From Paenibacillus sanguinis 2301083 = DSM 16941 (lineage in GTDB: Bacteria; Bacillota; Bacilli; Paenibacillales; Paenibacillaceae), in contig NZ_KB895381.1 in NCBI RefSeq assembly GCF_000374825.1, forward strand, positions 124,001-188,000: DNA of 64,000 nucleotides, given 5' to 3'. Shown piece after piece: positions 1 through 64,000 of this stretch (within the stretch, counting starts at the first letter, position 1; every line of letters begins with the position of its first letter). Made by a program: the position numbers and the translations under genes. The notes below the pieces were generated by a model. That model was not told the origin of the DNA. It did no database searches and saw nothing but the letters and a program-made list of their open reading frames with translations.

Positions 1-498
1 CCGCAGTCTGTTGAATTAAAGCCTTTACGGGGAGAGTGGAATGTAGTAGGAAATACCGCTTCAGTCATTTCTGAAGGCGGATACGCGAGCTTATTGGGCA
101 GTAAGCTTCCTGAGCTGTGCTGCCTGGAGGCGACGATCCGGTATACCGGGAAACCCACCCGTTTCGGGATTGCATTACAGGTAGATGAGAAGTTTGCTGA
201 AGGGTATTATCTTTGTTTTGAGCCATGGTTTAACCGGCTGGAGTTTCGTTCCGGCCTGCGGATGTACGAGGCGGGAGGAATGATGTTTCCTTATGCTGTG
301 GAGATGGAACGCCCCATCGCGCTTATGCCGGATACACCGTATCAAATAAAGATATTCATTGAAGAATCCGTGATGGTTATGTATATAAACGACCAAACCG
401 CTTTTAGCTCACGCTTGTATAACTACAAAGGGCGTCAATTTGGATTGTTTGTTTCAGACGGAGCAGCAGAGTTTAGTTCGATACGTCTGTTGGGTTAG
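1..498 (+). CDS. GH32 fructosidase-like protein, C-terminal part only
   Basis: The frame is open from base 1, so the start lies outside the window; it stops at TAG 496-498. The visible 165 residues match, segment by segment, the C-terminal beta-sandwich of the GH32 enzyme at 6370-7833: FGIAL, GYY/GYF, F.PW.NR, a hydrophobic YIND/YVND strand, and R.YN.K..G.F. GH32 C-terminal modules pack against the five-bladed propeller and are not catalytic. I infer that the missing part is a GH32 propeller, probably a second fructan-active enzyme of this locus. It points toward the LacI operon and is followed by a hairpin at 574-609. The identity of the missing N-terminus is inferred. Confidence 0.7.
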   Translation, partial: PQSVELKPLRGEWNVVGNTASVISEGGYASLLGSKLPELCCLEATIRYTGKPTRFGIALQVDEKFAEGYYLCFEPWFNRLEFRSGLRMYEAGGMMFPYAVEMERPIALMPDTPYQIKIFIEESVMVMYINDQTAFSSRLYNYKGRQFGLFVSDGAAEFSSIRLLG

Positions 499-573
499 AT
501 GTTAAGATTCGACGTCGAATCCACTTCTCGAACAGCTTCGTCCTGGGAAGACGACTTTTTGAACTATCTCTGT

Positions 574-609
574 AAGGGCTTATCCGCAAATTTCATGGGA
601 TAGGCCCTT
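574..609 (+). terminator. hairpin after the GH32 fragment
   Basis: The arms 574-585 and 598-609 (AAGGGCTTATCC / GGATAGGCCCTT) pair over 12 bp with one G-T wobble and a 12-base loop. Only a weak T stretch follows (ctactttg), so it is a plausible rather than textbook intrinsic terminator for the upstream + strand gene. Confidence 0.5.
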
Positions 610-681
610 CTACTTTGAATCAAACGGCAGGAATAGTTTCTTTCACCGGCCGCGGACATTAAAGATAAGGAAGGGGTTCGG

Positions 682-1077
682 ATGAAAGATAAGCTCCGCG
701 AGCACCATCTTGTATTCAGCATATTATATAAACGTTTCCTGCTGATTATCTCTGCCATTCTGATGGCCAGCATCATCTTCGGGGCCTTGCTTTTCCTGCG
801 CAGCCAGCGGTATTATTCGGAAATCATTCCTCTTTTTTCATTATATTCACCCCGGATTGATTCCCGGACGGCGATCTTGCTTGCAGCATTCAGAGCTTGG
901 GATAGTACACAGAATATAATAGAAAAAAACGAGCAGAGGACGATCCTCCCGCTCGTTTTTTTTCTGGTGTTTCTCCTAGGTACAGTCCGATATCAACTGG
1001 TGCGTCGCACCATCAGTTCTGTCGAGAAGACCTCTTCGGCAAGTGCAATTGGCTCCGTGTCTGACTCAATTGCCTGA
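682..1077 (+). pseudogene. truncated N-terminus of a membrane regulator or sensor
   Basis: A good ribosome site (AAGGAAGGGG) precedes ATG 682. The first 45 or so residues are a charged start followed by one strong membrane segment (FLLIISAILMASIIFGALLF) and a Q..YY motif. This is the usual N-terminus of Paenibacillus membrane-anchored AraC-type regulators and YesM-type kinases. After about residue 50 the likeness is lost, and the frame then runs through the terminator at 923-963 and antisense through the end of the LacI gene, so the tail is not real coding. I read this as the 5-prime stump of a deleted regulator or sensor gene, possibly the former regulator of the GH32 genes. A short membrane protein of unknown role is the alternative. 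Confidence 0.45.
923..963 (-). terminator. Rho-independent terminator of the fructan operon
   Basis: The stem GAGC(931-934)...GCTC(951-954) encloses a second stem GAGGA/TCCTC. It is flanked by an A run at 923-929 and a T run from 956, so it works as a minus-strand terminator 30 bp after the LacI stop codon and may be bidirectional. Confidence 0.8.
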
Positions 1078-1991
1078 ATCATCAGCTTGGAAGCCGCTTC
1101 AGCTAATTCATTGATAGGATGTCGAATCGTCGATAGGCTCAATAGCTCGGAGATTGTTGGCATATCATCGACACCCAGAATGGCAAGTTCTTCTGGCACT
1201 GCCAGATCCAAATCCTTGCAGGCCTTTAAGGCTCCGATGGCAGTGATATCGTTCAGGCAAAATAGGGCCCGTGGCAGCTGATTGTTCTTGGCCAGATTAA
1301 TAACAGTGTTATATCCGAAAGCTTCTGTCATATCACCGGTCATCACCGTCGTCAACTTCCCATGCTCCTGCAGCGCATCGCTAGCTCCGTTCAGACGATC
1401 GTCGAAGCCAGGAACATGGCCATGCGGATAAGTGAGAATGATCAAGTGCTCATAACCACGGGACAACAAATGTTCAACCCCGAGTTGACCACTTTGGTAG
1501 TCGTTGACACGCAGGACATGAGCGCCATAAGCAAGATTATGACGTCCTATAGTAATGACCGGAACATGAAAATCCATTAATTTGGGCATAAATTTCTCAG
1601 TATCCATCGTTGCTTTGACAATAATGCCATCGACCATTTGAATATTCATGAAGATCTCTTCGAAATCCAGCAAGATAATTTTATAGCCCAGTGTTTTTAG
1701 CTGTTGCTTGATGACTTTGGCAAAATGCAGAAAATATAAATCCTCAAAATAACCTTCTCCATCGTAGATGCTGTCCGACAGGATAAGCCCGATGGTGTGC
1801 ATTCTACCAGTAATCAAGCTTTTGGCTACCGGGTTTACTTGATAATTTAGTTTCTTGATCGAGAGTCTGATCTTTTCTTTAGTTTCCGAGCCCATCTTTT
1901 GGAAGTTTCCATTCAAAAAGTGAGAAACTGTCGTAGGAGATACACCTGCATCTTTTGCCACTTGCACTAAAGTAACCCTTTTTTTTGCCAT
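993..1991 (-). CDS. LacI-family transcriptional repressor
   Basis: This is a 332-residue protein. The N-terminal LacI helix-turn-helix (VTLVQVAKDAGVSPTTVSHF, residues 6-25) and hinge region (YQVNPVAKSLITGR) are followed by a periplasmic-binding-protein-like sensor domain with the typical ILGVDDMP segment near residue 270. Length and layout are normal for the family. It is the last gene of a six-gene minus-strand operon (ribosome site GCAGAGG) and lies 47 bp after the GH172 gene. I infer that it represses its own operon by binding the palindromes at 7851 and 7951, releasing when a fructose-containing sugar binds. The effector cannot be read from sequence. Confidence 0.9.
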   Translation of the reverse strand: MAKKRVTLVQVAKDAGVSPTTVSHFLNGNFQKMGSETKEKIRLSIKKLNYQVNPVAKSLITGRMHTIGLILSDSIYDGEGYFEDLYFLHFAKVIKQQLKTLGYKIILLDFEEIFMNIQMVDGIIVKATMDTEKFMPKLMDFHVPVITIGRHNLAYGAHVLRVNDYQSGQLGVEHLLSRGYEHLIILTYPHGHVPGFDDRLNGASDALQEHGKLTTVMTGDMTEAFGYNTVINLAKNNQLPRALFCLNDITAIGALKACKDLDLAVPEELAILGVDDMPTISELLSLSTIRHPINELAEAASKLMIQAIESDTEPIALAEEVFSTELMVRRTS

Positions 1992-2038
1992 TTTCGGACC
2001 TCTGCTTCTTTTGAATTGCGAGTGCGGCTACCAGTACA

Positions 2039-3127
2039 TTAGCGAGGGCGTCGATCCAATACGCTTGGCAGGGTAGGGAATGCCTGATGAGGCTCGGTCT
2101 GATACCAGTAACTCACAGAGCTAATATCATCGCTTCTTTCAAACAAGGCCTTTCCGTCATGCCCGATCTGCTGCACGGTAACCCGTAAATCTTCCTCGAA
2201 TAAAATAGGGTCAAGAATATGCCAACGATAGAACCCACGCATCGGGCAGGCCGCCCCATCATAAATATGCGCCCTTGTCGTATCCTTTACAGCAAAATAA
2301 GGAAAGCCCATAAATGGAGTGGAATAGGTCTGCTCCTCAACGGGGTTGCCGTTATCGTAATTGACAAAACCCCAGGCTCCGCCAAAGTAGTCCTCCGTCC
2401 CTGTACCGCAAATCGTTGGCCAGTCCTGATCTCCATCGAGATAAAATTTGACCTCGCCTTCACCATACCAGTATCGAGACAAGGAAGTCCAGGCCATATA
2501 GGTACCGATGTACTTCCCTCTTCCTTTAATTCCATCTAAAATAGTATAATCCTGCTTAAGCCGGGTAGGATTTTCACGGCGATATTGAGCATGAAAATAT
2601 TCTGTATCCTCCGGAAGTTCATCCACCAGCATATAGTCAAATTGATAGAAAAATGCTTCAAGTTCTTGCGGATGCTCATTCGTGACCGTAATCTTGGCTG
2701 ATTTGTGGAAAGGCATCGCAAAATAACTGTTCATCCCGCCAACCGGGTTAACCACGATGGGAACCGAATTTACAATAGCTCTGGCGCCAAACCCGTTACA
2801 GAAAAAGTCGCCGAGTGGAACCTCCACAGATGGAGACTCTTCGCCGTCCCAATACATGCGCAGCACCAGGTCACGCAAAACAAACCATCCTGATTCCGTC
2901 TTGTCCGTTACCGTCATCCAGATATGTTGAATTATACCGGGTCCTTCAATATCAACCAGGGTAGCTGTTTCACCCTGAGCTAACGAAATATACGCCTTTC
3001 CTTTTCGGGCTACACCCAGAGGGCCGGCGGCTTGTCCGCCCTCCCCCTTCAGGCCGTGCGGGTTTTCCGCTGTAATGGCTCTGCTCTTGCCTTTCATTCT
3101 TCCAAAAAGCTGATTCATGGATTGCAT
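2039..3127 (-). CDS. GH172 (DUF2961) glycosidase, fructan or difructose-anhydride type
   Basis: This 362-residue protein belongs to the DUF2961 family, now GH172, whose characterised members act on difructose dianhydride I or on alpha-linked furanosides. It shows the family core: EGPGIIQHIW, VPLGDFFCNGFG, GGMNSYF.MPF, GEGEVKFYLDGD and GTGTEDYFGGAWGF. Glu224 and Glu245 are exactly 21 residues apart; from memory this matches the spacing of the reported catalytic pair in the bifidobacterial enzyme. There is no signal peptide, so it should act in the cytoplasm on imported oligosaccharide. It lies between the permease genes and the LacI gene. Together with GH32 this suggests use of inulin- or levan-derived sugars or difructose anhydrides; the exact substrate is inferred. 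Confidence 0.85.
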   Translation of the reverse strand: MQSMNQLFGRMKGKSRAITAENPHGLKGEGGQAAGPLGVARKGKAYISLAQGETATLVDIEGPGIIQHIWMTVTDKTESGWFVLRDLVLRMYWDGEESPSVEVPLGDFFCNGFGARAIVNSVPIVVNPVGGMNSYFAMPFHKSAKITVTNEHPQELEAFFYQFDYMLVDELPEDTEYFHAQYRRENPTRLKQDYTILDGIKGRGKYIGTYMAWTSLSRYWYGEGEVKFYLDGDQDWPTICGTGTEDYFGGAWGFVNYDNGNPVEEQTYSTPFMGFPYFAVKDTTRAHIYDGAACPMRGFYRWHILDPILFEEDLRVTVQQIGHDGKALFERSDDISSVSYWYQTEPHQAFPTLPSVLDRRPR

Positions 3128-3149
3128 TATGGATCTCTCCTTTTTCTTT

Positions 3150-3983
3150 TTATCCTTTGACTGCTCCGTCAGAGACGCCAGCCATAACGTATTTATTCAG
3201 GAACAGGTAAATAATGATAATGGGAATGATACTGATAGAAATAGCTGCAAATGTCTGGCCCCAATCCGTTGCACCAAACGCTCCGATAAATTCTTGGAGC
3301 CCGACAGCAATCGTCTTATACTGCTTGTCATTAGTGAATGTGTTGGAGAAAACAAAGTCGTTCCAAATGAGAATAAAGTTGATAGAGGCTACTGTAACCG
3401 TCGTATTGATCGTCAGCGGTGAAATAATTTTATAGAACACCTGATAAATATTGCAGCCATCAATGACGGCAGCCTCAATCAGCTCATTGGGAACATAGCT
3501 GTAAAAGCTGGTGAAGATTAATATTGACAACGGCAGAGCGAATCCGACCTGGGGCAAGATCAAGGCAAGATAGGAATTTAGCAGTCCGTAGTCTTTGTAT
3601 ATGATGAACAGAGGAATCAAGGTAACTTGAATGGGAATCATGATTCCGACCGTAAAGAACAATAGCAGCTTGGAGTTCATCTTGAAATTCATTTTAACGA
3701 GCGCAAATCCTGCCGTTGCACTTAAGAAAATAATTAGCGCCAGGCAGCTAAAGGTAACAATCGCTGTGTTCTTGATGTACAGGAACAGATCACTCTCCTG
3801 GAACACGGATGCGTAGTTTGAAAATGACCATGATGTTGGTAGAGAGAAGGGCATGTTTGTCAGTTCAATACTTGATTTGAAGCTGGACAGCATTAGCCAA
3901 ACAACAGGATAAATCTGAATGACCAGAATGGCAATTACAATAAAATACAGGAGAAGGGTTAAAGCTGTTTTTTTCGATCTCAT
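3150..3983 (-). CDS. sugar ABC transporter permease, MalG type
   Basis: This is a 277-residue integral membrane protein with about six hydrophobic segments and the cytoplasmic EAA loop EAAVIDGCNIYQVFYKI, the contact site for the ATPase in CUT1 importers. The C-terminus ends in YVMAGVSDGAVKG, typical of MalG-like subunits. It is preceded by AAAGGAG, and its ATG lies one base after the stop codon of the MalF-type gene, so the two are translationally linked. It pairs with the 3985-4860 permease and the 4961-6301 binding protein. No ATPase gene is present, so a shared MsmK/UgpC-like ATPase encoded elsewhere is expected. Confidence 0.92.
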   Translation of the reverse strand: MRSKKTALTLLLYFIVIAILVIQIYPVVWLMLSSFKSSIELTNMPFSLPTSWSFSNYASVFQESDLFLYIKNTAIVTFSCLALIIFLSATAGFALVKMNFKMNSKLLLFFTVGIMIPIQVTLIPLFIIYKDYGLLNSYLALILPQVGFALPLSILIFTSFYSYVPNELIEAAVIDGCNIYQVFYKIISPLTINTTVTVASINFILIWNDFVFSNTFTNDKQYKTIAVGLQEFIGAFGATDWGQTFAAISISIIPIIIIYLFLNKYVMAGVSDGAVKG

Positions 3984-3984
3984 A

Positions 3985-4860
3985 TCAGGCTTCTCCTTTC
4001 CTGGATTTGAATATCGTCCGAATGATTAGTACCGCAAGCAAACTTTCAATAACGATGAATACGGCGATTGCACTGCCATAACCATATTGAATTGTAGAGA
4101 ATGCCTTCTTGTACATATAAGTCGTAACCAACTCGGTTGTCGAGCCGGGTACACCGATAATATAAGGGATATCAAACCCGCGTAGCGCTCCGGTCGTACA
4201 CATAATCAGCGCAAGGCTCAATACATGCTTGATGCTTGGCAATTTGATATAGCGAATGAGTTGCCAGCCATTAACGCCGTCAATGGTGGCTGCCTCTTCC
4301 ACTTCCTTGGGAATGGCAATGAGTGCGGCATAAAAAATAACCATGTACATCCCGGTAAAACGCCAGCCCTCAGGTATAGAGACAGCAATTAACGCCGTGT
4401 TTGGATCGGATAGCCATGCGCTTTGCAGATGTCCCAGGCCTATCCATTGCAAGAACATATTCAGTAGGCCAAGGGGTTGTAAGGAATAGAAATTACGGAA
4501 CATTTGTGCGATAGCGACAGTAACTACAACCGCCGGCAAGTAATACAACGTTCTGAATATACCGCTGCCTTTCTTGACATACGACAGCAATAACGCAAAG
4601 AACAGTCCTATAAATACCTGCATGAGCACAACGATGACAACATAAATCAAGTTGTTTTGTACTGAATTCCAGAAATAAGGATCCTGGAACAATTTCACAT
4701 AGTTGCCCAGCCCAATGTATTTGGCTTCTTGAATTCCGTTCCAATCCTGAAATCCGTAATTCAGTGACTGGATAATCGGGATAAAGACGGTTCCCAAATA
4801 AAAGAGCAGGGCAGGGGTAATAAACACCAGCCAAGCTTTTTTGTCCTTGAGTACATTCAT
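3985..4860 (-). CDS. sugar ABC transporter permease, MalF type
   Basis: This is a 291-residue CUT1 permease. The N-terminal membrane segment (AWLVFITPALLFYLGTVFIP) is followed by the loop NYGFQDWNG and GLGNYVKLFQDP, characteristic of short MalF/UgpA-like subunits. The EAA loop reads EEAATIDGVNGWQLIRYIKL. It sits between the binding protein (100 bp upstream) and the MalG-type gene (1 bp downstream) in the fructan operon. With 3150-3983 it would form the heterodimeric channel. The start ATG 4860 follows GGAGAG. Confidence 0.92.
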   Translation of the reverse strand: MNVLKDKKAWLVFITPALLFYLGTVFIPIIQSLNYGFQDWNGIQEAKYIGLGNYVKLFQDPYFWNSVQNNLIYVVIVVLMQVFIGLFFALLLSYVKKGSGIFRTLYYLPAVVVTVAIAQMFRNFYSLQPLGLLNMFLQWIGLGHLQSAWLSDPNTALIAVSIPEGWRFTGMYMVIFYAALIAIPKEVEEAATIDGVNGWQLIRYIKLPSIKHVLSLALIMCTTGALRGFDIPYIIGVPGSTTELVTTYMYKKAFSTIQYGYGSAIAVFIVIESLLAVLIIRTIFKSRKGEA

Positions 4861-4960
4861 AATAGGATCTCTCCATTGTTTCAGATTGGCAAACTCAAAA
4901 TGTGAATGAACCGCCCGAACCTTGGCAGTCCGGGCGGAAAAGGCTGTCTGAAGTTACTCT

Positions 4961-6301
4961 TTAGTTGCTGACATTTTGAGCGATGGTATCGTCGACTTGC
5001 TTGGCAAATTCCTCAGGGCTAATAACTCCCATAGCCAGCTTCATGATCAAATCGCTCATAATGGAGTTGGAATTGGCGTCCAGCAAAGTGTCCCAAGGCT
5101 TGGCAAACTCTGAACCATAGTTGTCCATATCCTTTTTAATCCGCAGGAATAGCTCGGAAAATTTAGACTCGTCCTCAATCGTAAATTTAAGCGGTGACAT
5201 TTGTTGCTTGGCTACGTATACATCACTGTAGTTCTTTAAGACGTAGCTCAGGAAGTCCTTGGCTGCTCCGTCAAATTTGTCTGCAGTGGCGGCTAGACCA
5301 ATTCCGCTATTGCCAAAAAATTCGTTATCCGGGGTGCTTGCGTTTGGTATTGTCGGGAGATAGAAGTAGTCAACATTTCCTTTCATATTTTCCGGAAGGT
5401 TCTCTTCCAGGAATGAGGAAATCTCCCACGTTCCCATGTTATACATCGCTGCTTCACCATTAAGGAACATGTTCAAGGCTGTTGTGTAATCTGTGGTTGC
5501 AAATCCTTTTTGGAAGTACTGCCCGATATTGGATACGAAGTTCGCGGCTTCCATACCAACCTCGTCAGTTACCTTAGCCTTCCCTTGGCTCAGATTGCGA
5601 GCAAATTCATTTCCCGTGGCTCTAAACGGAATCATCGCTGCGTAGCGAAGCACAGGCCAGATATCAACTCCGTCTACGGCGATTGGAGTAATGCCTTTAT
5701 CCTTAAGTGCTTTGCTGACGGTAAGCAGGTCGTCGATGGTTTTGGGAACGCTTAAATTGTTTTCCTCAAAAATTTTCTTATTAAACCAAGTCATCTCAAG
5801 ATGGTATTCCAAGGGGAGAAGATAGAGACTTCCATCCGGCAGCTCTTGATATTTTAAAGCCGGTTCATAGAACTGATCATATAAGCCCTGCTCATCAAGG
5901 AACTGCTTCATATCGACAAGCATACCGGCGTTGGCTAATTCCTGTGCGTATGGATCCGCGTCGGTATCAATAAATTCCGGAACCTCGCCAGAAGCGATAA
6001 GTGTTCTGAGCTTGGTCAGATAGGACGGTCTGTCCGCAGTGACCTGAATATCCAATTCAAATCCGGGATGATCTTCCGCATAGCGATCGGCTAGTTCTCT
6101 GACAGTTTGGATAATAGCTCCGTTTTCTGGCCGGGCTGTTAACCAGGTAATCGTTGTTCCGTTATTTTCTCCTCCTTCTTTGGGTGTGGCGCTTTCAGCA
6201 TTTTTGTCGGCTGCACCGCCACAACCGGCGAGAGCGGTTGCAAGCAGTGCGGAGATAGCAATTAGCGAAAATGCCTTAAATATATTCCGTTTTTTGGCCA
6301 T
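4961..6301 (-). CDS. extracellular sugar-binding lipoprotein
   Basis: This is a 446-residue family 1 solute-binding protein. The N-terminus (MAKKRNIFKAFSLIAISALL) is a lipoprotein signal ending in the lipobox LAGC, so the mature protein is anchored to the outer face of the membrane. The fold marks include TITWLTARPENG near the start, EVPEFIDTDADPYAQELA and a late GIGLAATA..FDGAAKDFL segment. It is the second gene of the fructan operon, 68 bp after GH32, and delivers substrate to the two permeases downstream. The likely ligand is an oligofructoside, inferred only from the two enzyme genes in the operon. Confidence 0.92.
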   Translation of the reverse strand: MAKKRNIFKAFSLIAISALLATALAGCGGAADKNAESATPKEGGENNGTTITWLTARPENGAIIQTVRELADRYAEDHPGFELDIQVTADRPSYLTKLRTLIASGEVPEFIDTDADPYAQELANAGMLVDMKQFLDEQGLYDQFYEPALKYQELPDGSLYLLPLEYHLEMTWFNKKIFEENNLSVPKTIDDLLTVSKALKDKGITPIAVDGVDIWPVLRYAAMIPFRATGNEFARNLSQGKAKVTDEVGMEAANFVSNIGQYFQKGFATTDYTTALNMFLNGEAAMYNMGTWEISSFLEENLPENMKGNVDYFYLPTIPNASTPDNEFFGNSGIGLAATADKFDGAAKDFLSYVLKNYSDVYVAKQQMSPLKFTIEDESKFSELFLRIKKDMDNYGSEFAKPWDTLLDANSNSIMSDLIMKLAMGVISPEEFAKQVDDTIAQNVSN

Positions 6302-6369
6302 AATTTAAACTCCTCCATTTTTCTTAATTTCCATTAAGGACCTTTAATTTAATTCACTGATTAAATCGC

Positions 6370-7833
6370 TTAAGCCTCGGAAGCTACTTTCAAATGAACA
6401 TTGTGTACGGCAACAGAACCTTCATTGGCAAAAAAGCCAAGATGCCCGTTCTTAAAGTTATAAACCCTTGTTGTCATAGCGATCATGTCGTTCACATAGA
6501 GGCATAAAATATCGTCTTCCAAGATCAGCTTGACGGTAATCTGATCATGATTCGCAAAGCTGAACGGACGCTCCAGTTCAATCATTTGCGGCTTGTCGCC
6601 GGCAATTTGCCATTGGAAGAAGCCGGGCTCGGTTCTTGGCCACATATCAAATGCAATACGATTGTGAAATGGATCAAACTTGATGAAATAGCCGTTATCA
6701 AGTGCTTTGTCAGAGTGCAGTGCTATACCGAAGTCTTTGACTTCTTTCCAATCTGTAAAGACTGCTTCCAGTAATACTTGAGAAGGCAGCTTATTGCATA
6801 CACAATAAGCAAGTCCATCGGGAGACGCCAGTTCAAAACGGCCTCCATTGGCGATGCATTTATTTTGCACTTCCGAGACAACATCAAGTTCGGTGTCAAA
6901 ATGATCATAGATCGCTTGCGGCATCCGAACCAGCAGGTCCCCCTCTTCATTTGGATAAGTCTCGTGTACCACCAGGGTACCGGCCCATTCCCAGCTTCCG
7001 TAATCATGATTCCCTTTTTTGGAAGGAACCCAACCAAATGCAAATCTTTGCTTACCATCTGAAGCGGTCTTTGCTGCATAAAATCCTCTACCGTCAAAGG
7101 TATCTAATACTGGAGATTTGTATACGCCATCATAACTTTTGCTTTTTTTATAATGAGTTACAAATTTCTCACTGAAGGTGGAGTATACCAGGTAATGCCA
7201 TTCTCCTATTTGGAAATAATCCGGGCATTCCAGGGTAATGTACTTGTCAGGACTGTAAAACGGCTCTTGATATTGCCAGTGTACAAGATCATCGGAAGTG
7301 AGCAGTGCAATGCAGCCGCCCTTCTTCTCAGAAGAGTTCATGAGTCTTGAGGTGACAAGCATCCAGTATTGTTGTTGGTCCTTATTGAAAAATACAAAGG
7401 GATCGCGCCAATCAAACTTCTCATAGATCACTCCATCTCCATAAAGTTTGAAATCGGGGTCCTTCGTCCAGTGGATCCCATCGGGACCCGTGGCCTTCAG
7501 CACAACCTGTAGGGGTTTTCCATTTACACAAAACTCGGGATTGGGATTATGCCCAGTATAAAAAAGGTGATACATCCCGTCTTGATCCTTGATCACGGAG
7601 CCTGTGTAGGCATTGCGGTCAGGATCAGCTTCGCCGCCGTTTGGCAGAACTGTGCCGTAATTCTCAAAATCCAGGCCATTTTTGGTAGTGATCAGATTCC
7701 ACGTCGTATGATTTCCGTAATCTCCACCTACTCTTTGATCATGGAGATAGTACAACTTGTACTCCCCCTGGTCATAAAAAGGGATTACATCTCCGACCCA
7801 CCCATCTTTTGGTTTGTAAAATACTTTTTTCAT
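6370..7833 (-). CDS. GH32 fructan hydrolase, cytoplasmic
   Basis: This is a 487-residue GH32 enzyme with no signal peptide. The N-terminal nucleophile motif is present in divergent form (KDGWVGDVIPFYDQ, Asp15 in place of the WMNDPNG context). The transition-state stabiliser is in WRDPF (Asp144) and the acid/base in LECPDYF (Glu202). The C-terminal beta-sandwich occupies about residues 330-487. GH32 enzymes release fructose from sucrose, inulin, levan or related oligosaccharides; the divergent first motif suggests specialisation. It is the first gene of the LacI-controlled operon, immediately downstream of the promoter and operators. A paralogous C-terminus lies at 1-498. Confidence 0.85.
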   Translation of the reverse strand: MKKVFYKPKDGWVGDVIPFYDQGEYKLYYLHDQRVGGDYGNHTTWNLITTKNGLDFENYGTVLPNGGEADPDRNAYTGSVIKDQDGMYHLFYTGHNPNPEFCVNGKPLQVVLKATGPDGIHWTKDPDFKLYGDGVIYEKFDWRDPFVFFNKDQQQYWMLVTSRLMNSSEKKGGCIALLTSDDLVHWQYQEPFYSPDKYITLECPDYFQIGEWHYLVYSTFSEKFVTHYKKSKSYDGVYKSPVLDTFDGRGFYAAKTASDGKQRFAFGWVPSKKGNHDYGSWEWAGTLVVHETYPNEEGDLLVRMPQAIYDHFDTELDVVSEVQNKCIANGGRFELASPDGLAYCVCNKLPSQVLLEAVFTDWKEVKDFGIALHSDKALDNGYFIKFDPFHNRIAFDMWPRTEPGFFQWQIAGDKPQMIELERPFSFANHDQITVKLILEDDILCLYVNDMIAMTTRVYNFKNGHLGFFANEGSVAVHNVHLKVASEA

Positions 7834-7850
7834 TTTGTCATCTCCATTTA

Positions 7851-7864
7851 GTAAAACGTTTTAC
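7851..7864. promoter_or_regulatory. LacI-family operator O1
   Basis: GTAAAACGTTTTAC is a perfect 14-bp palindrome with the central CpG typical of LacI-family sites. It begins where transcription from the promoter at 7871-7898 should start, so a bound repressor would block initiation. Confidence 0.85.
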
Positions 7865-7870
7865 AAATAT

Positions 7871-7898
7871 ATAATAGCAAAATTTAATCCATTGTCAA
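7871..7898 (-). promoter_or_regulatory. sigma-A promoter of the fructan operon
   Basis: On the minus strand TTGACA (7898-7893) and TATTAT (7876-7871) are separated by 16 bp, a near-consensus vegetative promoter. It is 38 bp upstream of the GH32 start codon at 7833. Strong promoter plus overlapping operator fits classic repression. Confidence 0.8.
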
Positions 7899-7950
7899 CG
7901 GTTACAATGTTGATTTGTATGAAAAAATAATTGTTGCAAATTTCAATGTG

Positions 7951-7964
7951 GTAAAACGTTTATC
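7951..7964. promoter_or_regulatory. LacI-family operator O2
   Basis: GTAAAACGTTTATC shares its first 11 bases with O1 and has a degenerate right half. Its centre is exactly 100 bp from the centre of O1, on the far side of the promoter. That is suitable for a repression loop by a tetrameric or paired-dimer repressor, or for control of the divergent gene at 8202. Confidence 0.65.
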
Positions 7965-8012
7965 AAAATAGTAAAATAATATGGAAGCACTTACAGCATA
8001 AGAGGCCAGCAC

Positions 8013-8159
8013 GTTGGTTTCTTGGGGTCCGTCAGCTTGGATCACCCCGGCCCGGGTTGCGGATATGTTGCTTCTCCGGCAGTTCTTGGGGACATAGGCA
8101 ATTTTATTGTTCCACCGGGTCTGGTGGATTATACGGGCTTATTTAGGCATTGGCCTTAG
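8013..8159 (+). pseudogene. unrecognised C-terminal gene remnant
   Basis: This frame is open through the gap before the response regulator and ends at TAG 8157-8159. It reads like real protein near its end (GDIGNFIVPPGLVDYTGLF), rich in G, P and hydrophobic residues, but has no start codon or ribosome site. I do not recognise the family. It may be the tail of a deleted gene. The rest of 7834-8201 holds the promoter and the two operators described separately. Confidence 0.25.
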
Positions 8160-8201
8160 GAATTGAGGCGCAATCGACATTGGCCTGAGAAGGGAGAGGG
8201 T

Positions 8202-9806
8202 ATGATGCATCATGTGCTGGTAGCGGATGACGAGCCTCGACATCGCCGAGGCATAGCGGAGATGATCAGGACATATCGGCCGGACTATCGGTTGTTCTTG
8301 GCCAAGGACGGAGCGGAAGCCTTGCGTATAGCGATGAATACCCGGATTGATATTGTATTCACAGATATTCGGATGCCTAATATGGACGGTCTTACGCTAA
8401 TTGAGCATCTAAAAGAACATAATGAGTTGATGAAAATTATCATACTCAGCGTATACGGGAACTTTGATTATGCCCGGCAAGCCTTGAAGCTTGGTGCGTT
8501 TGATTACTTGCTTAAGCCCTTGGAATTAAAGGATATGACGGAGATGCTGGACAAGCTGGAGGTTGCGATTGCAAAAGAGCGTGAGCTGGTTCAAACACGA
8601 GCAAACCTCAATGAGCAGCTCAACTCTTCTCTCCCCGTTTACGAGCAACATCTGCTCAGTCGTTGGATACGTTCAACCGCGGACGAAGATGAACTTCGGG
8701 AAGTCAAGCGATTGGTCCCGGAGGGGCAGGTTGGCTTTGTGATCGCCGTCAGAATTTCCGCATCATTTAACAAGTACCTGGACGAGGAATTCACTGAAGT
8801 CAAAGCTAGTCTCAAAGAGCGAATGAGTCAGATTGCCCAATCCATCGGGTCAGCTCTATCTTTCTATATGGATGGAGACGAGCCTTTGCTTGTCTCCGTC
8901 ATCACACCTGTGCATTCCCTGGAGTGGCTGATGAAAAGGGATACGGAACGGTTAACCCGATTGATTGAACAGGCTTATATGGAGTTCGGGCTTACCTTAT
9001 CTATCGGTGTTGGCGATAGTGTAACTGATCTCTACAGGGATGGAGCCCGCTCTTTCAAACAGGCCATGGATGCGCTGGAATATACCTTTTATTGTGGAAC
9101 AGGAAAGCTGATTGTCAATATTGAAATCGCTTACAACCCTTTCAAGCCATCATTGGAATCCGTTCTCTCCGAAACCGGGATTGCGGAGGCTGTGGCGATC
9201 AGGGATAAGGGGCGGGCGATGGAGGCTCTGAACTTGTTGATCCGGCAACTACTGGAGGGGGACTATCCTTCTCCCACCCACTTGAAGCACAGTATTTTGT
9301 ATGTTTTAGTCAATTTGGTCAAGGCAAGTGAATTCTCTTTAAGAAGCGAAGAGGCTGGCAACTTTATTTCCGAGATGGAGTTTCAAATCCCGGCTTGCGT
9401 TACGCTCGAAGAGGTCAAGGAGAGAGCGGCCCATTATCTCAACCGGATCATTGACAGTATTGAAAACCGCAAAATCCATAAAAATGAGCGAATTATTGCG
9501 ATGTGCAAAGCATATTTGGCAGATCATTATATGGAGGAGCTTTCTCTCGAACTGGTTGCCAAACGATTCTTTTTCAGCCCTGCCTATTTCAGCAGCCTGT
9601 TCAAGTCACAGACCTCAATGACGTTTACCGAGTACGTGTTGCAGCTAAGAATGGAGAAAGCCAAACAGATGCTGGAGAGCGGCAATCGAAAAATTGCAGA
9701 GATTGCCTTGAGCGTGGGCTTCAGGGATGCAGGTTACTTCACTCGAGTCTTCAAGCGGGAAACCGGGCTATCGCCGGAGGAATTTCGCAAGAAAGACCTT
9801 ATGTAG
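8202..9806 (+). CDS. two-component response regulator, YesN/AraC type
   Basis: This is a 534-residue regulator. The receiver domain occupies residues 1-120 with acidic pocket DDE (9-11), phosphoacceptor Asp55 in FTDIRMP, and Lys in LLKPLE. A long central linker follows, and a C-terminal AraC helix-turn-helix pair (about 435-530) ends with the signature FRDAGYFTRVFKRETGLSPEEFR. I chose ATG 8202 because GAAGGGAGAGGG lies just upstream; an in-frame TTG at 8163 lacks a site. It is followed 8 bp later by its sensor kinase and then by a sugar importer, which it probably activates. Confidence 0.92.
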   Translation: MMHHVLVADDEPRHRRGIAEMIRTYRPDYRLFLAKDGAEALRIAMNTRIDIVFTDIRMPNMDGLTLIEHLKEHNELMKIIILSVYGNFDYARQALKLGAFDYLLKPLELKDMTEMLDKLEVAIAKERELVQTRANLNEQLNSSLPVYEQHLLSRWIRSTADEDELREVKRLVPEGQVGFVIAVRISASFNKYLDEEFTEVKASLKERMSQIAQSIGSALSFYMDGDEPLLVSVITPVHSLEWLMKRDTERLTRLIEQAYMEFGLTLSIGVGDSVTDLYRDGARSFKQAMDALEYTFYCGTGKLIVNIEIAYNPFKPSLESVLSETGIAEAVAIRDKGRAMEALNLLIRQLLEGDYPSPTHLKHSILYVLVNLVKASEFSLRSEEAGNFISEMEFQIPACVTLEEVKERAAHYLNRIIDSIENRKIHKNERIIAMCKAYLADHYMEELSLELVAKRFFFSPAYFSSLFKSQTSMTFTEYVLQLRMEKAKQMLESGNRKIAEIALSVGFRDAGYFTRVFKRETGLSPEEFRKKDLM

Positions 9807-9814
9807 GTGGCGCT

Positions 9815-11608
9815 ATGAGATTAACAAACAAGCTGATCCTGTCTTATATTGTGCTAATTACTCTCCCTCTGGTCACTTTAGGAGCAGGTTCTTTTTATGC
9901 CAGTAAAAATATCATGCTTAAGCTGGCTCAAGATAACGTGACAGAAATCGTGCAAAAAAACAATCAGATTATCGACGAACGACTGAAAATTATTCAGGAC
10001 GATAGTCTTTCCCTGATGGTCGAATGCGATTTGTTTGAAATTTTCGACAACGCTCCTTCATCATCAAGTGAACTGCTCGCAGCGAATAAACGGGTCACGG
10101 AAATCTTGAATCGTTACTTTTCCCAATCCAGGGATTTGTACTCGGTGGAGCTTGTGACCCGGGCATATGTTTATGGAAGCAAAGCACGCAATACGTATCC
10201 GCCCACCCACTTTTATGATTCCGAGCTGTATAGACAGGCAGCAGCGCAAAAGGGGCGTTTAGCGTGGGTGCCTACTTATGATTACAGCCTGATGCATCAA
10301 CTGCCTGATCTGGCGCAATCCGATATTGAATATCGCTTTTTATTTTCAGCTGTTCGGCAATTAAACCCTTCCTGTGTGCGGAATGATGTGATTGTGAGGG
10401 CCGAAGCAGGCTCGGAAAAGCCGATTCTGGTAATGAACTTTCAGGATCGTCTGTATGCCGATCTTTTTCGGAACAGCATTCCAATTGAAGGCGCCACATT
10501 TTTAGTGGTCAGTAAGGAGGGAAGAATTATTTCGCATGAGAATGCGGAGCTCGTGGGGCAGCGCCCGGTTCTTCCCTGGTTGGCTGAAATACAAAATCGC
10601 GGCAGTGGAGCCTCCTATATTACAGAGGACGGGCAACAGATGATTGCCTGCTTCGTGACATCAACCGTCACAGGCTGGACTTCGGTGGCACTTATTCCTC
10701 CCGATGCGCTGACAAAAGATATCGCTCAAACCATCATCTTTTTTATCCTGACATTAGGTGCTTCGCTCTTGCTGCTCTCACTTTTGTTTGCTTACCTCAT
10801 CTCCATCAGGATCACCTCGCCGATCAGAAAGCTGCTGCTTGCCATCAAGCGGGTCAGCGGCGGTGACTTCAATGCCAGAATCAAGGTGGAGGACAAGGAC
10901 GAACTGGGACATGTGCTGCTGAAATTCAACAGTATGAATGAAGAGGTCAAGCAACTGATTGAGGAGAACTATGTGGTCAAGCTAAGAGAGCGTGAAACGG
11001 AAATCCTGGCCTTAAATATCCAGCTTAATCCCCATTTCTTATACAATACATTGAATATCATCAACTGGATGGCCCTGTATGGAGAGAAGGACCAGGTTAG
11101 CCGGATGGTGGTCAGTCTCTCACGGATGTTGCACTATACGACAGATAATCGTAAGGACTTGATGCCACTATTCAAAGATCTGGGCTGGCTGCGTGATTAC
11201 ATCTCCATTATGTCCAGCCGATTTGAGAACCGCTTTCGGGTTGATTACGACATCGAACCCGAACTGCTGGAGTTCCCGGTACCCAAGCTGTTTCTTCAAC
11301 CACTCATAGAGAATTCAATCATTCATGGCCTCAGAGATATGGAAAGTGGCGGGCTAATTACGATCTACGGACGTAGGCGGGAGGAGTATATCGAATTTTG
11401 TGTGGAGGATAATGGCTGCGGAATGACTCCGGAGCGCTTGCAGGAGGCATTAGCCGACAGCTCATCTCACATTGGAATCAAAAACATTGACAAGCGAATT
11501 AAGCTACTTTATGGCCCGGCTTACGGCGTTCATATTGAATCGGTTCCTGAGTTTGGCACGCGAGTCAAGCTGATTATTCCTCAGCATAGTTATAAAGAAA
11601 ACGGATGA
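9815..11608 (+). CDS. sensor histidine kinase, YesM type
   Basis: This is a 597-residue membrane kinase. TM1 spans about residues 7-29. An extracellular sensor region of about 260 residues (Cache-like) is followed by TM2 (IIFFILTLGASLLLLSLLF) and a HAMP domain (ITSPIRKLLLAIKRVSGGDF). The His_kinase domain has the phosphorylated His407 in LNPHFLYNTLN, and the ATPase domain has ENSIIHGL and EDNGCGM. ATG 9815 is used because it follows GGTGG and begins the canonical short cytoplasmic N-terminus; the open frame extends further upstream but overlaps the regulator. It presumably senses a sugar or a sugar-loaded binding protein and phosphorylates the regulator at 8202. Confidence 0.92.
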   Translation: MRLTNKLILSYIVLITLPLVTLGAGSFYASKNIMLKLAQDNVTEIVQKNNQIIDERLKIIQDDSLSLMVECDLFEIFDNAPSSSSELLAANKRVTEILNRYFSQSRDLYSVELVTRAYVYGSKARNTYPPTHFYDSELYRQAAAQKGRLAWVPTYDYSLMHQLPDLAQSDIEYRFLFSAVRQLNPSCVRNDVIVRAEAGSEKPILVMNFQDRLYADLFRNSIPIEGATFLVVSKEGRIISHENAELVGQRPVLPWLAEIQNRGSGASYITEDGQQMIACFVTSTVTGWTSVALIPPDALTKDIAQTIIFFILTLGASLLLLSLLFAYLISIRITSPIRKLLLAIKRVSGGDFNARIKVEDKDELGHVLLKFNSMNEEVKQLIEENYVVKLRERETEILALNIQLNPHFLYNTLNIINWMALYGEKDQVSRMVVSLSRMLHYTTDNRKDLMPLFKDLGWLRDYISIMSSRFENRFRVDYDIEPELLEFPVPKLFLQPLIENSIIHGLRDMESGGLITIYGRRREEYIEFCVEDNGCGMTPERLQEALADSSSHIGIKNIDKRIKLLYGPAYGVHIESVPEFGTRVKLIIPQHSYKENG

Positions 11609-11630
11609 GCGAAAAATCATACAAAAAACG

Positions 11631-11672
11631 AAAAAACCTCCCATAGGCTTTCATAAAATATAAATTTACAAT
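11631..11672 (+). promoter_or_regulatory. A-tract/CATA element and -10 box before the importer
   Basis: A run of six A (11631-11636) is followed by CCTCC and CATA (11642-11645). A TACAAT -10 candidate lies at 11667-11672, 21 bp after CATA. The same layout recurs before 21481, 30035 and 33679. The -10 box also lies in the left arm of an inverted repeat, ATTTACAAT (11664-11672) and ATTGTAAAT (11698-11706), just ahead of the ribosome site, which could form an mRNA hairpin. Confidence 0.45.
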
Positions 11673-11721
11673 AAAGGCAGGCGACTGCAGCGCTTACATT
11701 GTAAATCAGGGGGAGCGGCAT

Positions 11722-13128
11722 ATGGTAGGTCACAAGGGTAAATGGAAGCTCGCATTTATATTTGTCATCATTACGGCTTTATTTGTAACCGCTTGCGGAG
11801 TAGAAAGCAGAGACGCAAAGACGAATGAGAGTCGTGAGGGCACTCAAAATAGTGGAACCGCGCAGGATAAGAAGGTAACCTTGAAATTCACATTCTGGGG
11901 CAGTCCGGAAGAAAAGAAAGCGGTGGAAGCCGCGATTACGGCGTTCGAACAGAAAAATCCGAATATTAAAGTGGATTCCATGCACATTCCGGGTACAGAT
12001 TTTCTACAGAAGCTTAATGCAATGATCGCCGGCAATGAAGCGCCTGATGTTAGCTACTCGGCTGCGTGGAAGTTGAAAATGGGCGAAGAAGGCTTGATAT
12101 ACAACTTCTTTGATTTAATGAAGGATGATCCGAGCATCCACAAGGAGGATTATCTGGAATATGCCTGGTGGAACTGGGATCAGGATAAAAGTGCCGGACC
12201 TTATCAGGCATCCGTCGTTCCTTCCCTGATGTATAACGCCGACATGTTTGAGGAGGCGGGAGTGGAGCTTCCTCCTATAAAGGCAGAGGAGGCCTGGACC
12301 TGGGATGAATTTGTGGAAGTGGCCAAGAAGCTGACGGTTGACCGCAATGGCAACCATCCGGACGACCCGGAGTTCGATCCGAAGAACATTAAGCAATATG
12401 GCGTCAAGCTGAGCCTTGGCTGGTCGTCTTATATGCCTATGGTTCTGTCAAATGGCGGGGATTATTTAACAGCGGACGGAAAGGAGCTGGGTCTTGCTCA
12501 ACCGGAAGCGACTGAGGCGCTACAAAAAATAGCCGATCTGATCAATGTGCATCATGTCTCGCCATCACCGATCCAGGCTAGCAGTATTCCTGCACCAGCT
12601 ACGGCGTTGCAGTCTAAAAAGGTAGCGATGATCATTGATGGAAGTTGGAATCATCTTGATTTGAGCAAAACCAATATCAACTGGGGCGTTGGCGTACTTC
12701 CCGTGATTAAGGACTACAAAACCTTTTTTCTCGGCGGTTCTCTGATCATTTTCAAAAGCTCTGAGCATCCGAAGGAAGCCTGGGAGTTCACCAAGTTTTT
12801 GACGGACCCTCAGAACGTGCTTGATTTGCACCAGGGCTTGTGGATGCCGCAGCTTAATAAATGGTATGAGGATCCGGAATTGATTGACAAGTGGGCAAGT
12901 GAGGAGCTTCCGGGCAGACCAGCCGGATTTCAAGACGCTGTGATGCGGTCCACCTACGAGCATGCGGAGCCATCGCCGGAGAACAATGTCAAGAATTTCG
13001 TTGAAATCGATGCCGCAGTTTCTGCCGCATTGGACCAGGTTTGGCTTGGTGAGAAAACAGCCGAACAGGCCATGAAGGAAGTGGAAACGAAAGTGAAGTC
13101 GCTGGTACAAGGCACTTATTTGAAATAA
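11722..13128 (+). CDS. extracellular sugar-binding lipoprotein
   Basis: This is a 468-residue family 1 solute-binding protein. The signal peptide runs to the lipobox FVTAC at about residues 20-24, followed by a polar Ser/Asn/Thr-rich linker. The fold begins with LKFTFWGSPEEKKAVEAAI and contains the expected ITAFEQKNPNI and SKKVAMIIDGSWNH segments. Two permeases follow at once. The location after a YesN/YesM pair indicates a signal-induced importer. There is no enzyme in the cluster to hint at the ligand, so the substrate is unknown. Confidence 0.92.
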   Translation: MVGHKGKWKLAFIFVIITALFVTACGVESRDAKTNESREGTQNSGTAQDKKVTLKFTFWGSPEEKKAVEAAITAFEQKNPNIKVDSMHIPGTDFLQKLNAMIAGNEAPDVSYSAAWKLKMGEEGLIYNFFDLMKDDPSIHKEDYLEYAWWNWDQDKSAGPYQASVVPSLMYNADMFEEAGVELPPIKAEEAWTWDEFVEVAKKLTVDRNGNHPDDPEFDPKNIKQYGVKLSLGWSSYMPMVLSNGGDYLTADGKELGLAQPEATEALQKIADLINVHHVSPSPIQASSIPAPATALQSKKVAMIIDGSWNHLDLSKTNINWGVGVLPVIKDYKTFFLGGSLIIFKSSEHPKEAWEFTKFLTDPQNVLDLHQGLWMPQLNKWYEDPELIDKWASEELPGRPAGFQDAVMRSTYEHAEPSPENNVKNFVEIDAAVSAALDQVWLGEKTAEQAMKEVETKVKSLVQGTYLK

Positions 13129-13211
13129 CGAGCGTCTGTCCGAAGGAGGCGCACGAGGTTTAAAGTGTTGCCTGCCTTCGGGCAAACGTTCCAACGAAGG
13201 GGAATTTGCTT

Positions 13212-14144
13212 ATGGAAGTCGTCTCTTCCCGTACCGGGATCGGCATGCGCAGGAAACATCGCTCCCGGAGCGAGCTTTCCGGTTGGCTGTTTGCCTCGCC
13301 GGCCATTTTGGGATTGCTTATTTTTACACTTGGGCCGATGGTTTACAGTTTGTATATGAGTTTTACCGATTATACCGGCTCGAACTCACCGACCTTTATC
13401 GGGCTTGATAATTATAAGCGAATGTTTAGTGGTGAAGACCAATATTTTTACAAGTCATTGGGTGTTACGTTTTATTTCGTTATTTTGAGTGTGCCTAGCG
13501 GGATTATCTACTCCTTTCTGCTGGCTATTCTTTTAAATCAGAACATCAAAGGAAAGGCCATTTTTCGCACCATCTTCTACCTGCCATCGATCGTGCCGGT
13601 CATTGCTATTTCGTTCATCTGGTTATGGTTGCTTAACCCTGATCTGGGTCTGGCTAACGAACTGCTCCGGTCTCTGGGTCTTCCGGGAAGTCAATGGATT
13701 TTTGGAGAGAAATCGGTAGTGCCTTCCTTAGCTTTAATGAACCTGTGGACTACTGGCGGAACAATGATTATTTTTCTGGCGGGATTACAGGATATTCCCC
13801 GCTCATTGTATGAAGCCATTGAGATGGATGGGGGAACAAGGCTTGCCAAGCTACGGCATATTACAATTCCCTTGATGACACCGACGATTTTCTTTAATTT
13901 GATCATGGGGATTATCAACGGCTTTCAGGTGTTCTCGCAGGCTTATGTTATGACCAATGGCGGGCCAAACAATGCCAGCTTGTTTTATGTATTTTATCTG
14001 TACCGGGAGGCGTTCCAGTTCTCGCGAATGGGGAGTGCAAGTGCCATTGCCTGGGTGTTGTTCGTTATTATTATGGTATTAACCTACATTGTGTTCAAGA
14101 CATCAAATAGATGGGTTTACTATGAGGGAGATGGTACGCGATGA
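13212..14144 (+). CDS. sugar ABC transporter permease, MalF type
   Basis: This 310-residue CUT1 permease has six predicted membrane segments. Early marks are SPAILGLLIFTLGPMVYSLY, SFTDYTG and FIGLDNYKRMF; the EAA loop is EAIEMDGGTRLAKLRHITI. ATG 13212 is preferred over TTG 13206 because GAAGGGG then sits about 9 bases upstream. The last four bases overlap the next gene (ATGA), so both channel subunits are coupled in translation. It pairs with 14141-14974 and the binding protein at 11722. Confidence 0.9.
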   Translation: MEVVSSRTGIGMRRKHRSRSELSGWLFASPAILGLLIFTLGPMVYSLYMSFTDYTGSNSPTFIGLDNYKRMFSGEDQYFYKSLGVTFYFVILSVPSGIIYSFLLAILLNQNIKGKAIFRTIFYLPSIVPVIAISFIWLWLLNPDLGLANELLRSLGLPGSQWIFGEKSVVPSLALMNLWTTGGTMIIFLAGLQDIPRSLYEAIEMDGGTRLAKLRHITIPLMTPTIFFNLIMGIINGFQVFSQAYVMTNGGPNNASLFYVFYLYREAFQFSRMGSASAIAWVLFVIIMVLTYIVFKTSNRWVYYEGDGTR

Positions 14145-14974
14145 GAGCCAAGGTTTGGTTAGGAAAGGGACTAATCTATCTGGTACTGACAGCCGGGGCC
14201 ATCTTCAGTTTGCTGCCGCTGGTCTGGCTGATCCGCAGTTCACTGATGAATATGGGGCAAATTTTTGAATTGCCGCCAGTGTGGATTCCCCGGCCCATTC
14301 AATTTTCCAATTACACTGAAGCGCTGACCATACTTCCCTTTGGTCAATATTTTGTCAATACGGCCATCATTGTCATCTTTTCGGTACTGGGCGTTATAGT
14401 TACCAGCTCGATCAGTGCCTATAGCTTTGCTCGGATGAAGTGGAGAGGCAAGAACCTGGTATTTGGGCTGTTGCTCTCCAGCATGATGCTGCCGTACGCC
14501 GTTACGCTTATTCCGACATTTGTCGGCTGGAGCCAAGTGGGTCTGACCAATTCTTTTATTCCGCTCATTGCACCAGCCTGGCTTGGTGGAGGAGCGTTTA
14601 ACATCTTCTTGCTTCGCCAGTTTTATCTGAGTATTCCCCGGGATCTGGATGAAGCGGCTTATGTAGACGGTGCTGGACACTTGCGGATTTTTCGGTCGAT
14701 CATTCTGCCATTGACCAAACCTGCTTTAATTGTCGTTGGCTTATTTTCCTTTCTAGCTGCTTGGAATGACTTTTTGGGTCCGCTGGTTTATCTGAATGAT
14801 GAGACCAAGTATACATTGGCTCTGGGATTACAACAGTTTAAAGGGATGTATTCAGCCGAGTGGCATTTGATGATGGCAGCCGCTACCGTCGTGCTTCTTC
14901 CTGCCATTATCGTATTTTTCATCGGTCAACGCTATTTCATTGAAGGCATTACGTTAACAGGCATCAAAGCCTGA
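14141..14974 (+). CDS. sugar ABC transporter permease, MalG type
   Basis: This is a 277-residue partner permease. It has the IRSSLMNMGQIFELPPVWIP periplasmic segment, the SFARMKWRGK loop, and the EAA motif EAAYVDGAGHLRIFRSIIL. The C-terminus (GQRYFIEGITLTGIKA) is typical of MalG-like subunits. It overlaps the upstream permease by 4 bp. Two terminator-like hairpins follow within 190 bp, so this gene ends the response-regulator-linked importer cluster. As in the other clusters here, an ATPase must come from elsewhere. Confidence 0.92.
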   Translation: MRAKVWLGKGLIYLVLTAGAIFSLLPLVWLIRSSLMNMGQIFELPPVWIPRPIQFSNYTEALTILPFGQYFVNTAIIVIFSVLGVIVTSSISAYSFARMKWRGKNLVFGLLLSSMMLPYAVTLIPTFVGWSQVGLTNSFIPLIAPAWLGGGAFNIFLLRQFYLSIPRDLDEAAYVDGAGHLRIFRSIILPLTKPALIVVGLFSFLAAWNDFLGPLVYLNDETKYTLALGLQQFKGMYSAEWHLMMAAATVVLLPAIIVFFIGQRYFIEGITLTGIKA

Positions 14975-14993
14975 ATTTGAATATCGGGCGAAC

Positions 14994-15046
14994 AGCAGCG
15001 ATTAATCCGGGGCATGCATGCCTATGGATATGTCGCTGCTCTTTTT
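14994..15046 (+). terminator. terminator of the second importer cluster
   Basis: AGCAGCGA (14994-15001) pairs with TCGCTGCT (15033-15040), and a T run follows at 15042-15046. The 31-base loop contains an additional small palindrome (GGCATGCATGCC). It is located 20 bp after the last permease. Confidence 0.75.
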
Positions 15047-15134
15047 AATGCCTGTAATCCTGATATGGCAAGGCTAATTCCGATAAAAAGAAGGGATTAC
15101 ATCTACTGTTTCCCCTCTGTGAGTAGATTTCTCC

Positions 15135-15160
15135 CTTGCTATATTAGCAAGTGTTTTTTG
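15135..15160 (+). terminator. second hairpin with T run
   Basis: CTTGCTA and TAGCAAG form a perfect 7-bp stem with a TAT loop, followed by TGTTTTTTG. It lies between the first terminator and the promoter at 15231 and probably gives back-up termination. Nothing coding is visible in 15047-15230. Confidence 0.6.
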
Positions 15161-15230
15161 GACAGCCTCACTTTAGGACGCCCTCTCTATTTGTATTTTC
15201 AATGCAATTTTTCATTCCTTAAAAACCTAC

Positions 15231-15259
15231 TTGACTAGTTGGAATAATAGGAATATAGT
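15231..15259 (+). promoter_or_regulatory. sigma-A promoter of the gntR-met operon
   Basis: TTGACT (15231-15236), a 17-bp spacer and TATAGT (15254-15259) form a near-consensus promoter. Transcription should start near 15266, with two overlapping palindromes at 15291-15312 downstream. Confidence 0.75.
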
Positions 15260-15290
15260 ATAAAAAAGCTTTTACATAGGGTTCTAAATA

Positions 15291-15312
15291 AATTGTATAC
15301 AATTGTACAATT
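15291..15312. promoter_or_regulatory. overlapping palindromic operators for the GntR regulator
   Basis: AATTGTATACAATT (15291-15304) and AATTGTACAATT (15301-15312) are both perfect palindromes that share AATT. They lie in the leader of the operon between the promoter and the regulator gene, as expected for autoregulation by a GntR/FCD protein. Confidence 0.7.
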
Positions 15313-15347
15313 CCCCTCGAGATTATCAAAGAGGAGATGGATAGCGA

Positions 15348-16016
15348 GTGATGAGATCACGAAGGTTGTCAAAGGACAATGCTTATTATGAATTAAAGCA
15401 AAAAATTATAGATAGCGAGCTGAAGCCGAATCAAGCTGTACATGAAGAGAATTTGGCAGCATTGCTCGGGGTCAGCCGCACACCGTTAAGGGAGGCCATA
15501 CAGAGGCTGGAGCATGAGGATTTTCTCGTTCGACAGCCCAATGGGAGACTGAGGGTTGCTTCCATAACGGCTAAAGAGGCCGAAGAGGTTTTTCTTGTTC
15601 GCAGCATGCTTGAAGGCTATATTGCGAGGAATGCGGCGAAGCATGCCACCGATGAGGATGTGCAAAAATTAACAGCAATTCTTGAGAATCTAAAACGGTC
15701 CTTCCAGCTAGGCGATAATCAGAACTTTGTATCCTATGGCTTTGAATTTCATGATTATTTATCAAAAATGAGCGAGCTTGTCGTTTTCGAGAAGGTTTTG
15801 AATCAATTAAGAGGCCACTCGCTTCGCTACTGTCGATTTGTTTCCTTGCACGGAGATTGGACAAAGCAGGCGGATGAAGAACATGGCTTAATCCTGCAAA
15901 TGATAGCTGACAGAAATGAAGACGGCGCTGAGAAAGCCATGCGAGAGCATATTACAGGCAGTCTGTCTATAGCAATAGAGACAATAAGAGGAATAGAAGA
16001 AGACAAGGAGACATGA
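15348..16016 (+). CDS. GntR-family regulator with FCD ligand domain
   Basis: This is a 222-residue protein. The N-terminal winged helix-turn-helix has the GntR signature VHEENLAALLGVSRTPLREA at about residues 27-46. The C-terminal all-helical FCD domain (residues 80-215) has the metal/ligand-binding type histidines in EFHDYL and EEHGLIL. It starts at GTG 15348 or ATG 15351, with GAGGAG upstream. It heads an operon with a methionine-type importer, a methyltransferase-like protein, ProC and a VOC protein, so its ligand is likely the imported compound or a metabolite of it. Confidence 0.9.
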   Translation: MMRSRRLSKDNAYYELKQKIIDSELKPNQAVHEENLAALLGVSRTPLREAIQRLEHEDFLVRQPNGRLRVASITAKEAEEVFLVRSMLEGYIARNAAKHATDEDVQKLTAILENLKRSFQLGDNQNFVSYGFEFHDYLSKMSELVVFEKVLNQLRGHSLRYCRFVSLHGDWTKQADEEHGLILQMIADRNEDGAEKAMREHITGSLSIAIETIRGIEEDKET

Positions 16017-16068
16017 GTGCAAGCGCAGGCTTCATCCTAACTTTAGAAAATGATTGAGGGGAACCAAC

Positions 16069-17112
16069 ATGATTGAATTAAAGAATGTGTCCAAGACGTT
16101 CACTCGGAAAGGAACCACGATCGAGGCTCTGAAGGGAGTCAGCCTAAAGGTTGAAAAGGGCGATATCTTCGGGGTAATCGGCTATAGCGGCGCCGGAAAA
16201 AGCACATTAATTCGTCTCGTCAACTATCTGGAACGACCGACTGAAGGACAAGTCCTGGTAAATGGGCGCGACTTGGGAACCTACAGCGATAAAGAGCTGC
16301 GCCTGGTCAAGAAAAATATAGGGATGATCTTTCAGCATTTCAACCTGCTGGAGTCGAAGAAAGTGTTTGATAATGTAGCGATTCCCCTCGTCCTGCTAAA
16401 AAAGAGCAAAAGCGAGATCCGTCAGCGGGTGCAGGAGCTGCTGGAGTTCGTGGGATTAAGCGACAAGGCGGGGAGCTATCCGAGCGAGCTGTCCGGGGGA
16501 CAGAAGCAGCGGGTTGGCATCGCCCGAGCGCTGGCCTCGAATCCGTCGATTCTCTTGTGTGACGAAGCCACCTCCGCGCTTGATCCGCAGACCACGCAAT
16601 CTATTTTGCAGCTTTTAAAAAGAATCAATGCGGAATATAACATCACGGTCATGATCATTACCCATGAAATGTCTGTCATTCAAGAAATCTGCAACAAGGT
16701 AGCGGTGATGGAGGAGGGGCGAATTATCGAGCAAGGGAGCGTGCTGGAGGTGTTTGGCCATCCTCGGCATGAGACCACGAAGAATTTTGTGAAGACCGTG
16801 GTTCAGACCAGCATGACGCCTAGTGTTGAGCAATCATTAAAGGCAGAGCATGGAAGCCTGCTCTACAAGCTTCACTTTGTGGGCAGAAGTGCTTCCGAGC
16901 CGATTCTCTATGAGATGATCCGTTCCTTCGAGATCAAGGTCAATATCCTGTTTGCCAATATGACTGAAATTCAAGAGACAACGTTGGGAACAGCGATCAT
17001 CCAATTGTCGGGTGATCGACAGACGGCAAAGGATGCCCTGGCATTTTTAATACAGCATGGAGTCAGTGTGGAGGAGGTAGAGTCGCATGTTTTCGACCGC
17101 AATCACGAGTGA
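16069..17112 (+). CDS. metN: methionine-type ABC importer ATPase MetN
   Basis: This is a 347-residue ATPase. Walker A is GYSGAGKST (residues 38-46), the signature is LSGGQKQRVGIARAL, and Walker B is LLCDEATSALDP. The C-terminal 80 residues form the NIL domain that in MetN binds methionine and inhibits transport. ATG 16069 follows GAGGGG. It overlaps metP by 26 bp. Together with 17087 and 18807 it makes a complete MetNPQ importer. The family transports D/L-methionine and related compounds; the companion genes suggest a related methylated substrate, which is inference. Confidence 0.92.
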   Translation: MIELKNVSKTFTRKGTTIEALKGVSLKVEKGDIFGVIGYSGAGKSTLIRLVNYLERPTEGQVLVNGRDLGTYSDKELRLVKKNIGMIFQHFNLLESKKVFDNVAIPLVLLKKSKSEIRQRVQELLEFVGLSDKAGSYPSELSGGQKQRVGIARALASNPSILLCDEATSALDPQTTQSILQLLKRINAEYNITVMIITHEMSVIQEICNKVAVMEEGRIIEQGSVLEVFGHPRHETTKNFVKTVVQTSMTPSVEQSLKAEHGSLLYKLHFVGRSASEPILYEMIRSFEIKVNILFANMTEIQETTLGTAIIQLSGDRQTAKDALAFLIQHGVSVEEVESHVFDRNHE

Positions 17113-17746
17113 ACAATTTTTGAAGGCCATTGTAGAGACGATTCAGATGGTGGGGGTCTCTCTTTTCGTGGGTTCCTTAATCGGGATTCCCTTGGGAATA
17201 TTACTAGTCACAACCCGCCCGGGCGGCGTACTGGAGAACAATTCGCTCTATGCCATCCTGAATCCGATCATCAACATCGTTCGCTCCCTGCCCTTCATTA
17301 TTTTGCTGGTCGCTATTACTCCATTTACCCGGCTGATCGTTCACACCTCGATTGGGACGAGCGCGGCGATCGTACCGCTGATCATCTATATCGCGCCTTA
17401 TATTGCCCGGTTAGTAGAGAACTCTCTGCTTGAGGTGAACCCGGGAATTCTTGAAGCCGCCGAGGCTATGGGGGCGACGCCCTTGCAGGTGATCTGGTAT
17501 TTCTTGCTGCCGGAAGCCGTGGGCTCATTAATTCTGTCGCTGACCACAGCAACGATCGGCTTGATCGGGGCAACCGCCATGGCCGGAACCGTGGGCGGCG
17601 GGGGAGTGGGAGACTTGGCGATCGTATACGGCTATCAACGCTTTGACACTGTAGTCGTGGTAACCACCGTGATCATACTTGTCATTTTAGTCCAGGGAAT
17701 ACAGTCTTTAGGAAATATGCTGGCGAGAAAAATTCGCCGTTATTAA
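17087..17746 (+). CDS. metP: methionine-type ABC importer permease MetP (MetI)
   Basis: This is a 219-residue, five-segment permease of the MetI class. Its marks are LLVTTRPGGVLENN, IVRSLPFIILLVAI and the cytoplasmic loop EAAEAMGATPLQVIWYFLLPEA, with a glycine-rich GATAMAGTVGGGGVGDLAI segment before the last helix. Length is normal. It is translationally coupled to metN (start inside the metN 3-prime end, with GGAGGAGG as ribosome site). The partners are MetN and the lipoprotein MetQ, which is separated from it by a methyltransferase-like gene. Confidence 0.93.
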   Translation: MFSTAITSEQFLKAIVETIQMVGVSLFVGSLIGIPLGILLVTTRPGGVLENNSLYAILNPIINIVRSLPFIILLVAITPFTRLIVHTSIGTSAAIVPLIIYIAPYIARLVENSLLEVNPGILEAAEAMGATPLQVIWYFLLPEAVGSLILSLTTATIGLIGATAMAGTVGGGGVGDLAIVYGYQRFDTVVVVTTVIILVILVQGIQSLGNMLARKIRRY

Positions 17747-17775
17747 ATAACAACAGATAAGGGAGAGACCTACAA

Positions 17776-18795
17776 TTGAGTAACTGGAGCAAGCAAGATC
17801 GATTCCATGCCCTGTTATCCGGAGAGCGGGCGGACCGTCCTATAGTCAGCGGGTGGCGCCATTTTATTGACAAGGAACAGAATGCGGAGGATTTGGCGGA
17901 CATTACGATTTCATTTACGAAAAAATACGATTGGGATTGGGTCAAAATTAATCCGAGAGCGACTTACTTGGCGGAAGCCTGGGGCAATCAATATGATTTT
18001 ACCGATTATCAAACCGTATTTCCCCGGCAGAAATCAACGGTGATCCCAGTGGCGGAAAGCCTGTGGGAGCTTGAGGTAAAGAAGGCGGCTCGGACGCCAT
18101 CCCTGCAGGAGCATCTGGAGGCAGTTAGGAAGGTACGTCAAGGGTTACCCGATACCCCGCTAATTCAGACGGTCTTCTCCCCCTTAACGGTGCTGCTGTT
18201 CATTGTGGGACGATCGGCTTATGTAACCAAGACGGTATTCGGGATCGAGCAGCCCGTTACTTTGGACTCGTTGTTCAAGGAGCACCGGGCGGCCGCTCAC
18301 CACGCGCTGCATGCCATCGCATTAACCTTGGCCGATTATGTGCAAGAGCTGCGGCAGGCCGGCTCGGACGGCTTGTTCTACGCGGTGACCGGCACGGCGC
18401 ATCCGGGATTGTTTGATGAAGCCAGGTTTGATGAGTTCTCCAGACCCTATGATTCCATCGTTCTTGAGGCCGCCAGCTATGGCAAGAATATTCTTCACAC
18501 CTGCGGCGCCCATTCGCAGCCGGAGAAATTCAATGACTACCGCATTGACGGGATCAGCTGGGATACTGCGGCCGAAGGCAATCCAGGTCTGGATGCGAAC
18601 CTCAAAGCTACTAAAGTAGGCGGGGTTGATCATGAATTGTTCGCCGCAAACGATATTGCACAGATTCGCAAGCAAGCGAAGGAAGCTTTGACATTAATGA
18701 AGGACCAACCGTTTATTCTCTCGCCTAATTGTGCCATTCCATTGAATGTAACCGATGAGGCGTTGGAGCAATTTAAAAATATAATATTGGAATAG
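17776..18795 (+). CDS. UroD-fold zinc methyltransferase (MtaA/CmuA-like)
   Basis: This 339-residue protein of the uroporphyrinogen decarboxylase superfamily starts at TTG 17776 after GGGAGAG. It has His241-x-Cys243 in ILHTCGAHSQ and Cys319 in SPNCAIP. This is the HxC...C zinc-ligand pattern of MtaA, MtbA and CmuA, which activate a thiol to accept a methyl group; true HemE lacks it. I therefore favour a methyl transfer role over haem synthesis. It lies between metP and metQ, so it may act on what the importer brings in, for example demethylating it toward coenzyme or homocysteine. The methyl donor and acceptor are unknown. Confidence 0.75.
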   Translation: MSNWSKQDRFHALLSGERADRPIVSGWRHFIDKEQNAEDLADITISFTKKYDWDWVKINPRATYLAEAWGNQYDFTDYQTVFPRQKSTVIPVAESLWELEVKKAARTPSLQEHLEAVRKVRQGLPDTPLIQTVFSPLTVLLFIVGRSAYVTKTVFGIEQPVTLDSLFKEHRAAAHHALHAIALTLADYVQELRQAGSDGLFYAVTGTAHPGLFDEARFDEFSRPYDSIVLEAASYGKNILHTCGAHSQPEKFNDYRIDGISWDTAAEGNPGLDANLKATKVGGVDHELFAANDIAQIRKQAKEALTLMKDQPFILSPNCAIPLNVTDEALEQFKNIILE

Positions 18796-18806
18796 GAGAT
18801 GGGTGT

Positions 18807-19637
18807 ATGAAAAAGCTCATGTTGGTTATGTTGATCGGTGTTCTGGCGGTGCTGACGGCTTGCGGCAGCAAACAAGCGGACGAAGGCGGAGATAAGAAGA
18901 AGCTCACGGTCGGGTTTGGCGTCGGCACCTATGAGGAGCAGTTCCGGCAATCAATTTTGCCTATTCTGGAGAAGCAGGGCTATACTGTGGATATCAAAAC
19001 CTTCTCGCAAAATATGCAGGTCAATCCAGCGATGAAGGAAGGCTCCATTGACGCAAGCGTGTTCCAAAGCACCGCCTATATGGAAGCAATCAACGACGAA
19101 ATCGGCGCGGACATGGTAGGGATTGCTTATGTTCCGGGTGCGCCGCAAGGTCTGTACTCTGTCAACCATACTTCGCTGGATGAGGTTAAGGACGGCACCA
19201 CAGTAGCTGTTCCTAACGATCCGGTCAATCAGGAGCGCGCCCTTCGCATCCTGGAGGAGCTGGGCTGGATCAAGATTAAAGAAGGAGCAGGAGTTGCTGA
19301 TTTCAACATCAATAGTATGGAGCCGGACAAGTTTAATATCGATATTAAGATTTTGGACCCGGCACAAATTCTGGTATCGCTTCAAGATGTGGATTATGGG
19401 GTTGTAAACGGCAATTACATTGCCAATGCGCCGGACAGAAAGATTACTGATGCGCTTAAAATCGAAAATACACCGATGCAGCATAGAATCATCGTGTCGA
19501 TTAACAAAAAAGATGAGAACACGCAATGGGCAAAGGATTTGAAGGCCGCCTATGAATCGAAAGAGTTCGAGGAATACATCCTCGCGCAGGACAAATATGA
19601 TGGCTTTATTCTGCCGGAAGCATGGGCGAACAACTAA
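18807..19637 (+). CDS. metQ: methionine-type substrate-binding lipoprotein MetQ
   Basis: This is a 276-residue NlpA-family protein. The signal peptide ends in the lipobox LTAC (residues 16-19). The family marks are VGFGVGTYEEQF, FSQNMQVNPAMKEGSIDASVFQ and VAVPNDPVNQERALRILEE. NlpA/MetQ proteins bind methionine or its derivatives at the membrane face and hand them to MetNP. It follows the methyltransferase-like gene by 11 bp and lies 17 bp upstream of proC. The ligand pocket cannot be judged by eye, so a methionine-related compound is only the family default. Confidence 0.92.
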   Translation: MKKLMLVMLIGVLAVLTACGSKQADEGGDKKKLTVGFGVGTYEEQFRQSILPILEKQGYTVDIKTFSQNMQVNPAMKEGSIDASVFQSTAYMEAINDEIGADMVGIAYVPGAPQGLYSVNHTSLDEVKDGTTVAVPNDPVNQERALRILEELGWIKIKEGAGVADFNINSMEPDKFNIDIKILDPAQILVSLQDVDYGVVNGNYIANAPDRKITDALKIENTPMQHRIIVSINKKDENTQWAKDLKAAYESKEFEEYILAQDKYDGFILPEAWANN

Positions 19638-19654
19638 CGAAGGAAGTGGCCGAC

Positions 19655-20461
19655 ATGACAAGAAGAATTCATTTTATTGGCGGCGGACAGATGGCGGAAG
19701 CGATCATTCGGGCATGTATTGCCAAAAATACGCTGTCCGCAGAGCAGATCAGTGTATCCGATATTAACGAGGCGCGCCTCCAGCTGTTAAAGACCAAGTA
19801 CGGCGTGAATACGGAGGACAGGCAGGAGCAAACCCTCTCCACCGCAGCGTTAATCGTGTTGGCGGTTCGTCCCCAGGATGATTTGGCAGCACTTGGGCAC
19901 ATCGTACAGCAATTTGCCCCGCCGTCAGCCGTGATCGTGTCGATTGTAGCGGGCGTGACGATCCAGCAGCTGGGCGGCTACTTTGGCGCTGAACGCCCGA
20001 TCGTCCGGGTCATCCCGAATACGTTGACCGATACGGGATATGGCTATAGCGGCGTAGCCTTGAATGCGTTCGCTGCCCGGGAGCAGGTTGAAGATTTTCT
20101 GCTTGGCTTCGGCAAGGTACAATACCTGGAGGAATCGCTGATCGACGTCTTCACCGGATTTGGCGTAGCTGGACCTAACTATATCTATTACTTCATCGAG
20201 TCGCTTGCAGATGCCGGCGTGCTTGCCGGACTGCCGCGGGAGCAGGCGTGGAAGGTAACACTGGAGAATATGCTGGGCGCAGTTGCAATGCTGCAGCAGA
20301 CCGGCCTGCATCCGAGACAATTGCTTGATATTAACAACTCGCCCGGCGGAGTGGGGATTAACGGCCTGTATGAGCTGAACAACAGCGATTTCGCGGCCGG
20401 ATTGCAAAGAAGCGTCCTGGCGGCTGTGAAGCGGACCACAGAGCTGGGAGTGAAGAAATAA
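19655..20461 (+). CDS. proC: pyrroline-5-carboxylate reductase-like protein
   Basis: This is a 268-residue ProC-family protein. The N-terminal NAD(P) fold has IHFIGGGQMAEAI. The family segments VLAVRPQD, SIVAGVTIQQL, RVIPNTLTDTGYGYSG and FGVAGPNYIYYFIESLADAG follow, with the C-terminal NSPGGVGINGLYEL matching the ProC signature. ATG 19655 follows GAAGGAAG; the upstream in-frame start overlaps metQ. It ends one base into the next gene. ProC reduces pyrroline-5-carboxylate to proline. Its place in a metNPQ operon is unusual and suggests reduction of a related cyclic imine made from the imported compound, or a dedicated proline step. Confidence 0.85.
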   Translation: MTRRIHFIGGGQMAEAIIRACIAKNTLSAEQISVSDINEARLQLLKTKYGVNTEDRQEQTLSTAALIVLAVRPQDDLAALGHIVQQFAPPSAVIVSIVAGVTIQQLGGYFGAERPIVRVIPNTLTDTGYGYSGVALNAFAAREQVEDFLLGFGKVQYLEESLIDVFTGFGVAGPNYIYYFIESLADAGVLAGLPREQAWKVTLENMLGAVAMLQQTGLHPRQLLDINNSPGGVGINGLYELNNSDFAAGLQRSVLAAVKRTTELGVKK

Positions 20462-21225
20462 TGGCAAATTTCAAATGGGATCATCTGGTGCATTACATGA
20501 ATGATCTGGACAAGCCGGTGGAGCTATTTAAAGAGTACGGTTTGAGAGCCTCCAAGGGAGGCGCTCACAAGGCTTGGGGAACCTATAATGCCTTAAGTTA
20601 CTTTGGGTTAACTTATATTGAATTCCTTGGCATTGAGAACCTGGAATTAGCCAAGGCAACCGAGCATAATGTGGTAGTGAGAGATGCGGTCAAGGCTCTT
20701 CCCGATCATGAGGCTTTAAGTCGGGTTGTGCTGCGGACGGATGATATTGAAGGGGCGGCTGCTTTGCTAAAGACGGCGGGACTAACGTTGTCCCCGATCA
20801 TCGATGGGCGGCGTCTGGATCAGGAAGGTAGATTAATAGAGTGGCGAATGCTGACTATCGATGGCGACTTCCAGGGCCTGGTCTACCCATTTATCATTCA
20901 ATGGAGCGGGAATGATGAGAAAAGGCTGGCGCGCCTGTCCGCTTCCGGCGTCATCCGTCCTCACTCTTCGGGACAAGCAGCCATCGCAAAGGCTGTATTC
21001 CGCGTCACCGATCCCATAGCTGTTGCTGCCCATTGGGGAGCGTTATTTCAACTGCCTGTTATAAGAGCGGACGCTGAACAAGCTGCTTTGAAAATTGGAG
21101 ATCAGTCCTTTGACTTCGTGCAGGGAGACGAGAATCAGTTCAAACAGGTCATTATTGAAACAGATTCAGCGGTCTTACAAGGGAAAACCCTGCGGATTGG
21201 TGAAGGAGAATATGTCTTTGTTTGA
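20461..21225 (+). CDS. glyoxalase-like (VOC) domain protein
   Basis: This 254-residue protein starts with FKWDHLVHYMNDLDKPVELF, a match to the Glyoxalase_3-type branch of the vicinal oxygen chelate fold. It has the GGAHKAWGTYNAL and YIEFLGIEN strands. The C-terminal half is a second, weaker VOC-like module. The family is mostly uncharacterised. It is coupled to proC by a one-base overlap (TAATG) and is the last gene before the terminator at 21289. Chemistry on the imported compound is possible, but the specific reaction is unknown. Confidence 0.75.
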   Translation: MANFKWDHLVHYMNDLDKPVELFKEYGLRASKGGAHKAWGTYNALSYFGLTYIEFLGIENLELAKATEHNVVVRDAVKALPDHEALSRVVLRTDDIEGAAALLKTAGLTLSPIIDGRRLDQEGRLIEWRMLTIDGDFQGLVYPFIIQWSGNDEKRLARLSASGVIRPHSSGQAAIAKAVFRVTDPIAVAAHWGALFQLPVIRADAEQAALKIGDQSFDFVQGDENQFKQVIIETDSAVLQGKTLRIGEGEYVFV

Positions 21226-21288
21226 TCGTTGATGTCTATCAATCAAGCGGGTATCCAATCAGGCTAGAGGTTGAATTAATCTTACTGG

Positions 21289-21333
21289 AATCGCCCTTTT
21301 TCTGACTGCCGGGTCAGAGGAAGGGCGATTTTT
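21289..21333 (+). terminator. strong terminator after the met-type operon
   Basis: AATCGCCCTT and AAGGGCGATT pair perfectly, with an inner stem TCTGAC/GTCAGA, followed by TTTTTATT. This is a long intrinsic terminator 63 bp after the VOC gene. Confidence 0.9.
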
Positions 21334-21346
21334 ATTGCCCGAGTCC

Positions 21347-21410
21347 AAAAAAACCTACATATCGTACTAAAAAACACCCCGTTTTTGAATGCAAATGCCA
21401 GTGTTATAGT
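21347..21410 (+). promoter_or_regulatory. A-tract/CATA element and promoter before the LplB-type gene
   Basis: A7 (21347-21353), CCTA and CATA (21358-21361) are followed 43 bp later by a TATAGT -10 candidate (21405-21410). A TTTTGA -35 candidate lies at 21383-21388 (16-bp spacer). The CATA element thus sits upstream of the promoter in an activator position. Similar elements precede 11722, 30035 and 33679. Confidence 0.45.
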
Positions 21411-21480
21411 TGAAGTGCCCGCAAGGGATACTTAACAATTCAGAACATGCGAAATTGATCGCTATAGGAGGCTGGCAGGT

Positions 21481-22443
21481 GTGGAGAGTGGAACAGCGGT
21501 GCAAACCCGTATAAAGAGACGCAAAGAAAGCTCAGGTTTTGTCGATGAGATGAGAAAGAACTACTTGCTATATTTGATGGCTTTGCCTGGTATAGCCGTT
21601 ATCTTTATCTTCGCTTATTTACCGATGGGAGGGCTTGTGATTGCCTTTCAGGATTTCAATCCCATCAAGGGGATTACCGGAAGCGAGTTTGTTGGCTTCT
21701 CCAATTTCCGTTTTTTTGTAGAATCGAACGATACCCTTAAAGTTATTGCCAATACGCTATTTCTGAACTTGTTATTCATTTTCTGCGGTATGATGGTGTC
21801 CGTCCTGATCGCGGTCATGTTCTCGGAGATTGCCGGCAAGTGGTTCAAGCGAGTGACTCAAACCCTGGTTACACTGCCGAATTTTCTCTCTTGGACCGTC
21901 ATTTCCATGTTCTCGGTATCATTGCTTTCTTACGATACCGGTATGATTAACAAGTTTTTGGGCTTGTTCGGCATGGAACCGATTTCATTTTATAGTGAAC
22001 CTGGCTACTGGCCGTTAATTCTGGTGCTGTTGAAGATCTGGCAAGGCGCGGGCTTCGGTTCGATTGTCTATCTGGCAACGATTACCGGCATCAACCCGGA
22101 TATTTATGAATCCGCATCCATTGATGGAGCAAGCCGTTGGCACAAAATCCGGTTCATCACCTTGCCGCTTTTGAAGCCTACCATTATATTGATGCTGCTT
22201 CTGGCCATGGGCGGGATCTTCTACGGAGATTTCGGAATGATCTATGCCTTGGTTGGGCGGAACGTCTCTCTTTATCCGACCACGGATGTCATCGATACTT
22301 ATGTCTATCGTGCGCTGATGGATTTAGGAGATATGAGTATGGCAGCCGCAGTAGGCTTTTTCCAATCGGTCGTGGGCTTCATCTTAGTATTCAGTGTGAA
22401 TATGATAGCGAGAAAATTCAGTCCGGAATCGGCACTGTTCTAA
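21481..22443 (+). CDS. LplB-type polysaccharide ABC permease
   Basis: This 320-residue CUT1 permease of the LplB/YtcP class starts at GTG 21481 with ATAGGAGG upstream. It has MRKNYLLYLMALPGIAVIFI, the PMGGLVIAFQDFNPIKGI loop, GFSNFRFF and the EAA loop ESASIDGASRWHKIRFITL. This class serves complex oligosaccharides and usually sits beside YesMN systems and polysaccharide enzymes. It is the first gene of the large locus that continues to about 40.65 kb and partners with 22475-23359 and the 535-residue binding protein. Confidence 0.92.
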   Translation: MESGTAVQTRIKRRKESSGFVDEMRKNYLLYLMALPGIAVIFIFAYLPMGGLVIAFQDFNPIKGITGSEFVGFSNFRFFVESNDTLKVIANTLFLNLLFIFCGMMVSVLIAVMFSEIAGKWFKRVTQTLVTLPNFLSWTVISMFSVSLLSYDTGMINKFLGLFGMEPISFYSEPGYWPLILVLLKIWQGAGFGSIVYLATITGINPDIYESASIDGASRWHKIRFITLPLLKPTIILMLLLAMGGIFYGDFGMIYALVGRNVSLYPTTDVIDTYVYRALMDLGDMSMAAAVGFFQSVVGFILVFSVNMIARKFSPESALF

Positions 22444-22474
22444 CCCCCAATCTTCAATTAAGGTAGGTGTAAAA

Positions 22475-23359
22475 ATGACTATTAAGGAATCAAGGGGAGA
22501 TCGACTGCTCAAAATCGCCATGTACGTCTTCCTGATTATGTTTGCCATGTATTGTCTCTTTCCGTTTATAACTGTGGTCAGCAGCTCTTTTTCTACGGAA
22601 AACAGCATTTTGAAATATGGCTACTCCATCTGGCCCAGAGAATTTTCGCTGGATGCGTACAAGCTGATTTTTAAGGATGCTACGATTTACAGATCCTATG
22701 CCGTAACGATTTTTGTGACTGTAGTCGGCACGGCACTGGCCATGCTCTTTACCTGTTCGTTAGCCTATCCGTTGTCGCTGAAGCATCTGAAATACAGAAA
22801 CGCCATTAACTTCTATGTCTACTTCACGATGCTGTTTAATGGCGGTCTTGTGGCCAGCTACCTGCTGATCAGCAAGTACCTGGGGATGTCGGATACGATC
22901 TGGGTGCTGATTATTCCGGCACTGGTCAGTCCCTGGAATATGTTCCTGATGCGGAATTTCTTCAAGTCCATCGATGAGTCGCTGGCGGAATCAGCCAAGA
23001 TCGACGGAGCTAACGATATTTATATTATGTTTCGGATTATCCTGCCCATCTCGATGCCGGCGATCGCCACGGTCGGATTATTTTACGCACTGGCTTTCTG
23101 GAATAAATGGTTTGAGGCTATGCTTTATATCTCTGACGAAAATCTTTGGCCACTGCAATATTTGATTATGCGCATCATGAACAATACGCAGTTTGCAGCC
23201 GAACTGGCTTCAAAGGTGAGTCTGCCTAACTATGTGGTGCCTACACTGACAACACGATTGGCTACGACGGTGGTGACGATTGGCCCGATTATTTTCCTTT
23301 ATCCATTCCTTCAGAAGTATTTTGTCAAGGGACTGATGGTGGGAGCGGTTAAGGGCTGA
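22475..23359 (+). CDS. LplC/YtcP-type polysaccharide ABC permease
   Basis: This is a 294-residue permease with six membrane segments. Its marks are PFITVVSSSFSTENSILKYG, FNGGLVASYLL and the EAA loop ESAKIDGANDIYIMFRIIL. The C-terminal FLQKYFVKGLMVGAVKG is typical of LplC. It lies 31 bp after its partner permease. A small imperfect hairpin (CTAAA..GCCT / AGGC..TTTAG, about 23382-23406) lies between this gene and the binding-protein gene. It could adjust mRNA levels so that the binding protein is made in excess. Confidence 0.92.
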   Translation: MTIKESRGDRLLKIAMYVFLIMFAMYCLFPFITVVSSSFSTENSILKYGYSIWPREFSLDAYKLIFKDATIYRSYAVTIFVTVVGTALAMLFTCSLAYPLSLKHLKYRNAINFYVYFTMLFNGGLVASYLLISKYLGMSDTIWVLIIPALVSPWNMFLMRNFFKSIDESLAESAKIDGANDIYIMFRIILPISMPAIATVGLFYALAFWNKWFEAMLYISDENLWPLQYLIMRIMNNTQFAAELASKVSLPNYVVPTLTTRLATTVVTIGPIIFLYPFLQKYFVKGLMVGAVKG

Positions 23360-23438
23360 CATGTATGTGTTATTTTCAACTAAATTCGCCTAACAGGCAG
23401 TTTAGCATAGAAACATAGGAAGAAAGGGAGGTATTGAA

Positions 23439-25046
23439 ATGAAAAGCAAACTTAAATTTACTGCTTCGTTAGTAGTATTTGCTTTACTGGTAGGTTCCCT
23501 GGTCGGATGCTCCGGCTCCAATGGAGCCGCTTCTTCGCCAAAAGCCGAGGGCTCCAGCACTGCTCTCGACCCGACTACGCTCAAAGTCATGTTATTTGGT
23601 GATAAGCCAGTCGATATGGACAAGGTTTTGAACGAATTTGAGAGCCGGACCAAGGATACGCTGAATACACAGCTCAATATCGAATTTAATCCGGCCTCCG
23701 ATCACAATCAGAAAACCAAGCTGAAGCTGGCGGCGGGCGAGGCCATCGACCTGATGTTCGATGCGCCATGGATGAACTTGAATCAGAACATCTCACAAGG
23801 GTTTTATCATGAACTGGATAAATATTTTAATAACGATGATTATCCCGGACTTAAGAAAGCGTTCTCAGAAGAATTCCTGAATGCTAACAAGATTAATGGC
23901 CATCTCTATGCCATCCCGATTACCAATATGTACTACGATTCCGAGGTGGTGTATATTCGCAAGGATCTGCGGGAGAAGTATGGCATGGAGCCTGTTCAGT
24001 CGTACGATGACTTGAAAACCTACCTGGACAATGTGAAAAAGAATGAGCCAAGTATGATTCCGTTTGCTCTAATGGGGGATCGTGGCTTCTTCAAAATGTT
24101 TGGCACAGAGGATAAGCAGACACAATTGCGTGCTGAGCCTTACTCCATTGCCGGAACAGGGGTTAACTTCAATCTGATCCTGTCGGATGACGGCAAACAG
24201 GTGCTGGGTGCGACAACACTGGGTGATCCGGCAGAGGAATATGCGAAATATCCGGCGCCGTTCAACGATGCTGAATATTTCTACGACTCAAATGATATCA
24301 AGGTGGAATGGAACCAGTATGTTCAGAAGGATGTGCTTAACGAGAAGGACCCCGCCGCTTTGTTCGTAAGCGGCAAATCAGCGGCCAACGAGAGCACGAT
24401 CAACGCCTTCGCAAGTATGAGAGATCGGCTCAAGAGCGCTGTTCCGGGCGCCGAGCTGGAGTTCTTCGTATATAACTCTAAAATCCGCGGTTTGGAGAAG
24501 GAAGCGATCGGCACGGAGTACAAGGCCTGGAACTATCTTGTTGTCCCGGCTACCTCCAAAAATGTGGACCGTACCATGAAATTTCTGGACTGGTTGTTCG
24601 GCAGCCAGGAGAACCATGACTTGTTCGAGCTTGGTATTGAAGGTACTCATTGGGAGAAATCAGGAGATCGTAATTACAAGACGACAGCTAACACCCAAAA
24701 TTATGCTTTCCCGGGTTATGAGCTAACCTGGAATCCAACATTGTCCCGGATTAATGCGGAGAACAGTGACGAGGCCTTGAAGATCATTAATTATCAAACT
24801 GAAGACAGCACTTACTATAAGCTGCCGCTGACCGGCTTTGTGTTCAATACGGAACCGGTCAAGACAGAGATTGCGAAGATTCAGCCAAAGGCCGCCGAGC
24901 TGGATCCGATTTTGAAGAATGGTCTTGAAAAAAATTGGCGTCAAAGCGCCGAGAAGCTCAATAAGGAGCTGCGCAATCTGGGATTGGAAAACGTTCGCGC
25001 CGAACTGGTGAAGCAAGCCCAGGAGTTTCTGGATCACAATCAGTAA
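23439..25046 (+). CDS. LplA-type oligosaccharide-binding lipoprotein
   Basis: This is a 535-residue lipoprotein with signal peptide and lipobox LVGC (residues 22-25). A Ser/Ala-rich linker and a large two-lobe binding fold follow (LKVMLFGDKPVDMDKVLNEF; LKLAAGEAIDLMFDAPWMNL). Length and the C-terminal region (a DUF3502-like tail with GFVFNTEPVKTEIAKI) fit the LplA class used for long oligosaccharides. It is the dedicated binding protein of the importer 21481-23359. The ribosome site AAGGGAGG is strong. The cargo is probably the product of the lyases encoded downstream. Confidence 0.92.
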   Translation: MKSKLKFTASLVVFALLVGSLVGCSGSNGAASSPKAEGSSTALDPTTLKVMLFGDKPVDMDKVLNEFESRTKDTLNTQLNIEFNPASDHNQKTKLKLAAGEAIDLMFDAPWMNLNQNISQGFYHELDKYFNNDDYPGLKKAFSEEFLNANKINGHLYAIPITNMYYDSEVVYIRKDLREKYGMEPVQSYDDLKTYLDNVKKNEPSMIPFALMGDRGFFKMFGTEDKQTQLRAEPYSIAGTGVNFNLILSDDGKQVLGATTLGDPAEEYAKYPAPFNDAEYFYDSNDIKVEWNQYVQKDVLNEKDPAALFVSGKSAANESTINAFASMRDRLKSAVPGAELEFFVYNSKIRGLEKEAIGTEYKAWNYLVVPATSKNVDRTMKFLDWLFGSQENHDLFELGIEGTHWEKSGDRNYKTTANTQNYAFPGYELTWNPTLSRINAENSDEALKIINYQTEDSTYYKLPLTGFVFNTEPVKTEIAKIQPKAAELDPILKNGLEKNWRQSAEKLNKELRNLGLENVRAELVKQAQEFLDHNQ

Positions 25047-25076
25047 TAGCTGTATAGAAACTGTCCCATACGAGTT

Positions 25077-25108
25077 AGCCCGGACCTTGCTTTTAGGAGG
25101 TTCGGGTT
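25077..25108 (+). other. hairpin overlapping the sensor-kinase ribosome site
   Basis: AGCCCGGACC (25077-25086) and GGTTCGGGTT (25099-25108) pair over 10 bp with two G-T wobbles. The AGGAGG of the kinase gene (25095-25100) is in the loop and right arm, so folding would mask it and lower kinase synthesis relative to the transporter genes. Confidence 0.4.
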
Positions 25109-25111
25109 AAT

Positions 25112-26995
25112 TTGCTAGAAATGAATAGAACTTATGCCCTTTTTTTTCACAGCATTAAAAGGTACACTATTAGCATTCCGAACACCCGGTCCCGGTTATG
25201 GGGGAGGCAGAATGGCTTGAAATACAGAAACCGTCTGTTCTTTAAATTTTCGCTGGCGTTTATCCTGGTAGGCCTGATTCCGGTCTTTATCCTCAGCCTG
25301 TTGTCTCTGTACCAGTTCACCGGCCAGATTGAACGGCATACCGTGAATAATATTCGGCAGATGATGGTCTATATGAGCAATAATGTGCATGATATTTTCG
25401 CCGAGTATGACGAGATTTCCAGGACAATGTATACCAAGACCGACGCCTCGGAAATATTCGGGGAGGCCTCGAAGTCGCTTCCTCAGGATGAGGTCAACCT
25501 GTCCGCCATGGATAACTTTATTAAAAATATGTTGTTTAGCGATTCCCATATCCAGAATGTGCTGTTTGTTCGCGGCGAAGATGAGGTGCTGTACCAGCAA
25601 TCACGCGGCAACAAGCGGCTTAATCCCTATGAGACCTATCCGCCTGTGGGCTGGCAATATCGGATGCGGGACAATCCGAAGGAGCTGGGGGTTTTCGCTT
25701 ATCATATGGAAGGCTATTACAATTCTCAGGATTTGGTCATGACCTTTGCCCGCAACTGGATTGACACCAGAGAAGGCGTCCAGAACCCGGCCAAGCTGTA
25801 TGGCACCTTGTATCTTGATCTGGATATCGATGTGTTTGACAACCTGCTCAATCAATCCAGGCTGGGAGGGAGTGACGAAATCTATATTGTGGACCGGAAT
25901 GATATTATTCTGTACTCCAACCGACGCGACCGGATCGGCGGGAGGTTTGACGAATTCTCCACCAAGTCCCGCGGGGACATGATGGTGTTTACCGAGCCTA
26001 TTCCGTATATTTCGGGCAAGGTTGTAGGTCTGATTTCCAAGGAGGATATTTATTCTCCTATTCTGCGAACCCGCAACACGATATGGCTGGCCGCAGGCCT
26101 CAGTCTGGGAGCTATGCTTCTGCTGGCTCTGTTATTCTCCAGAAGATTTACCAAGCCGATTCTGCTGCTGATGCGGCAGATGCTCAAGGTGGAATCAGGC
26201 AACCTGGACACGGCGGTTGTGCTCCGTCAGAAAGACGAGATGGGCAGACTGGCCAACGGCTTCAATCGGATGGTGGAACGGCTGCGGGAGTTTATTGATG
26301 AGGCGTATGTTCATGAGATCAAGAGGAAGCAGGCGGAATTGAATGCGTTAAAGAGCCAGATTCGTCCGCACTTCTTGTACAATACGCTTGAGGTGATTCG
26401 CATGAGCGCGCTTGTAGGCGGAGACCGCAAGGTTGCCGATATGATTCATTCGCTGTCCGACCAGCTTCAATATGTTATTGATTACGGCGATGAGTCGGTT
26501 ACGCTCGGGCAGGAGCTGGAGCATCTGCGTCATTATTTTCACCTGATTGAGGTGCGTTTCTACAACCAGATTGTGCTGGGCATAGAAACAGAAGACGAGA
26601 TATTGCTGCAGGCCAAAGTGCTGAAGCTGATTCTTCAGCCGCTGGTGGAGAACGCGGTGCATCACGGCATCCGTCCGAAGGGCGGAAAAGGCATGGTGCT
26701 GATTACTATTGAACGCCTCGATCCGGAAATCCTGAGCATTACCGTATATGATAACGGAATCGGGATAGAGCAAACGAAGCTGGAAGCGCTTCAATCATCT
26801 CTGGAAGGGCAATCGGACCACAATAGCAGAAGCATCGGCATGACCAATGTGCACGAACGGATCAAGGCTGCATTCGGAGAGTCTTATGGTCTGGATATAG
26901 AGAGCAACCCGAATATCGGGACTTCAGTTCGTCTTATACTTCCTTTGAGGCTGGAGGCGGAGCATGAGCAAGCTAAAGATGATATTGGCCGATGA
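25112..26995 (+). CDS. sensor histidine kinase, YesM type
   Basis: This is a 627-residue kinase, TTG start at 25112 after AGGAGG. An unusually long basic N-terminal stretch of about 40 residues precedes TM1 (FSLAFILVGLIPVFILSLLS); a later internal start is possible. An extracellular Cache-like sensor follows, then TM2 (TIWLAAGLSLGAMLLLALLF), HAMP, His420 in IRPHFLYNTLEV, and ATPase motifs ENAVHHGI and VYDNGIGI. The next gene, its regulator, overlaps it by 32 bp. Its place between the oligosaccharide importer and lyase genes implies that it senses polysaccharide fragments, perhaps through the extra binding protein at 28561. Confidence 0.92.
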   Translation: MLEMNRTYALFFHSIKRYTISIPNTRSRLWGRQNGLKYRNRLFFKFSLAFILVGLIPVFILSLLSLYQFTGQIERHTVNNIRQMMVYMSNNVHDIFAEYDEISRTMYTKTDASEIFGEASKSLPQDEVNLSAMDNFIKNMLFSDSHIQNVLFVRGEDEVLYQQSRGNKRLNPYETYPPVGWQYRMRDNPKELGVFAYHMEGYYNSQDLVMTFARNWIDTREGVQNPAKLYGTLYLDLDIDVFDNLLNQSRLGGSDEIYIVDRNDIILYSNRRDRIGGRFDEFSTKSRGDMMVFTEPIPYISGKVVGLISKEDIYSPILRTRNTIWLAAGLSLGAMLLLALLFSRRFTKPILLLMRQMLKVESGNLDTAVVLRQKDEMGRLANGFNRMVERLREFIDEAYVHEIKRKQAELNALKSQIRPHFLYNTLEVIRMSALVGGDRKVADMIHSLSDQLQYVIDYGDESVTLGQELEHLRHYFHLIEVRFYNQIVLGIETEDEILLQAKVLKLILQPLVENAVHHGIRPKGGKGMVLITIERLDPEILSITVYDNGIGIEQTKLEALQSSLEGQSDHNSRSIGMTNVHERIKAAFGESYGLDIESNPNIGTSVRLILPLRLEAEHEQAKDDIGR

Positions 26996-28583
26996 TGAAC
27001 CGGTGATTCTGAACGGATTGAAATGGATTGTGGACTGGGCGGGCCTTGGCATTGAAATCGTTGGCGAAGCCCAGGACGGACAGCAATTGCTGCGATTGAT
27101 TCAGGAGAAGCAGCCGGATCTGATTGTCAGCGATATCTGTATGCCCGGCTTGTCCGGCATTGATGTGCTGCGGGAAATGAATGCTTCGGATAAACCGGGC
27201 AAGGTGATCTTTATCAGCGCACACAAGGAATTTCAATATGCGCAGGACGCCCTGAAGTATGGCGCGCTGGATTATCTGGTGAAGCCTGTTGATACAACGG
27301 CGCTGGAGCAGGTGGTGCAGAAGGCGGTCTCAATCATTCGCAATGAATCGCTGGAGGAGCGCAATCGCGGGAAGCTGGAGCAGTTGGAGCGCAACATCAG
27401 AGCGAAGACAACAGAAGAATTGCTGGATCGGCTGACTGACGGAGACCGGAGCGTGGTTGCGGAAATCGTGCAGATCAGCGGAGAGCGACCGGAGCGGAGC
27501 GTGACTGTGTGTGTAGCTGAATGGGGGCGCGCAGCTCTGGAACAGAATCGCTGGCAGGAGCGGGAGCGCAGGCTGATTGATTTTGCCGTGACGAATATTA
27601 TGGGCGAGATCGTTCGAGACATGCGGGGGAGCTTTTTCTTTCGCAAGAAGGAGGCCTTCTGTTGTCTGCTTGCGATTGATGAGCTGGAGCAGGCGGTGCA
27701 GGCTGCTCAGGCGATTCGGGACAATGTCAGGGACTATTTGAAAATTGACCTGGCTATCGGTGTAGGCGGGATAGTGACCGGGATCGGGGAGGCTGTCGTC
27801 TCCTATAAACAGGCGCAGGAAGCCTTGGAACGCGCCTATTTTATCGGTCCGGGCCAGATTCTGGCCTATCCTTCGGTGCAGGAGCAACCCGTTCGGCAGC
27901 AGGTGACCGAGGTTCAGAACAGGCTGCTGCAGGCTATACTTGCCGGTTGGTCTGACGAAGAGCTATTCCCTGTCGTGTCAGAGCTGCTACATGTTGTCCG
28001 GCAAGCGTCGGCAGGGAGCAAGCATGCGGTTGTCTCTGTATTATATTCTACCTTGATGCGAATCCGTCAGGAACTGAATAGTCTGGGATTTGCTGTTGAG
28101 TCGTCGGAGGACTCGGCGCACATGCTTCTGGAGAGATCAGCGGGCCTGGAGACATTGCCTGAGGTGGAGGCCTGTTTCAACGAAGCGCTCAAGGATATTG
28201 GCTATCAGCTCAAGGTCGGGCTCGGCGGTAGAGAGCTGCAGCAGATTAGGCAAGTGAAGGATTACATCCAGAAGCACTATGCGGAGAACATTACACTCGA
28301 GAAAATTTCCGGTCTGATTTATATGAATTCCTCTTATTTCAGCACATTTTTCAAGAAGCACACGGGGGAGAATTACAAGCAATACCTGACAGAGGTGCGT
28401 ATGAAGCATGCCAGACGCCTGCTGCTGCATAGTGAACTCATGATTTATGAGGTGGCCGAGCAGGTCGGTTACGGCAATGCCCGGCTGTTCAGTGAAATGT
28501 TCCGCAAGCATGTTGGGCAAACTCCCCAGGAATTCAGACTGACGAAAGGAAAGCTGGCCTATGATGGCGAACAACAGAATTAA
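26964..28583 (+). CDS. response regulator, YesN/AraC type
   Basis: This is a 539-residue protein. The receiver has DDE (residues 10-12), phosphoacceptor Asp57 (VSDICMPG) and Lys in LVKPVD. A long middle region is followed by the AraC-type DNA-binding domain at the C-terminus (YIQKHYAENITLEKISGLIY ... GYGNARLFSEMFRKHVGQTP). It begins inside the kinase gene (GGAGGCGG as ribosome site) and overlaps the following binding-protein gene by 23 bp, so three genes are translationally chained. It probably activates the promoters marked by the A-tract/CATA element at 21347, 29927 and 33603. Confidence 0.93.
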   Translation: MSKLKMILADDEPVILNGLKWIVDWAGLGIEIVGEAQDGQQLLRLIQEKQPDLIVSDICMPGLSGIDVLREMNASDKPGKVIFISAHKEFQYAQDALKYGALDYLVKPVDTTALEQVVQKAVSIIRNESLEERNRGKLEQLERNIRAKTTEELLDRLTDGDRSVVAEIVQISGERPERSVTVCVAEWGRAALEQNRWQERERRLIDFAVTNIMGEIVRDMRGSFFFRKKEAFCCLLAIDELEQAVQAAQAIRDNVRDYLKIDLAIGVGGIVTGIGEAVVSYKQAQEALERAYFIGPGQILAYPSVQEQPVRQQVTEVQNRLLQAILAGWSDEELFPVVSELLHVVRQASAGSKHAVVSVLYSTLMRIRQELNSLGFAVESSEDSAHMLLERSAGLETLPEVEACFNEALKDIGYQLKVGLGGRELQQIRQVKDYIQKHYAENITLEKISGLIYMNSSYFSTFFKKHTGENYKQYLTEVRMKHARRLLLHSELMIYEVAEQVGYGNARLFSEMFRKHVGQTPQEFRLTKGKLAYDGEQQN

Positions 28584-29910
28584 ATGGTGGAAGCGGCGGC
28601 TTTCTCTGGCGGTCAGACTGACGCTTATACTTGCTGTTCTCTTAAGTGTGTCTTCCTGCGGCTTGCCGGACAAGGGGCACCATGATCCGCTGCTTGTGGG
28701 AGAAGGCCCCGATGCGGCTCCCGTTGAAATCTCGATCACTTATGCGATGGGAGACAGCGCTCATCAGAAAGGCATGCAGACGATGATCAACAATTATAAG
28801 AAGTCTCATTTAAACGTACAGATCAAAGTCATTGGCAATACCTACCAGGCCAAAGGCTATGCGGATGATCTGACGCTGCTGGATGCGATGGGGACCTTCC
28901 CTGACCTGGTAGAAATGCGGGATACTCAAATGTTCGCAGATGCCGGTCTGCTGGCCGAGCTGCCAGCGTCCGTGCAACAGCTGTTTAATGATATTCCCCA
29001 AGTGAATGGCAAAATATATACAGCCCCGATTCAGGCAGAGCTGCCTCAGGGAATCATCTATAATCAGCGGCTTTTTGAAGAGCTTGGGCTCAAGGAGCCT
29101 TCTACGTATGCTGAATTTCTGGAAATTTGCGAGACGATCAAGCAAGCGGGCATCTCGCCGATCATCGTGGGAGGCAGGGATTTATGGCATATGGGGTTCT
29201 GGATTAACCATTTTCTGCTGGATGATGTGTATGCCGACGATAGCGAGTGGAACCGCAAACGAAATGAGGGCTTGGTGAAATGGACGGACGCGGGTCCTTC
29301 CGCAGCGCTGAAGGATTTAAAGGAGCTATGGGACAAGGAGTATGTAGCACCCGGTTTTTTGAACGTGTCTGACAGCCAGACCGTCGGTTATTTGACCGCA
29401 GGCAAGGCGGCGATGCTGATGTCGGGTCCCTGGATGTTTACTCAACTGAAAGAGCTGGACCCGTATTTCAAGATCGGTTTCTTCCCCGTACCTGACCGGG
29501 AGGGAAATATTCATATCACGGGACTGTCTTTGCCGACAGGCTGGGCTATTTCCGCTCAAGCTGCTGAGGACCCGGCCAAGCTCAGAACGATTGAGCAGTT
29601 TCTCCATTTTTTCTACAGTGCCGAGGAATATTCCAAATATTTGACCTTGACCAGTGCATTACCGGCAACCAAGGCTCCTGTTCAACTGGAGGCCGACCTG
29701 CTGGTGAAGGAGGTTCAGACCTTGCTTGCCGATCCGCATGTCATCAAGCTCCGCTCTATGGAGAATCATTGGGGAGCCAATCAAATCCCGCCCGGCTTTC
29801 GCAACGAGCTCTATGCCTTTGTTCAGGATTATCTGTCCGGCCATATCTCGATTCAGCAGGCGCTGGAGCAAGCTGATGAGGCATGGGACACCAGGGACAG
29901 CAAAGATTAG
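28561..29910 (+). CDS. accessory sugar-binding lipoprotein next to the two-component system
   Basis: This is a 449-residue family 1 solute-binding protein. A basic N-terminus and hydrophobic segment lead to the lipobox SVSSC (about residues 30-34). The fold marks are ISITYAMGDSAHQKGMQTMI, LPQGIIYNQRLFEELGLKEP and AGKAAMLMSGPWMF. It has no permease partner of its own, since the importer already has an LplA-type protein, and its start lies within the regulator gene. I infer a sensory role: a binding protein that loads the kinase, as in known three-component sugar-sensing systems. A second importer adaptor is the alternative. Confidence 0.85.
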   Translation: MMANNRIKWWKRRLSLAVRLTLILAVLLSVSSCGLPDKGHHDPLLVGEGPDAAPVEISITYAMGDSAHQKGMQTMINNYKKSHLNVQIKVIGNTYQAKGYADDLTLLDAMGTFPDLVEMRDTQMFADAGLLAELPASVQQLFNDIPQVNGKIYTAPIQAELPQGIIYNQRLFEELGLKEPSTYAEFLEICETIKQAGISPIIVGGRDLWHMGFWINHFLLDDVYADDSEWNRKRNEGLVKWTDAGPSAALKDLKELWDKEYVAPGFLNVSDSQTVGYLTAGKAAMLMSGPWMFTQLKELDPYFKIGFFPVPDREGNIHITGLSLPTGWAISAQAAEDPAKLRTIEQFLHFFYSAEEYSKYLTLTSALPATKAPVQLEADLLVKEVQTLLADPHVIKLRSMENHWGANQIPPGFRNELYAFVQDYLSGHISIQQALEQADEAWDTRDSKD

Positions 29911-29926
29911 CAAGCTCAAGAAAACT

Positions 29927-29989
29927 AAAAAAAACTGCATAAAGAACTGGAAAAACAGGATTCTCCTATGGCCGAGGGTCAACTACAAT
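29927..29989 (+). promoter_or_regulatory. A-tract/CATA element before the lyase gene
   Basis: A8 (29927-29934), CTG and CATA (29938-29941) are followed 42 bp later by TACAAT (29984-29989), a -10 candidate. This is the same spacing class as at 21347-21410 and suggests a separate regulated promoter for the large lyase. Confidence 0.4.
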
Positions 29990-30034
29990 GATGAAGAAAA
30001 TGAAAGCGATTTCTTTAAGCCAAAGGAGGAGCGT

Positions 30035-33000
30035 ATGAAGCAGAAGAAAGGCTATTTACGATTCTGTCGTCGTTTGTTAGCCGTGACGGTGGCACTCGGC
30101 ATGGTGCAGGGTTTAGTTATTTCACAGGGAGGGGAGCAGGTCTTTGCTATGGAGCTTTCTAAAGCAACAAGTACAATGTATGAAGTCAAAATTTCAGAGA
30201 CCGTAACCAATGGGTTCACCCATCCGGGGGTAGGTCTCACCAAGTCAACGCTGGAGACTATGCGCTCTATGGTGCGGGAGCACAAGGAGCCCTGGCATTC
30301 CTATTATCAGGCCATGACAGCCTCTGCCGCCGCGGCCAGGAACGTAACCTCAAGCAATCAAAGCCCAATTGATCCCGGCAAGCCGGAGAGCGATGCTTTT
30401 AACAGTCAAGGCATGAATTCCAGATTTATAGCTGATGGATTGAAGGCATATACGCAGGCGTTGATGTATTACACTACCGGGGATGAGGCTTATCGGGCCA
30501 ATGCCTTGCAAATCCTTCGTATCTGGTCGCAGATGGACCCTGATAAATATGCTTATTTTAGCGATGCCCATATTCATACCGGTATTCCGCTGAATCGAAT
30601 GGTGACGGCTGCGGAGATTCTGCGTTACACCAGTTACGAGACGGCCGAGCTGGCCTGGAGCGAGCAAGATACGGCGGACTTCACGAATCATCTGATTGTT
30701 CCGGTGATCGAGACATTCCAGCACGATAACAACCACTTTATGAACCAGCACAATTATCCATTGCTGGGGGCAATGGCGGGTTATATTTTTACTAATAACC
30801 AAGAACGTTACAATGAAGCTGTAGAATGGTTCACCGTGAACAAGACCGCAAAGAATCAGGGCTTCAACGGTTCGATCAAGCAATTGTTCAGGTTGGTTGA
30901 TACGAATGCAGCAACGGGAGAGAGGCTGGCTGAGCCGGTTGTACAGCATGTAGAGATGGGCCGGGATCAAGCGCATGGCGGCGGGGATTTGACGAATGCG
31001 GCGATTATTTCCCGGATGCTGCTTGCCCAGGGCACTAAGGTAGATCCGCTTACTGGTACTGTATCTGATGCGGATAATGCGGTAGGCCCTTATGAATTCT
31101 TGAATGATCGTATTTTGGCGGCAGCCGACTATTTTTGGAAGTATATGCTGGGCTATGATACCTCATGGGTTCCCGTTGTGTTCAGCTCTGACGAAAATGG
31201 CAAGACCAAGGGGATTTATCACCGGATCGCTGATTCTTACCGGGGCAGAATGACGACGGCAAATTTCTGGGATCTGTACTATTACTATACTTATTCAAAG
31301 GGAGTGGATCTCAAGGAGAAAGCGCCTTATTATCACGAGGCATTCACCAAGCGGATTCCATCCAACTATTATTATCAAGGCCGGTTGCAAATGAATTGGG
31401 ATAATGTCGATGGCGGCGGCGACTTCTGGCTATATCTTCCCGAAGCAGCCGAGTCCGAGGGGACCTCTATGCTGCCGAAGGAGCAATCTAGCGCCGCATT
31501 TGTTGAATTGGAGGATCGGTATACGGCATTTGATGCCCGGATTGCCACGAAGCAGGAAGATGAGCACTCCTATGTTCGGGTACCATCTACCCTGTCGGGC
31601 AGCCAACTGGTTGTGCAGAATCTCTCCTATGCTGATCGCAGCAAAGAGCGGCTTATCGGCTTGAAATTCCGTACAGACGGCGCGGCGGTTGTCGAGTTAA
31701 GCAAGGAGCGCAATTCCACCCCTTATCATACGCTGACGTTGCCGGACACCGAAGGGCAATGGCATTACATCATCTATGATATGGGCCTCAGCCATGTGTC
31801 GTATGGCCAACTGGATAAAGATTATAGCCTGATGTATCTCAAGATCGTTGGGGACGGAGTAACGGTTGATCTGGATCATCTCAACGTTCTGGCTGGCCAG
31901 CAGCTCACACCGCCGGTATTTGCAAGTGGAGCAGGAAAGGTTGAGGAAGTTGGACTGGAGGGCCATCCGTTAGAGCTGGATTTCTCGGCTACAGATGCTA
32001 ACCCTGAGGATCAGCTTATTTATAAAAGCTCCCTATTGCCAAGTGGCGCCCAATTTGATCCAGCAACAGGGAAACTCCTCTGGACGCAGCCTGTTGCGGG
32101 CGATTACATCTTTATCGTCTCGGCTTCGGATGGGATCGCAGTGACAGCCAAGCAGGTGCAGCTTACCATTGCTGATTCGCGAGAGTCGGCTGTACAATTG
32201 GCAACTCAAGCGTATAAAGAATCGACGATTTACACTTCTGCTTCATTGCAAGACTATAAGACATCACTCAGCCTGATCAACACTTCGTCTCAACACGTGG
32301 ATAATGACAGCTTCCTGGCACAGCTAAGCAAGCTGAAACAGGCGGCGGACCATCTGGTGCCATTAACCCCGCGACTGCCGGATGGAAGCATGGATTACGC
32401 TGGGCTTGTAGCTTCTTCTACCTTTGGCGATTCGATTTCAATGCTAACGGATAACAACAATAATACATTCCCGGTTTATTCGCTGGCTCCGTATCCCGAT
32501 CTGTATCATATTTTTGATTTTGGCCCGGATTATAAAGTTTCAGCCACTGCCTTCAGTCTGCAAAGCCGAATGAATTTTGTGGATCGGATGGCTGGATCGG
32601 CGGTGTTTGGCTCTAACGATCGAGCCCACTGGACGCGCTTGACTCCAAAGGAAACCATCTTCACGGATGATTTCTCCAGACTGGAGGTCGATCCGTCTCT
32701 ACAAGAGCAGCAATATAGATTTATCAAAATTCAGATGTTGAATCCTCAACCCGATGCGCTGAGGGGAACGGTTAATAATCTGCTGGAGCTGGGGGAATTC
32801 CGTATTTTTGGAGAACGCCACGAGGCGGTGAACAAGCTGGCATCCGTATCCATCCAATCTGAGCAGGCCATCGAACAAATGGTGACGATTGGCGATACGG
32901 TGAAGCTGATCTTTCAGGCCAATGCACCGATTCAAGTGAGGACGGCGGTCATTCAAGGACAAGAGGCAACTCTGCAAACAGATGATCAAAAGAACTGGAG

Positions 33001-33586
33001 CGCTACGGTTGCCACTTATGAAGGGATGACAAACGGACCGATTCAATTCCAATTGGAGTATTTGACAGCAGAGGGAGTAGCAGCGGACCCCGTTTCCTTT
33101 ACAACCGATGATTCGGTTTTATATCTGCTTGACCACAGGCAGTTCATCGATGTTAGCAAGCTGGGGGAGGTCACCCTGTCTGATGCTCCGTTTGGCAACG
33201 TCACCATGGAGCAGGCAGGTAAATTCATCTTTGATGGCGATCCTGCTACTTTTGGAGACCTGCAGAGAGGTCCGGGCTCCTACTATACGATTGATTTTGG
33301 TGAAGGCGCTGCTATACAGCTCCAGCATATCATGCTGCTGCCGCGTGCCAGCCATCCGGGGCGGATGAACGGTCTGGTTATTCAAGGCTCCAATGATCTT
33401 GCTTCCTGGATTGATTTGACGCCAAAGGCTTCAGGCTCGACGGTCGGTAAATGGCTGTATATGGGCGGTTCTCAGCTCGTGAATCAAGGGGCTCACCGGT
33501 ATATCAGACTCTATAATGGAAGCAATTGGTATGGAAATGTCGCCGAGGTCAAGCTATATGGAAGCATTGAGATTGAAACTAAATAA
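30035..33586 (+). CDS. secreted alginate-lyase-like toroid protein with discoidin domains
   Basis: This 1183-residue protein starts at ATG 30035 after AAAGGAGGAG. A Sec signal peptide ends near residue 38 (QVFA). Residues about 60-480 form an alpha/alpha-toroid of the alginate lyase/chondroitin AC lyase type, with the likely catalytic Asn/His stretch NHFMNQHNYPLLG near 231 and EMGRDQAHGG near 307. An Ig-like He_PIG module (about 640-706) and two F5/8 (discoidin) carbohydrate-binding modules (about 808-930 and 1058-1181) follow. No anchor is seen, so it is secreted. It would cut a uronic-acid-containing polysaccharide outside the cell; the exact glycan is unknown. Confidence 0.8.
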   Translation: MKQKKGYLRFCRRLLAVTVALGMVQGLVISQGGEQVFAMELSKATSTMYEVKISETVTNGFTHPGVGLTKSTLETMRSMVREHKEPWHSYYQAMTASAAAARNVTSSNQSPIDPGKPESDAFNSQGMNSRFIADGLKAYTQALMYYTTGDEAYRANALQILRIWSQMDPDKYAYFSDAHIHTGIPLNRMVTAAEILRYTSYETAELAWSEQDTADFTNHLIVPVIETFQHDNNHFMNQHNYPLLGAMAGYIFTNNQERYNEAVEWFTVNKTAKNQGFNGSIKQLFRLVDTNAATGERLAEPVVQHVEMGRDQAHGGGDLTNAAIISRMLLAQGTKVDPLTGTVSDADNAVGPYEFLNDRILAAADYFWKYMLGYDTSWVPVVFSSDENGKTKGIYHRIADSYRGRMTTANFWDLYYYYTYSKGVDLKEKAPYYHEAFTKRIPSNYYYQGRLQMNWDNVDGGGDFWLYLPEAAESEGTSMLPKEQSSAAFVELEDRYTAFDARIATKQEDEHSYVRVPSTLSGSQLVVQNLSYADRSKERLIGLKFRTDGAAVVELSKERNSTPYHTLTLPDTEGQWHYIIYDMGLSHVSYGQLDKDYSLMYLKIVGDGVTVDLDHLNVLAGQQLTPPVFASGAGKVEEVGLEGHPLELDFSATDANPEDQLIYKSSLLPSGAQFDPATGKLLWTQPVAGDYIFIVSASDGIAVTAKQVQLTIADSRESAVQLATQAYKESTIYTSASLQDYKTSLSLINTSSQHVDNDSFLAQLSKLKQAADHLVPLTPRLPDGSMDYAGLVASSTFGDSISMLTDNNNNTFPVYSLAPYPDLYHIFDFGPDYKVSATAFSLQSRMNFVDRMAGSAVFGSNDRAHWTRLTPKETIFTDDFSRLEVDPSLQEQQYRFIKIQMLNPQPDALRGTVNNLLELGEFRIFGERHEAVNKLASVSIQSEQAIEQMVTIGDTVKLIFQANAPIQVRTAVIQGQEATLQTDDQKNWSATVATYEGMTNGPIQFQLEYLTAEGVAADPVSFTTDDSVLYLLDHRQFIDVSKLGEVTLSDAPFGNVTMEQAGKFIFDGDPATFGDLQRGPGSYYTIDFGEGAAIQLQHIMLLPRASHPGRMNGLVIQGSNDLASWIDLTPKASGSTVGKWLYMGGSQLVNQGAHRYIRLYNGSNWYGNVAEVKLYGSIEIETK

Positions 33587-33602
33587 AGCAACATACAAGG
33601 CT

Positions 33603-33643
33603 AAAAAAACTGGCATATGCCTTGCCACAGGCAGCGATACAAT
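33603..33643 (+). promoter_or_regulatory. A-tract/CATA element before the GH28-like gene
   Basis: A7 (33603-33609), CTGG and CATA (33614-33617) are followed by TACAAT (33638-33643) 20 bp later, the same short spacing as at 11631-11672. CATA is also part of the perfect palindrome GGCATATGCC (33612-33621). Confidence 0.4.
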
Positions 33644-33678
33644 GAGAGGGAGGGAAAGTTGGAAGGGAGAACGAGGTA

Positions 33679-35154
33679 GTGAATAGACTGGTATCGTATG
33701 AGGCGCCCTCGGGCACCCCTTTACGTCATGAATTCAAGGTGCGGGCCCGGATTCCGGGCGGGGCATGGCAAGAGATAGCGGTGTATGAGGCCAAGGTAGA
33801 CATGCACCAGGTGAACCTGGCATCTATGGCTTATTTTGATATGGAGGGGACCGTCGAGGTTGAGGTCGAGTACACCGATAAATGCGTCGAGGAAGTCATG
33901 ATTCGCCCTTTATCAGCCGGGGTCGGGCATGAAAAAACAGGAAATGTCATTCATCTGACCTTGAATCGGCCCTGCAAGCTGTCGATTGAGGTGAATCAGA
34001 ATCGGTTCAATAACCTGCATTTGTTTGCTAATCCTGTGGAGACGGATGCTCCGCAGCCTGAGAATGCGGGGGTGCTGGTGCTGAAGCCGGCGATCCATCG
34101 GACCGAGGATATTTACCGCCTGGCGGCTGAGCTGCCAGCTCTTGATGATGCGGCGCCGCGAGTCATTTATTTTGCTCCGGGCATGCATTATCTGGAGGAG
34201 ACGTTGCTGAAAATCCCTTCAAATACAACGGTATATGTGGCAGGCGGTGCTGTCGTCGTCGGCTCGTTCGTCTGTGAGCGTGTGGAAAATGTTCGCATCT
34301 GCGGCAGGGGGATTCTGTATTTGTCTGAATTCTCGCGCTTCTCTGCGTTCCGCGGTGTGCGGATTGTGTTCTCTCGCCATATTGCCGTAGAGGGAATCAT
34401 TTTGCTTGACCCGCCGCATTACAGCATCTATATCGGCAAGTCCGAGCAAATCACGATCGACAACTTCAAGTCGTTCAGCACGCGCGGCTGGTCTGACGGC
34501 ATCGATATGATGGCCAGCTCGGATGTTCAGATTCGCGACGTGTTTTTGCGCACCTCGGATGATTGCATTGCGGTGTACGGGTCCCGATGGGATTATCGCG
34601 GCGATACACGGCGGGTAAGCGTGGCTGACAGCATCCTGTGGGCGGATGTCGCACATCCGCTGATGATAGGAACACACGGCGACCATGAGCATGACGGAGA
34701 TACGATTGAGGATATTGAATTTTGCAATATCGACATCCTGGAGCATCACGAGCCGCAGGAGAATTACTGGGGTGCGCTGGCGATCAATGCCGGAGACCAC
34801 AATACGGTTCGTCGTGTGACCTATGACAATATCCGGGTAGACGACTTTGAGCTGGGCCAGCTTGTCGATATCCGGGTGGTATGGAACAAGGACTATAACC
34901 CTGCTCCGGGGCGATGCATTGAGGATGTAACCCTCCGCAACATCCAGTATCGGGGAAGGAACACCAACCCCAATCGTATCTATGGATACGATGGGCAGCG
35001 ACAGGTCAGCAACATCATGTTTGTGGATCTGATGATCAACGGGGAAGTGATTCTTGATGCGGCTCAGGGTAATTTTGCAGTTAATGAATTTGCGCAGAAC
35101 GTAGTATTCAAGAAATCAGATGAAAATACGGTCACCGGAGGTGAGTACAAATGA
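33679..35154 (+). CDS. GH28-like right-handed beta-helix glycosidase
   Basis: This 491-residue protein starts at GTG 33679 after AAGGGAG and has no signal peptide. The first 120 residues form a beta-rich module. From about residue 160 a parallel beta-helix begins (VIYFAPGMHYLEE; TTVYVAGGAVVVGSFV; VRICGRGIL). GH28-type acid residues are in SDGIDMM (near 273) and TSDDCIAVYGSR (near 293), with GTHG near 331. Polygalacturonases and related enzymes use this trio. Being cytoplasmic, it probably cleaves imported oligosaccharides. It overlaps the heparinase-like gene by 4 bp (ATGA). GH28 is the best family match; GH49-like relatives share part of the pattern. Confidence 0.75.
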   Translation: MNRLVSYEAPSGTPLRHEFKVRARIPGGAWQEIAVYEAKVDMHQVNLASMAYFDMEGTVEVEVEYTDKCVEEVMIRPLSAGVGHEKTGNVIHLTLNRPCKLSIEVNQNRFNNLHLFANPVETDAPQPENAGVLVLKPAIHRTEDIYRLAAELPALDDAAPRVIYFAPGMHYLEETLLKIPSNTTVYVAGGAVVVGSFVCERVENVRICGRGILYLSEFSRFSAFRGVRIVFSRHIAVEGIILLDPPHYSIYIGKSEQITIDNFKSFSTRGWSDGIDMMASSDVQIRDVFLRTSDDCIAVYGSRWDYRGDTRRVSVADSILWADVAHPLMIGTHGDHEHDGDTIEDIEFCNIDILEHHEPQENYWGALAINAGDHNTVRRVTYDNIRVDDFELGQLVDIRVVWNKDYNPAPGRCIEDVTLRNIQYRGRNTNPNRIYGYDGQRQVSNIMFVDLMINGEVILDAAQGNFAVNEFAQNVVFKKSDENTVTGGEYK

Positions 35155-38100
35155 AGGATACAGCAGGGATTGACCTGCTGCCATGGATCCGATCATCTTC
35201 TGTGGCGGCCGCTGACGATCAGACCTCTCAAAGCACCTGGCTAGAAGCTGGCGAGAGAGCCGAGTGGCATTATCCCGGCGTTCATCTGGATAACCACTGG
35301 TTCAAGCACGGCTTTGTCAGTATCAATTCACACAGTGTAGATTTGCGGGATTGGTACGGACTTGAGGTTGAGGCGGAATGGCAGAGCCGGCCTTTTGCAG
35401 AGCAGGAGGCGCTGGAGCTGCTGCTTGAAATCGGGCTGCTCCGAGACCGCAGTCCTTTGCCGGAGGAACTGGAGTATGTCACGCTGCGTACCCTTGTGCC
35501 GCCGGGAGCCTTGGATCATGAAAAGGGTCATGGCCTCGTTAGAGCAAGGCTTCCGTTTCAGAGCTTTGATGATCAGAAGGTGCTGGCGGGCAAATGGAAA
35601 TTTGTCCGGAGTGTTCGGCTGACACCGCGCTGGACAGGGGAAGAGCAGCCACCGTTAAAGCTAGCCAAGCTGCGCTTTATCCGCCGGCCAGCCCTATTTG
35701 CCGAGCTGCCGGTACGGTCGATAGCGGCTGCCGCAGGCGATTTGGCGCGCTATACAGTGAAGCTGCACAATTGCACCGAACATACGCAGCCTGTCGTCAT
35801 TTCCTGCACGCGCTACGGCTGGGAGACGATGAAGGTGACCGTCACACCCGAGAACTGTGTGCTCAAGCCTTGGGAGTCGCGCGAGATTGTGGTGGACGTG
35901 GAGGTGCCGCCGCGTGTTGCCCCCGGTGGCTTTGAGCTTCAAAGGCTGGTTCTAGTGCCTGGCGGTAGAGGGGAATGGGCGGAGGAACTGACGCTGTATA
36001 CCGTGCGTGAGCTGCCGCACCCTTATATCAAGCATAAGGAAGCAGGCTGGGAGCAGGTGCGTCAGAAGGTTGAGAAGCATCCATGGGCTAGGGAGCTGCG
36101 TGACATGTACGTGCGGCGTGCCGAGCAGTGGGAGCTGCCCGAGCCGCAGACCGGGCCGTATTTATTTGAAGCGCATCATTCCCATGAGGCGGAGAACGCG
36201 GTTATTGCCTGGAAGCTGACGGGTCGTCAGGATTTGGCGGACAAGGCTGTCCGCTTCCTGCGGGCTACCGTGGACCCGGAGCGGGGATATCCGACCACCC
36301 GGCGCGCCTGTCATCAGGAGCTGGTGCATGAGGGTGAATATTTCAAGCATACGGCGGTGGTGTATGATTTGCTTGCCGCGTCTGACTTGCTGACTGCCGA
36401 GGATCATGCTCATGTGGCGAGGTCGTTCCGCCTGTTCATGGAGCTGATAGATTGGGCGCTGAGTGTCGGGGGCATTTCCAACTGGACGCTGGCGGAAATG
36501 ATCGGGGCGCTTTATTGCAGTCAGGCGCTGCAGGATTATGAGCAGATGAACCGCTTTTTGTATGGCGCGGGAGGCTTTACGGATCATCTGTCCAAGGGCA
36601 CACTGGATGACGGCTGGTGGTATGAATGCTCGGTTGGCTACAATTTGATGGCTGCGGGCCTGTTCTCCGAAGTGGTGCAGAGCTGTCGACCATGGGGGAT
36701 CAATCTGGACGGGGTGTGGGTGCCGGCTCAATATCATCATCAGATTACGCCGGAGACCGGAGACCAGATCGATGGGCTTTGCCTGGATGTCTGGGGACCA
36801 AACCAATCCAATCATCGCTCGATCACCCAGTTATGGGATAGTCTGCTGCCGTATGCCGATTACCGGAGCGTTCTGTTTGGCATTAATGATTCCGCAGAAT
36901 CCAAGCTGCCGGGCATCGCGCCGAGAGGCTATATGGATGCCCGCTATGACTTGGCCTATTATTTGTACGGCAAGCCGGAGTATGCGGATGTGCTGCTGAA
37001 TTGTGAACTGGCTGACCGCGATTTGCTGTACGCAGCGGAGCAGTTGATTCCAAGCGAGACCCAGCCTTATCTGACCTCCGGTTATTCCGATATCGCCGGG
37101 GTAGCGGTGCTGCGTTCGCAGACGCCGGGGCGCAAGCCCCGTGAGCAGCTTCAGGCGGTGGTCAAATACGGAATTCATGGCGGGGCCCATGGTCATTATG
37201 ACCGGGTCAGCCTGCTGTCGATCATGAGATATGGCCGCAGCTTTTACAATCCGGAAAGCATCTGGTACAGCTATCATACCTTTATGTACAAATTTTACGT
37301 GCAGACCTCCATGACCCATAATATGGTCGTTGTGGATCGGAAGCAGCAGGACCCGGCAGAGGGCCAGCGTCTGCTGTTCTACAGCGGCGATTCCTTTCAG
37401 GCCTGCGCAGTAGAGAATACGGCTCGCTGGTCCTATCCCCCATATGGAGGCTGGAGAGTAGCGGGAGACACAACGCTGGCCGAGCGCGTCTGGAATGAGG
37501 GGAGGTCCTTGTCGATACCGGCCGATCCGCCTGAATATACGAAGCGAACCGGCTTTACGGAACCTGTCCAACAGCGGCGCTTAACGGTGGTGCTGGACGA
37601 CTGTCTTATTCTGTTCGACTATGTATCCGGTGAAGAGGAGCATGATTATGATTGCCTGTTTCACTGTAAGGGACTGCGACAGCTTGAGGCGATCGGGCAA
37701 AGGCTGATCAAGCAAACCGACCAGTTGGACCCCGATCCGCTAGGGACGGGTCAGTTCATTACCTTGTGTGACTGGTATGAAATGGAGGGACCGGTCAAGG
37801 CGAGCTTCCGCATGGAATTCGGCCCGGATTCAGACTCGGCTTGGGGGAACCGGACTGCCTTTAACGAGCCAGGCCCGCTAAATATGGATCACTATACGTT
37901 GTGGCCCCAGTCCGTGCAGATGATTGTCGGCAATGATCCCGAGATGCACCCCGTGGACAAGAAGCTGTATTACGAGGTGCGTGGGGATGAGAACACACTG
38001 GCGTCCGGGAAGCTTGGAGCCTGGATTTTTGGCCGGGATGATCTGGAGCTATCGGTTGAGGGGGTAAACACGCTGGAGCTGCGAATTCGCGTAGAGCCTG

Positions 38101-38675
38101 GCATAGGAGACAACGAACTTCCTAAGCCATTAGAAAAAACCGTTTTCTGGGGCGATCCTTATCTGGAGACCTCCAAGGGACGAGTCTACTTATCCGAGCT
38201 TCCGCTGGAGATGGAGAATACGGACCCGGGCAACGGTCCCGGCACAGATTATTTCGGAGGGCCTGTACGCATTCAGATGAAGCAGTTCGACCGGGCCATC
38301 CCCGCCAATCCGCTGAATGCGGAGCAGGAGGGAATCATCCGGATTGATCTTGCGGGAATGGGTGCGTCGCGCCTTGTCGCCTCCATTGGCGGCGATTATC
38401 CGCTAGGCGACGAGACGGAACGGCGCAAGCTGATCAGCGCTCGCAGCACAGGCAAGCAAGCCAGATTTGTTACGTTGATCGAGCCTTATGAGCATCAGTC
38501 GATGATCGTCTCGGCCAGCGCGGAATCGGCTGACCAGGTGTCTGTTCACCTGGCGGACGGCCGGGTACAACGGGTTACGGTCAAAGGTCTGGAGGCAGGC
38601 GGCGATGAGGTAGCGGTTGTCCTGGAGGAACGGGACGCTTCAGGAGCGGTGCTGCGAAGGGAGGTCTCGCGATGA
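35151..38675 (+). CDS. large heparinase II/III-like protein
   Basis: This 1174-residue protein has no signal peptide. The N-terminal 300 residues are beta-rich and not recognised. From about 310 to 640 an alpha/alpha-toroid follows, with GTLDDGWWYECSVGYNLMAA (Glu near 488). At about 676 lies GGAHGHYDRVSLLSIMRYGR, the His/Asp motif of the heparinase II/III beta-sandwich, then SMTHNMVVVDRK. It is longer than typical family members. Cytoplasmic location implies exo-action on imported oligosaccharides. It lies in the chain GH28-like, heparinase-like, hydrolase, each overlapping by 4 bp, so they should be made together. The substrate glycan is unknown. Confidence 0.8.
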   Translation: MKDTAGIDLLPWIRSSSVAAADDQTSQSTWLEAGERAEWHYPGVHLDNHWFKHGFVSINSHSVDLRDWYGLEVEAEWQSRPFAEQEALELLLEIGLLRDRSPLPEELEYVTLRTLVPPGALDHEKGHGLVRARLPFQSFDDQKVLAGKWKFVRSVRLTPRWTGEEQPPLKLAKLRFIRRPALFAELPVRSIAAAAGDLARYTVKLHNCTEHTQPVVISCTRYGWETMKVTVTPENCVLKPWESREIVVDVEVPPRVAPGGFELQRLVLVPGGRGEWAEELTLYTVRELPHPYIKHKEAGWEQVRQKVEKHPWARELRDMYVRRAEQWELPEPQTGPYLFEAHHSHEAENAVIAWKLTGRQDLADKAVRFLRATVDPERGYPTTRRACHQELVHEGEYFKHTAVVYDLLAASDLLTAEDHAHVARSFRLFMELIDWALSVGGISNWTLAEMIGALYCSQALQDYEQMNRFLYGAGGFTDHLSKGTLDDGWWYECSVGYNLMAAGLFSEVVQSCRPWGINLDGVWVPAQYHHQITPETGDQIDGLCLDVWGPNQSNHRSITQLWDSLLPYADYRSVLFGINDSAESKLPGIAPRGYMDARYDLAYYLYGKPEYADVLLNCELADRDLLYAAEQLIPSETQPYLTSGYSDIAGVAVLRSQTPGRKPREQLQAVVKYGIHGGAHGHYDRVSLLSIMRYGRSFYNPESIWYSYHTFMYKFYVQTSMTHNMVVVDRKQQDPAEGQRLLFYSGDSFQACAVENTARWSYPPYGGWRVAGDTTLAERVWNEGRSLSIPADPPEYTKRTGFTEPVQQRRLTVVLDDCLILFDYVSGEEEHDYDCLFHCKGLRQLEAIGQRLIKQTDQLDPDPLGTGQFITLCDWYEMEGPVKASFRMEFGPDSDSAWGNRTAFNEPGPLNMDHYTLWPQSVQMIVGNDPEMHPVDKKLYYEVRGDENTLASGKLGAWIFGRDDLELSVEGVNTLELRIRVEPGIGDNELPKPLEKTVFWGDPYLETSKGRVYLSELPLEMENTDPGNGPGTDYFGGPVRIQMKQFDRAIPANPLNAEQEGIIRIDLAGMGASRLVASIGGDYPLGDETERRKLISARSTGKQARFVTLIEPYEHQSMIVSASAESADQVSVHLADGRVQRVTVKGLEAGGDEVAVVLEERDASGAVLRREVSR

Positions 38676-39499
38676 GCAATCGCAGCCGCACAGGCCTGAT
38701 GGAGCTGCAAGGCGAAGCCAGAACTGGAGATGTGGCATTGTATTATGAATATACAGCGCCGGATCGGCCATGCGACTCAACGCTTGTGTTCATCCATGCT
38801 CACGCTGTGAACCACAGGATGTGGGAGCCGCAGGTAAAGGAATTCGCAGCGGACTATCCCGTGTTGCGTTATGATTTGCGCGGCTATGGCTATTCTTCGT
38901 TGCCCAGGGAGGGCGAGGATTATCTGCACGCCGAGGACCTGCGGCAATTGCTGGAGCGGCTGAGCATCGGCAAGGTACACCTGATCGGCTTGTCGCTGGG
39001 TGCTTTTGTTGCCCTGGACTATTGGGCTTTATATCCGCAACAGGTGGGCTCCGTCACGGTAGCGAGCGCCGGAATTCCGGATCCCAGACCAGAAGCGGTG
39101 ACGCCTTTTACAGGCGATATAGCCGACTTCAAGCAAGCGTGGTACAACAGCCTGCTGGCTCATTGCGGTCCCGATCGGAACGGCTATAGCCAGCGGTTGT
39201 GGGCCATGATTGCAGACTGGACGGCCTGGCAGCCAACTCATGCCGAGCCGGAGTGCCTGCTGCGGGAACGGCTGTTGCCTATGTTGAAGCAGTGCGGGCC
39301 TGTTCCGGTCTGCGCAATAGCAGGAGAGCGGGATTCGGAGGGAGCGAAGGCTTCGCTCCGCTTGCTGCTGGAGCATGTGCCGCAGGGGGAGCTGGTCAGC
39401 ATGGCCGATGTTGGCCATTTTTGCAGCATGGAGTCTCCCGAGAGGTTTAACAGCCTGCTGCGATCGTTCTGGAGCAGGCATGCAGTGCTGGAAGGTTAA
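38672..39499 (+). CDS. alpha/beta hydrolase
   Basis: This 275-residue protein has the classic alpha/beta hydrolase layout. The oxyanion region is VFIHAHAVNHRMW, then LRYDLRGYGYSS, nucleophile Ser108 in the elbow GLSLGA, and catalytic His249 in DVGHFCSME. The acid is likely the Asp in AGERDSEGAK. No signal peptide is present. It overlaps the heparinase-like gene by 4 bp with GGGAGG as ribosome site. In a polysaccharide locus it may remove an ester group or open a lactone from degradation products. The family (enol-lactone hydrolase-like) does not fix the substrate. Confidence 0.85.
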   Translation: MSNRSRTGLMELQGEARTGDVALYYEYTAPDRPCDSTLVFIHAHAVNHRMWEPQVKEFAADYPVLRYDLRGYGYSSLPREGEDYLHAEDLRQLLERLSIGKVHLIGLSLGAFVALDYWALYPQQVGSVTVASAGIPDPRPEAVTPFTGDIADFKQAWYNSLLAHCGPDRNGYSQRLWAMIADWTAWQPTHAEPECLLRERLLPMLKQCGPVPVCAIAGERDSEGAKASLRLLLEHVPQGELVSMADVGHFCSMESPERFNSLLRSFWSRHAVLEG

Positions 39500-39517
39500 C
39501 TGAAAGTGTGGTGGAGG

Positions 39518-39598
39518 ATGGAACAAAAGAAGGGGATGTTGCGCATGACTTGGGCAAAAGAGCTGCTATTTCAATTATCGGGATTCGAGGATGAATGA
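39518..39598 (+). CDS. 26-residue ORF coupled to the esterase gene
   Basis: ATG 39518 with GGTGGAGG just upstream opens a 26-codon frame, MEQKKGMLRMTWAKELLFQL followed by SGFEDE and TGA. The stop overlaps the esterase ATG at 39595, so translation of the small frame would deliver ribosomes to that start. It may be a leader peptide, or the true N-terminus of the esterase separated by a frameshift. I recognise no family. Confidence 0.3.
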   Translation: MEQKKGMLRMTWAKELLFQLSGFEDE

Positions 39599-40653
39599 TG
39601 GATAAAATGACAGAACATGTGATGAATTGGACAACAGACGCTTTTCTAAAGAAGCTTTATGAAGATACGTCAGCCGAACGCTTGCAACTGGCAGAGGCAA
39701 CATCGCTGCAGGAGCAGCGGTCCCGCTTGGCGCAGGCGTTAAGGCGAGCGTTAGGAGCTTTTCCCGAGCACAGCGGTCCGCTAAATCCTGTGTTGCTGAA
39801 ACGACGGGATTATGGGGATTATACCTTGGAGAAGGTCGCTTACACTACGTTGGACGGGGTTAACGTTCCTGTTCTGATTCTGATCCCGAAGGGGAAAAGG
39901 AAACGCTACCCGGCTGTGCTGGCCTGTCATGGCCACGGGAATGGTCAATGGGATGCTGTCGGCATGGATCCTCAGGGCCAAGAGCTGGACGATCCGGGCA
40001 TTCATAACCGGGTTGCCGTGCGATTGGTCAAATTGGGGCTGGTCGTAGTCATTCCCGAAATTATGGGGTTTGGTGTGCGGCGCATGGCAGCGGAGCTGGA
40101 AGAAAATCCGAATTACAGCTCGTGCGCCACGTTGTCCTCTCAATTGCTGATGTATGGTCGGACGCTGGCCGGCATGCGTGTATATGAAGCGATGAGGGCC
40201 CTTGACTATATAAACAGCAGAAGCGATGTGGATGCCAAGCGTGTTGGCATCTTTGGCTTCTCCGGCGGCGGATTGATCGCTGCTTACACGGCTGCGCTGG
40301 ATGAACGAATCAAGGCTGTCGCGCTTAGCGGCTGGACGAATACTTTTCAGGGAAGCATTCTGGCTATGCACCATTGTATTGACAACTATTTGCCGGGACT
40401 GCTGCTTGATGCGGAGCAGCCGGACCTGATCGGGGGATTGCTTGCACCACGTCCGCTATTTGTGGAGGGCGGCGAGCAGGACCCTATCTTTCCTGTAGCT
40501 CATACGAGACGGACGGTGGCGGAGCTGGAGAACAGGTATGCCTTGTGGAACGCCTCCGATCGCTTTCAGTATGAGCTTCATGCCGGAGGTCATGAAATTT
40601 CGGGCAAGCTGTCCTTTGATTGGCTGCATCGACAGCTAAGCGAAGACGAGTGA
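39595..40653 (+). CDS. alpha/beta hydrolase, acetyl esterase-like (Abhydrolase_7 type)
   Basis: This is a 352-residue cytoplasmic hydrolase. An N-terminal helical part is followed by VNVPVLILIPKGKRKRYPAV, the oxyanion stretch ACHGHGNGQ, VVVIPEIMGFGVRRMA, nucleophile Ser223 in FGFSGGG, an acid residue in GGEQDPIFP, and catalytic His in HAGGHEIS. The segment order matches dienelactone-hydrolase-like acetyl esterases of the Abhydrolase_7 class. It is the last gene of the plus-strand locus, 37 bp before a bidirectional terminator. It probably deacetylates or de-esterifies imported oligosaccharides, which is inferred from context. Its start overlaps the stop of the small frame at 39518. Confidence 0.8.
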   Translation: MMDKMTEHVMNWTTDAFLKKLYEDTSAERLQLAEATSLQEQRSRLAQALRRALGAFPEHSGPLNPVLLKRRDYGDYTLEKVAYTTLDGVNVPVLILIPKGKRKRYPAVLACHGHGNGQWDAVGMDPQGQELDDPGIHNRVAVRLVKLGLVVVIPEIMGFGVRRMAAELEENPNYSSCATLSSQLLMYGRTLAGMRVYEAMRALDYINSRSDVDAKRVGIFGFSGGGLIAAYTAALDERIKAVALSGWTNTFQGSILAMHHCIDNYLPGLLLDAEQPDLIGGLLAPRPLFVEGGEQDPIFPVAHTRRTVAELENRYALWNASDRFQYELHAGGHEISGKLSFDWLHRQLSEDE

Positions 40654-40655
40654 AG

Positions 40656-40697
40656 AAAAGCCCGGGGAATGCAGTACATGGCATTCCCCGGGCTTTT
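40656..40697. terminator. bidirectional terminator between convergent genes
   Basis: AAAAGCCCGGGGAATGC (40656-40672) and GCATTCCCCGGGCTTTT (40681-40697) pair perfectly over 17 bp with an 8-base loop. A and T runs at both ends let it serve the esterase (+) and the GH31 gene (-). Confidence 0.95.
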
Positions 40698-40717
40698 AGC
40701 CACGCCGACCTCTTGGC

Positions 40718-42793
40718 TTAGTTTATCGCCGATACTCCGGTAAACGCATAGCGGACTCCTTCATAGCCCCCGGTTCGCTGCACGGTCGCTGTGCCGGCTT
40801 CGTCCAGTGAAACGTCCACCCAGTTCCATTGTCCATTCTGATAATTAAAAGAGTGCCCGTCATCTTCATATAATCGGCAGCGGGAAGCCGTTGTGCCGTA
40901 GCGGCGGAACGAGATATTGAAGACGGCATCCTCTGCAACATAAGGAAGCGGCTTAGCCAATGGCAGCAGGGTTCCGTCCTTCACAAAGACCGGAATGCGC
41001 TCAAGCCCAGGGGTCAGATGGTAGCTTTGTCCTCCCTCGTATTGCTTGCCTGTCCAGAAGCAGAGCCAGGTTCCTTCGGGCAGATAGACATCGCGTTCAG
41101 CTGTGCCGGTCACAATTGGCGCTACCAGCAGCGATTCGCCCATCATATAAGCGTCCTCGATGCCATAGGTATGAACATCTTCAGGATAATCCATGACCAG
41201 TGCCCGGAACGGCGGACGCCCCTCCAAAGCATATCGGGCATACGCTGTGTACAGGTAAGGTATGAGACTCATGCGAGTTTCAAAGAGGGAACGGCAAACC
41301 TCTCGCACGGCTTCATAATCGTCGGCAAATTCACCCCGGATGTTCTGCTCGCGGTTGGTCTGCATCCAGGGCGGATTTGGAATTTGCCAGCAGTTCAGCA
41401 GGGCCATTGGCGAGAATACAGCGGTCTGAACGCGCCTGATTAAATCCTCAGGAGATTCAGCCTGACGTACCTCCGGCGACCAGAGCAGTCCCGAGAAGCC
41501 GCAGTTAACGACGCCGCGAATAAATACCTTGTGGTCATACAGATCGCTGTAAAGGACGAACGGGTAAGGGGATGCCAAGGCCCCCGAGGCTCGTACTTGA
41601 GAGAGCGTGCGTCGTCCGGCTTTTTCAAATGCCTTCTTCAGTGTGGCCTGATACAGAACCCCGATGCTGTTGTGCATCTGTTCGCCGTCCAGACCTGACG
41701 GGAATTCAGTGGCATCTGGAAAGGACCAGTTGGAATGCACATAGTCGGAGTTGTCGCATTCGTCCAGCTTGAAGCCGGCAATGCCTTGATCGATAAACTC
41801 CTGAGTATGATGCGCCTCAAATATATGGCGCGCCTCCGGTAAAGCCAGGTCCGGGACCAGTCCTTCCCAGACCTCATAGCTGCCCGAAAGCGGCTTGAGC
41901 CCCTCATAGATTGGTGATGATGGATGAACAAACAGATGCTCCCACAGATTGACGCGATAGTTCATGCCATAGAGCTGCTCCAGCATGCCCTGATGATCGG
42001 GGAAGCGCTTGTCGTCCCACAAGAACGAACAGGAGTAAGCCCGGCTCTGCCAGCCTGGCTCAAAGCCAAACACATCAACTGGCATCCGGTCCTCCCGGAA
42101 GGTGCTGGCCAGCCGCATAACATCATCCCGAGTAGCGGCGCTATAGGCCCGATACCAGATGCCCAGTCCCCATGCGGGCGGCAGACAGCCTCCGCCAGAG
42201 AAGAGATTGTATCTTTGCACGGATGTGCCCATATCCGGGCCTTCAAACAGGTATAACTCGATGCCGGCGGCAGCGGGGATATCGATCATTACAGTTCGAT
42301 CTCCTTCAGTGACTTGATAGCCGTACAGCTCGATTTCAGACGTGCCCACCTCCTTGGCCACCTCCTTTTTATGCTCGGAGGCTCCCTTCTTCAGATTGGT
42401 TCCGCAGTAGAAGGCCGCATAGCGGGAGGTATCTACATAGACGCCATAGCCTGCTGTTGATACGTAAAAAGGGACCGGAGCATGGCTGTCTCCAGTATCG
42501 GCAACAGGATCACTGTTGACACGAATCACTTTTTTTCGGCTGGTATGATCTACACTATGCAATTGTAGTCCGAATCCATACAGATGCTCCTCCTGCATGA
42601 GGGGAAGCTCAACACGCACACCTCTGGGGGTTCTGGTGGCAAAAATGTCATCGCTGTTAATGGGTGGTGCTCCCGAGCAATCCAGTGCTTCTAGCTCTTT
42701 GTACTTTATAGTTATATCACCAAGACTAACCGGAGTATGAGCTTCCGGCTCCCCAAATCGAAATTTCCATACACCATTGGCTACTTTCTGCAT
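40718..42793 (-). CDS. GH31 alpha-glycosidase
   Basis: This is a 691-residue GH31 enzyme without signal peptide. The N-terminal beta-sandwich (GFGLQLHSVDH) is followed by the barrel with FGFEPGWQSR, FLWDDKRFPDHQGM and the nucleophile motif GFKLDECDN (Asp344; it replaces the usual WNDMNE context). The likely acid/base is in LYSDLYDH (Asp417 or Asp420). The KLDE context is seen in divergent GH31 branches, including alpha-xylosidase-, alpha-galactosidase- or sulfoquinovosidase-like types, so specificity stays open. It is convergent with the lyase cluster and divergent from the AraC gene at 42921, its likely regulator. Ribosome site AAAGGAG. Confidence 0.88.
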   Translation of the reverse strand: MQKVANGVWKFRFGEPEAHTPVSLGDITIKYKELEALDCSGAPPINSDDIFATRTPRGVRVELPLMQEEHLYGFGLQLHSVDHTSRKKVIRVNSDPVADTGDSHAPVPFYVSTAGYGVYVDTSRYAAFYCGTNLKKGASEHKKEVAKEVGTSEIELYGYQVTEGDRTVMIDIPAAAGIELYLFEGPDMGTSVQRYNLFSGGGCLPPAWGLGIWYRAYSAATRDDVMRLASTFREDRMPVDVFGFEPGWQSRAYSCSFLWDDKRFPDHQGMLEQLYGMNYRVNLWEHLFVHPSSPIYEGLKPLSGSYEVWEGLVPDLALPEARHIFEAHHTQEFIDQGIAGFKLDECDNSDYVHSNWSFPDATEFPSGLDGEQMHNSIGVLYQATLKKAFEKAGRRTLSQVRASGALASPYPFVLYSDLYDHKVFIRGVVNCGFSGLLWSPEVRQAESPEDLIRRVQTAVFSPMALLNCWQIPNPPWMQTNREQNIRGEFADDYEAVREVCRSLFETRMSLIPYLYTAYARYALEGRPPFRALVMDYPEDVHTYGIEDAYMMGESLLVAPIVTGTAERDVYLPEGTWLCFWTGKQYEGGQSYHLTPGLERIPVFVKDGTLLPLAKPLPYVAEDAVFNISFRRYGTTASRCRLYEDDGHSFNYQNGQWNWVDVSLDEAGTATVQRTGGYEGVRYAFTGVSAIN

Positions 42794-42826
42794 GCTTTTG
42801 GCTCCTTTATCGATATGAAATATAAC

Positions 42827-42852
42827 GGCATATAGTATATTGTAGGCATATA
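42827..42852. promoter_or_regulatory. direct repeats between GH31 and AraC genes
   Basis: GGCATATA occurs at 42827-42834 and again at 42845-42852, same orientation, 18 bp apart. Direct repeats of roughly two helical turns are typical AraC-family binding half-sites, and the position between two divergent genes fits control of both. Confidence 0.45.
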
Positions 42853-42920
42853 TATGTCAGTAAAGTAGTGCTAGAATATGATGAAATATCGGTCTGCTAT
42901 CTAGATACTGGGGGATATTT

Positions 42921-43787
42921 ATGAAAAGATTGTTTGAGCCAGTTAAGCGTCTTCAATCTGGATTTTGGTGGGATTACAAGGTTAATATTGAGCGGGATTA
43001 TAAAGGATATTACCATTGGCATCAATGCTGTGAATTTATGCTTGTTCATAAAGGTAAGGGCACGGTTGTGGTTAATCAGCAGACATATGAGATCAAACCG
43101 GGCATGCTTTTTTTATTTGAGCCATATCAGCTCCATCAGGTGTATGCGGAGGTTTCCTCGGAACAGGTTTATGTACGCTCCATTTTTTATGCTGACGCGC
43201 AACGGGTTCGGGCATGTTTACTGCCTTTTCCTGCTTTGAAGGGACGATTCGACCATATGCTCACCGCAGCGGGTACATCCCATGTGTATGAATTAGGCGC
43301 TTCTGCGATGCTGGCGCTTGAGGAGATTTATGAGCGATACAATACTTCTTCCCAAGGTGGAGCTGTAGACCATGCGGAAGCTGTAGCTCTGTTGCTCATT
43401 CAATTATTCTATTGGCTGCCGGAGGATACCCTGCATTCTGATTCCAGGGAAGAACGGACGAAGAGACCATTGCGTTATGCTGAAATTGTGATGAACTGGA
43501 TTGAGGAGCATTATGCAGAAGAGGCTATCATGGAGCGATTGGCCAAGGAGACGCATCTGACTCCCAACTATTTGTCTAGAGTCTTCCGTCAGGAGACGGG
43601 TAACAGTATTACCAGCTACTTGATTGCTAGACGAATCGGGCAAGCATGCCGATTATTAGAAACAACCGACCTGGCTGTAGAGCAAATTGGTCAGAAGGTT
43701 GGTTATGCTAACAGTTCTTATTTTATTCATTTGTTCAAAAGTGAAACCGGACTTACGCCATTGAAGTATCGTCGCCTGCATTTTTGA
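42921..43787 (+). CDS. AraC-family regulator with cupin sensor
   Basis: This is a 288-residue protein. The N-terminal cupin-type domain (HWHQCCEFMLVHKGKGTVVV ... PGMLFLFEPYQLHQV) would bind a sugar. The C-terminal AraC DNA-binding domain has NWIEEHYAEEAIMERLAKET and the signature VGYANSSYFIHLFKSETGLT. Length is normal. It is divergent from the GH31 gene with a 127-bp spacer holding the GGCATATA repeats, so it most likely activates that gene in response to an alpha-glycoside. Ribosome site TGGGGG. Confidence 0.92.
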   Translation: MKRLFEPVKRLQSGFWWDYKVNIERDYKGYYHWHQCCEFMLVHKGKGTVVVNQQTYEIKPGMLFLFEPYQLHQVYAEVSSEQVYVRSIFYADAQRVRACLLPFPALKGRFDHMLTAAGTSHVYELGASAMLALEEIYERYNTSSQGGAVDHAEAVALLLIQLFYWLPEDTLHSDSREERTKRPLRYAEIVMNWIEEHYAEEAIMERLAKETHLTPNYLSRVFRQETGNSITSYLIARRIGQACRLLETTDLAVEQIGQKVGYANSSYFIHLFKSETGLTPLKYRRLHF

Positions 43788-43896
43788 GCATAGCGAGATG
43801 GATATTATCCAGGGGGATCAGCTTTTCAATGTCTTGATTTTATTCGCTTTAGCGTATAAGTTAAAAGTTACAGATGTAAAATGGAGAACGATGAAA

Positions 43897-44607
43897 ATGG
43901 ATGAATACATTCTTTTGGTTGATGATGAAATAGGAATTTTGGATATGCTGGAAACCATCTTGAAAAAAGAGGGATTTTACAATATAAAAAAAGCTCAGTC
44001 AGGAAAGGAAGCATCAGAGATGATTCGGGAATTCAATCCCAGACTCATCGTACTAGATGTCATGCTACCAGATGTTAACGGACTGGAGTTTTGTATGGAA
44101 CTGCGTAAAAAGACAGATGTGCCTGTACTGTTTTTGACAGCTAAAACATCGGATTATGATAAGTTGACCGGTTTTGCAATGGGAGGCGATGATTATATTA
44201 CCAAGCCATTTAACCCGATGGAGGTAGTCGCACGAATAAAAGTACAACTGAAACACCAACACATGTATTCAGAGGCAGCGCACAACAAGATTCTGAAATT
44301 CGAAGATTTTAGCATCAACAAGGATTCTTGCGAAGTCAAGCGAAATAATGGAAATGTTTTAGAATTTACCGCCTTGGAATATTCCTTACTGGTTTATTTC
44401 GCTGAACATCCAAATCGCATATTTACGACTGCACAATTATATGACAATGTATGGGGACAGATGAATCTTGGGGATGAAAAAACAGTTGTCATGCATATTT
44501 CCAGGATACGTAAGAAAATAGAACCTGAAGCAGATAAGGTGAAATATATTCATAACATTCGAGGGCTAGGTTATAAGTTTATTCCGCATAAAAAGGAGAC
44601 ACTGTAA
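43897..44607 (+). CDS. OmpR-family response regulator
   Basis: This 236-residue regulator starts here at ATG 43897, 9 bases after GGAGA; ATG 43891 is too close to that site, and further upstream sequence does not match the family. The receiver has DDE (9-11), phosphoacceptor Asp54 (VLDVMLPD) and Lys in YITKPF. The winged-helix domain ends with TVVMHISRIRKKIE and IRGLGYKF. It is followed one base later by its kinase and then by an ABC exporter of the peptide-resistance type. The control circuit resembles NisRK/CprRK systems that switch on antimicrobial-peptide immunity genes. Confidence 0.9.
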   Translation: MDEYILLVDDEIGILDMLETILKKEGFYNIKKAQSGKEASEMIREFNPRLIVLDVMLPDVNGLEFCMELRKKTDVPVLFLTAKTSDYDKLTGFAMGGDDYITKPFNPMEVVARIKVQLKHQHMYSEAAHNKILKFEDFSINKDSCEVKRNNGNVLEFTALEYSLLVYFAEHPNRIFTTAQLYDNVWGQMNLGDEKTVVMHISRIRKKIEPEADKVKYIHNIRGLGYKFIPHKKETL

Positions 44608-44608
44608 C

Positions 44609-45706
44609 ATGAAAAGTGTCTTAAAGATAATTGGGAAAATTTTACTTTTAATGATCATACCTCTAGTTGTTTACCTATTAAGTCTTCGCATGTTTGGAGA
44701 GTTGTTTTCATTGCTGCGAAAGACATCTCCCCTGGTAGGAAATACAAATGAAGAATTTATGCGCCACGCAGCTGTTTTTCTTTCGGCAGTACTTGTTGCC
44801 AGTCTGTTTTTTATATTTGTATTGCAACCTGTAATCTATGTGATTCATTGGATTCAATTATTAGCGAAAGGAAATTTTCATGAACCAGATATACGTTATC
44901 ATTGTGGAAAACTTTTATTAAGCAGATGGTCGCGGTTTCTATACAAGGAACTTTTAGGACAAATGCAAAGCTTAAGCAATAAACTAAAACAAAGTGAAGC
45001 TGATCGAGCTGCACTAGAAAAAAACAGACAGGAATGGCTTGCCGGAATCACACATGATTTAAAAACTCCGCTAACTTATATTCAAGGGTATGCCTCTATG
45101 ATTTCCTCACAAGAATACAAATGGACTGACGAAGAAATGATCAATTTCGGGAGAAAAATCGAGGAAAAATCCAGACATATCAAAGATTTGATTGATGATC
45201 TTAATCTTTCCTTTCAATCGAAGGATGGGAAAATTTTCGTGCATAAAACAGAAGTGGAAATCGTTAGCTTCATACGCAACTGCGTATTGGATATTGCAAA
45301 TTCTCAACAATTTTCTGACTATGTCTTTTCTTTTGAGTCAAATATAGATAGCTTGCCTCTAGCTATAGATACCACTTTGATACAAAGGGCACTGCAGAAT
45401 ATTCTTATTAATGGAATTATACACAATCCTCCTGAAACAGAAATTATCGTATCTGTAGAAAGACAGCAAAAAACATTTTTAATTAGAATTGAAGATAATG
45501 GACATGGAATGGATGAAGAAACAAAAAGAAAGCTTTTTGAAACCTATTATCGCGGAACACCAACGGATCGCCCTACGGAGGGGTCTGGCCTTGGCATGTC
45601 TATTGCGAAAAAAATTATTGAACTGCATCATGGGTCAATTCGCGTAGATAGTATGTTAGGAGAAGGCAGCTCGATATTCATTGAACTTCCTATTTCATTT
45701 ATTTGA
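44609..45706 (+). CDS. sensor histidine kinase with short extracellular loop
   Basis: This is a 365-residue kinase. TM1 is about residues 10-27 and TM2 about 53-79, with only about 25 residues between them outside the membrane. A HAMP-like stretch is followed by the phosphorylated His149 in GITHDLKTPLTYI, then the N box (INGIIHNP) and G boxes (EDNGHGMDEE; GSGLGMSIAKKII). Such small loops occur in kinases that sense cell-envelope peptide stress. The gene follows GGAGAC. It is grouped with the regulator upstream and the exporter downstream, from which it is separated by 90 bp carrying a ribosome-site hairpin. Confidence 0.9.
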   Translation: MKSVLKIIGKILLLMIIPLVVYLLSLRMFGELFSLLRKTSPLVGNTNEEFMRHAAVFLSAVLVASLFFIFVLQPVIYVIHWIQLLAKGNFHEPDIRYHCGKLLLSRWSRFLYKELLGQMQSLSNKLKQSEADRAALEKNRQEWLAGITHDLKTPLTYIQGYASMISSQEYKWTDEEMINFGRKIEEKSRHIKDLIDDLNLSFQSKDGKIFVHKTEVEIVSFIRNCVLDIANSQQFSDYVFSFESNIDSLPLAIDTTLIQRALQNILINGIIHNPPETEIIVSVERQQKTFLIRIEDNGHGMDEETKRKLFETYYRGTPTDRPTEGSGLGMSIAKKIIELHHGSIRVDSMLGEGSSIFIELPISFI

Positions 45707-45759
45707 ATGATTTTATCTACATTTTATTTTCGTTTACCTGAACATTAGACAAATTGTGT

Positions 45760-45791
45760 ATCCTCCTGCTATGAAGAAAATACAGGAGGAT
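45760..45791 (+). promoter_or_regulatory. hairpin masking the ribosome site of the exporter ATPase
   Basis: ATCCTCCTG (45760-45768) and CAGGAGGAT (45783-45791) pair perfectly over 9 bp with a 14-base loop. The right arm is the ribosome site of the ATPase gene (ATG 45797). Folding would block translation, while ribosomes or a factor opening the stem would allow it. Confidence 0.6.
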
Positions 45792-45796
45792 TTGTT

Positions 45797-46705
45797 ATGT
45801 CTGAATATATCATTGAAACTAAAGGATTGACACGGCGCTTTGGCAAGCATGTTTCTGTAGATCATATTGATTTACGGGTTCCGGAGGGGAAAATCTACGG
45901 TTTTTTGGGTGCAAATGGTGCAGGAAAAACCACAACAATTCGTATGCTTCTCAGTTTAATTCGCGCAGATGAGGGGTCTGTCAAGATTATGGGGCGATCT
46001 CTGCAGCGCGACCGTGAAAAAATTCTGAGAAATGTAGGATCTCTAGTGGAAGGCCCCTCTTACTACGGACATCTGTCGGCATATAAGAATCTTAAAATAA
46101 TTTGCAAGCTGATGGATTTACCTGAGAAAGACATCGATAAGGTCCTTGATATTGTACGGCTGGCTCCTTATGCCAAGCAAACTGTAAAAGGCTACTCCCT
46201 CGGCATGAAGCAGCGTCTTGGTATTGCTCAAGCATTGATTCGCAGACCGAAGCTGCTCATTTTAGACGAACCAATTAACGGGCTTGATCCAGCCGGCATT
46301 CAAGAAATCCGTAATTTAATGTTATCACTTTGTCAGGAACAAGGAATCACCATTTTTTTATCCAGCCATATTTTGAGTGAGATTCAGTCTATTGCGGACG
46401 AAATTGGCATTATCCAAAATGGCAAGCTTATTTTTCAGGACAGCATACAGGAATTGGAGAAAAAAAGCCGTTCCAAGCTTTTGGTACGGACTGAAAATCA
46501 ACAGGAAGCATTGCATGTATTGTCCTCTGCCGGTGCTGATGTAGCTTTGCAGCAGGGAGAACTGCTTATATCTCTGACAGAGCAAATGAATCAGTCAAGA
46601 GTTTTCCACATTCTTCAACCCTTCTCTATACAGCACATGCAGGAATCAAAGCCTTCTTTAGAAGATATCTTCCTGACCTTGACTGGAAAAGATGGTAGTT
46701 TATGA
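45797..46705 (+). CDS. LanF/BcrA-type ABC exporter ATPase
   Basis: This is a 302-residue ATPase. Walker A is GANGAGKTT (38-46), Q-loop region VEGPSYYGHLSAYKNL, signature YSLGMKQRLGIAQAL, Walker B LLILDEPINGLDP and switch His in SSHIL. The C-terminal third is the extension common in bacitracin/lantibiotic exporters (BcrA, LanF). It overlaps the first permease by 4 bp (ATGA). With 46702 and 47421 it forms a LanFEG-like pump that removes peptide antibiotics from the membrane. No lantibiotic precursor or synthetase gene is nearby, so it is a resistance module, not producer immunity, as far as visible. Confidence 0.9.
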   Translation: MSEYIIETKGLTRRFGKHVSVDHIDLRVPEGKIYGFLGANGAGKTTTIRMLLSLIRADEGSVKIMGRSLQRDREKILRNVGSLVEGPSYYGHLSAYKNLKIICKLMDLPEKDIDKVLDIVRLAPYAKQTVKGYSLGMKQRLGIAQALIRRPKLLILDEPINGLDPAGIQEIRNLMLSLCQEQGITIFLSSHILSEIQSIADEIGIIQNGKLIFQDSIQELEKKSRSKLLVRTENQQEALHVLSSAGADVALQQGELLISLTEQMNQSRVFHILQPFSIQHMQESKPSLEDIFLTLTGKDGSL

Positions 46706-47409
46706 TGAAGAAATTACTCTTTGCTGAGTTTTATAAGACACGAAAAATTTGCTATATCGTTCCCATAGTTAGTGCGGTGGTGTTAATCTTATTCACTTGT
46801 CTAGAGTGGTATCTGTACTTCAGACAAGGAGAAGGAGGAATTTATGCAGGCTTAAATATTATTTATATGTTTCTATCTTTTACCATGTTGCTCACAATAT
46901 CACTACTTTGCAGCATGGTATCTGAAACGGAACATCAATCGCAAGGCCTTAAGTTTCTGTTTGCCACACCGGTAAACCGTACAGCCTTTTACTTTGCTAA
47001 AGCAGTTTGGGTAGTTGTTTTAATGCTTGGATGCAGCATATTGATTTTAGGAGGTTTCTGCTTGATATGGATTATGTATACAGATAAAGTATTGCCGTTT
47101 GCATTTTTGGTGAAACAAATTTTTGGATGTTTGGCGGCTTCTTTTCCTATACTTTCTATTCAACTGTTTCTTTCCCTTTACTTTCCCAATCAAACAACTC
47201 CTCTTGGATTAGGTGTGACTGGAGCGATATCCAGCCTTTTTCTTCCTCGAATTACACAGGAGTTCTTATATGTTATACCTTGGTCATACCCTTCTATGGC
47301 AAGCCCCTTCATTGAAGGATATACAATATGGATTGCAATCGGTATCGCATTAGGCCTGATTTTGCTTATAGCAGGTGCTCTGCGGTTTCGTACTATAGAA
47401 ATAAAATAG
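46702..47409 (+). CDS. ABC-2 type permease, LanE/BcrB-like
   Basis: This is a 235-residue membrane protein with about six hydrophobic segments. It has the short cytoplasmic start MMKKLLFAEFYKTRKICYIV, the conserved SEREH-like SETEHQSQGLKFLFATPVNR loop, and the typical SFPILSIQLFLSLYFPNQTT segment of ABC2_membrane_4 permeases. It starts within the ATPase stop (ATGA) and lies 11 bp upstream of the second permease. The two permeases probably form a heterodimer. Base composition is AT-rich compared with the sugar-use loci. Confidence 0.85.
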   Translation: MMKKLLFAEFYKTRKICYIVPIVSAVVLILFTCLEWYLYFRQGEGGIYAGLNIIYMFLSFTMLLTISLLCSMVSETEHQSQGLKFLFATPVNRTAFYFAKAVWVVVLMLGCSILILGGFCLIWIMYTDKVLPFAFLVKQIFGCLAASFPILSIQLFLSLYFPNQTTPLGLGVTGAISSLFLPRITQEFLYVIPWSYPSMASPFIEGYTIWIAIGIALGLILLIAGALRFRTIEIK

Positions 47410-47420
47410 GAGGCTGCAAT

Positions 47421-48155
47421 ATGTACAGATTATTTAATTCAGAATTCCAAAAAATAAAATGGCCCATTATTCTAGTGATGATTATATTGGAAGGGGTTGT
47501 AACATGGGCACTTGCGGCAGGCAATACAAAGTCTTTGTCTCAATACTTCCCCTACAATTGGACAACACTCTATTTTCAGGCAGTATCTTTTCACGGAATG
47601 TTTTTTTTACCGTTGTTTACCGGGATTTTTGCCACATACCTATGTTTTTATGAACATAAAAACGGAGCATGGAAGCAGTTACTTACGCTTCCCTATCCTC
47701 GTTGGAAAATACTCCTGTCCAAATTCTTGACCTTAATCACTTTAATTGCTTTCATGCAGGTCCTGTTCTTGGCAGGATATTTGATTACAGGAAATATAAT
47801 TCATGTAGAAGGTTTGATTCCACAGAAATCTATTTTACAAGAGATAGCAGGGGGCTGGCTGGCATGTTTTCCTATTGCTATGCTACAGATTTGGCTAGCT
47901 ACTCGCTTTCAATCTTTCGGTATAGCCTTGTTAATTTGTATTTCATCTGTAATTCCCAATATTGTGCTAACAGGGCTTCCAGCTTCATTAGGGGCATGGT
48001 TCCCCTTTACCGCTCCATATTACGCCATGTTTCCTCAAGGGTTACCTCTTTCTCCTCGAATGGAACTTATTCCATTTATTTTGATTCTCGTGTTCACGTT
48101 TTTCGTCTATCTTATATGTAGTGTACGGTCTTTTGTTCATAAAGATTGGATATAA
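47421..48155 (+). CDS. ABC-2 type permease, LanG-like
   Basis: This 244-residue permease starts at ATG 47421, directly after AGGAGG; the open frame extends upstream but overlaps the previous gene. Six hydrophobic segments are visible. The loop YEHKNGAWKQLLTLPYPRWK is the counterpart of the SETEH.. loop in the partner and marks LanE/LanG-type subunits. It is the last gene of the regulator-kinase-exporter set. It ends 85 bp before a long palindromic element and a terminator. Confidence 0.85.
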   Translation: MYRLFNSEFQKIKWPIILVMIILEGVVTWALAAGNTKSLSQYFPYNWTTLYFQAVSFHGMFFLPLFTGIFATYLCFYEHKNGAWKQLLTLPYPRWKILLSKFLTLITLIAFMQVLFLAGYLITGNIIHVEGLIPQKSILQEIAGGWLACFPIAMLQIWLATRFQSFGIALLICISSVIPNIVLTGLPASLGAWFPFTAPYYAMFPQGLPLSPRMELIPFILILVFTFFVYLICSVRSFVHKDWI

Positions 48156-48240
48156 TTAAAACCTCTACAAAAAAAGCCTTGAAGTATAATGAAATAAGCG
48201 AAGAGCTTGGCAAGCTTGTTCAATGACTGATTTTAAAAGC

Positions 48241-48401
48241 GTGGTGAACAATAAAGAGCCTGCGGCCGATATGGGCTTACACTCGCTGTTAAACCCGGAT
48301 TTTTGGAAGCATTTGAACCTGACAAGGTTTAAATCCGGGTTTAAAGGCGACCGCTTCGCTGCTTCAGCTCCATATCGGCCTTCCGGCAACTTGTTCACCA
48401 C
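48241..48401. repeat. 161-bp imperfect palindrome (MITE-like)
   Basis: Three nested pairs of perfect arms are visible: GTGGTGAACAA (48241-48251) with TTGTTCACCAC (48391-48401), GGCCGATATGG (48264-48274) with CCATATCGGCC (48370-48380), and AAACCCGGATTT (48291-48302) with AAATCCGGGTTT (48331-48342). The core AACCT-gac-AAGGTT is also self-complementary. The arms are separated by unpaired stretches. The element lies between convergent genes and codes for nothing apparent. It resembles a miniature inverted-repeat element or a large intergenic RNA hairpin. Confidence 0.75.
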
Positions 48402-48408
48402 ACTGTTG

Positions 48409-48446
48409 AGAGGGTGCTCCAAAGTTATTTGTGGAACACCCTCTTT
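48409..48446. terminator. terminator-like hairpin beside the palindrome
   Basis: AGAGGGTGCTCCA (48409-48421) pairs with TGGAACACCCTCT (48432-48444) with one mismatch, followed by TTT. It lies between the exporter genes (+) and trmO (-) and can serve either strand. Confidence 0.6.
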
Positions 48447-48476
48447 GCAAATATGAATAACGCTAGCTATCCAATT

Positions 48477-48953
48477 TTAAAAATTGAAGACCTTGCTCCA
48501 ATCAAAGTCGTCTGATGTCTCAACACTTTTGGGCCAGCTGGCACACCAATCTGGTACAATGGGATCCTCCACGCGGTCAAAGCTTGGGGTGTAGGGCTTG
48601 ATGTCGATCACCGGGCTTCCATCTTCAGCATCAATATAAGCCAGACCTATAATTCCGTTATCCGCATCCAGATCAGTGATATAGGCACAGGTAAGAGCGA
48701 TTGGATTTGGACGTTCGGGAGAACGTGTTGCAAAGGTCCCCAATTGATCCGGAGAATCCTTGTAGGGACTGTTCTCCACCAGCTTTGAACAAGCCTCCTC
48801 CGTATCGCTTTGATGAAACCACCAGAGGATATTAATATAGCCGAAGCCCTCCAGATTCGTTAGCGCCGGAATAAACTCTTTTTCCAGTTCAATACGCATT
48901 CCACTCTCATCAGAACGTACCTTGCCAATTGATTTTACCGTGAACATTTCCAT
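48477..48953 (-). CDS. trmO: tRNA-methyltransferase TrmO (TsaA/UPF0066 family)
   Basis: This is a 158-residue TsaA-like beta-barrel protein. The family signature GTFATRSPERPNPIALT and the later VIDIKPYTPSFD segment are both intact, and the length is normal. In the characterised members, TrmO adds a methyl group to N6-threonylcarbamoyladenosine at position 37 of tRNA using S-adenosylmethionine. The start follows TAGGAG, and a promoter candidate lies at 48998-49025. It stands alone, convergent to the exporter genes. Confidence 0.8.
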   Translation of the reverse strand: MEMFTVKSIGKVRSDESGMRIELEKEFIPALTNLEGFGYINILWWFHQSDTEEACSKLVENSPYKDSPDQLGTFATRSPERPNPIALTCAYITDLDADNGIIGLAYIDAEDGSPVIDIKPYTPSFDRVEDPIVPDWCASWPKSVETSDDFDWSKVFNF

Positions 48954-48997
48954 TAGATAATCTCCTATTCGGTTGGTTTACGGCGCCGTTACATCTC

Positions 48998-49025
48998 AGT
49001 ATATAGATGTATTTTAATACTACAA
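48998..49025 (-). promoter_or_regulatory. promoter candidate for trmO
   Basis: On the minus strand TTGTAG (49025-49020) and TATACT (49003-48998) are separated by 16 bp, 45 bp upstream of the trmO start codon. Confidence 0.5.
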
Positions 49026-49124
49026 GTAGTGATTTACCGCTCTTTTTCGCAAGTAAAATCAAGTAGCGAGATTTCCGTTGCTCTACAATGATTGCAGGGT
49101 GGTTGAAACGAGGTGATTAGACGA

Positions 49125-50093
49125 ATGTACGAGTGGCATAAGCAAATTCAAATCGTCGTTGATGAAATTGACGAGTGTATTAAACGTCATAACGGTGAAG
49201 CCATAACGCTAAAGCTGCTTGCTCGCAAGTTAGGTTATTCTGAATTTCATACGACGAGAAAGTTCAAGGAAATATCGGGTATGCCATTCAGGGATTATCT
49301 GCGGCTTAGAAAACTAGCTTTTGCGCTAAAAGAGGTTCGGGATTGTGAAAAAAGTATTCTGGATATTGCCTTTGATTATGGCTTTTCCTCCCATGAGGCT
49401 TTTACCAGGGCCTTCAAGGGAGCCTATGGCGTAACTCCAAGCGAATACCGAAAACAGCCCAAGCCGGTCGTTCTTCGCACAAAAGTCACCCCTTTTGACC
49501 GCTACTTTTTCGGATTGGGAGAGATTGGAATGATCAAATCAACCGATGGTGTTAACGTTTATTTTGTAACCATCCCCGCGCACAAATTTTTGCATATCAA
49601 AAATGGTGAGAGTAATGGGTATTGGGATTTTTGGCAAAAGCAAAGTCTTATTCCCGGCGAGGACTGCGAAACCATTTGCGGCTTGCTCGATAGCATCAAG
49701 GGTAAATTGGATGACGATGGCGGGAGTGAAACGAACAGCGGCAGCGGTCAGATTATGGCGTACATCATAGACCCGGACGGCAGACTCTGCGATTGGGGGA
49801 TTCCGCGTACAGAGTGCTATGGTGTGCGACTTCCTTTGGATTTTCAAGGCGAAGTACCGCCACAAATGCTGATGATGGATGTTCCCGAGGCGGAGTATAT
49901 TGTTTTTGAGCATGGGCCGTTCGATTATGAGCAGGAAAATCGCAGTGTGGAGGAAAGGCTTGAACAAACAATGGCAACTTTTGATTTTGCAAGCACCGGC
50001 TACTGCCTGGATGCTTCCCCCGGCAGAATCATTTACATGTATCATGATCCGGAGCGGTTTTTTAAGTATATCAGACCGGTGCGGAAGTCATAA
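49125..50093 (+). CDS. AraC regulator with GyrI-like effector domain
   Basis: This 322-residue protein starts at ATG 49125, 9 bases after ACGAGGTG; a GTG at 49113 lacks a site. The AraC DNA-binding domain is N-terminal (about residues 1-110; AFDYGFSSHEAFTRAFKGAY and GVTPSEYR). The C-terminal half is a GyrI-like small-molecule-binding domain, as in Rob and multidrug-responsive regulators. A broken transporter tail follows at 50101, so the former target may have been an efflux pump. The remaining target and ligand are unknown. Confidence 0.85.
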   Translation: MYEWHKQIQIVVDEIDECIKRHNGEAITLKLLARKLGYSEFHTTRKFKEISGMPFRDYLRLRKLAFALKEVRDCEKSILDIAFDYGFSSHEAFTRAFKGAYGVTPSEYRKQPKPVVLRTKVTPFDRYFFGLGEIGMIKSTDGVNVYFVTIPAHKFLHIKNGESNGYWDFWQKQSLIPGEDCETICGLLDSIKGKLDDDGGSETNSGSGQIMAYIIDPDGRLCDWGIPRTECYGVRLPLDFQGEVPPQMLMMDVPEAEYIVFEHGPFDYEQENRSVEERLEQTMATFDFASTGYCLDASPGRIIYMYHDPERFFKYIRPVRKS

Positions 50094-50100
50094 TCGTTAG

Positions 50101-50235
50101 AAGCACCTGACCAATGCGGCATCCTCCATCTTTGGCGCCGTGACTATGACTTGGACGGGAACCATTGCCGCAAATGCTGCGATGGTTCTTGTTTCAATTG
50201 TAACCGCTGTGATGTACTACACGAAGCACAATTGA
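50101..50235 (+). pseudogene. C-terminal remnant of an MFS-type transporter
   Basis: After a stop codon at 50098 this frame reads SSIFGAVTMTWTGTIAANAA, then a hydrophobic helix (MVLVSIVTAVMYY) and a short basic tail TKHN with TGA at 50233. This is the pattern of the last helix and tail of a major-facilitator exporter. There is no start codon or ribosome site, and everything upstream is gone. It is probably the leftover of a pump once controlled by the regulator at 49125. Confidence 0.5.
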
Positions 50236-50240
50236 ATCCC

Positions 50241-50271
50241 TTGACATTGACGTCGTGTCGCACTTTATGAT
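50241..50271 (+). promoter_or_regulatory. MerR-type promoter with 19-bp spacer
   Basis: TTGACA (50241-50246) and TATGAT (50266-50271) are separated by 19 bp, the over-long spacing typical of promoters twisted into activity by MerR-family proteins. The next gene, 24 bp on, is itself a MerR regulator, indicating autoregulation. Confidence 0.65.
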
Positions 50272-50294
50272 CTGTATGAGAAAGGAGATCAGGC

Positions 50295-51335
50295 ATGAGC
50301 CATTTAAAGACGATAACACAGGTTACAAAATCGTTTGGGATTTCCACCCGTATGCTGCGCTATTATGAACAACTGGGTCTGATTCAAAGTCAAAGAATTC
50401 AGGGCTACTCATACCGGGTATACGATGCAGAAGCTTGTACGCGCATAAATCAAATCCTTATTCTACGTAAATTGCGCCTCTCTTTGAAACAAATAGGCAT
50501 GCTATTGGCTAACCCGGATGCTGTTTATGCAACAAATATCCTTATTCAGAACATTCACGCTATCAATATCGAAATCGCCTCATTATCAACCATTCGTTCC
50601 ATTTTAAACAAATTCGTGGATGAGCTTCGCGAAAAATCAGGCATCTGTCTGATGACAGAGCTTTTGGAAAATACCGATATACTGCCGATCGCTGCACCCC
50701 TTTCTAACATAAATCATCATATGAAGGAGGAGAAAATATTGGAGGATTTAAATCAGGCAAGTGAAAATTTAGATAGACTTAGTGATCGGGATGTGCGGAT
50801 TATTTACCTGCCGCCTGCTGTTGTGGCTGCCTATCAATATGAGGGAGATGAACCGGAAAGCACGGTCTCACGAATGATAGATAAGTTTGTGTTAGAGCAT
50901 GCTTTGCCAAAAATCAAACCTGATTTGCGTCATTATGGATTCAATGCCCCGAATCCGGTCGACGAAACCAATTATCATGGTTACGAAATGTGGGTTACCA
51001 TCCCGGAGGATATGGAAGTGCCGGAGCCTTTGGTAAGGAAACGCTTTAACGGGGGATTATATGCCGCGTACATGATTCCGTTTGGTCACTTTGAAGCATG
51101 GGATCGGCTTGCAAGCTGGGTTAGAGATAGCGAAAAATACGAGTATGCTGGCAGCCGGGACTCTGAAAACATGTTCGGCTGGCTTGAAGAATCTTTGAAT
51201 TATGTGAATCGCGTGTATCTTCCTGACCCGCAAGGCGAAGGCTTTCAGCTTGATCTCTTAATTCCAGTCAAAGAAAAAAAGGGTGAGATTCATGAAGGCA
51301 TCAGAGATTCAGAAGGCAAGAATAGCCGAGATTGA
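50295..51335 (+). CDS. MerR regulator with GyrI-like effector domain
   Basis: This is a 346-residue protein. The N-terminal MerR winged helix has TITQVTKSFGISTRMLRYYE and GYSYRVYDAE, followed by a coiled-coil dimer helix (about 80-120). The C-terminal 180 residues form a GyrI/BmrR-like ligand pocket (YLPPAVVAAYQYEG; YHGYEMWVTIPEDMEVPEPL). Such proteins sense amphipathic drugs and activate efflux or detoxification genes. The ribosome site AAAGGAG is strong. Its 3-prime end overlaps the start of a truncated flavin-type oxidase gene, the likely former co-regulated target. Confidence 0.88.
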   Translation: MSHLKTITQVTKSFGISTRMLRYYEQLGLIQSQRIQGYSYRVYDAEACTRINQILILRKLRLSLKQIGMLLANPDAVYATNILIQNIHAINIEIASLSTIRSILNKFVDELREKSGICLMTELLENTDILPIAAPLSNINHHMKEEKILEDLNQASENLDRLSDRDVRIIYLPPAVVAAYQYEGDEPESTVSRMIDKFVLEHALPKIKPDLRHYGFNAPNPVDETNYHGYEMWVTIPEDMEVPEPLVRKRFNGGLYAAYMIPFGHFEAWDRLASWVRDSEKYEYAGSRDSENMFGWLEESLNYVNRVYLPDPQGEGFQLDLLIPVKEKKGEIHEGIRDSEGKNSRD

Positions 51336-51504
51336 AAACCAGGCGGATTTGATGATTAAAGAGCTTAAGGTTACAACACTTACTTCAATCAACGAGCAGG
51401 GGTACCCCAGAACTTGCTTAATGACTAAAGTAACCAATATCATCGATTCTTTCGAAATTCGGTTGGAGTCATATTATATTTTTCGCGGATCATTTTATAG
51501 ATGA
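51292..51504 (+). pseudogene. truncated pyridoxamine-phosphate-oxidase-like protein
   Basis: ATG 51292 (ribosome site AAGGGTGAG) opens with MKASEIQKARIAEIENQADL and then VTTLTSINEQGYPRTCLMTKV. This is the start of the general-stress FMN-binding split-barrel family, normally about 140-160 residues. Homology-like sequence ends near 51470, where the frame runs into the 3-prime end of the opposite AraC gene, and it stops at 51504. The gene has lost more than half its length. It probably was translated with the MerR regulator (44-bp overlap). Confidence 0.6.
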
Positions 51505-52471
51505 CGACGGCATTTTTATACCCTACCCGATCAGCAATTTGTTCAATGGATAGATTCGTATATCGGATTAAGGTCTCGATTTCTTCCATCCGTATCTCTC
51601 TTACTATTTTCTGAAAGCTTTCTCCAAATTCCTCGGAGATTAAACGGCTAAGGTAACATTTATTATATGAAAATTCATTAGCCAATTGGTCCAGGGTAAT
51701 GGTTTGCATATTTTCTCTTACATAATTCAGCAGTTGATCCTGTTGTAATCGTTTCGTTTTTATATCAAAATGCACACTGTTTAGGATGGAATTACTTCTG
51801 CTAAGTTCAATAAATAACAGCTTCAAATAGCAGCACATGGCATCTTCAAAATAATTTGGCTTTTGATAGTATTCAGTTACTATTCTCTCAACAAAAGTTC
51901 TGATTAACGGATTTGACGCCGTACGAAAATGCAAATAGTGGTAGGATAAACTCCTTTTCATCACTGATTTGGTTAAAAAATCAAGCATGGAGTCCTGAAA
52001 CTCCTGACGTTCACCAAATTCAAACCCTAAGTACCTAGGGGGAATAATCATCTTGATGATGATGTCTTCGGGATTTGGCTGATACAATGCGTGCAGCACA
52101 TTCTGGTTAAGAATAAATAATTCTCCTTCATTCAGAATCATGAGCTGATCCTGCGATTCAATATATTGATAACAATGGCCTTTGTAGACATAGATAATTT
52201 CGATAAAATCGTGCCGATGAAAATAAGGCGCCGTAGAATAGTGATGCTTCTTAGCGCTGATCGTATCTTGCGTTCGGATTAACATATCGGGTGTAGCGTG
52301 ATCTTGATTCAATGAAGGAAACACATATTGTTGATCCTCAATAAGATGCTTCATGTTGTCGTTTAATTGATACTCCTCCTCCATTAACTCAACCAAAGGA
52401 CGGTCAATTCGCATCTTCTCTTCCTGATCCGAAAGCTGCAGGATCTTGTTAAACGAATGATTTAAGTTCAT
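51440..52471 (-). CDS. AraC-family regulator with cupin sensor
   Basis: This is a 343-residue protein. A cupin-like ligand domain occupies residues 60-160 (YSTAPYFHRHDFIEIIYVYK; EGELFILNQNVLHAL). The AraC DNA-binding domain is C-terminal (MQTITLDQLANEFSYNKCYL ... VGYKNAVVIYKMIREKYNMT). It is convergent with, and probably the cause of the truncation of, the 51292 gene. It is divergent from the phosphotransferase at 52626 with a 154-bp spacer. No partner gene indicates its target. Confidence 0.88.
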   Translation of the reverse strand: MNLNHSFNKILQLSDQEEKMRIDRPLVELMEEEYQLNDNMKHLIEDQQYVFPSLNQDHATPDMLIRTQDTISAKKHHYSTAPYFHRHDFIEIIYVYKGHCYQYIESQDQLMILNEGELFILNQNVLHALYQPNPEDIIIKMIIPPRYLGFEFGERQEFQDSMLDFLTKSVMKRSLSYHYLHFRTASNPLIRTFVERIVTEYYQKPNYFEDAMCCYLKLLFIELSRSNSILNSVHFDIKTKRLQQDQLLNYVRENMQTITLDQLANEFSYNKCYLSRLISEEFGESFQKIVREIRMEEIETLIRYTNLSIEQIADRVGYKNAVVIYKMIREKYNMTPTEFRKNR

Positions 52472-52625
52472 CTTCTTCCCCCAATGAAATAAGCATAAAA
52501 AAAGTAAACCGGAGATAGTAAAGGTCTAAAGTGGGTAAATATGTTTTTCTCTGCTTTGAAACTATACTGGAGTTAAGCTAGGTGAAAATGGAATGATAAC
52601 ATCATTGACAAAGGGTGGGGATTAG

Positions 52626-53582
52626 GTGTATTTAACCAAAAACACACAAAGTAAAGCTGCACTTGAGAAGTTGATTCAACACGCGTTTCCAGACAGGAAG
52701 CTAGATCATCTGCAAGAGTTGACGGAAGGATATTTTAATATCGCCTACGAGGTTTCTTTCGATGATGGGACAGCAAGTATTCTCAAGATAGCGCCTCATC
52801 CTGAAGTCACGGTCATGACCTACGAACAGAATATCATGGAGTCCGAAGTGCGTTCAATGCGATTGGTTACACAGAAGACCCATGTTCCCGTACCGAGGGT
52901 CGAATTTTATGATCCTTCCTGTGAATGGTGTAGTGCGCCCTATTTTTTCATGGAAAAGTTAAAAGGAGAAAGCTTGTCTTCCAGGAAATCAGGATTGACC
53001 CCGCACGAGGTAAACGATATTTATGCTTCGGTAGGTTCACTGACTAAAGAAATTAACCAAATTACAAACGCTTTCTTTGGATATCCTGGCCTACAGAGAC
53101 TTCAAGGCGAAAACTGGTATGAAGTGTTTTGTGAAATGCTGAAAGCCGTCTTGATGGATGCAGAAAAGGAAAGCATTGATCTTACGCTCTCTTCGCGCGA
53201 GCTATTGGAGTCGCTGGACAGGGATAAAGGCTTGTTTAGCGATGTCGCAACTCCGCGTTTAGTTCATTGGGATATATGGGATGGCAATATTTTTATTGAA
53301 GATGGGAAGATTACAGGATTAATAGATTGGGAACGATGCCTGTGGGGCGACCCGCTGATGGAGGTTGGATTCAGATCCTACGCGCAATCGCCTGACTTTT
53401 TGAGAGGCTACGGAATGGGACAGCTGACAGAGGAGGAAAATCGAAGAATTCTTTGGTACGATCTTTATTTGTTAATGATCGTTGCGCAAGAGCATGTGTA
53501 TCGGAAGTATGAAACGGCAGACTTATATGACTGGGCGACAACCTTATTAGGGAAGAAATATATCGAGTTGAACCCTAAATGA
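52626..53582 (+). CDS. aminoglycoside-phosphotransferase-fold kinase
   Basis: This 318-residue APH/choline-kinase-fold protein starts at GTG 52626 after GGGTGGGG. Lys54 in SILKIAP is the likely ATP lysine. The catalytic loop reads LVHWDIWDGNIFIE (His214, Asp216, Asn221), and the metal-binding Asp234 is in GLIDWERCLWGDPL. The family phosphorylates aminoglycosides, macrolides, choline or sugars. The sequence does not identify the substrate, so resistance should not be assumed. A TATACT -10 candidate lies at 52563. It is the first of a plus-strand series of small accessory genes. Confidence 0.85.
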   Translation: MYLTKNTQSKAALEKLIQHAFPDRKLDHLQELTEGYFNIAYEVSFDDGTASILKIAPHPEVTVMTYEQNIMESEVRSMRLVTQKTHVPVPRVEFYDPSCEWCSAPYFFMEKLKGESLSSRKSGLTPHEVNDIYASVGSLTKEINQITNAFFGYPGLQRLQGENWYEVFCEMLKAVLMDAEKESIDLTLSSRELLESLDRDKGLFSDVATPRLVHWDIWDGNIFIEDGKITGLIDWERCLWGDPLMEVGFRSYAQSPDFLRGYGMGQLTEEENRRILWYDLYLLMIVAQEHVYRKYETADLYDWATTLLGKKYIELNPK

Positions 53583-53623
53583 TAAAAGACATGAAGTGTA
53601 GTCTATATATAAAGGAGAGGGAC

Positions 53624-54475
53624 ATGAATATAGAAATTATACCTGTATACAAATACCTCGATGCTTACATCACAGACGTTGAAAACAGGGTAGATACGGT
53701 GGAGGCACTGTGGAGCAAATATGCAATCGACCCTTATTGGGAAACGCTATGCCAATATGCGCCGCACGATTTATCTGACAGGAAACCAAAGCCAATTACA
53801 GATATTGCAACACTGAAAAAGCAGATTGATTTACTGAACCCTATCGATCTTGCCAAGCTGAAAGACGAATTTCAGAAGGTTGCGGATTTATTACCCAATT
53901 ATGATGACGATCCTATATGTGTAGCTCTATATCCTTTGTCTGATGATAATTCTACTGTGAACAAATTTCAAAACGGCATCATAGGCAGCTCAACCTTTGG
54001 ACATATGCTGATAAATATCAATCCATTGGCTGATAGCTTTCTTCAGTGGATACCGTATGTTTTTGCACACGAGTATCATCACACCGTTTGGGGAAATTAC
54101 TGGTATGCGATTTACGGAGGCCAGTTGGAAAACCAATTTGTTAATTCTTTGCTGATTGACGGAGAAGCTGACAGCTTTGCCTTGTCTGTCTATCCCCACT
54201 TAAAACCTAAATGGCTGTTTGACATGTCGTATGACTTGGAACAGTCTCTTTGGAAAAATCATTATTCAAAGATAGTGCTGGAACAAGACGTTGATTATGG
54301 CAAATATATGTTTGGCGATCATCATTCGGGCATACCGTGGTGTGCCGGGTATGCGATCGGATACAGAATGGTTCAACAGTTTTTAATAAAAAATCCTCAG
54401 ATTACGTTCAAGAGGCTTCTTGAAATGCGTCCAATTAACATATTCCGGGAAAGCGAATATGATGTTTTCTTATGA
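53624..54475 (+). CDS. DUF2268-like zinc metalloprotease
   Basis: This 283-residue protein starts at ATG 53624 after AAAGGAGAGGG. The zinc motif HExxH is present as FAHEYHHTVWG (His149, Glu150, His153), and the later Glu in LLIDGEADSFA is a candidate third ligand. The layout (NPLADSFLQWIPYVFAHEYH) matches the DUF2268/YjaZ group of predicted Zn-dependent proteases. No signal peptide is present, so it is intracellular. It overlaps the next gene by 4 bp. The substrate is unknown. Confidence 0.8.
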   Translation: MNIEIIPVYKYLDAYITDVENRVDTVEALWSKYAIDPYWETLCQYAPHDLSDRKPKPITDIATLKKQIDLLNPIDLAKLKDEFQKVADLLPNYDDDPICVALYPLSDDNSTVNKFQNGIIGSSTFGHMLININPLADSFLQWIPYVFAHEYHHTVWGNYWYAIYGGQLENQFVNSLLIDGEADSFALSVYPHLKPKWLFDMSYDLEQSLWKNHYSKIVLEQDVDYGKYMFGDHHSGIPWCAGYAIGYRMVQQFLIKNPQITFKRLLEMRPINIFRESEYDVFL

Positions 54476-54840
54476 TGAGCAATAAACCCAAGAAGGATTT
54501 ATCGTTGGAACAGCGAAAAACAGACGTAGATTTATGGGCTATTGCCTTGATTTCTTTTGTGGTGCTTGGGATAACCTTGGGTTATCATGAGAAGTTTCCG
54601 GATGGTACATTTATGCATGCGGCATTACTTAAAGACGGACAAGAAATATTTGCTGTCAGTGAATCACATAATGACGCCTTTGTTGATGTGATGCTCGCAT
54701 CCTCCTTAAAAGCGTCACGCCCCACCATGAGCTACGGGATCAATTTTGATAGTGAAGATGAAGTGAAAAGAGCATATGAGATGTTGAAGAAGGATGGAAC
54801 GGTGCTGCTACCAATGCGATTAAAAACGAGAAAGCGGTGA
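54472..54840 (+). CDS. small PhnB/VOC-like protein, divergent N-terminus
   Basis: This is a 122-residue protein. From about residue 40 it matches the PhnB-type glyoxalase fold: a YHEKFPDGTFMHAALLKDGQ strand pair, INFDSEDEVKRAYEML and the terminal VLLPM strand. The first 40 residues lack the usual start of the fold and read as a polar stretch plus a hydrophobic one (AIALISFVVLGITLGYHE). That segment can be aligned only loosely with the expected AI.FY..VLGA.. motif. An old frameshift or N-terminal loss is possible. It overlaps both neighbours by 4 bp. Confidence 0.5.
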   Translation: MMSNKPKKDLSLEQRKTDVDLWAIALISFVVLGITLGYHEKFPDGTFMHAALLKDGQEIFAVSESHNDAFVDVMLASSLKASRPTMSYGINFDSEDEVKRAYEMLKKDGTVLLPMRLKTRKR

Positions 54841-55322
54841 AAGGAAACATGGTACATTTAGTCTATTGCGATCATACAGGCAAAAAGGGAGAGCGGGTTT
54901 TAGATCGAATTTTAGCGGGAACCAAAACGATGGTTGTGAGAGGAGCTGCCGGGCGCAAAATACCGCATAGCCGGGTGTTTGAGGGCGAGGCTCTTTATTT
55001 TATGGAGAAGGGTTCGGCGTTAATTTCTGCCTCCGCCATCGTTAAATCCGTTCAAAACTATGTGAAGCTGACAGAAGACGAAATTGTAAAAACGCTGAAC
55101 AATAATCAGGGCAAACTGAACTTATCCGAAAAGCAAAAGGAGCGTTGGCATAAGAAGTGTTTATGTCTCGTTGAATTTGAAGAGGTGCAGAACATAGAGC
55201 CGCCGCTTGCCTTTGATCATCAAGGGAACATGGACGATTGGCTTATGATCGATAGAATTGAGGATGTCGTGGTCGGGACGAGTATACCGTTTAATTATGA
55301 AAAGTCGAAGTTTGGAAAGTAA
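54837..55322 (+). CDS. ASCH/PUA-like hypothetical protein
   Basis: This is a 161-residue (or 157, from ATG 54849) soluble protein. The segment GERVLDRILAGTKTMVVRGA followed by GEALYFMEKGSALISASAIV resembles the ASCH/PUA beta-barrel (K.i..G.KT.E.R, then a G..l.f... strand). That fold binds RNA or modified nucleotides in several families. It is translationally coupled to the VOC-like gene (GTGA overlap). The function is not known; the fold call is moderate. Confidence 0.5.
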   Translation: MKGNMVHLVYCDHTGKKGERVLDRILAGTKTMVVRGAAGRKIPHSRVFEGEALYFMEKGSALISASAIVKSVQNYVKLTEDEIVKTLNNNQGKLNLSEKQKERWHKKCLCLVEFEEVQNIEPPLAFDHQGNMDDWLMIDRIEDVVVGTSIPFNYEKSKFGK

Positions 55323-55397
55323 GTGGGTGAGGAGCGTGAAAACAGCAATACTGGGGTTAGCGGAGGTTGAAGCGCAAACTGGCCAAGGAGATGAGAA

Positions 55398-55523
55398 ATG
55401 GTACTTGATAAACGCAGATTAGTTGGTTTTGTAATTTGTACTTTTCTTTTTACATATTCAGCATGGGGCCTAATCATTGCAGCAGACCGCTTCATACAGC
55501 AGTTGCTTCGTATCCCTCATTGA
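55398..55523 (+). pseudogene. N-terminal stump of a CPBP-type membrane protein
   Basis: ATG 55398 with AAGGAGATGAG upstream opens a 41-codon frame: MVLDKRRLVGFVICTFLFTY, then SAWGLIIAADRF and TGA at 55521. One membrane helix with the F..TY..WGLII pattern is the start of CPBP (CAAX-like) intramembrane proteases, which need several more helices. The rest is missing, so this is probably a degraded gene. The remainder of 55323-55649 has no convincing gene; a 28-codon frame from GTG 55336 is unsupported. Confidence 0.4.
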
Positions 55524-55649
55524 CAAGTTCGGCATGCGATGGGAACTGATGACCGAACAGGCGAAATGATAGTTGTGAAAAGGATAACATTGTGGAGAGT
55601 GAGTAAGATGAAGCTGGGAGATTGACTGAGCAAATGGAGAGGATATGCG

Positions 55650-56492
55650 ATGTTAAACGAACTTCAATCTGTACATAACGCATTCATAACAGCCATGAAA
55701 GCTCAACAAGGTGTGCTGGGAGCATGGTATTTTGGCTCTGCCGCTCATGGGACAACGGACGATCATTCCGATATCGACATTGTTTTTCTCGTGAAAGAAG
55801 GCGCTTATACGGCGGTAGATGAAAAACTCACCGTTATGCTTGAAGACGTGTGTGATGAAGTCATTCTTTGTTGGCCGGAGGATTTTAACAGCCAGGCCAT
55901 CAAAAACTATGGCTATATTTTGCGACAGAAGGAGCATTTGTTTCAGTATGATGTGTTCCTATTAAACAAAGGAAAGATAGACGACTATATGTGCCGGATT
56001 CATTACACCGAGTTGCAAGCAAAGGATATCGTCTTTGATCGGGATGGCAGTGTGCATGCGTTGGCGGATTTGGGAGTCAAGGGGCATTTGTGGAAAGATG
56101 ACATTCGGAGGCTGATTACAACTTATTGGTTTCATGTGCAGATGTCAGCCAAATATTTTGCGCGCCAAGACTTTTTTAAGTTAAACGGGGTCCTGCGCAT
56201 TTTGATGGATACGCATAGCTCTTTGCTGTTGACGGCATATGATCAAATCACCTGGGGCGGCTCGGCCAGCAAGCTGCATTATATAGATGAAACTAAACAA
56301 AAGCATTTGATGAAATATGGCTGTACAGAAGATTTGGTGATGGTCAGAGATAACCTCCTGCAAGCCATGGAATGGTTTGAGGACGATGTCAGAGAAATCA
56401 CAGAGCCGCATGAAAGCATACTCAGCCCAAGAGCCATTGAGCTTATCAAGCAGGACTGGATTGTAACAACCGGATCGATTGTTAATTTGTAA
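55650..56492 (+). CDS. nucleotidyltransferase-fold protein (adenylyltransferase-like)
   Basis: This is a 280-residue protein. The N-terminal nucleotidyltransferase core is WYFGSAAHGTTDDHSDIDIV, with Gly29-Ser30 and metal-binding Asp41/Asp43; a third Asp is likely in QYDVFLL. The C-terminal half is helical, as in aminoglycoside 6-adenylyltransferases and related proteins. ATG 55650 follows GGAGAGG. It could modify an antibiotic or another small molecule; the substrate cannot be told from sequence. It is located among other resistance-like accessory genes. Confidence 0.8.
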   Translation: MLNELQSVHNAFITAMKAQQGVLGAWYFGSAAHGTTDDHSDIDIVFLVKEGAYTAVDEKLTVMLEDVCDEVILCWPEDFNSQAIKNYGYILRQKEHLFQYDVFLLNKGKIDDYMCRIHYTELQAKDIVFDRDGSVHALADLGVKGHLWKDDIRRLITTYWFHVQMSAKYFARQDFFKLNGVLRILMDTHSSLLLTAYDQITWGGSASKLHYIDETKQKHLMKYGCTEDLVMVRDNLLQAMEWFEDDVREITEPHESILSPRAIELIKQDWIVTTGSIVNL

Positions 56493-56510
56493 TGGAGGGG
56501 GAAATATGCT

Positions 56511-56723
56511 ATGCGGAAATGGGTTGCCAATATGAAAGCCATTGTCAATAAGGACCTGGCCCGATTGCTGATGGCGGACAAGAAGTCTGCGGGGGCGAGC
56601 ATTTCTCTGGCCTTCCTGTACACCATGCTCTTCCCTGAGCTGGATATAGAGCCTGAGGAGTTCTTCACTCCTTTCATCCTGCTTCATCCTTTTGGTATAG
56701 CTGTCCTTACTCAGCGGAAATGA
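56511..56723 (+). CDS. hypothetical 70-residue protein
   Basis: This small frame starts at ATG 56511, 11 bases after a GGAGGGGG site. The basic N-terminus (MRKWVANMKAIVNKDLARLL) is followed by a polar middle and a hydrophobic, proline-containing C-terminal half (FFTPFILLHPFGIAVL). I recognise no family. It sits 18 bp after the nucleotidyltransferase and overlaps the frame of the next gene only before that gene's true start. It may be a real small protein or a fragment. Confidence 0.4.
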   Translation: MRKWVANMKAIVNKDLARLLMADKKSAGASISLAFLYTMLFPELDIEPEEFFTPFILLHPFGIAVLTQRK

Positions 56724-56743
56724 ATGTGAAAGGAGCAACTAAT

Positions 56744-57157
56744 ATGGACCATGTGGAAAAAGTAAGGTTTTTTTATGAGTCGATTACATCTGAGCATTTG
56801 ATGGATGAAGTTCCTCATTATGTATCAGACCAGTGTGTGATTAGAACAGGGGAAAAAATCATTCCGGTTGGGATCGAGGGCATGAAGCAACACATGATTG
56901 AAGTAAGGCAGACCTATCCTGATTTAAAAATGCTCATTACGGCTCAATATTGTGACGGTGATTACGTCATTTCTGAATTTATAATGGAAGGAACACATCA
57001 AGGCGAGTGGCTCGGCATGAAGCCTTCTGGCAAGAAGTTGTGTATTACCGGAGTCAATATTGACAAGGTACTAAACGGAAAGATTGTGGAGCATGGAGGG
57101 GCGGCCAATACATTTGAAGCTTTGTTTGCGGCCAAAATTATTTGCCCCGCTCCGTAA
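56744..57157 (+). CDS. SnoaL-like polyketide-cyclase-fold protein
   Basis: This 137-residue protein starts at ATG 56744 after AAAGGAG. The fold marks are VRFFYESITSEHLMDEVPHY, GIEGMKQHMIEVRQTYPDLK, a MEGTHQGEWLGMKPSGKKL strand-turn and the terminal IVEHGGAANT segment. They match SnoaL/NTF2-like ester cyclases, which are often of unknown function outside antibiotic pathways. It stands alone with its own ribosome site among other small accessory genes. The specific reaction is unknown. Confidence 0.8.
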   Translation: MDHVEKVRFFYESITSEHLMDEVPHYVSDQCVIRTGEKIIPVGIEGMKQHMIEVRQTYPDLKMLITAQYCDGDYVISEFIMEGTHQGEWLGMKPSGKKLCITGVNIDKVLNGKIVEHGGAANTFEALFAAKIICPAP

Positions 57158-57266
57158 CAAGGAGCTGTGGTTCCACTATCGGGCGAAACAAGCAATGATA
57201 AAAAATAGCGACATTTTTGAATATGGCGACTTTGCGGCATCATATAAAACAAATGGAGGAACAGAG

Positions 57267-57626
57267 ATGAAACTTCATGGAGCTTGTATTCAGACTCATA
57301 ACGCGACAGAGCTTGTTAATTTTTATCAGAAAATTTTTCAACAAGAACCGGATGTAGACGGTGGAGTCGATTTTCGTTTTTATGATGCTCAACTTGTTAT
57401 TTTTAAGCTGACTGATGAAAATGCTTCTTCAACCAAAAATTTAGCTTTAATATACGCTGTTGATGATGTGGATGTTGAATATCAGAGAGTAATTGACCTT
57501 GATATAAGTGTGAACTCTCCACCAACGGATAAGCCTTGGGGTGTAAGGTCATTTCTGGTTAATGACCCTGACGGGAATACAATAAGTTTTTTTGCGTACC
57601 TGATTGAAGATCATGCAAAGAACTAA
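57267..57626 (+). CDS. VOC-family glyoxalase/bleomycin-resistance-like protein
   Basis: This 119-residue protein starts at ATG 57267, preceded by GGAGGAACAGAG; the longer open frame upstream overlaps the SnoaL gene and lacks a site. One VOC module is visible: LHGACIQTHNATELVNFYQK at the start and VRSFLVNDPDGNTISFFAYL at the end. Members dispose of toxic aldehydes, bind drugs such as bleomycin, or have unknown roles. No specific substrate is evident. Confidence 0.82.
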   Translation: MKLHGACIQTHNATELVNFYQKIFQQEPDVDGGVDFRFYDAQLVIFKLTDENASSTKNLALIYAVDDVDVEYQRVIDLDISVNSPPTDKPWGVRSFLVNDPDGNTISFFAYLIEDHAKN

Positions 57627-57819
57627 GTGCATCGCTCTTCTAGTGGGCTTCTCTATCATTTGGCCACAAGAAGATAAGAGGAGAAAGCCGAAATCAGACA
57701 GCGTTCATTTATCCAACTGCGGTGTGGCCGGTCAAGAAGGTGCTTGGTCGTACAACTTTGGGGTAACACAATGAGGGCGGCGATATCATCTAACACGTCG
57801 ATATACAAGGAGGCTCTTT

Positions 57820-57933
57820 ATGAAAGGTGGATTGCCCAAATGGATGATGTTTGAGCTGACCAATACTTCTTTATTTCCTGATATGGAAAAGCTGCTACAA
57901 ATCAAACGGAAGCCCAACAAAAAGTACAAGTGA
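57820..57933 (+). CDS. hypothetical 37-residue peptide
   Basis: ATG 57820 follows a perfect AAGGAGG at 8-base spacing. The frame reads MKGGLPKWMMFELTNTSLFP and a lysine-rich tail (RKPNKKYK) before TGA 57931. The strong ribosome site supports expression, but no family is recognised. The rest of 57627-57986 shows no other supported gene. Confidence 0.35.
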   Translation: MKGGLPKWMMFELTNTSLFPDMEKLLQIKRKPNKKYK

Positions 57934-57986
57934 TTTGAATCTGTAGCAGGTTAGGTACTGGAATATCCTTAAAAAGGGGAGAGAGC

Positions 57987-58937
57987 ATGGAGAAGGAAAT
58001 ATTTCTTTCTGTGGACGGGCTAAGCAAATCCTACGGAAGCGCACGGGTCGTGGATCAGGTAAGCTTTTCGGTATTTAGAGGAGAGGTGTTCGGATTGCTT
58101 GGCCCAAATGGCGCCGGCAAAACGACGACGATCAGTATGCTGTGCGGACTGTTGAAAGCGGATGCCGGAAACGTGGCTTATGGCGGAATTTCGATATCGG
58201 CACACTATCCTCAGGTTAAAGGGATGATCGGATTATGTCCTCAGGACATTGTGATCTGGGAGAAACTGACCTGTTCCGAACAGTTGAAATTTGCCGGGAT
58301 GTCCTATGGATTAGCTCCAAAAGAGGCCGGCAAAAGGGCAGGGTACCTGCTGGAAGCCCTTGGACTTACAGATAAAAGGAATAAGCTTGCCGGGACTCTT
58401 TCCGGAGGCATGCAAAGAAGGCTGAATATCGCGCTTGCGCTTGTCCATGATCCGGACCTGATCATCCTGGATGAGCCTCAGGCAGGGCTTGATCCGCAGA
58501 GCCGTGTTCTTGTGCGAGACTTTATCAGACAACTGGCGGCCCAACAGAAAAGTGTACTCCTTACGACGCATGACATGGATGAAGCTGATCGACTATCCAA
58601 TCGAGTAGCTATTATTGACCATGGGAAAATACTCCAGATCGACACGCCTGAAAGACTTAAAGAAAAATCAGGCAAGGGAGATATTTTACAGGTCAGACTC
58701 AGCGGAATACCCGCGGGGCAAACCGATAAACTGCTGGAAGCCTTTCCGCCCGTATTCACAGAAAAAAAGCTGGTAGACGGTCTTTTATTGCTTGGCGCAA
58801 GCCATGTGGTTGAGCACATTCCCATCGTTAACCAGACATTAAAAGCATTTCGTATCCAGATGGTGGATATGACGATCCGCAAGCGGACGCTTGAAGACGC
58901 ATTTATTTCTATGACAGGAAGGGGGCTTCGGGAATGA
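57987..58937 (+). CDS. ABC-2 exporter ATPase
   Basis: This is a 316-residue ATPase of the drug/antibiotic exporter (DrrA-like) class. Walker A is GPNGAGKTT (39-47), the signature LSGGMQRRLNIALAL, Walker B LIILDEPQAGLDP and switch His in TTHDMDEADRL. The DrrA-like C-terminal extension ends in the usual TLEDAFISMTGRGL motif. It overlaps the permease gene by 4 bp and follows AAAGGGGAGAG. With 58934-60076 it forms a two-gene exporter. The substrate is unknown. Confidence 0.92.
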   Translation: MEKEIFLSVDGLSKSYGSARVVDQVSFSVFRGEVFGLLGPNGAGKTTTISMLCGLLKADAGNVAYGGISISAHYPQVKGMIGLCPQDIVIWEKLTCSEQLKFAGMSYGLAPKEAGKRAGYLLEALGLTDKRNKLAGTLSGGMQRRLNIALALVHDPDLIILDEPQAGLDPQSRVLVRDFIRQLAAQQKSVLLTTHDMDEADRLSNRVAIIDHGKILQIDTPERLKEKSGKGDILQVRLSGIPAGQTDKLLEAFPPVFTEKKLVDGLLLLGASHVVEHIPIVNQTLKAFRIQMVDMTIRKRTLEDAFISMTGRGLRE

Positions 58938-60076
58938 AACTGATAGCGGCTGCAATCAAGTCATGGAAAGAAAATATTCGGGACTGGAAAGTACTTGTGA
59001 TGGTGCTGTTTTTTTCTCCGTTTTTTCTGCTGATCATGTACTTGTTTTATGGGGGAGAGCCGACTACATACCCTATCGGAGTTCTTAATCTCGATGGTGG
59101 CAAACCGGCGACTGAACTGGTTGAAATGATCCAAGAGAAGAAGGGACAGAATGGCGAGAATATATTCGATTTCAGCCCTATCACCGAGCTTCCTGAATTG
59201 GAGGCGCAAGTAAAAGAGAAAACAATCGATATTGGAATGGTTATTCCTAGCGATTATTCCAAAAGCCATGCCGATGCCATCTCAAAGAAAGCGATTGTCC
59301 CGTCGGAAGTCCATTTTTACGGGAGCATGAATAATCTGCGATATCCCGTTGCGGCAGTCATGGCCGCTGATGAGGTGAATAAACAAGGGATCGCGGCCGC
59401 CCAAATTACACTTCCCGCTTCGATAACCGAAACCTTTTTGGAGAAACAACTTCCCTTAAATGAGTTTGACGGTTATGTTCCGGGGTTGCTGGCTTTGGCC
59501 ATCTTAATGATCTTGTTTACCGCATCCGCATCCATTGTGAAGGAGAACGATAAAAAAACACTGATCCGGCTGAAGCTGAGCCGTCTCGGAGCCGTTCATT
59601 TCCTTACGGCTATTGGTATGGTGCAAGCCATTATCGCTGTAGGTGCGCTTGTTCTTTCTTATTGGACTGCATTGGGGCTGGGCTACAGTCCGGCAGGGAA
59701 TTTCGGGCCTGTTCTTCTGATTGGCATCCTTTCCAGCCTTTCGATGGTTTCCGTAAGTCTGGTAGTGGCAAGCTTCCTGAATACGGTTTTTGATGTGTTA
59801 ACCGTGGGCTGTTTTCCATTCTTTATCCTCATGTTCTTTTCAGGCGCGATGTTCCCGCTGCCGAAGTTGAATATGCTCTCCATCCTTGGGCATTCATTGG
59901 GGCTGACGGACATTTTGCCGCTTACGCATACGGTGAATGCCTTTAATAAAATATTGAATTACGGAGCCGGCTTCTACGAGATCCAATTTGAGGTTTTCAT
60001 GATGGTTGTGCTCACACTCCTCTATTTTTTGGCAGGATTAGTTCTATACCAGAAGCGCAAGCTATCCAAAGCGTAA
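58934..60076 (+). CDS. ABC-2 exporter permease with large outer domain
   Basis: This is a 380-residue permease. TM1 (VLVMVLFFSPFFLLIMYLFY) is followed by an extracellular region of about 150 residues (ABC2_membrane_3 type; PIGVLNLDGG, IDIGMVIPSDYSK). Five more helices occupy residues 190-375, with the cytoplasmic VKENDKKTLIRLKLSRLG loop that contacts the ATPase. The gene is coupled to the ATPase by a 4-bp overlap. Similar YhgE/YadH-like pumps export lipids, antibiotics or peptides; the cargo here is open. Confidence 0.9.
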   Translation: MKLIAAAIKSWKENIRDWKVLVMVLFFSPFFLLIMYLFYGGEPTTYPIGVLNLDGGKPATELVEMIQEKKGQNGENIFDFSPITELPELEAQVKEKTIDIGMVIPSDYSKSHADAISKKAIVPSEVHFYGSMNNLRYPVAAVMAADEVNKQGIAAAQITLPASITETFLEKQLPLNEFDGYVPGLLALAILMILFTASASIVKENDKKTLIRLKLSRLGAVHFLTAIGMVQAIIAVGALVLSYWTALGLGYSPAGNFGPVLLIGILSSLSMVSVSLVVASFLNTVFDVLTVGCFPFFILMFFSGAMFPLPKLNMLSILGHSLGLTDILPLTHTVNAFNKILNYGAGFYEIQFEVFMMVVLTLLYFLAGLVLYQKRKLSKA

Positions 60077-60127
60077 ATCTCTCCTGAATTCGATATATCC
60101 GAATCGTCTATGAAAGGATGATTACAG

Positions 60128-60247
60128 GTGATAATTGGGACTCAATGGTATACGAGGGGAGAGTGGATCAATAAGAGGATCCCATTCGGTAATTTTGAAG
60201 TTGTGGATCATGGGTTTAGGGAAGGTTTTTTTCATACTCGTAACTGA
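60128..60247 (+). CDS. hypothetical 39-residue ORF or gene fragment
   Basis: GTG 60128 with AAAGGA nine bases upstream starts a frame reading MIIGTQWYTRGEWINKRIPF followed by GNFEVVDHGFREGFF and TGA 60245. The aromatic, charged composition looks protein-like, but I know no family. It could be a fragment. It occupies most of the gap between the exporter and the opposite gene at 60253. Confidence 0.3.
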   Translation: MIIGTQWYTRGEWINKRIPFGNFEVVDHGFREGFFHTRN

Positions 60248-60252
60248 TTGAA

Positions 60253-60696
60253 TTATTTTCTTGCTACGGATAATTCTCTAATTCTTTTCCCGATCCAGTG
60301 CCCAAATAGGCTAAAGGAATAAAGGACCAGTGTATTTATGATCACCATGGCTGGTGCTGACGGAAGTTCATAGAAATACTCTAATCCTGATAAAGGGCCT
60401 GCGAAAATAAACACGGCAAGTATAGGAAGCAACTCAAGCCACTCTATTTGTAACAAGTAACCCAATAGATATATTGACATCCCGATCCCCCAATAATACG
60501 TTAAGAACCTGATGAACCCTATCCCTTTCCTGCCTAATATAAACCCGTAAACGGCCCAAAGAATGACATAAATAACAGATAGCAGAGCTTGCTCAGAGCT
60601 CGGGTCGCCTCCCTTCAGATACGTACTAAAGTTTACAATGCTTATAGGGATCGAGGTGACCAGAGCGAATATAATATGCATATTTTTGGAGGTCAT
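60253..60696 (-). CDS. hypothetical four-helix membrane protein
   Basis: This 147-residue protein starts at ATG 60696, which has AAAGGA eight bases upstream; an ATG at 60705 touches the site. Four hydrophobic segments are visible (IIFALVTSIPISIVNF; VIYVILWAVYGFIL; YLLGYLLQIEWLELLPILAV; VIINTLVLYSFSLFGHWIG), and the tail is basic (GKRIRELSVARK). I recognise no family and see no catalytic motif. It is monocistronic, convergent with the exporter region. Confidence 0.6.
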   Translation of the reverse strand: MTSKNMHIIFALVTSIPISIVNFSTYLKGGDPSSEQALLSVIYVILWAVYGFILGRKGIGFIRFLTYYWGIGMSIYLLGYLLQIEWLELLPILAVFIFAGPLSGLEYFYELPSAPAMVIINTLVLYSFSLFGHWIGKRIRELSVARK

Positions 60697-60875
60697 GGAT
60701 ACCATCCTTTCATGAAAACATATTCATACTAGTTTAATATACCAGAAGTGCAACGAGTTTACGATAATTTCCCTCATCTTCCATGATGGCAAATATATGA
60801 CATAAATTTTAATGTATCCGCTTTACCATATCAATTTATGTAATGTTTATGTTAGATATATGTTGTGAAAGCTGA

Positions 60876-60904
60876 TTGACAGGTCAAATCAAAACGCATA
60901 TATT
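60876..60904 (+). promoter_or_regulatory. sigma-A promoter of the third sugar importer
   Basis: TTGACA (60876-60881), a 17-bp spacer and TATATT (60899-60904) make a near-consensus promoter 122 bp before the binding-protein gene at 61027. The remainder of 60697-61026 holds only the dyad described next. Confidence 0.8.
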
Positions 60905-60935
60905 ATTAATAAGTCCAATGGACGTAATAATTATA
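60901..60935. promoter_or_regulatory. dyad at the transcription start of the third importer
   Basis: TATTATTAATAAGTCC (60901-60916) and GGACGTAATAATTATA (60920-60935) are inverted repeats matching at 13 of 16 positions around a 3-bp centre. It overlaps the -10 box and +1, the position of a repressor operator. Confidence 0.45.
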
Positions 60936-61026
60936 TTTTGGATGAACAGGAGGATCCGGGCGGTTTTTTGGCGGTAAGTAAATGGGTTAGATTCCAATCT
61001 ACTATTTTCGAGGGGGCATTTCAGGA

Positions 61027-62298
61027 ATGCGTTCAAAAGCGATCTTGCCATTATTTTTTTGTTTTGTAATCGTTTTCGTAGCTGCGTGTGGCAATAATTC
61101 TTCCAAAGGATCTCAACCGTCAACGGGTGATACTTCATCCGAAGTGAAAACCATTAAATTCTGGCAATTCATGGGTTCGATGGACGACAGTACGGATATT
61201 AACATTGCTCCGATTATTGAAGAATTTGAAAGCACCCATCCTGGTGTGAAGGTGGATGTACAGCAGCTCACCTGGGATAACGGCTTGGATAAAATCACAA
61301 CGAGCTTTGCTGCCGAAGAGGCTCCTGATGTGGTAGAGCTTGGCAACACCTGGGTTACACAGTTCGCCTCCCAGGATGTGCTGCTCGATCTGTCAGACAA
61401 GGTGGCCGACATCAAGAGCGAATACGTAGGCTGGGACGGTGTAACCTATGATTCCAAAATCTATGGTGTGCCTTGGCTGCTGGGGACACGTGCTTTGTTC
61501 TATAACAAAGCGCTGTTCGAGCAGGCTGGTCTGGACCCTGAGAAAGCGCCGGCGAATTGGGAAGAGCTGAAAGCGGCTGCGGCTAAAATTTCGGAAAATA
61601 CGAACGCTAAGGGCTTTGGAATTGCAGCGGGAGAAGCGGAGACACCTTGGACGCAATTCTCTATGTTCCTCTGGAGCAATGGCGGGGAATTTCTGAATGA
61701 AGACCAAACTGCCAGTGCATTAAATGAACCGGCTGCTGTCGAAGCGCTGGAATATGTTCAAGAGCTGTCGGAAGTATCACTTGTCGCTCAAGATGGCACA
61801 ATTGGGCAGGAATTTGCGGCAGGCAATGTAGGGATGTTCATTTCAGGAGCCTGGAATTTGCGCGGATTAACGAAGAATGCCCCGGATCTGAAGTGGGGAG
61901 TGGCGGAAATACCGGTAGCGCCGACAGGGAACTCGGTGTCCTTTTCCGGAGGAGAGATTTTGTCCATCTCCGCCAAGACAGAGTATCCGGATGAAGCCTA
62001 TCAATTCGTGCAATTTATGACCAGCAAGCAAAATGCAATGAAGGTGACAGAGATTTCCACCTCCGTATTTCCGGCCTTTCCAGGCATCGAAACCGATCCA
62101 TTCTTCGCGGATAAGCCGGAGATTGCTATATTTGCCAAGCAGGTTGCAACTGCCCGGAATTCACCTTCTCTGAAGGCGTGGCAAAAAATTTCTGAAGAGG
62201 TTACGACTGCGGTAGAGAAAGCTGTATTGCAGCATGCTCCTGCAGCAGAAGTATTACAGACTGCCTCCGACAATATTAATAAATTGCTCACAAGATAA
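61027..62298 (+). CDS. extracellular sugar-binding lipoprotein
   Basis: This is a 423-residue family 1 solute-binding protein. The short signal peptide ends in the lipobox VAAC (about residues 18-21) and is followed by a Ser/Gly-rich linker. Fold marks are IKFWQFMGSMDDS, IIEEFESTHPGVKVDVQQL and EEAPDVVELGNTWVTQF, the last typical of N,N-diacetylchitobiose/maltose-type binding proteins. It is the first gene of an importer that extends past the window end. No enzyme is visible yet, so the substrate is open. Confidence 0.92.
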   Translation: MRSKAILPLFFCFVIVFVAACGNNSSKGSQPSTGDTSSEVKTIKFWQFMGSMDDSTDINIAPIIEEFESTHPGVKVDVQQLTWDNGLDKITTSFAAEEAPDVVELGNTWVTQFASQDVLLDLSDKVADIKSEYVGWDGVTYDSKIYGVPWLLGTRALFYNKALFEQAGLDPEKAPANWEELKAAAAKISENTNAKGFGIAAGEAETPWTQFSMFLWSNGGEFLNEDQTASALNEPAAVEALEYVQELSEVSLVAQDGTIGQEFAAGNVGMFISGAWNLRGLTKNAPDLKWGVAEIPVAPTGNSVSFSGGEILSISAKTEYPDEAYQFVQFMTSKQNAMKVTEISTSVFPAFPGIETDPFFADKPEIAIFAKQVATARNSPSLKAWQKISEEVTTAVEKAVLQHAPAAEVLQTASDNINKLLTR

Positions 62299-62346
62299 AA
62301 TTCTAAGGGCAACGGGACGTTCATCACTTGCCCATGGAGGTATAAC

Positions 62347-63237
62347 ATGAACACAGCACGCCGTAATAAGCTGCGCCAAAACACCACAGCTTACCTGTTT
62401 TTATCGCCGTGGCTATTATCGTTTCTGGTATTTAGTTTGTTCCCGATTATTTTCTCATTATATCTTAGCTTTACTGAAACCGGATTGCTCAAGCTGGAGC
62501 CAGACTGGGTGGGGATTACGAACTATTTGGATACGCTAACCGACCCTGTATTCAACAAAGCCTTCTGGAATACCTTGTATTTCGTGGCCGTCACAGTTCC
62601 AATTACGACGATTCTGGCGATGGTGTTGGCCATTGCTGTGAACAGCCGCATCCCAGGCAAAATATTTTTCCGGGTGTCGTTCTTCATGCCGACCGTGACT
62701 TCGGTGATCGTCGTATCCATGATGTTCATGCTGCTATATGCGCCTTCCGGCATCTTGAACTCGATTTTGGGCACTTTTGGTATTCAAAAGGTGCAATGGC
62801 TGCTGGATATTCGAACAGCCTTTCCTTCGATTATGGCTATGTCGATCTGGACGTCTGTAGGCTTCTATATGCTGATGTATGTAGCGGCCCTGCAATCGAT
62901 TCCTGCCACCTTGTATGAAGCGGCCATTATTGATGGCGCGGGACCGTGGAGCCGGTTTATTCATGTAACGCTGCCCCATTTAAGACATATGAGCATTTTA
63001 GTCATTGTCATGAATACGATTAACTCACTGCAAGTTTTCTCTGAGGTATACGTCATGACCAAGGGTGGCCCTCTGAACTCAACCACCACGATGGTCCTGT
63101 ATATGTACAATACGGCATTCTCCAGCTTGCAGTTGGGGAAAGGTTCGGCGATTGCCTATATCTTGATGATCTTCATTATGGCGATGTCGGCTATTCAAAT
63201 GTGGCTGATGCGCATTAATAAGGGGGTAGGAGAATGA
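62347..63237 (+). CDS. sugar ABC transporter permease, MalF type
   Basis: This is a 296-residue CUT1 permease with six membrane segments. The N-terminus AYLFLSPWLLSFLVFSLFPI is followed by the outer loop SFTETGLLKLEPDWVGITNY, the EAA loop EAAIIDGAGPWSRFIHVTL and YVMTKGGPLNSTTTMVLYMY. ATG 62347 follows GGAGG. It overlaps the MalG-type gene by 4 bp (ATGA). It is the partner of the binding protein at 61027, 48 bp upstream. Confidence 0.92.
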   Translation: MNTARRNKLRQNTTAYLFLSPWLLSFLVFSLFPIIFSLYLSFTETGLLKLEPDWVGITNYLDTLTDPVFNKAFWNTLYFVAVTVPITTILAMVLAIAVNSRIPGKIFFRVSFFMPTVTSVIVVSMMFMLLYAPSGILNSILGTFGIQKVQWLLDIRTAFPSIMAMSIWTSVGFYMLMYVAALQSIPATLYEAAIIDGAGPWSRFIHVTLPHLRHMSILVIVMNTINSLQVFSEVYVMTKGGPLNSTTTMVLYMYNTAFSSLQLGKGSAIAYILMIFIMAMSAIQMWLMRINKGVGE

Positions 63238-64000
63238 GTCACCGGCAATCAACCTTGCGCACCTCCATCATCTTTGTAGTGCTTCTGATCCCCCTGGTCA
63301 TTATGATATTTCCGTATCTGTATATGATCAGCATGTCATTAAAGGGCGATGGCATGATCATCAAGAGCTTCACAGATATTTTCCCTAAGGAGATCACGTT
63401 ACAGAATTATGTGGATGTCTTGGGAAGCGGGCCGTTTGGACGCTACTTCCTGAACAGTACGATCATTGCCGTATCTGTAGTGGCAGGTAACATTTTATTT
63501 GCTTCTATGGTGGGATACGCTTTTGCGAAGCTGACATTTATCGGTAAAAATGCCCTCTTCATGGTAGTCCTGTCTACAATGATGATTCCATTTCAGGTTA
63601 CCTTGATTCCCCTCTTTCTGCTGATGAGGGAGCTGGGCTGGATCGATACCTACGCAGCACTCATTATTCCGAACCTGATCGCTCCCATGAGTATATTTCT
63701 CATGAGGCAGTACATGTCAGGCTTGCCCAATGAAATTATAGAGGCGGCCAAGATGGACGGTGCAACGGAATTCGGCGTATTCTGGCGTATTATCCTGCCG
63801 CTGGCCAAGCCAGCGCTGGGTGTCCTGATTATTGTGCAATTCCTCGGATCATGGAATAACTTTATTCTTCCCCTGATTCTGACCAACTCCGAGCATATGA
63901 GAACATTGCCTCTGGGTTTGGCGCTGTATAAGGGCTTTAATTCCATTGACTGGGTGCACATGATGGCGGCATCCTGCATCTCGACGCTGCCGGTACTATT
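63234..64000 (+). CDS. sugar ABC transporter permease, MalG type, cut by window end
   Basis: ATG 63234 overlaps the MalF-type stop and follows GTAGGAG; the frame is open to base 64000, giving 255 residues of an expected 275 or so. The marks are FPYLYMISMSLKGDG, FAKLTFIGKNALF, the EAA loop EAAKMDGATEFGVFWRIIL and the late FLGSWNNFILPLILT. The missing part is the last helix and tail. It completes the channel of the third importer. Any enzyme or regulator of this operon lies beyond the window. Confidence 0.9.
   Translation, partial: MSHRQSTLRTSIIFVVLLIPLVIMIFPYLYMISMSLKGDGMIIKSFTDIFPKEITLQNYVDVLGSGPFGRYFLNSTIIAVSVVAGNILFASMVGYAFAKLTFIGKNALFMVVLSTMMIPFQVTLIPLFLLMRELGWIDTYAALIIPNLIAPMSIFLMRQYMSGLPNEIIEAAKMDGATEFGVFWRIILPLAKPALGVLIIVQFLGSWNNFILPLILTNSEHMRTLPLGLALYKGFNSIDWVHMMAASCISTLPVL

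Follow-up and report, generated by a model that had tools for sequence, protein, structure and literature searches.

Introduction

In Bacillus subtilis, the scm (yxe), yha and ytn clusters break down S-modified cysteine, and ScmP acts as an N-acetylcysteine deacetylase, according to the parts of the published accounts available to us (PMC12757645, PMC9706529). The type 1 mlp gene cluster, as far as the available part of its description goes (PMC10418091), combines multiple Mlps with a corrinoid protein and a Ram/RACE activase.

Here we analyse an operon in a 64,000-nucleotide stretch of Paenibacillus sanguinis DNA (the window), which shares features with both types of system. An initial annotation had described seven genes, GntR/FCD, MetN, MetP, UroD-like, MetQ, P5CR and Glyoxalase_3, and all seven are present on the + strand. 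We put the probability at roughly one half that the operon takes up and breaks down a derivative of a sulfur amino acid, with a substituted cysteine as the likeliest candidate, without a dedicated corrinoid protein; the substrate class, the reaction of the UroD-like enzyme and the direction and order of the steps are what we infer from the data below.

Results

The seven genes overlap or are spaced by at most 52 bp, the gntR-metN interval being 52 bp in the window. A promoter-like site, TTGACT-17-TATAGT (15231-15259, + strand), scored 10/12 in a consensus scan, which is weak alone, the same scan having found 16 sites in this region against 8.0 expected by shuffling. 3' of it lies a putative GntR/FCD operator, TTGTATACAATTGTACAA (15293-15310, +), whose core recurs close to the start of gntR in 26/28 relative loci, these 28 being the ones resolved by script as gntR-first. 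The genome holds one exact copy plus one site with two mismatches, and with up to 3 mismatches allowed, 0.12 sites are expected by chance in the window. The GntR/FCD regulator itself (15348-16016, +) was recognised by Pfam (FCD 9.2e-26, GntR 2.2e-15), all 14 of its 14 NCBIfam matches falling under their cut-offs. At the distal end an intrinsic terminator (21287-21332, +), a strong hairpin with a 21-bp stem followed by a T-run (-32.8 kcal/mol, z -5.14; 0/200 shuffles as stable), closes the operon; it is missing from the consensus scan list.

The order MetN-MetP-UroD-MetQ-ProC-Glx3 is found again in Paenibacillus, Fontibacillus and many Bacillaceae. Its recurrence across many species exceeds chance, and a gene order unique to this strain, which the initial annotation had named as a refutation, is ruled out. 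The close UroD clade is present in 59 of 394 family genomes, and this ProC (E <= 1e-65) and Glx3 (E <= 1e-40) accompany it in 59/59; among the other 335 genomes ProC was found in one and Glx3 in two. MetN, MetP, MetQ, ProC and Glx3 each occur in 29/29 close loci, defined by a UroD at 75% or above. Conservation and co-occurrence together bear out the proposed functional link between the enzymes and the importer. MetQ-ProC-Glx3 also persists without UroD in one locus (L176), and second copies of ProC-Glx3 lacking a UroD match were seen in four genomes (G181, G185, G203, G208); both observations count against the reading given above.

Further afield the enzymes keep other company. A Bifidobacterium subtile locus (L123) carries Liv-like importer genes together with the PLP lyase, M20, two UroDs, Glx3 and ProC, and is an independent assembly of the enzyme set with a different importer. 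A Sporosarcina locus (L112) combines a Dpp-like importer with M20, GntR, PLP lyase (63%) and UroD. More distant UroDs (35-44%) adjoin Dpp-, Pot-, Liv-, ECF- and FecB-like importers, mostly named by inspection, and some adjoin HyuA/HyuB, gamma-glutamyltranspeptidase or Xaa-Pro dipeptidase-like genes. These distant neighbours would suit peptides or lactams no less than cysteine, which counts against our reading.

The neighbours in close relatives bear on the substrate. One or two extra genes, for an M20 protein, a PLP lyase or both, sit between gntR and metN in 27/29 close loci (M20 in 26/29, PLP lyase in 10/29). Among solved proteins, YxeP is nearest to the M20 of locus L047 (E 1.6e-124; next 1.4e-69); by our own matching it is the B. 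subtilis protein renamed ScmP. The PLP lyase of that locus comes closest to methionine gamma-lyase, and that of some close relatives is of the Cys/Met type. A SAM riboswitch lies upstream in L099, L102, L103 and L105, and SAM-riboswitch methionine genes precede the operon in Amphibacillus and Natronobacillus; in L102 the riboswitch is followed by a methionine-biosynthesis PLP gene, a core-MetE gene and then, after a gap of ~700 bp, the operon, and the riboswitch-led genes may form a separate transcription unit. Because of these YxeP-type deacylases, Cys/Met PLP lyases and SAM-riboswitch methionine genes, the evidence points to a sulfur amino acid rather than to a betaine, one of the two kinds of substrate that the initial annotation had proposed.

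The window's operon itself contains neither M20 nor the PLP lyase, the two most telling sulfur genes; the best match to the M20 deacylase in its genome is 48% identical. Nor was an N-acetyltransferase, as a candidate source of an N-acyl group, seen among the window's seven genes. These absences count against our reading.

At the centre of the operon lies a UroD-fold protein (17776-18795, +; Pfam URO-D 4.5e-30). Its predicted model (pLDDT 95.2) has MtaA (4ay7) as best solved match, with Z 34.1, rmsd 2.2 and 312 aligned residues at ~20% identity in the structural alignment, as against Z ~32 for HemE and ~18-21 for MetE/core-MetE. H241, C243 and C319 are invariant across 42 aligned sequences (window plus 41) and fall on the HxC and Cys positions of MtaA when aligned, so that the thiol-activating ligand set first proposed for this protein stands. 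Model and alignment together predict a zinc thiol enzyme, the zinc itself being something we infer. Its only two NCBIfam matches are both methylcobalamin:CoM methyltransferases, far under cut-off (57.3 against 244 for PRK06252; 39.7 against 400 for MtaA_Meth).

Pfam identified no corrinoid gene among the seven, in agreement with the earlier observation at the locus. The wider search, in 57 operon genomes, was for PF02607 (B12-binding_2), and thus for carriers with that domain rather than for those recognisable by the B12-binding domain PF02310 alone. The genome of the window has one match, in a MetH-sized frame of 1155 aa (an assignment by size), and PF02607 found no dedicated corrinoid methyl-carrier there; one operon genome (G071) has zero matches. 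A single match occurs in 24/57 genomes, 23 of these in frames of 1145-1213 aa. Two to four matches occur in 32/57, the extra frames measuring 219-402 aa, and these additional frames count against a corrinoid-free reading.

On this evidence it is unlikely that, as first suggested, a methylated amino acid or betaine is imported, the UroD-like protein passes its methyl group on to a thiol or to folate and ProC reduces a cyclic imine. The closeness to MtaA with its conserved zinc ligands, the two sub-threshold NCBIfam matches and the MetNPQ family of the importer all favour it, as does one neighbour, the core-MetE gene upstream in the Amphibacillus group. Against it stand the PF02607 results for the window's genome and G071, the single matches in 24 genomes, a deacylase and a C-S lyase as the relatives' neighbours, and the altered ProC described below; a methyl donor or acceptor enzyme is also absent among the seven genes. 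A corrinoid-free methyl transfer of the MtaA type would need a donor, and nothing in the operon identifies one.

The P5C-reductase-like oxidoreductase (19655-20461, +) has a diverged substrate loop. Its TIGR00112 score of 205.5 bits exceeds the proC equivalog cut-off of 196.75, a point against our reading, and it is one of three P5CR-family genes in the genome, where a separate ProC adjoins a proA-like gene. In alignments it carries INNSPGGVG and GVAGPN, whereas the solved P5CRs 3gt0 and 5bse have SPGGTT and SGSSPA/SGSGPA. The Val-Gly that replaces the Thr pair is at least 90% conserved in the aligned operon members (window plus 45) and is shared by the L123 orthologue. We take the position in the SPGGTT motif to be that of E. 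coli Thr235/Thr236 and PYCR1 Thr-238. This pair binds the carboxylate of proline or P5C, according to the available parts of PMC12899673 and PMC7939384. Because the residues for proline's carboxylate have been lost, the operon 'ProC', judged from its sequence, is probably not a proline enzyme, and cyclic-imine reduction cannot be read from its name. The next gene encodes a Glyoxalase_3 (VOC) protein (20461-21225, +; Pfam 8.5e-38), likewise a conserved partner. The Ser of the PYCR1-type motif is kept in the operon ProC-like proteins.

A cysteine-based alternative gives the ProC-like protein an oxidative role. The operon would recycle thiazolidine-4-carboxylate, an aldehyde-cysteine adduct: the ProC-like enzyme would oxidise the ring to a thiazoline that opens into an N-acylcysteine, M20 would release cysteine and the PLP lyase degrade it, while the UroD zinc would aid ring opening or take the one-carbon unit and the VOC enzyme would handle the aldehyde. 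E. coli ProC does oxidise thioproline, ultimately regenerating cysteine, in the available part of PMC12899673; moreover, the M20 of relatives is YxeP-like and Xaa-Pro dipeptidase-like genes adjoin distant UroDs in L117 and L140. However, PYCR1 Thr-238 contacts thiazolidines, as the accessible part of PMC7939384 has it, and by our mapping the operon proteins have Gly there; the role given to UroD is ad hoc, and the reaction is one that E. coli ProC already performs. We consider this route distinctly unlikely.

The importer belongs to the MetNPQ family by the domains of all three parts. The MetN-type ATPase (16069-17112, +; Pfam ABC_tran and NIL) has MetN as its best NCBIfam model, at 402.7 bits below the cut-off of 499.7; the MetP/MetI-type permease (17087-17746, +; BPD_transp_1) reaches 214.9 bits against 212 for PRK10782; and the MetQ-type binding lipoprotein (18807-19637, +; Lipoprotein_9 3.5e-51) scores 102.7, below the MetQ cut-off of 374. 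Nearest to the latter among solved entries are 3gxa, 7mbz and 3ir1 (GNA1946), which we take to be Neisseria MetQ. The window protein has FQSTAY in place of FQHxPY, and its side-chain pocket is possibly altered; the Arg of NQER and the Asn of NGNY, presumably those that bind the amino acid, are retained. The family membership and these retained positions would be consistent with an ordinary importer of methionine (or D-methionine) accompanied by passenger enzymes, yet this is highly improbable given the sub-threshold MetN and MetQ scores, two stronger Lipoprotein_9 genes elsewhere in the genome, each adjoining permease- and ATPase-like genes, three enzymes conserved as much as the importer, and the other importer in L123.

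The likelihood that the UroD-like gene codes for a paralogue of uroporphyrinogen decarboxylase, as the Pfam match, the fold and the near-equal Z scores of HemE (~32) and MtaA (~34) might suggest, is next to negligible, since the canonical HemE is a separate gene (G000 C2) adjoining a hemH-like gene, shows no significant BLASTP match to the UroD-like protein (E 0.35) and, like tobacco HemE, is missing the Cys ligands; the gene was likewise rejected as the genome's HemE.

Discussion

Part of the initial annotation survives: the linkage of enzymes and importer, the thiol-activating ligand set, the distinction from HemE and the lack of a corrinoid gene in the operon all hold, and the betaine substrate does not. 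In the reading that we prefer, an S-alkylated or aldehyde-modified cysteine is the candidate substrate and would be imported by MetNPQ. Its recycling would probably use enzymes taken over from other pathways, among them a zinc enzyme of a kind whose characterised members cooperate with a vitamin B12 protein, which is not encoded in this operon. The sulfur of the substrate would be held on the His/Cys/Cys zinc site of the UroD-like enzyme, where the bond to the substituent would be broken or transferred without a dedicated corrinoid protein, and the resulting fragment or ring would be processed by the ProC-like enzyme and the VOC protein. An N-acyl group on the cysteine would be stripped, in most close relatives, by an M20 deacylase of the YxeP type, and in some the PLP C-S lyase would degrade or recycle the cysteine. 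The GntR/FCD regulator would control the operon at the palindrome-like operator.

More tentatively, and with the odds against it, the operon may define a new cysteine-recycling pathway built on a corrinoid-free zinc enzyme of the MtaA type and a neofunctionalised ProC no longer making proline. The substituent would here be cleaved or transferred directly from a cysteine-type sulfur, or an aldehyde-cysteine thiazolidine opened.

If true, these proposals would extend the UroD/MtaA superfamily by a corrinoid-free reaction, expose a conserved and probably misannotated 'pyrroline-5-carboxylate reductase' subfamily, and provide a testable route for sulfur recovery from modified cysteine in plant- and soil-associated Bacilli. 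The operon would then also warn that a MetNPQ annotation need not mean methionine. With UroD relatives beside several importer types, solving one member would help to annotate many clusters.

Several known systems share parts of this arrangement. The ProC-like protein resembles P5C reductase (TIGR00112) in its above-threshold family score. MetE and core-MetE are fold relatives of the UroD-like protein, with zinc and B12 independence, and a core-MetE gene lies upstream of the operon in L102, but they form another family; we know of no folate partner for the UroD-like protein. The Bacilli carrying the operon include aerobic genera. The soluble coenzyme M methyltransferases MtaA/MtbA and the Mlps of type 1 mlp clusters have the UroD fold, the HxC and Cys ligands and neighbours from sulfur metabolism in common with it; the operon differs in having one UroD gene, no corrinoid protein and no Ram/RACE activase, and in its occurrence in Bacilli, not obligate anaerobes, on the available part of PMC10418091. 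Compared with the scm, yha and ytn clusters, as described in the available parts of PMC12757645 and PMC9706529, the window's seven genes lack the acetyltransferase and monooxygenase/2SL (neighbours in relatives being only partly annotated) and include instead a UroD-fold enzyme, a diverged ProC and a VOC protein; an M20 N-acetylcysteine deacetylase homologue is also missing from them, and their importer is of the MetNPQ type. The likeness to these clusters lies in the importer (ABC-type in yxe), in the YxeP-type M20 deacylase of the operon's relatives and in the principle of releasing cysteine from an adduct.

Results

Operon layout, flanks and a putative operator

The initial annotation had placed seven genes here, a placement borne out by ORF positions together with Pfam and NCBIfam, which assigned them to GntR/FCD, MetN (ABC plus NIL), MetP, URO-D (17776-18795), Lipoprotein_9 (MetQ, 18807-19637), P5CR (ProC) and Glyoxalase_3 (Glx3). 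With intergenic gaps of at most 52 bp they form one unit, bounded upstream by a promoter-like site (15231) and downstream by a strong terminator (21287-21332). Rfam returned no riboswitch or T-box match in the window at the gathering threshold. By inspection, sugar-type ABC importers and sensor kinases apparently flank the operon on both sides (9503-14974 and 21481-28583), with a response-regulator-like gene downstream. Across 34001-42000 and 44001-46000, G+C climbs to about 0.55-0.57 and then drops to 0.37, which suggests segments of different origin.

The sequence TTGTATACAATTRTACAA sits upstream of gntR at 15293-15310, and its core, searched as a regular expression, is present in 26 of 28 gntR-first loci (missing from L097 and L112). 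The exact 18-mer has a single copy in the strain's own genome. A second operator-like site with two mismatches, on C32, was not accepted as a regulon member; on inspection, its neighbours are a further gene of GntR/FCD type and one that resembles 6-phosphogluconate dehydrogenase.

The gene order is conserved across species and genera

A UroD match (E <= 1e-15) was found in 65 of 394 family genomes, at 66% identity or more in 59 and at 41-45% in the other six; among the 59, the UroD of G199 and of G208 is fragmented. The operon ProC (E <= 1e-65, 60 genomes) occurs in these 59 genomes plus G090, and Glx3 (E <= 1e-40, 61 genomes) in the 59 plus G090 and G381. A wider scan of one genome per species (84,980 species) yielded 138 relatives, the best 80 of which were binned by UroD identity using our own thresholds (for ProC, 55% identity). 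At 75% or more (29 loci), MetN, MetP, MetQ, ProC and Glx3 were each present in 29/29, with GntR in 27, an M20 deacylase in 26 and a PLP lyase in 10. At about 50-75% (20 loci) the counts were MetN 17, MetP 17, MetQ 20, ProC 19, Glx3 19, GntR 5, M20 2 and PLP lyase 7, six of these seven PLP genes seeming to be the methionine-biosynthesis gene (~40% identity). Below 50% (31 loci), MetN, MetP, MetQ and ProC were all at 0, Glx3 at 1, M20 at 3, PLP lyase at 2 and GntR at 1; the ProC count omits that of the Bifidobacterium subtile locus L123, which at 48% identity falls under the threshold.

Operon-bearing genera include Paenibacillus, Fontibacillus, Neobacillus, Robertmurraya, Evansella, Gracilibacillus, Amphibacillus, Natronobacillus and Streptohalobacillus, so that the gene order, whose conservation had been left as a check, is not unique to this strain. 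Counter to a strict unit, L176 carries MetQ-ProC-Glx3 without UroD, ProC-Glx3 second copies lack a UroD match in four genomes, the second copy in G209 (L182) has UroD only as a fragment, and Glx3 stands by itself in L181.

The UroD-like protein carries the zinc ligands of MtaA

An AlphaFold2 model built on a 42-sequence alignment reached a pLDDT of 95.2. The initial annotation had likened the protein to MtaA, and MtaA (4ay7) is indeed the closest solved structure (Z 34.1, rmsd 2.2, 312 residues, 20% identity), but UroDs come next (Z 30-32; MetE about 18-21), and the fold is by itself not enough to tell MtaA and HemE apart. A phmmer search of the PDB with the single sequence gave no match at E 0.001, unlike a profile of the family, which did obtain matches. 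H241, C243 and C319 are invariant in 42/42 aligned sequences and align with the zinc ligands of MtaA; the set is missing in the aligned tobacco HemE (1j93) and in the strain's own HemE, which places the UroD-like protein with MtaA and apart from HemE. Further invariant residues (W27, H29, E34, W53, D54, K57, N59, R61, E67, Q131, D226 and W262) may form a specific polar pocket. In a Paenibacillaceae UroD-like group at about 27% identity (L039, L040), the zinc set has its His but not its first Cys (HGTG versus HTCG).

Structure comparison also recovered ApcE, an acetophenone carboxylase subunit, as a UroD-fold neighbour, and we considered a possible carboxylase-like complex. HyuA/HyuB-like genes do lie near some distant UroDs and, ApcE being itself a UroD-fold protein, a UroD-Hyu partnership may be general. 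Such genes adjoin distant UroDs in L111, L116, L117, L119, L120 and L122; a family search named the HyuB of the L111 genome (L033) and the HyuA of L116, the others being named by inspection of the GGTFTD motif.

A corrinoid methyltransferase system, or a type 1 mlp cluster, would call for a partner, sought with PF02607 in 57 operon genomes. One match was found in 24 genomes, including this strain's (a frame of 1155 aa), 23 of the 24 being in MetH-sized frames (1145-1213 aa). Two to four matches were found in 32 genomes, with extra frames of 219-402 aa, the 219-aa frame in G157 having the size of a methyl carrier; G071 (draft, 99% complete) had none. No short corrinoid protein recognised by PF02607 is thus common to all operon carriers, and we rejected this reading, the operon being without partner genes and the own genome's one match being MetH-sized. 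A HemE paralogue was dismissed, since the strain's separate HemE, encoded next to a hemH-like gene, lacks the zinc ligands and shows no significant BLASTP similarity to the UroD-like protein.

ProC and MetQ depart from their namesakes at presumed ligand-binding positions

Two further P5CR-family members are encoded by the strain, a separate ProC next to a proA-like gene and one that we take for ComER. Operon ProC members conserve HPRQLLDINNS.GGVG and GVAGPN at 90% or more, where the two aligned solved P5CRs (3gt0, 5bse) have SPGGTT and SGSSPA/SGSGPA and the strain's other ProC has SPNGST and SGSGPA. By our own mapping, we take the two Thr of SPGGTT to be E. coli Thr235/Thr236 and PYCR1 Thr-238. 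Proline carboxylate is bound by Thr235 and Thr236 in E. coli ProC (PMC12899673) and by Thr-238 in PYCR1 (PMC7939384). With this pair replaced by Val-Gly, the operon ProC probably acts on another substrate, to judge from its sequence; it nonetheless scores above the TIGR00112 cut-off. The L123 ProC shares the Val-Gly replacement and differs in its other loop.

Two Lipoprotein_9 genes in the strain's genome match more strongly than the operon MetQ, and one more matches weakly. Relative to GNA1946, the Neisseria MetQ, and the two stronger paralogues, operon MetQs are unchanged at the NQER Arg and the NGNY Asn; FQSTAY replaces FQHxPY, and APQ stands where GNA1946 has APL. We assume these positions to be ligand-contacting, and the substitutions might point to an altered side-chain pocket.

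Relatives carry a deacylase and a PLP lyase

Most close relatives have an M20 hydrolase gene between gntR and metN, and some a PLP enzyme gene as well (variably present in L047, L049-L051 and most of L061-L086). The window's operon has neither, its gntR-metN gap being 52 bp, and it is apparently a reduced form that has lost both. Relocation within the genome was rejected, the best matches being 48% identical for each; for M20, the surroundings of the top two matches were inspected. The nearest solved structure to the L047 M20 is B. subtilis YxeP (E 1.6e-124; next 1.4e-69), which acts in that species as the N-acetylcysteine deacetylase of S-(2-succino)cysteine breakdown (PMC9706529). The L047 PLP enzyme comes closest to methionine gamma-lyase (MGL), a name rejected at a score of 477.2 against a cut-off of 549.7. 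L047 and L123 both have Gly where we place the active-site Cys of MGL (Cys115/116), and we therefore speak of a Cys/Met-type PLP lyase.

Distant UroDs accompany other importers

Gene neighbours were named by inspection except where run against Pfam or NCBIfam. Within about 9 kb, L123 combines a PLP lyase, M20 and a first UroD with a Liv-like binding protein, Glx3 and ProC; another UroD comes last, with Liv-like genes after it. In Sporosarcina limicola L112, M20, GntR, a PLP lyase (63%) and UroD (42%) accompany a Dpp-like importer, and an SSADH-type gene comes next. Mostly by inspection, Pot-like importers accompany the Hyu-linked UroDs of L111, L116 and L122; L117 has a Dpp-like importer with gamma-glutamyltranspeptidase and Xaa-Pro dipeptidase-like genes; and other distant UroDs lie beside Liv-like genes in Chloroflexota, ECF-like genes (L130, L140) or FecB-like genes (L114, L118). 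The Lactobacillales UroDs (35%) of L130 (10001-11017) and L140 (5772-6755) directly follow ECF transporter A, A, T-like genes on inspection; both loci have an S-component-like gene, that of L140 without NCBIfam assignment, and L140 also a PepQ-like M24 gene. These offer a compact version for substrate identification.

A SAM riboswitch was found upstream in four of seven relative loci scanned (L099, L102, L103, L105) and not in L087, L092 or L093. In L102 (Amphibacillus) it is followed by a core-MetE gene and a PLP gene of methionine biosynthesis, immediately upstream of the operon. UroD-like genes at 25-30% (L164-L173) serve as context only; those of L166 and L167 (25-27%) lie near genes tentatively likened to cysteine desulfidases (CyuA/YhaM type) for a CTEP motif close to the start.

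Discussion

We propose, at a probability of roughly one half, that the operon serves the uptake and recycling of substituted cysteine as a class. The MetNPQ importer would take up the substituted cysteine, the UroD-like protein would carry out a zinc-thiol step on it, and the ProC-like and VOC enzymes would process the released or ring fragment, with deacylation by M20 and C-S lysis by the PLP enzyme in loci that have these genes. Any single chemistry, whether S-dealkylation, thiazolidine opening or methyl transfer, is more doubtful than the class itself.

The open-access literature search, our sole basis for novelty, gave no match to the three operon terms together, and the titles and abstract starts of the matches listed do not describe the operon. 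The UroD-like protein resembles MtaA but fails an MtaA-type score test, and the PF02607 search of its own genome found no dedicated corrinoid partner. The scm (yxe), yha and ytn clusters of B. subtilis share a similar working logic with the operon; they have an acetyltransferase and a monooxygenase, whereas the window's operon is without both and has other enzymes instead.
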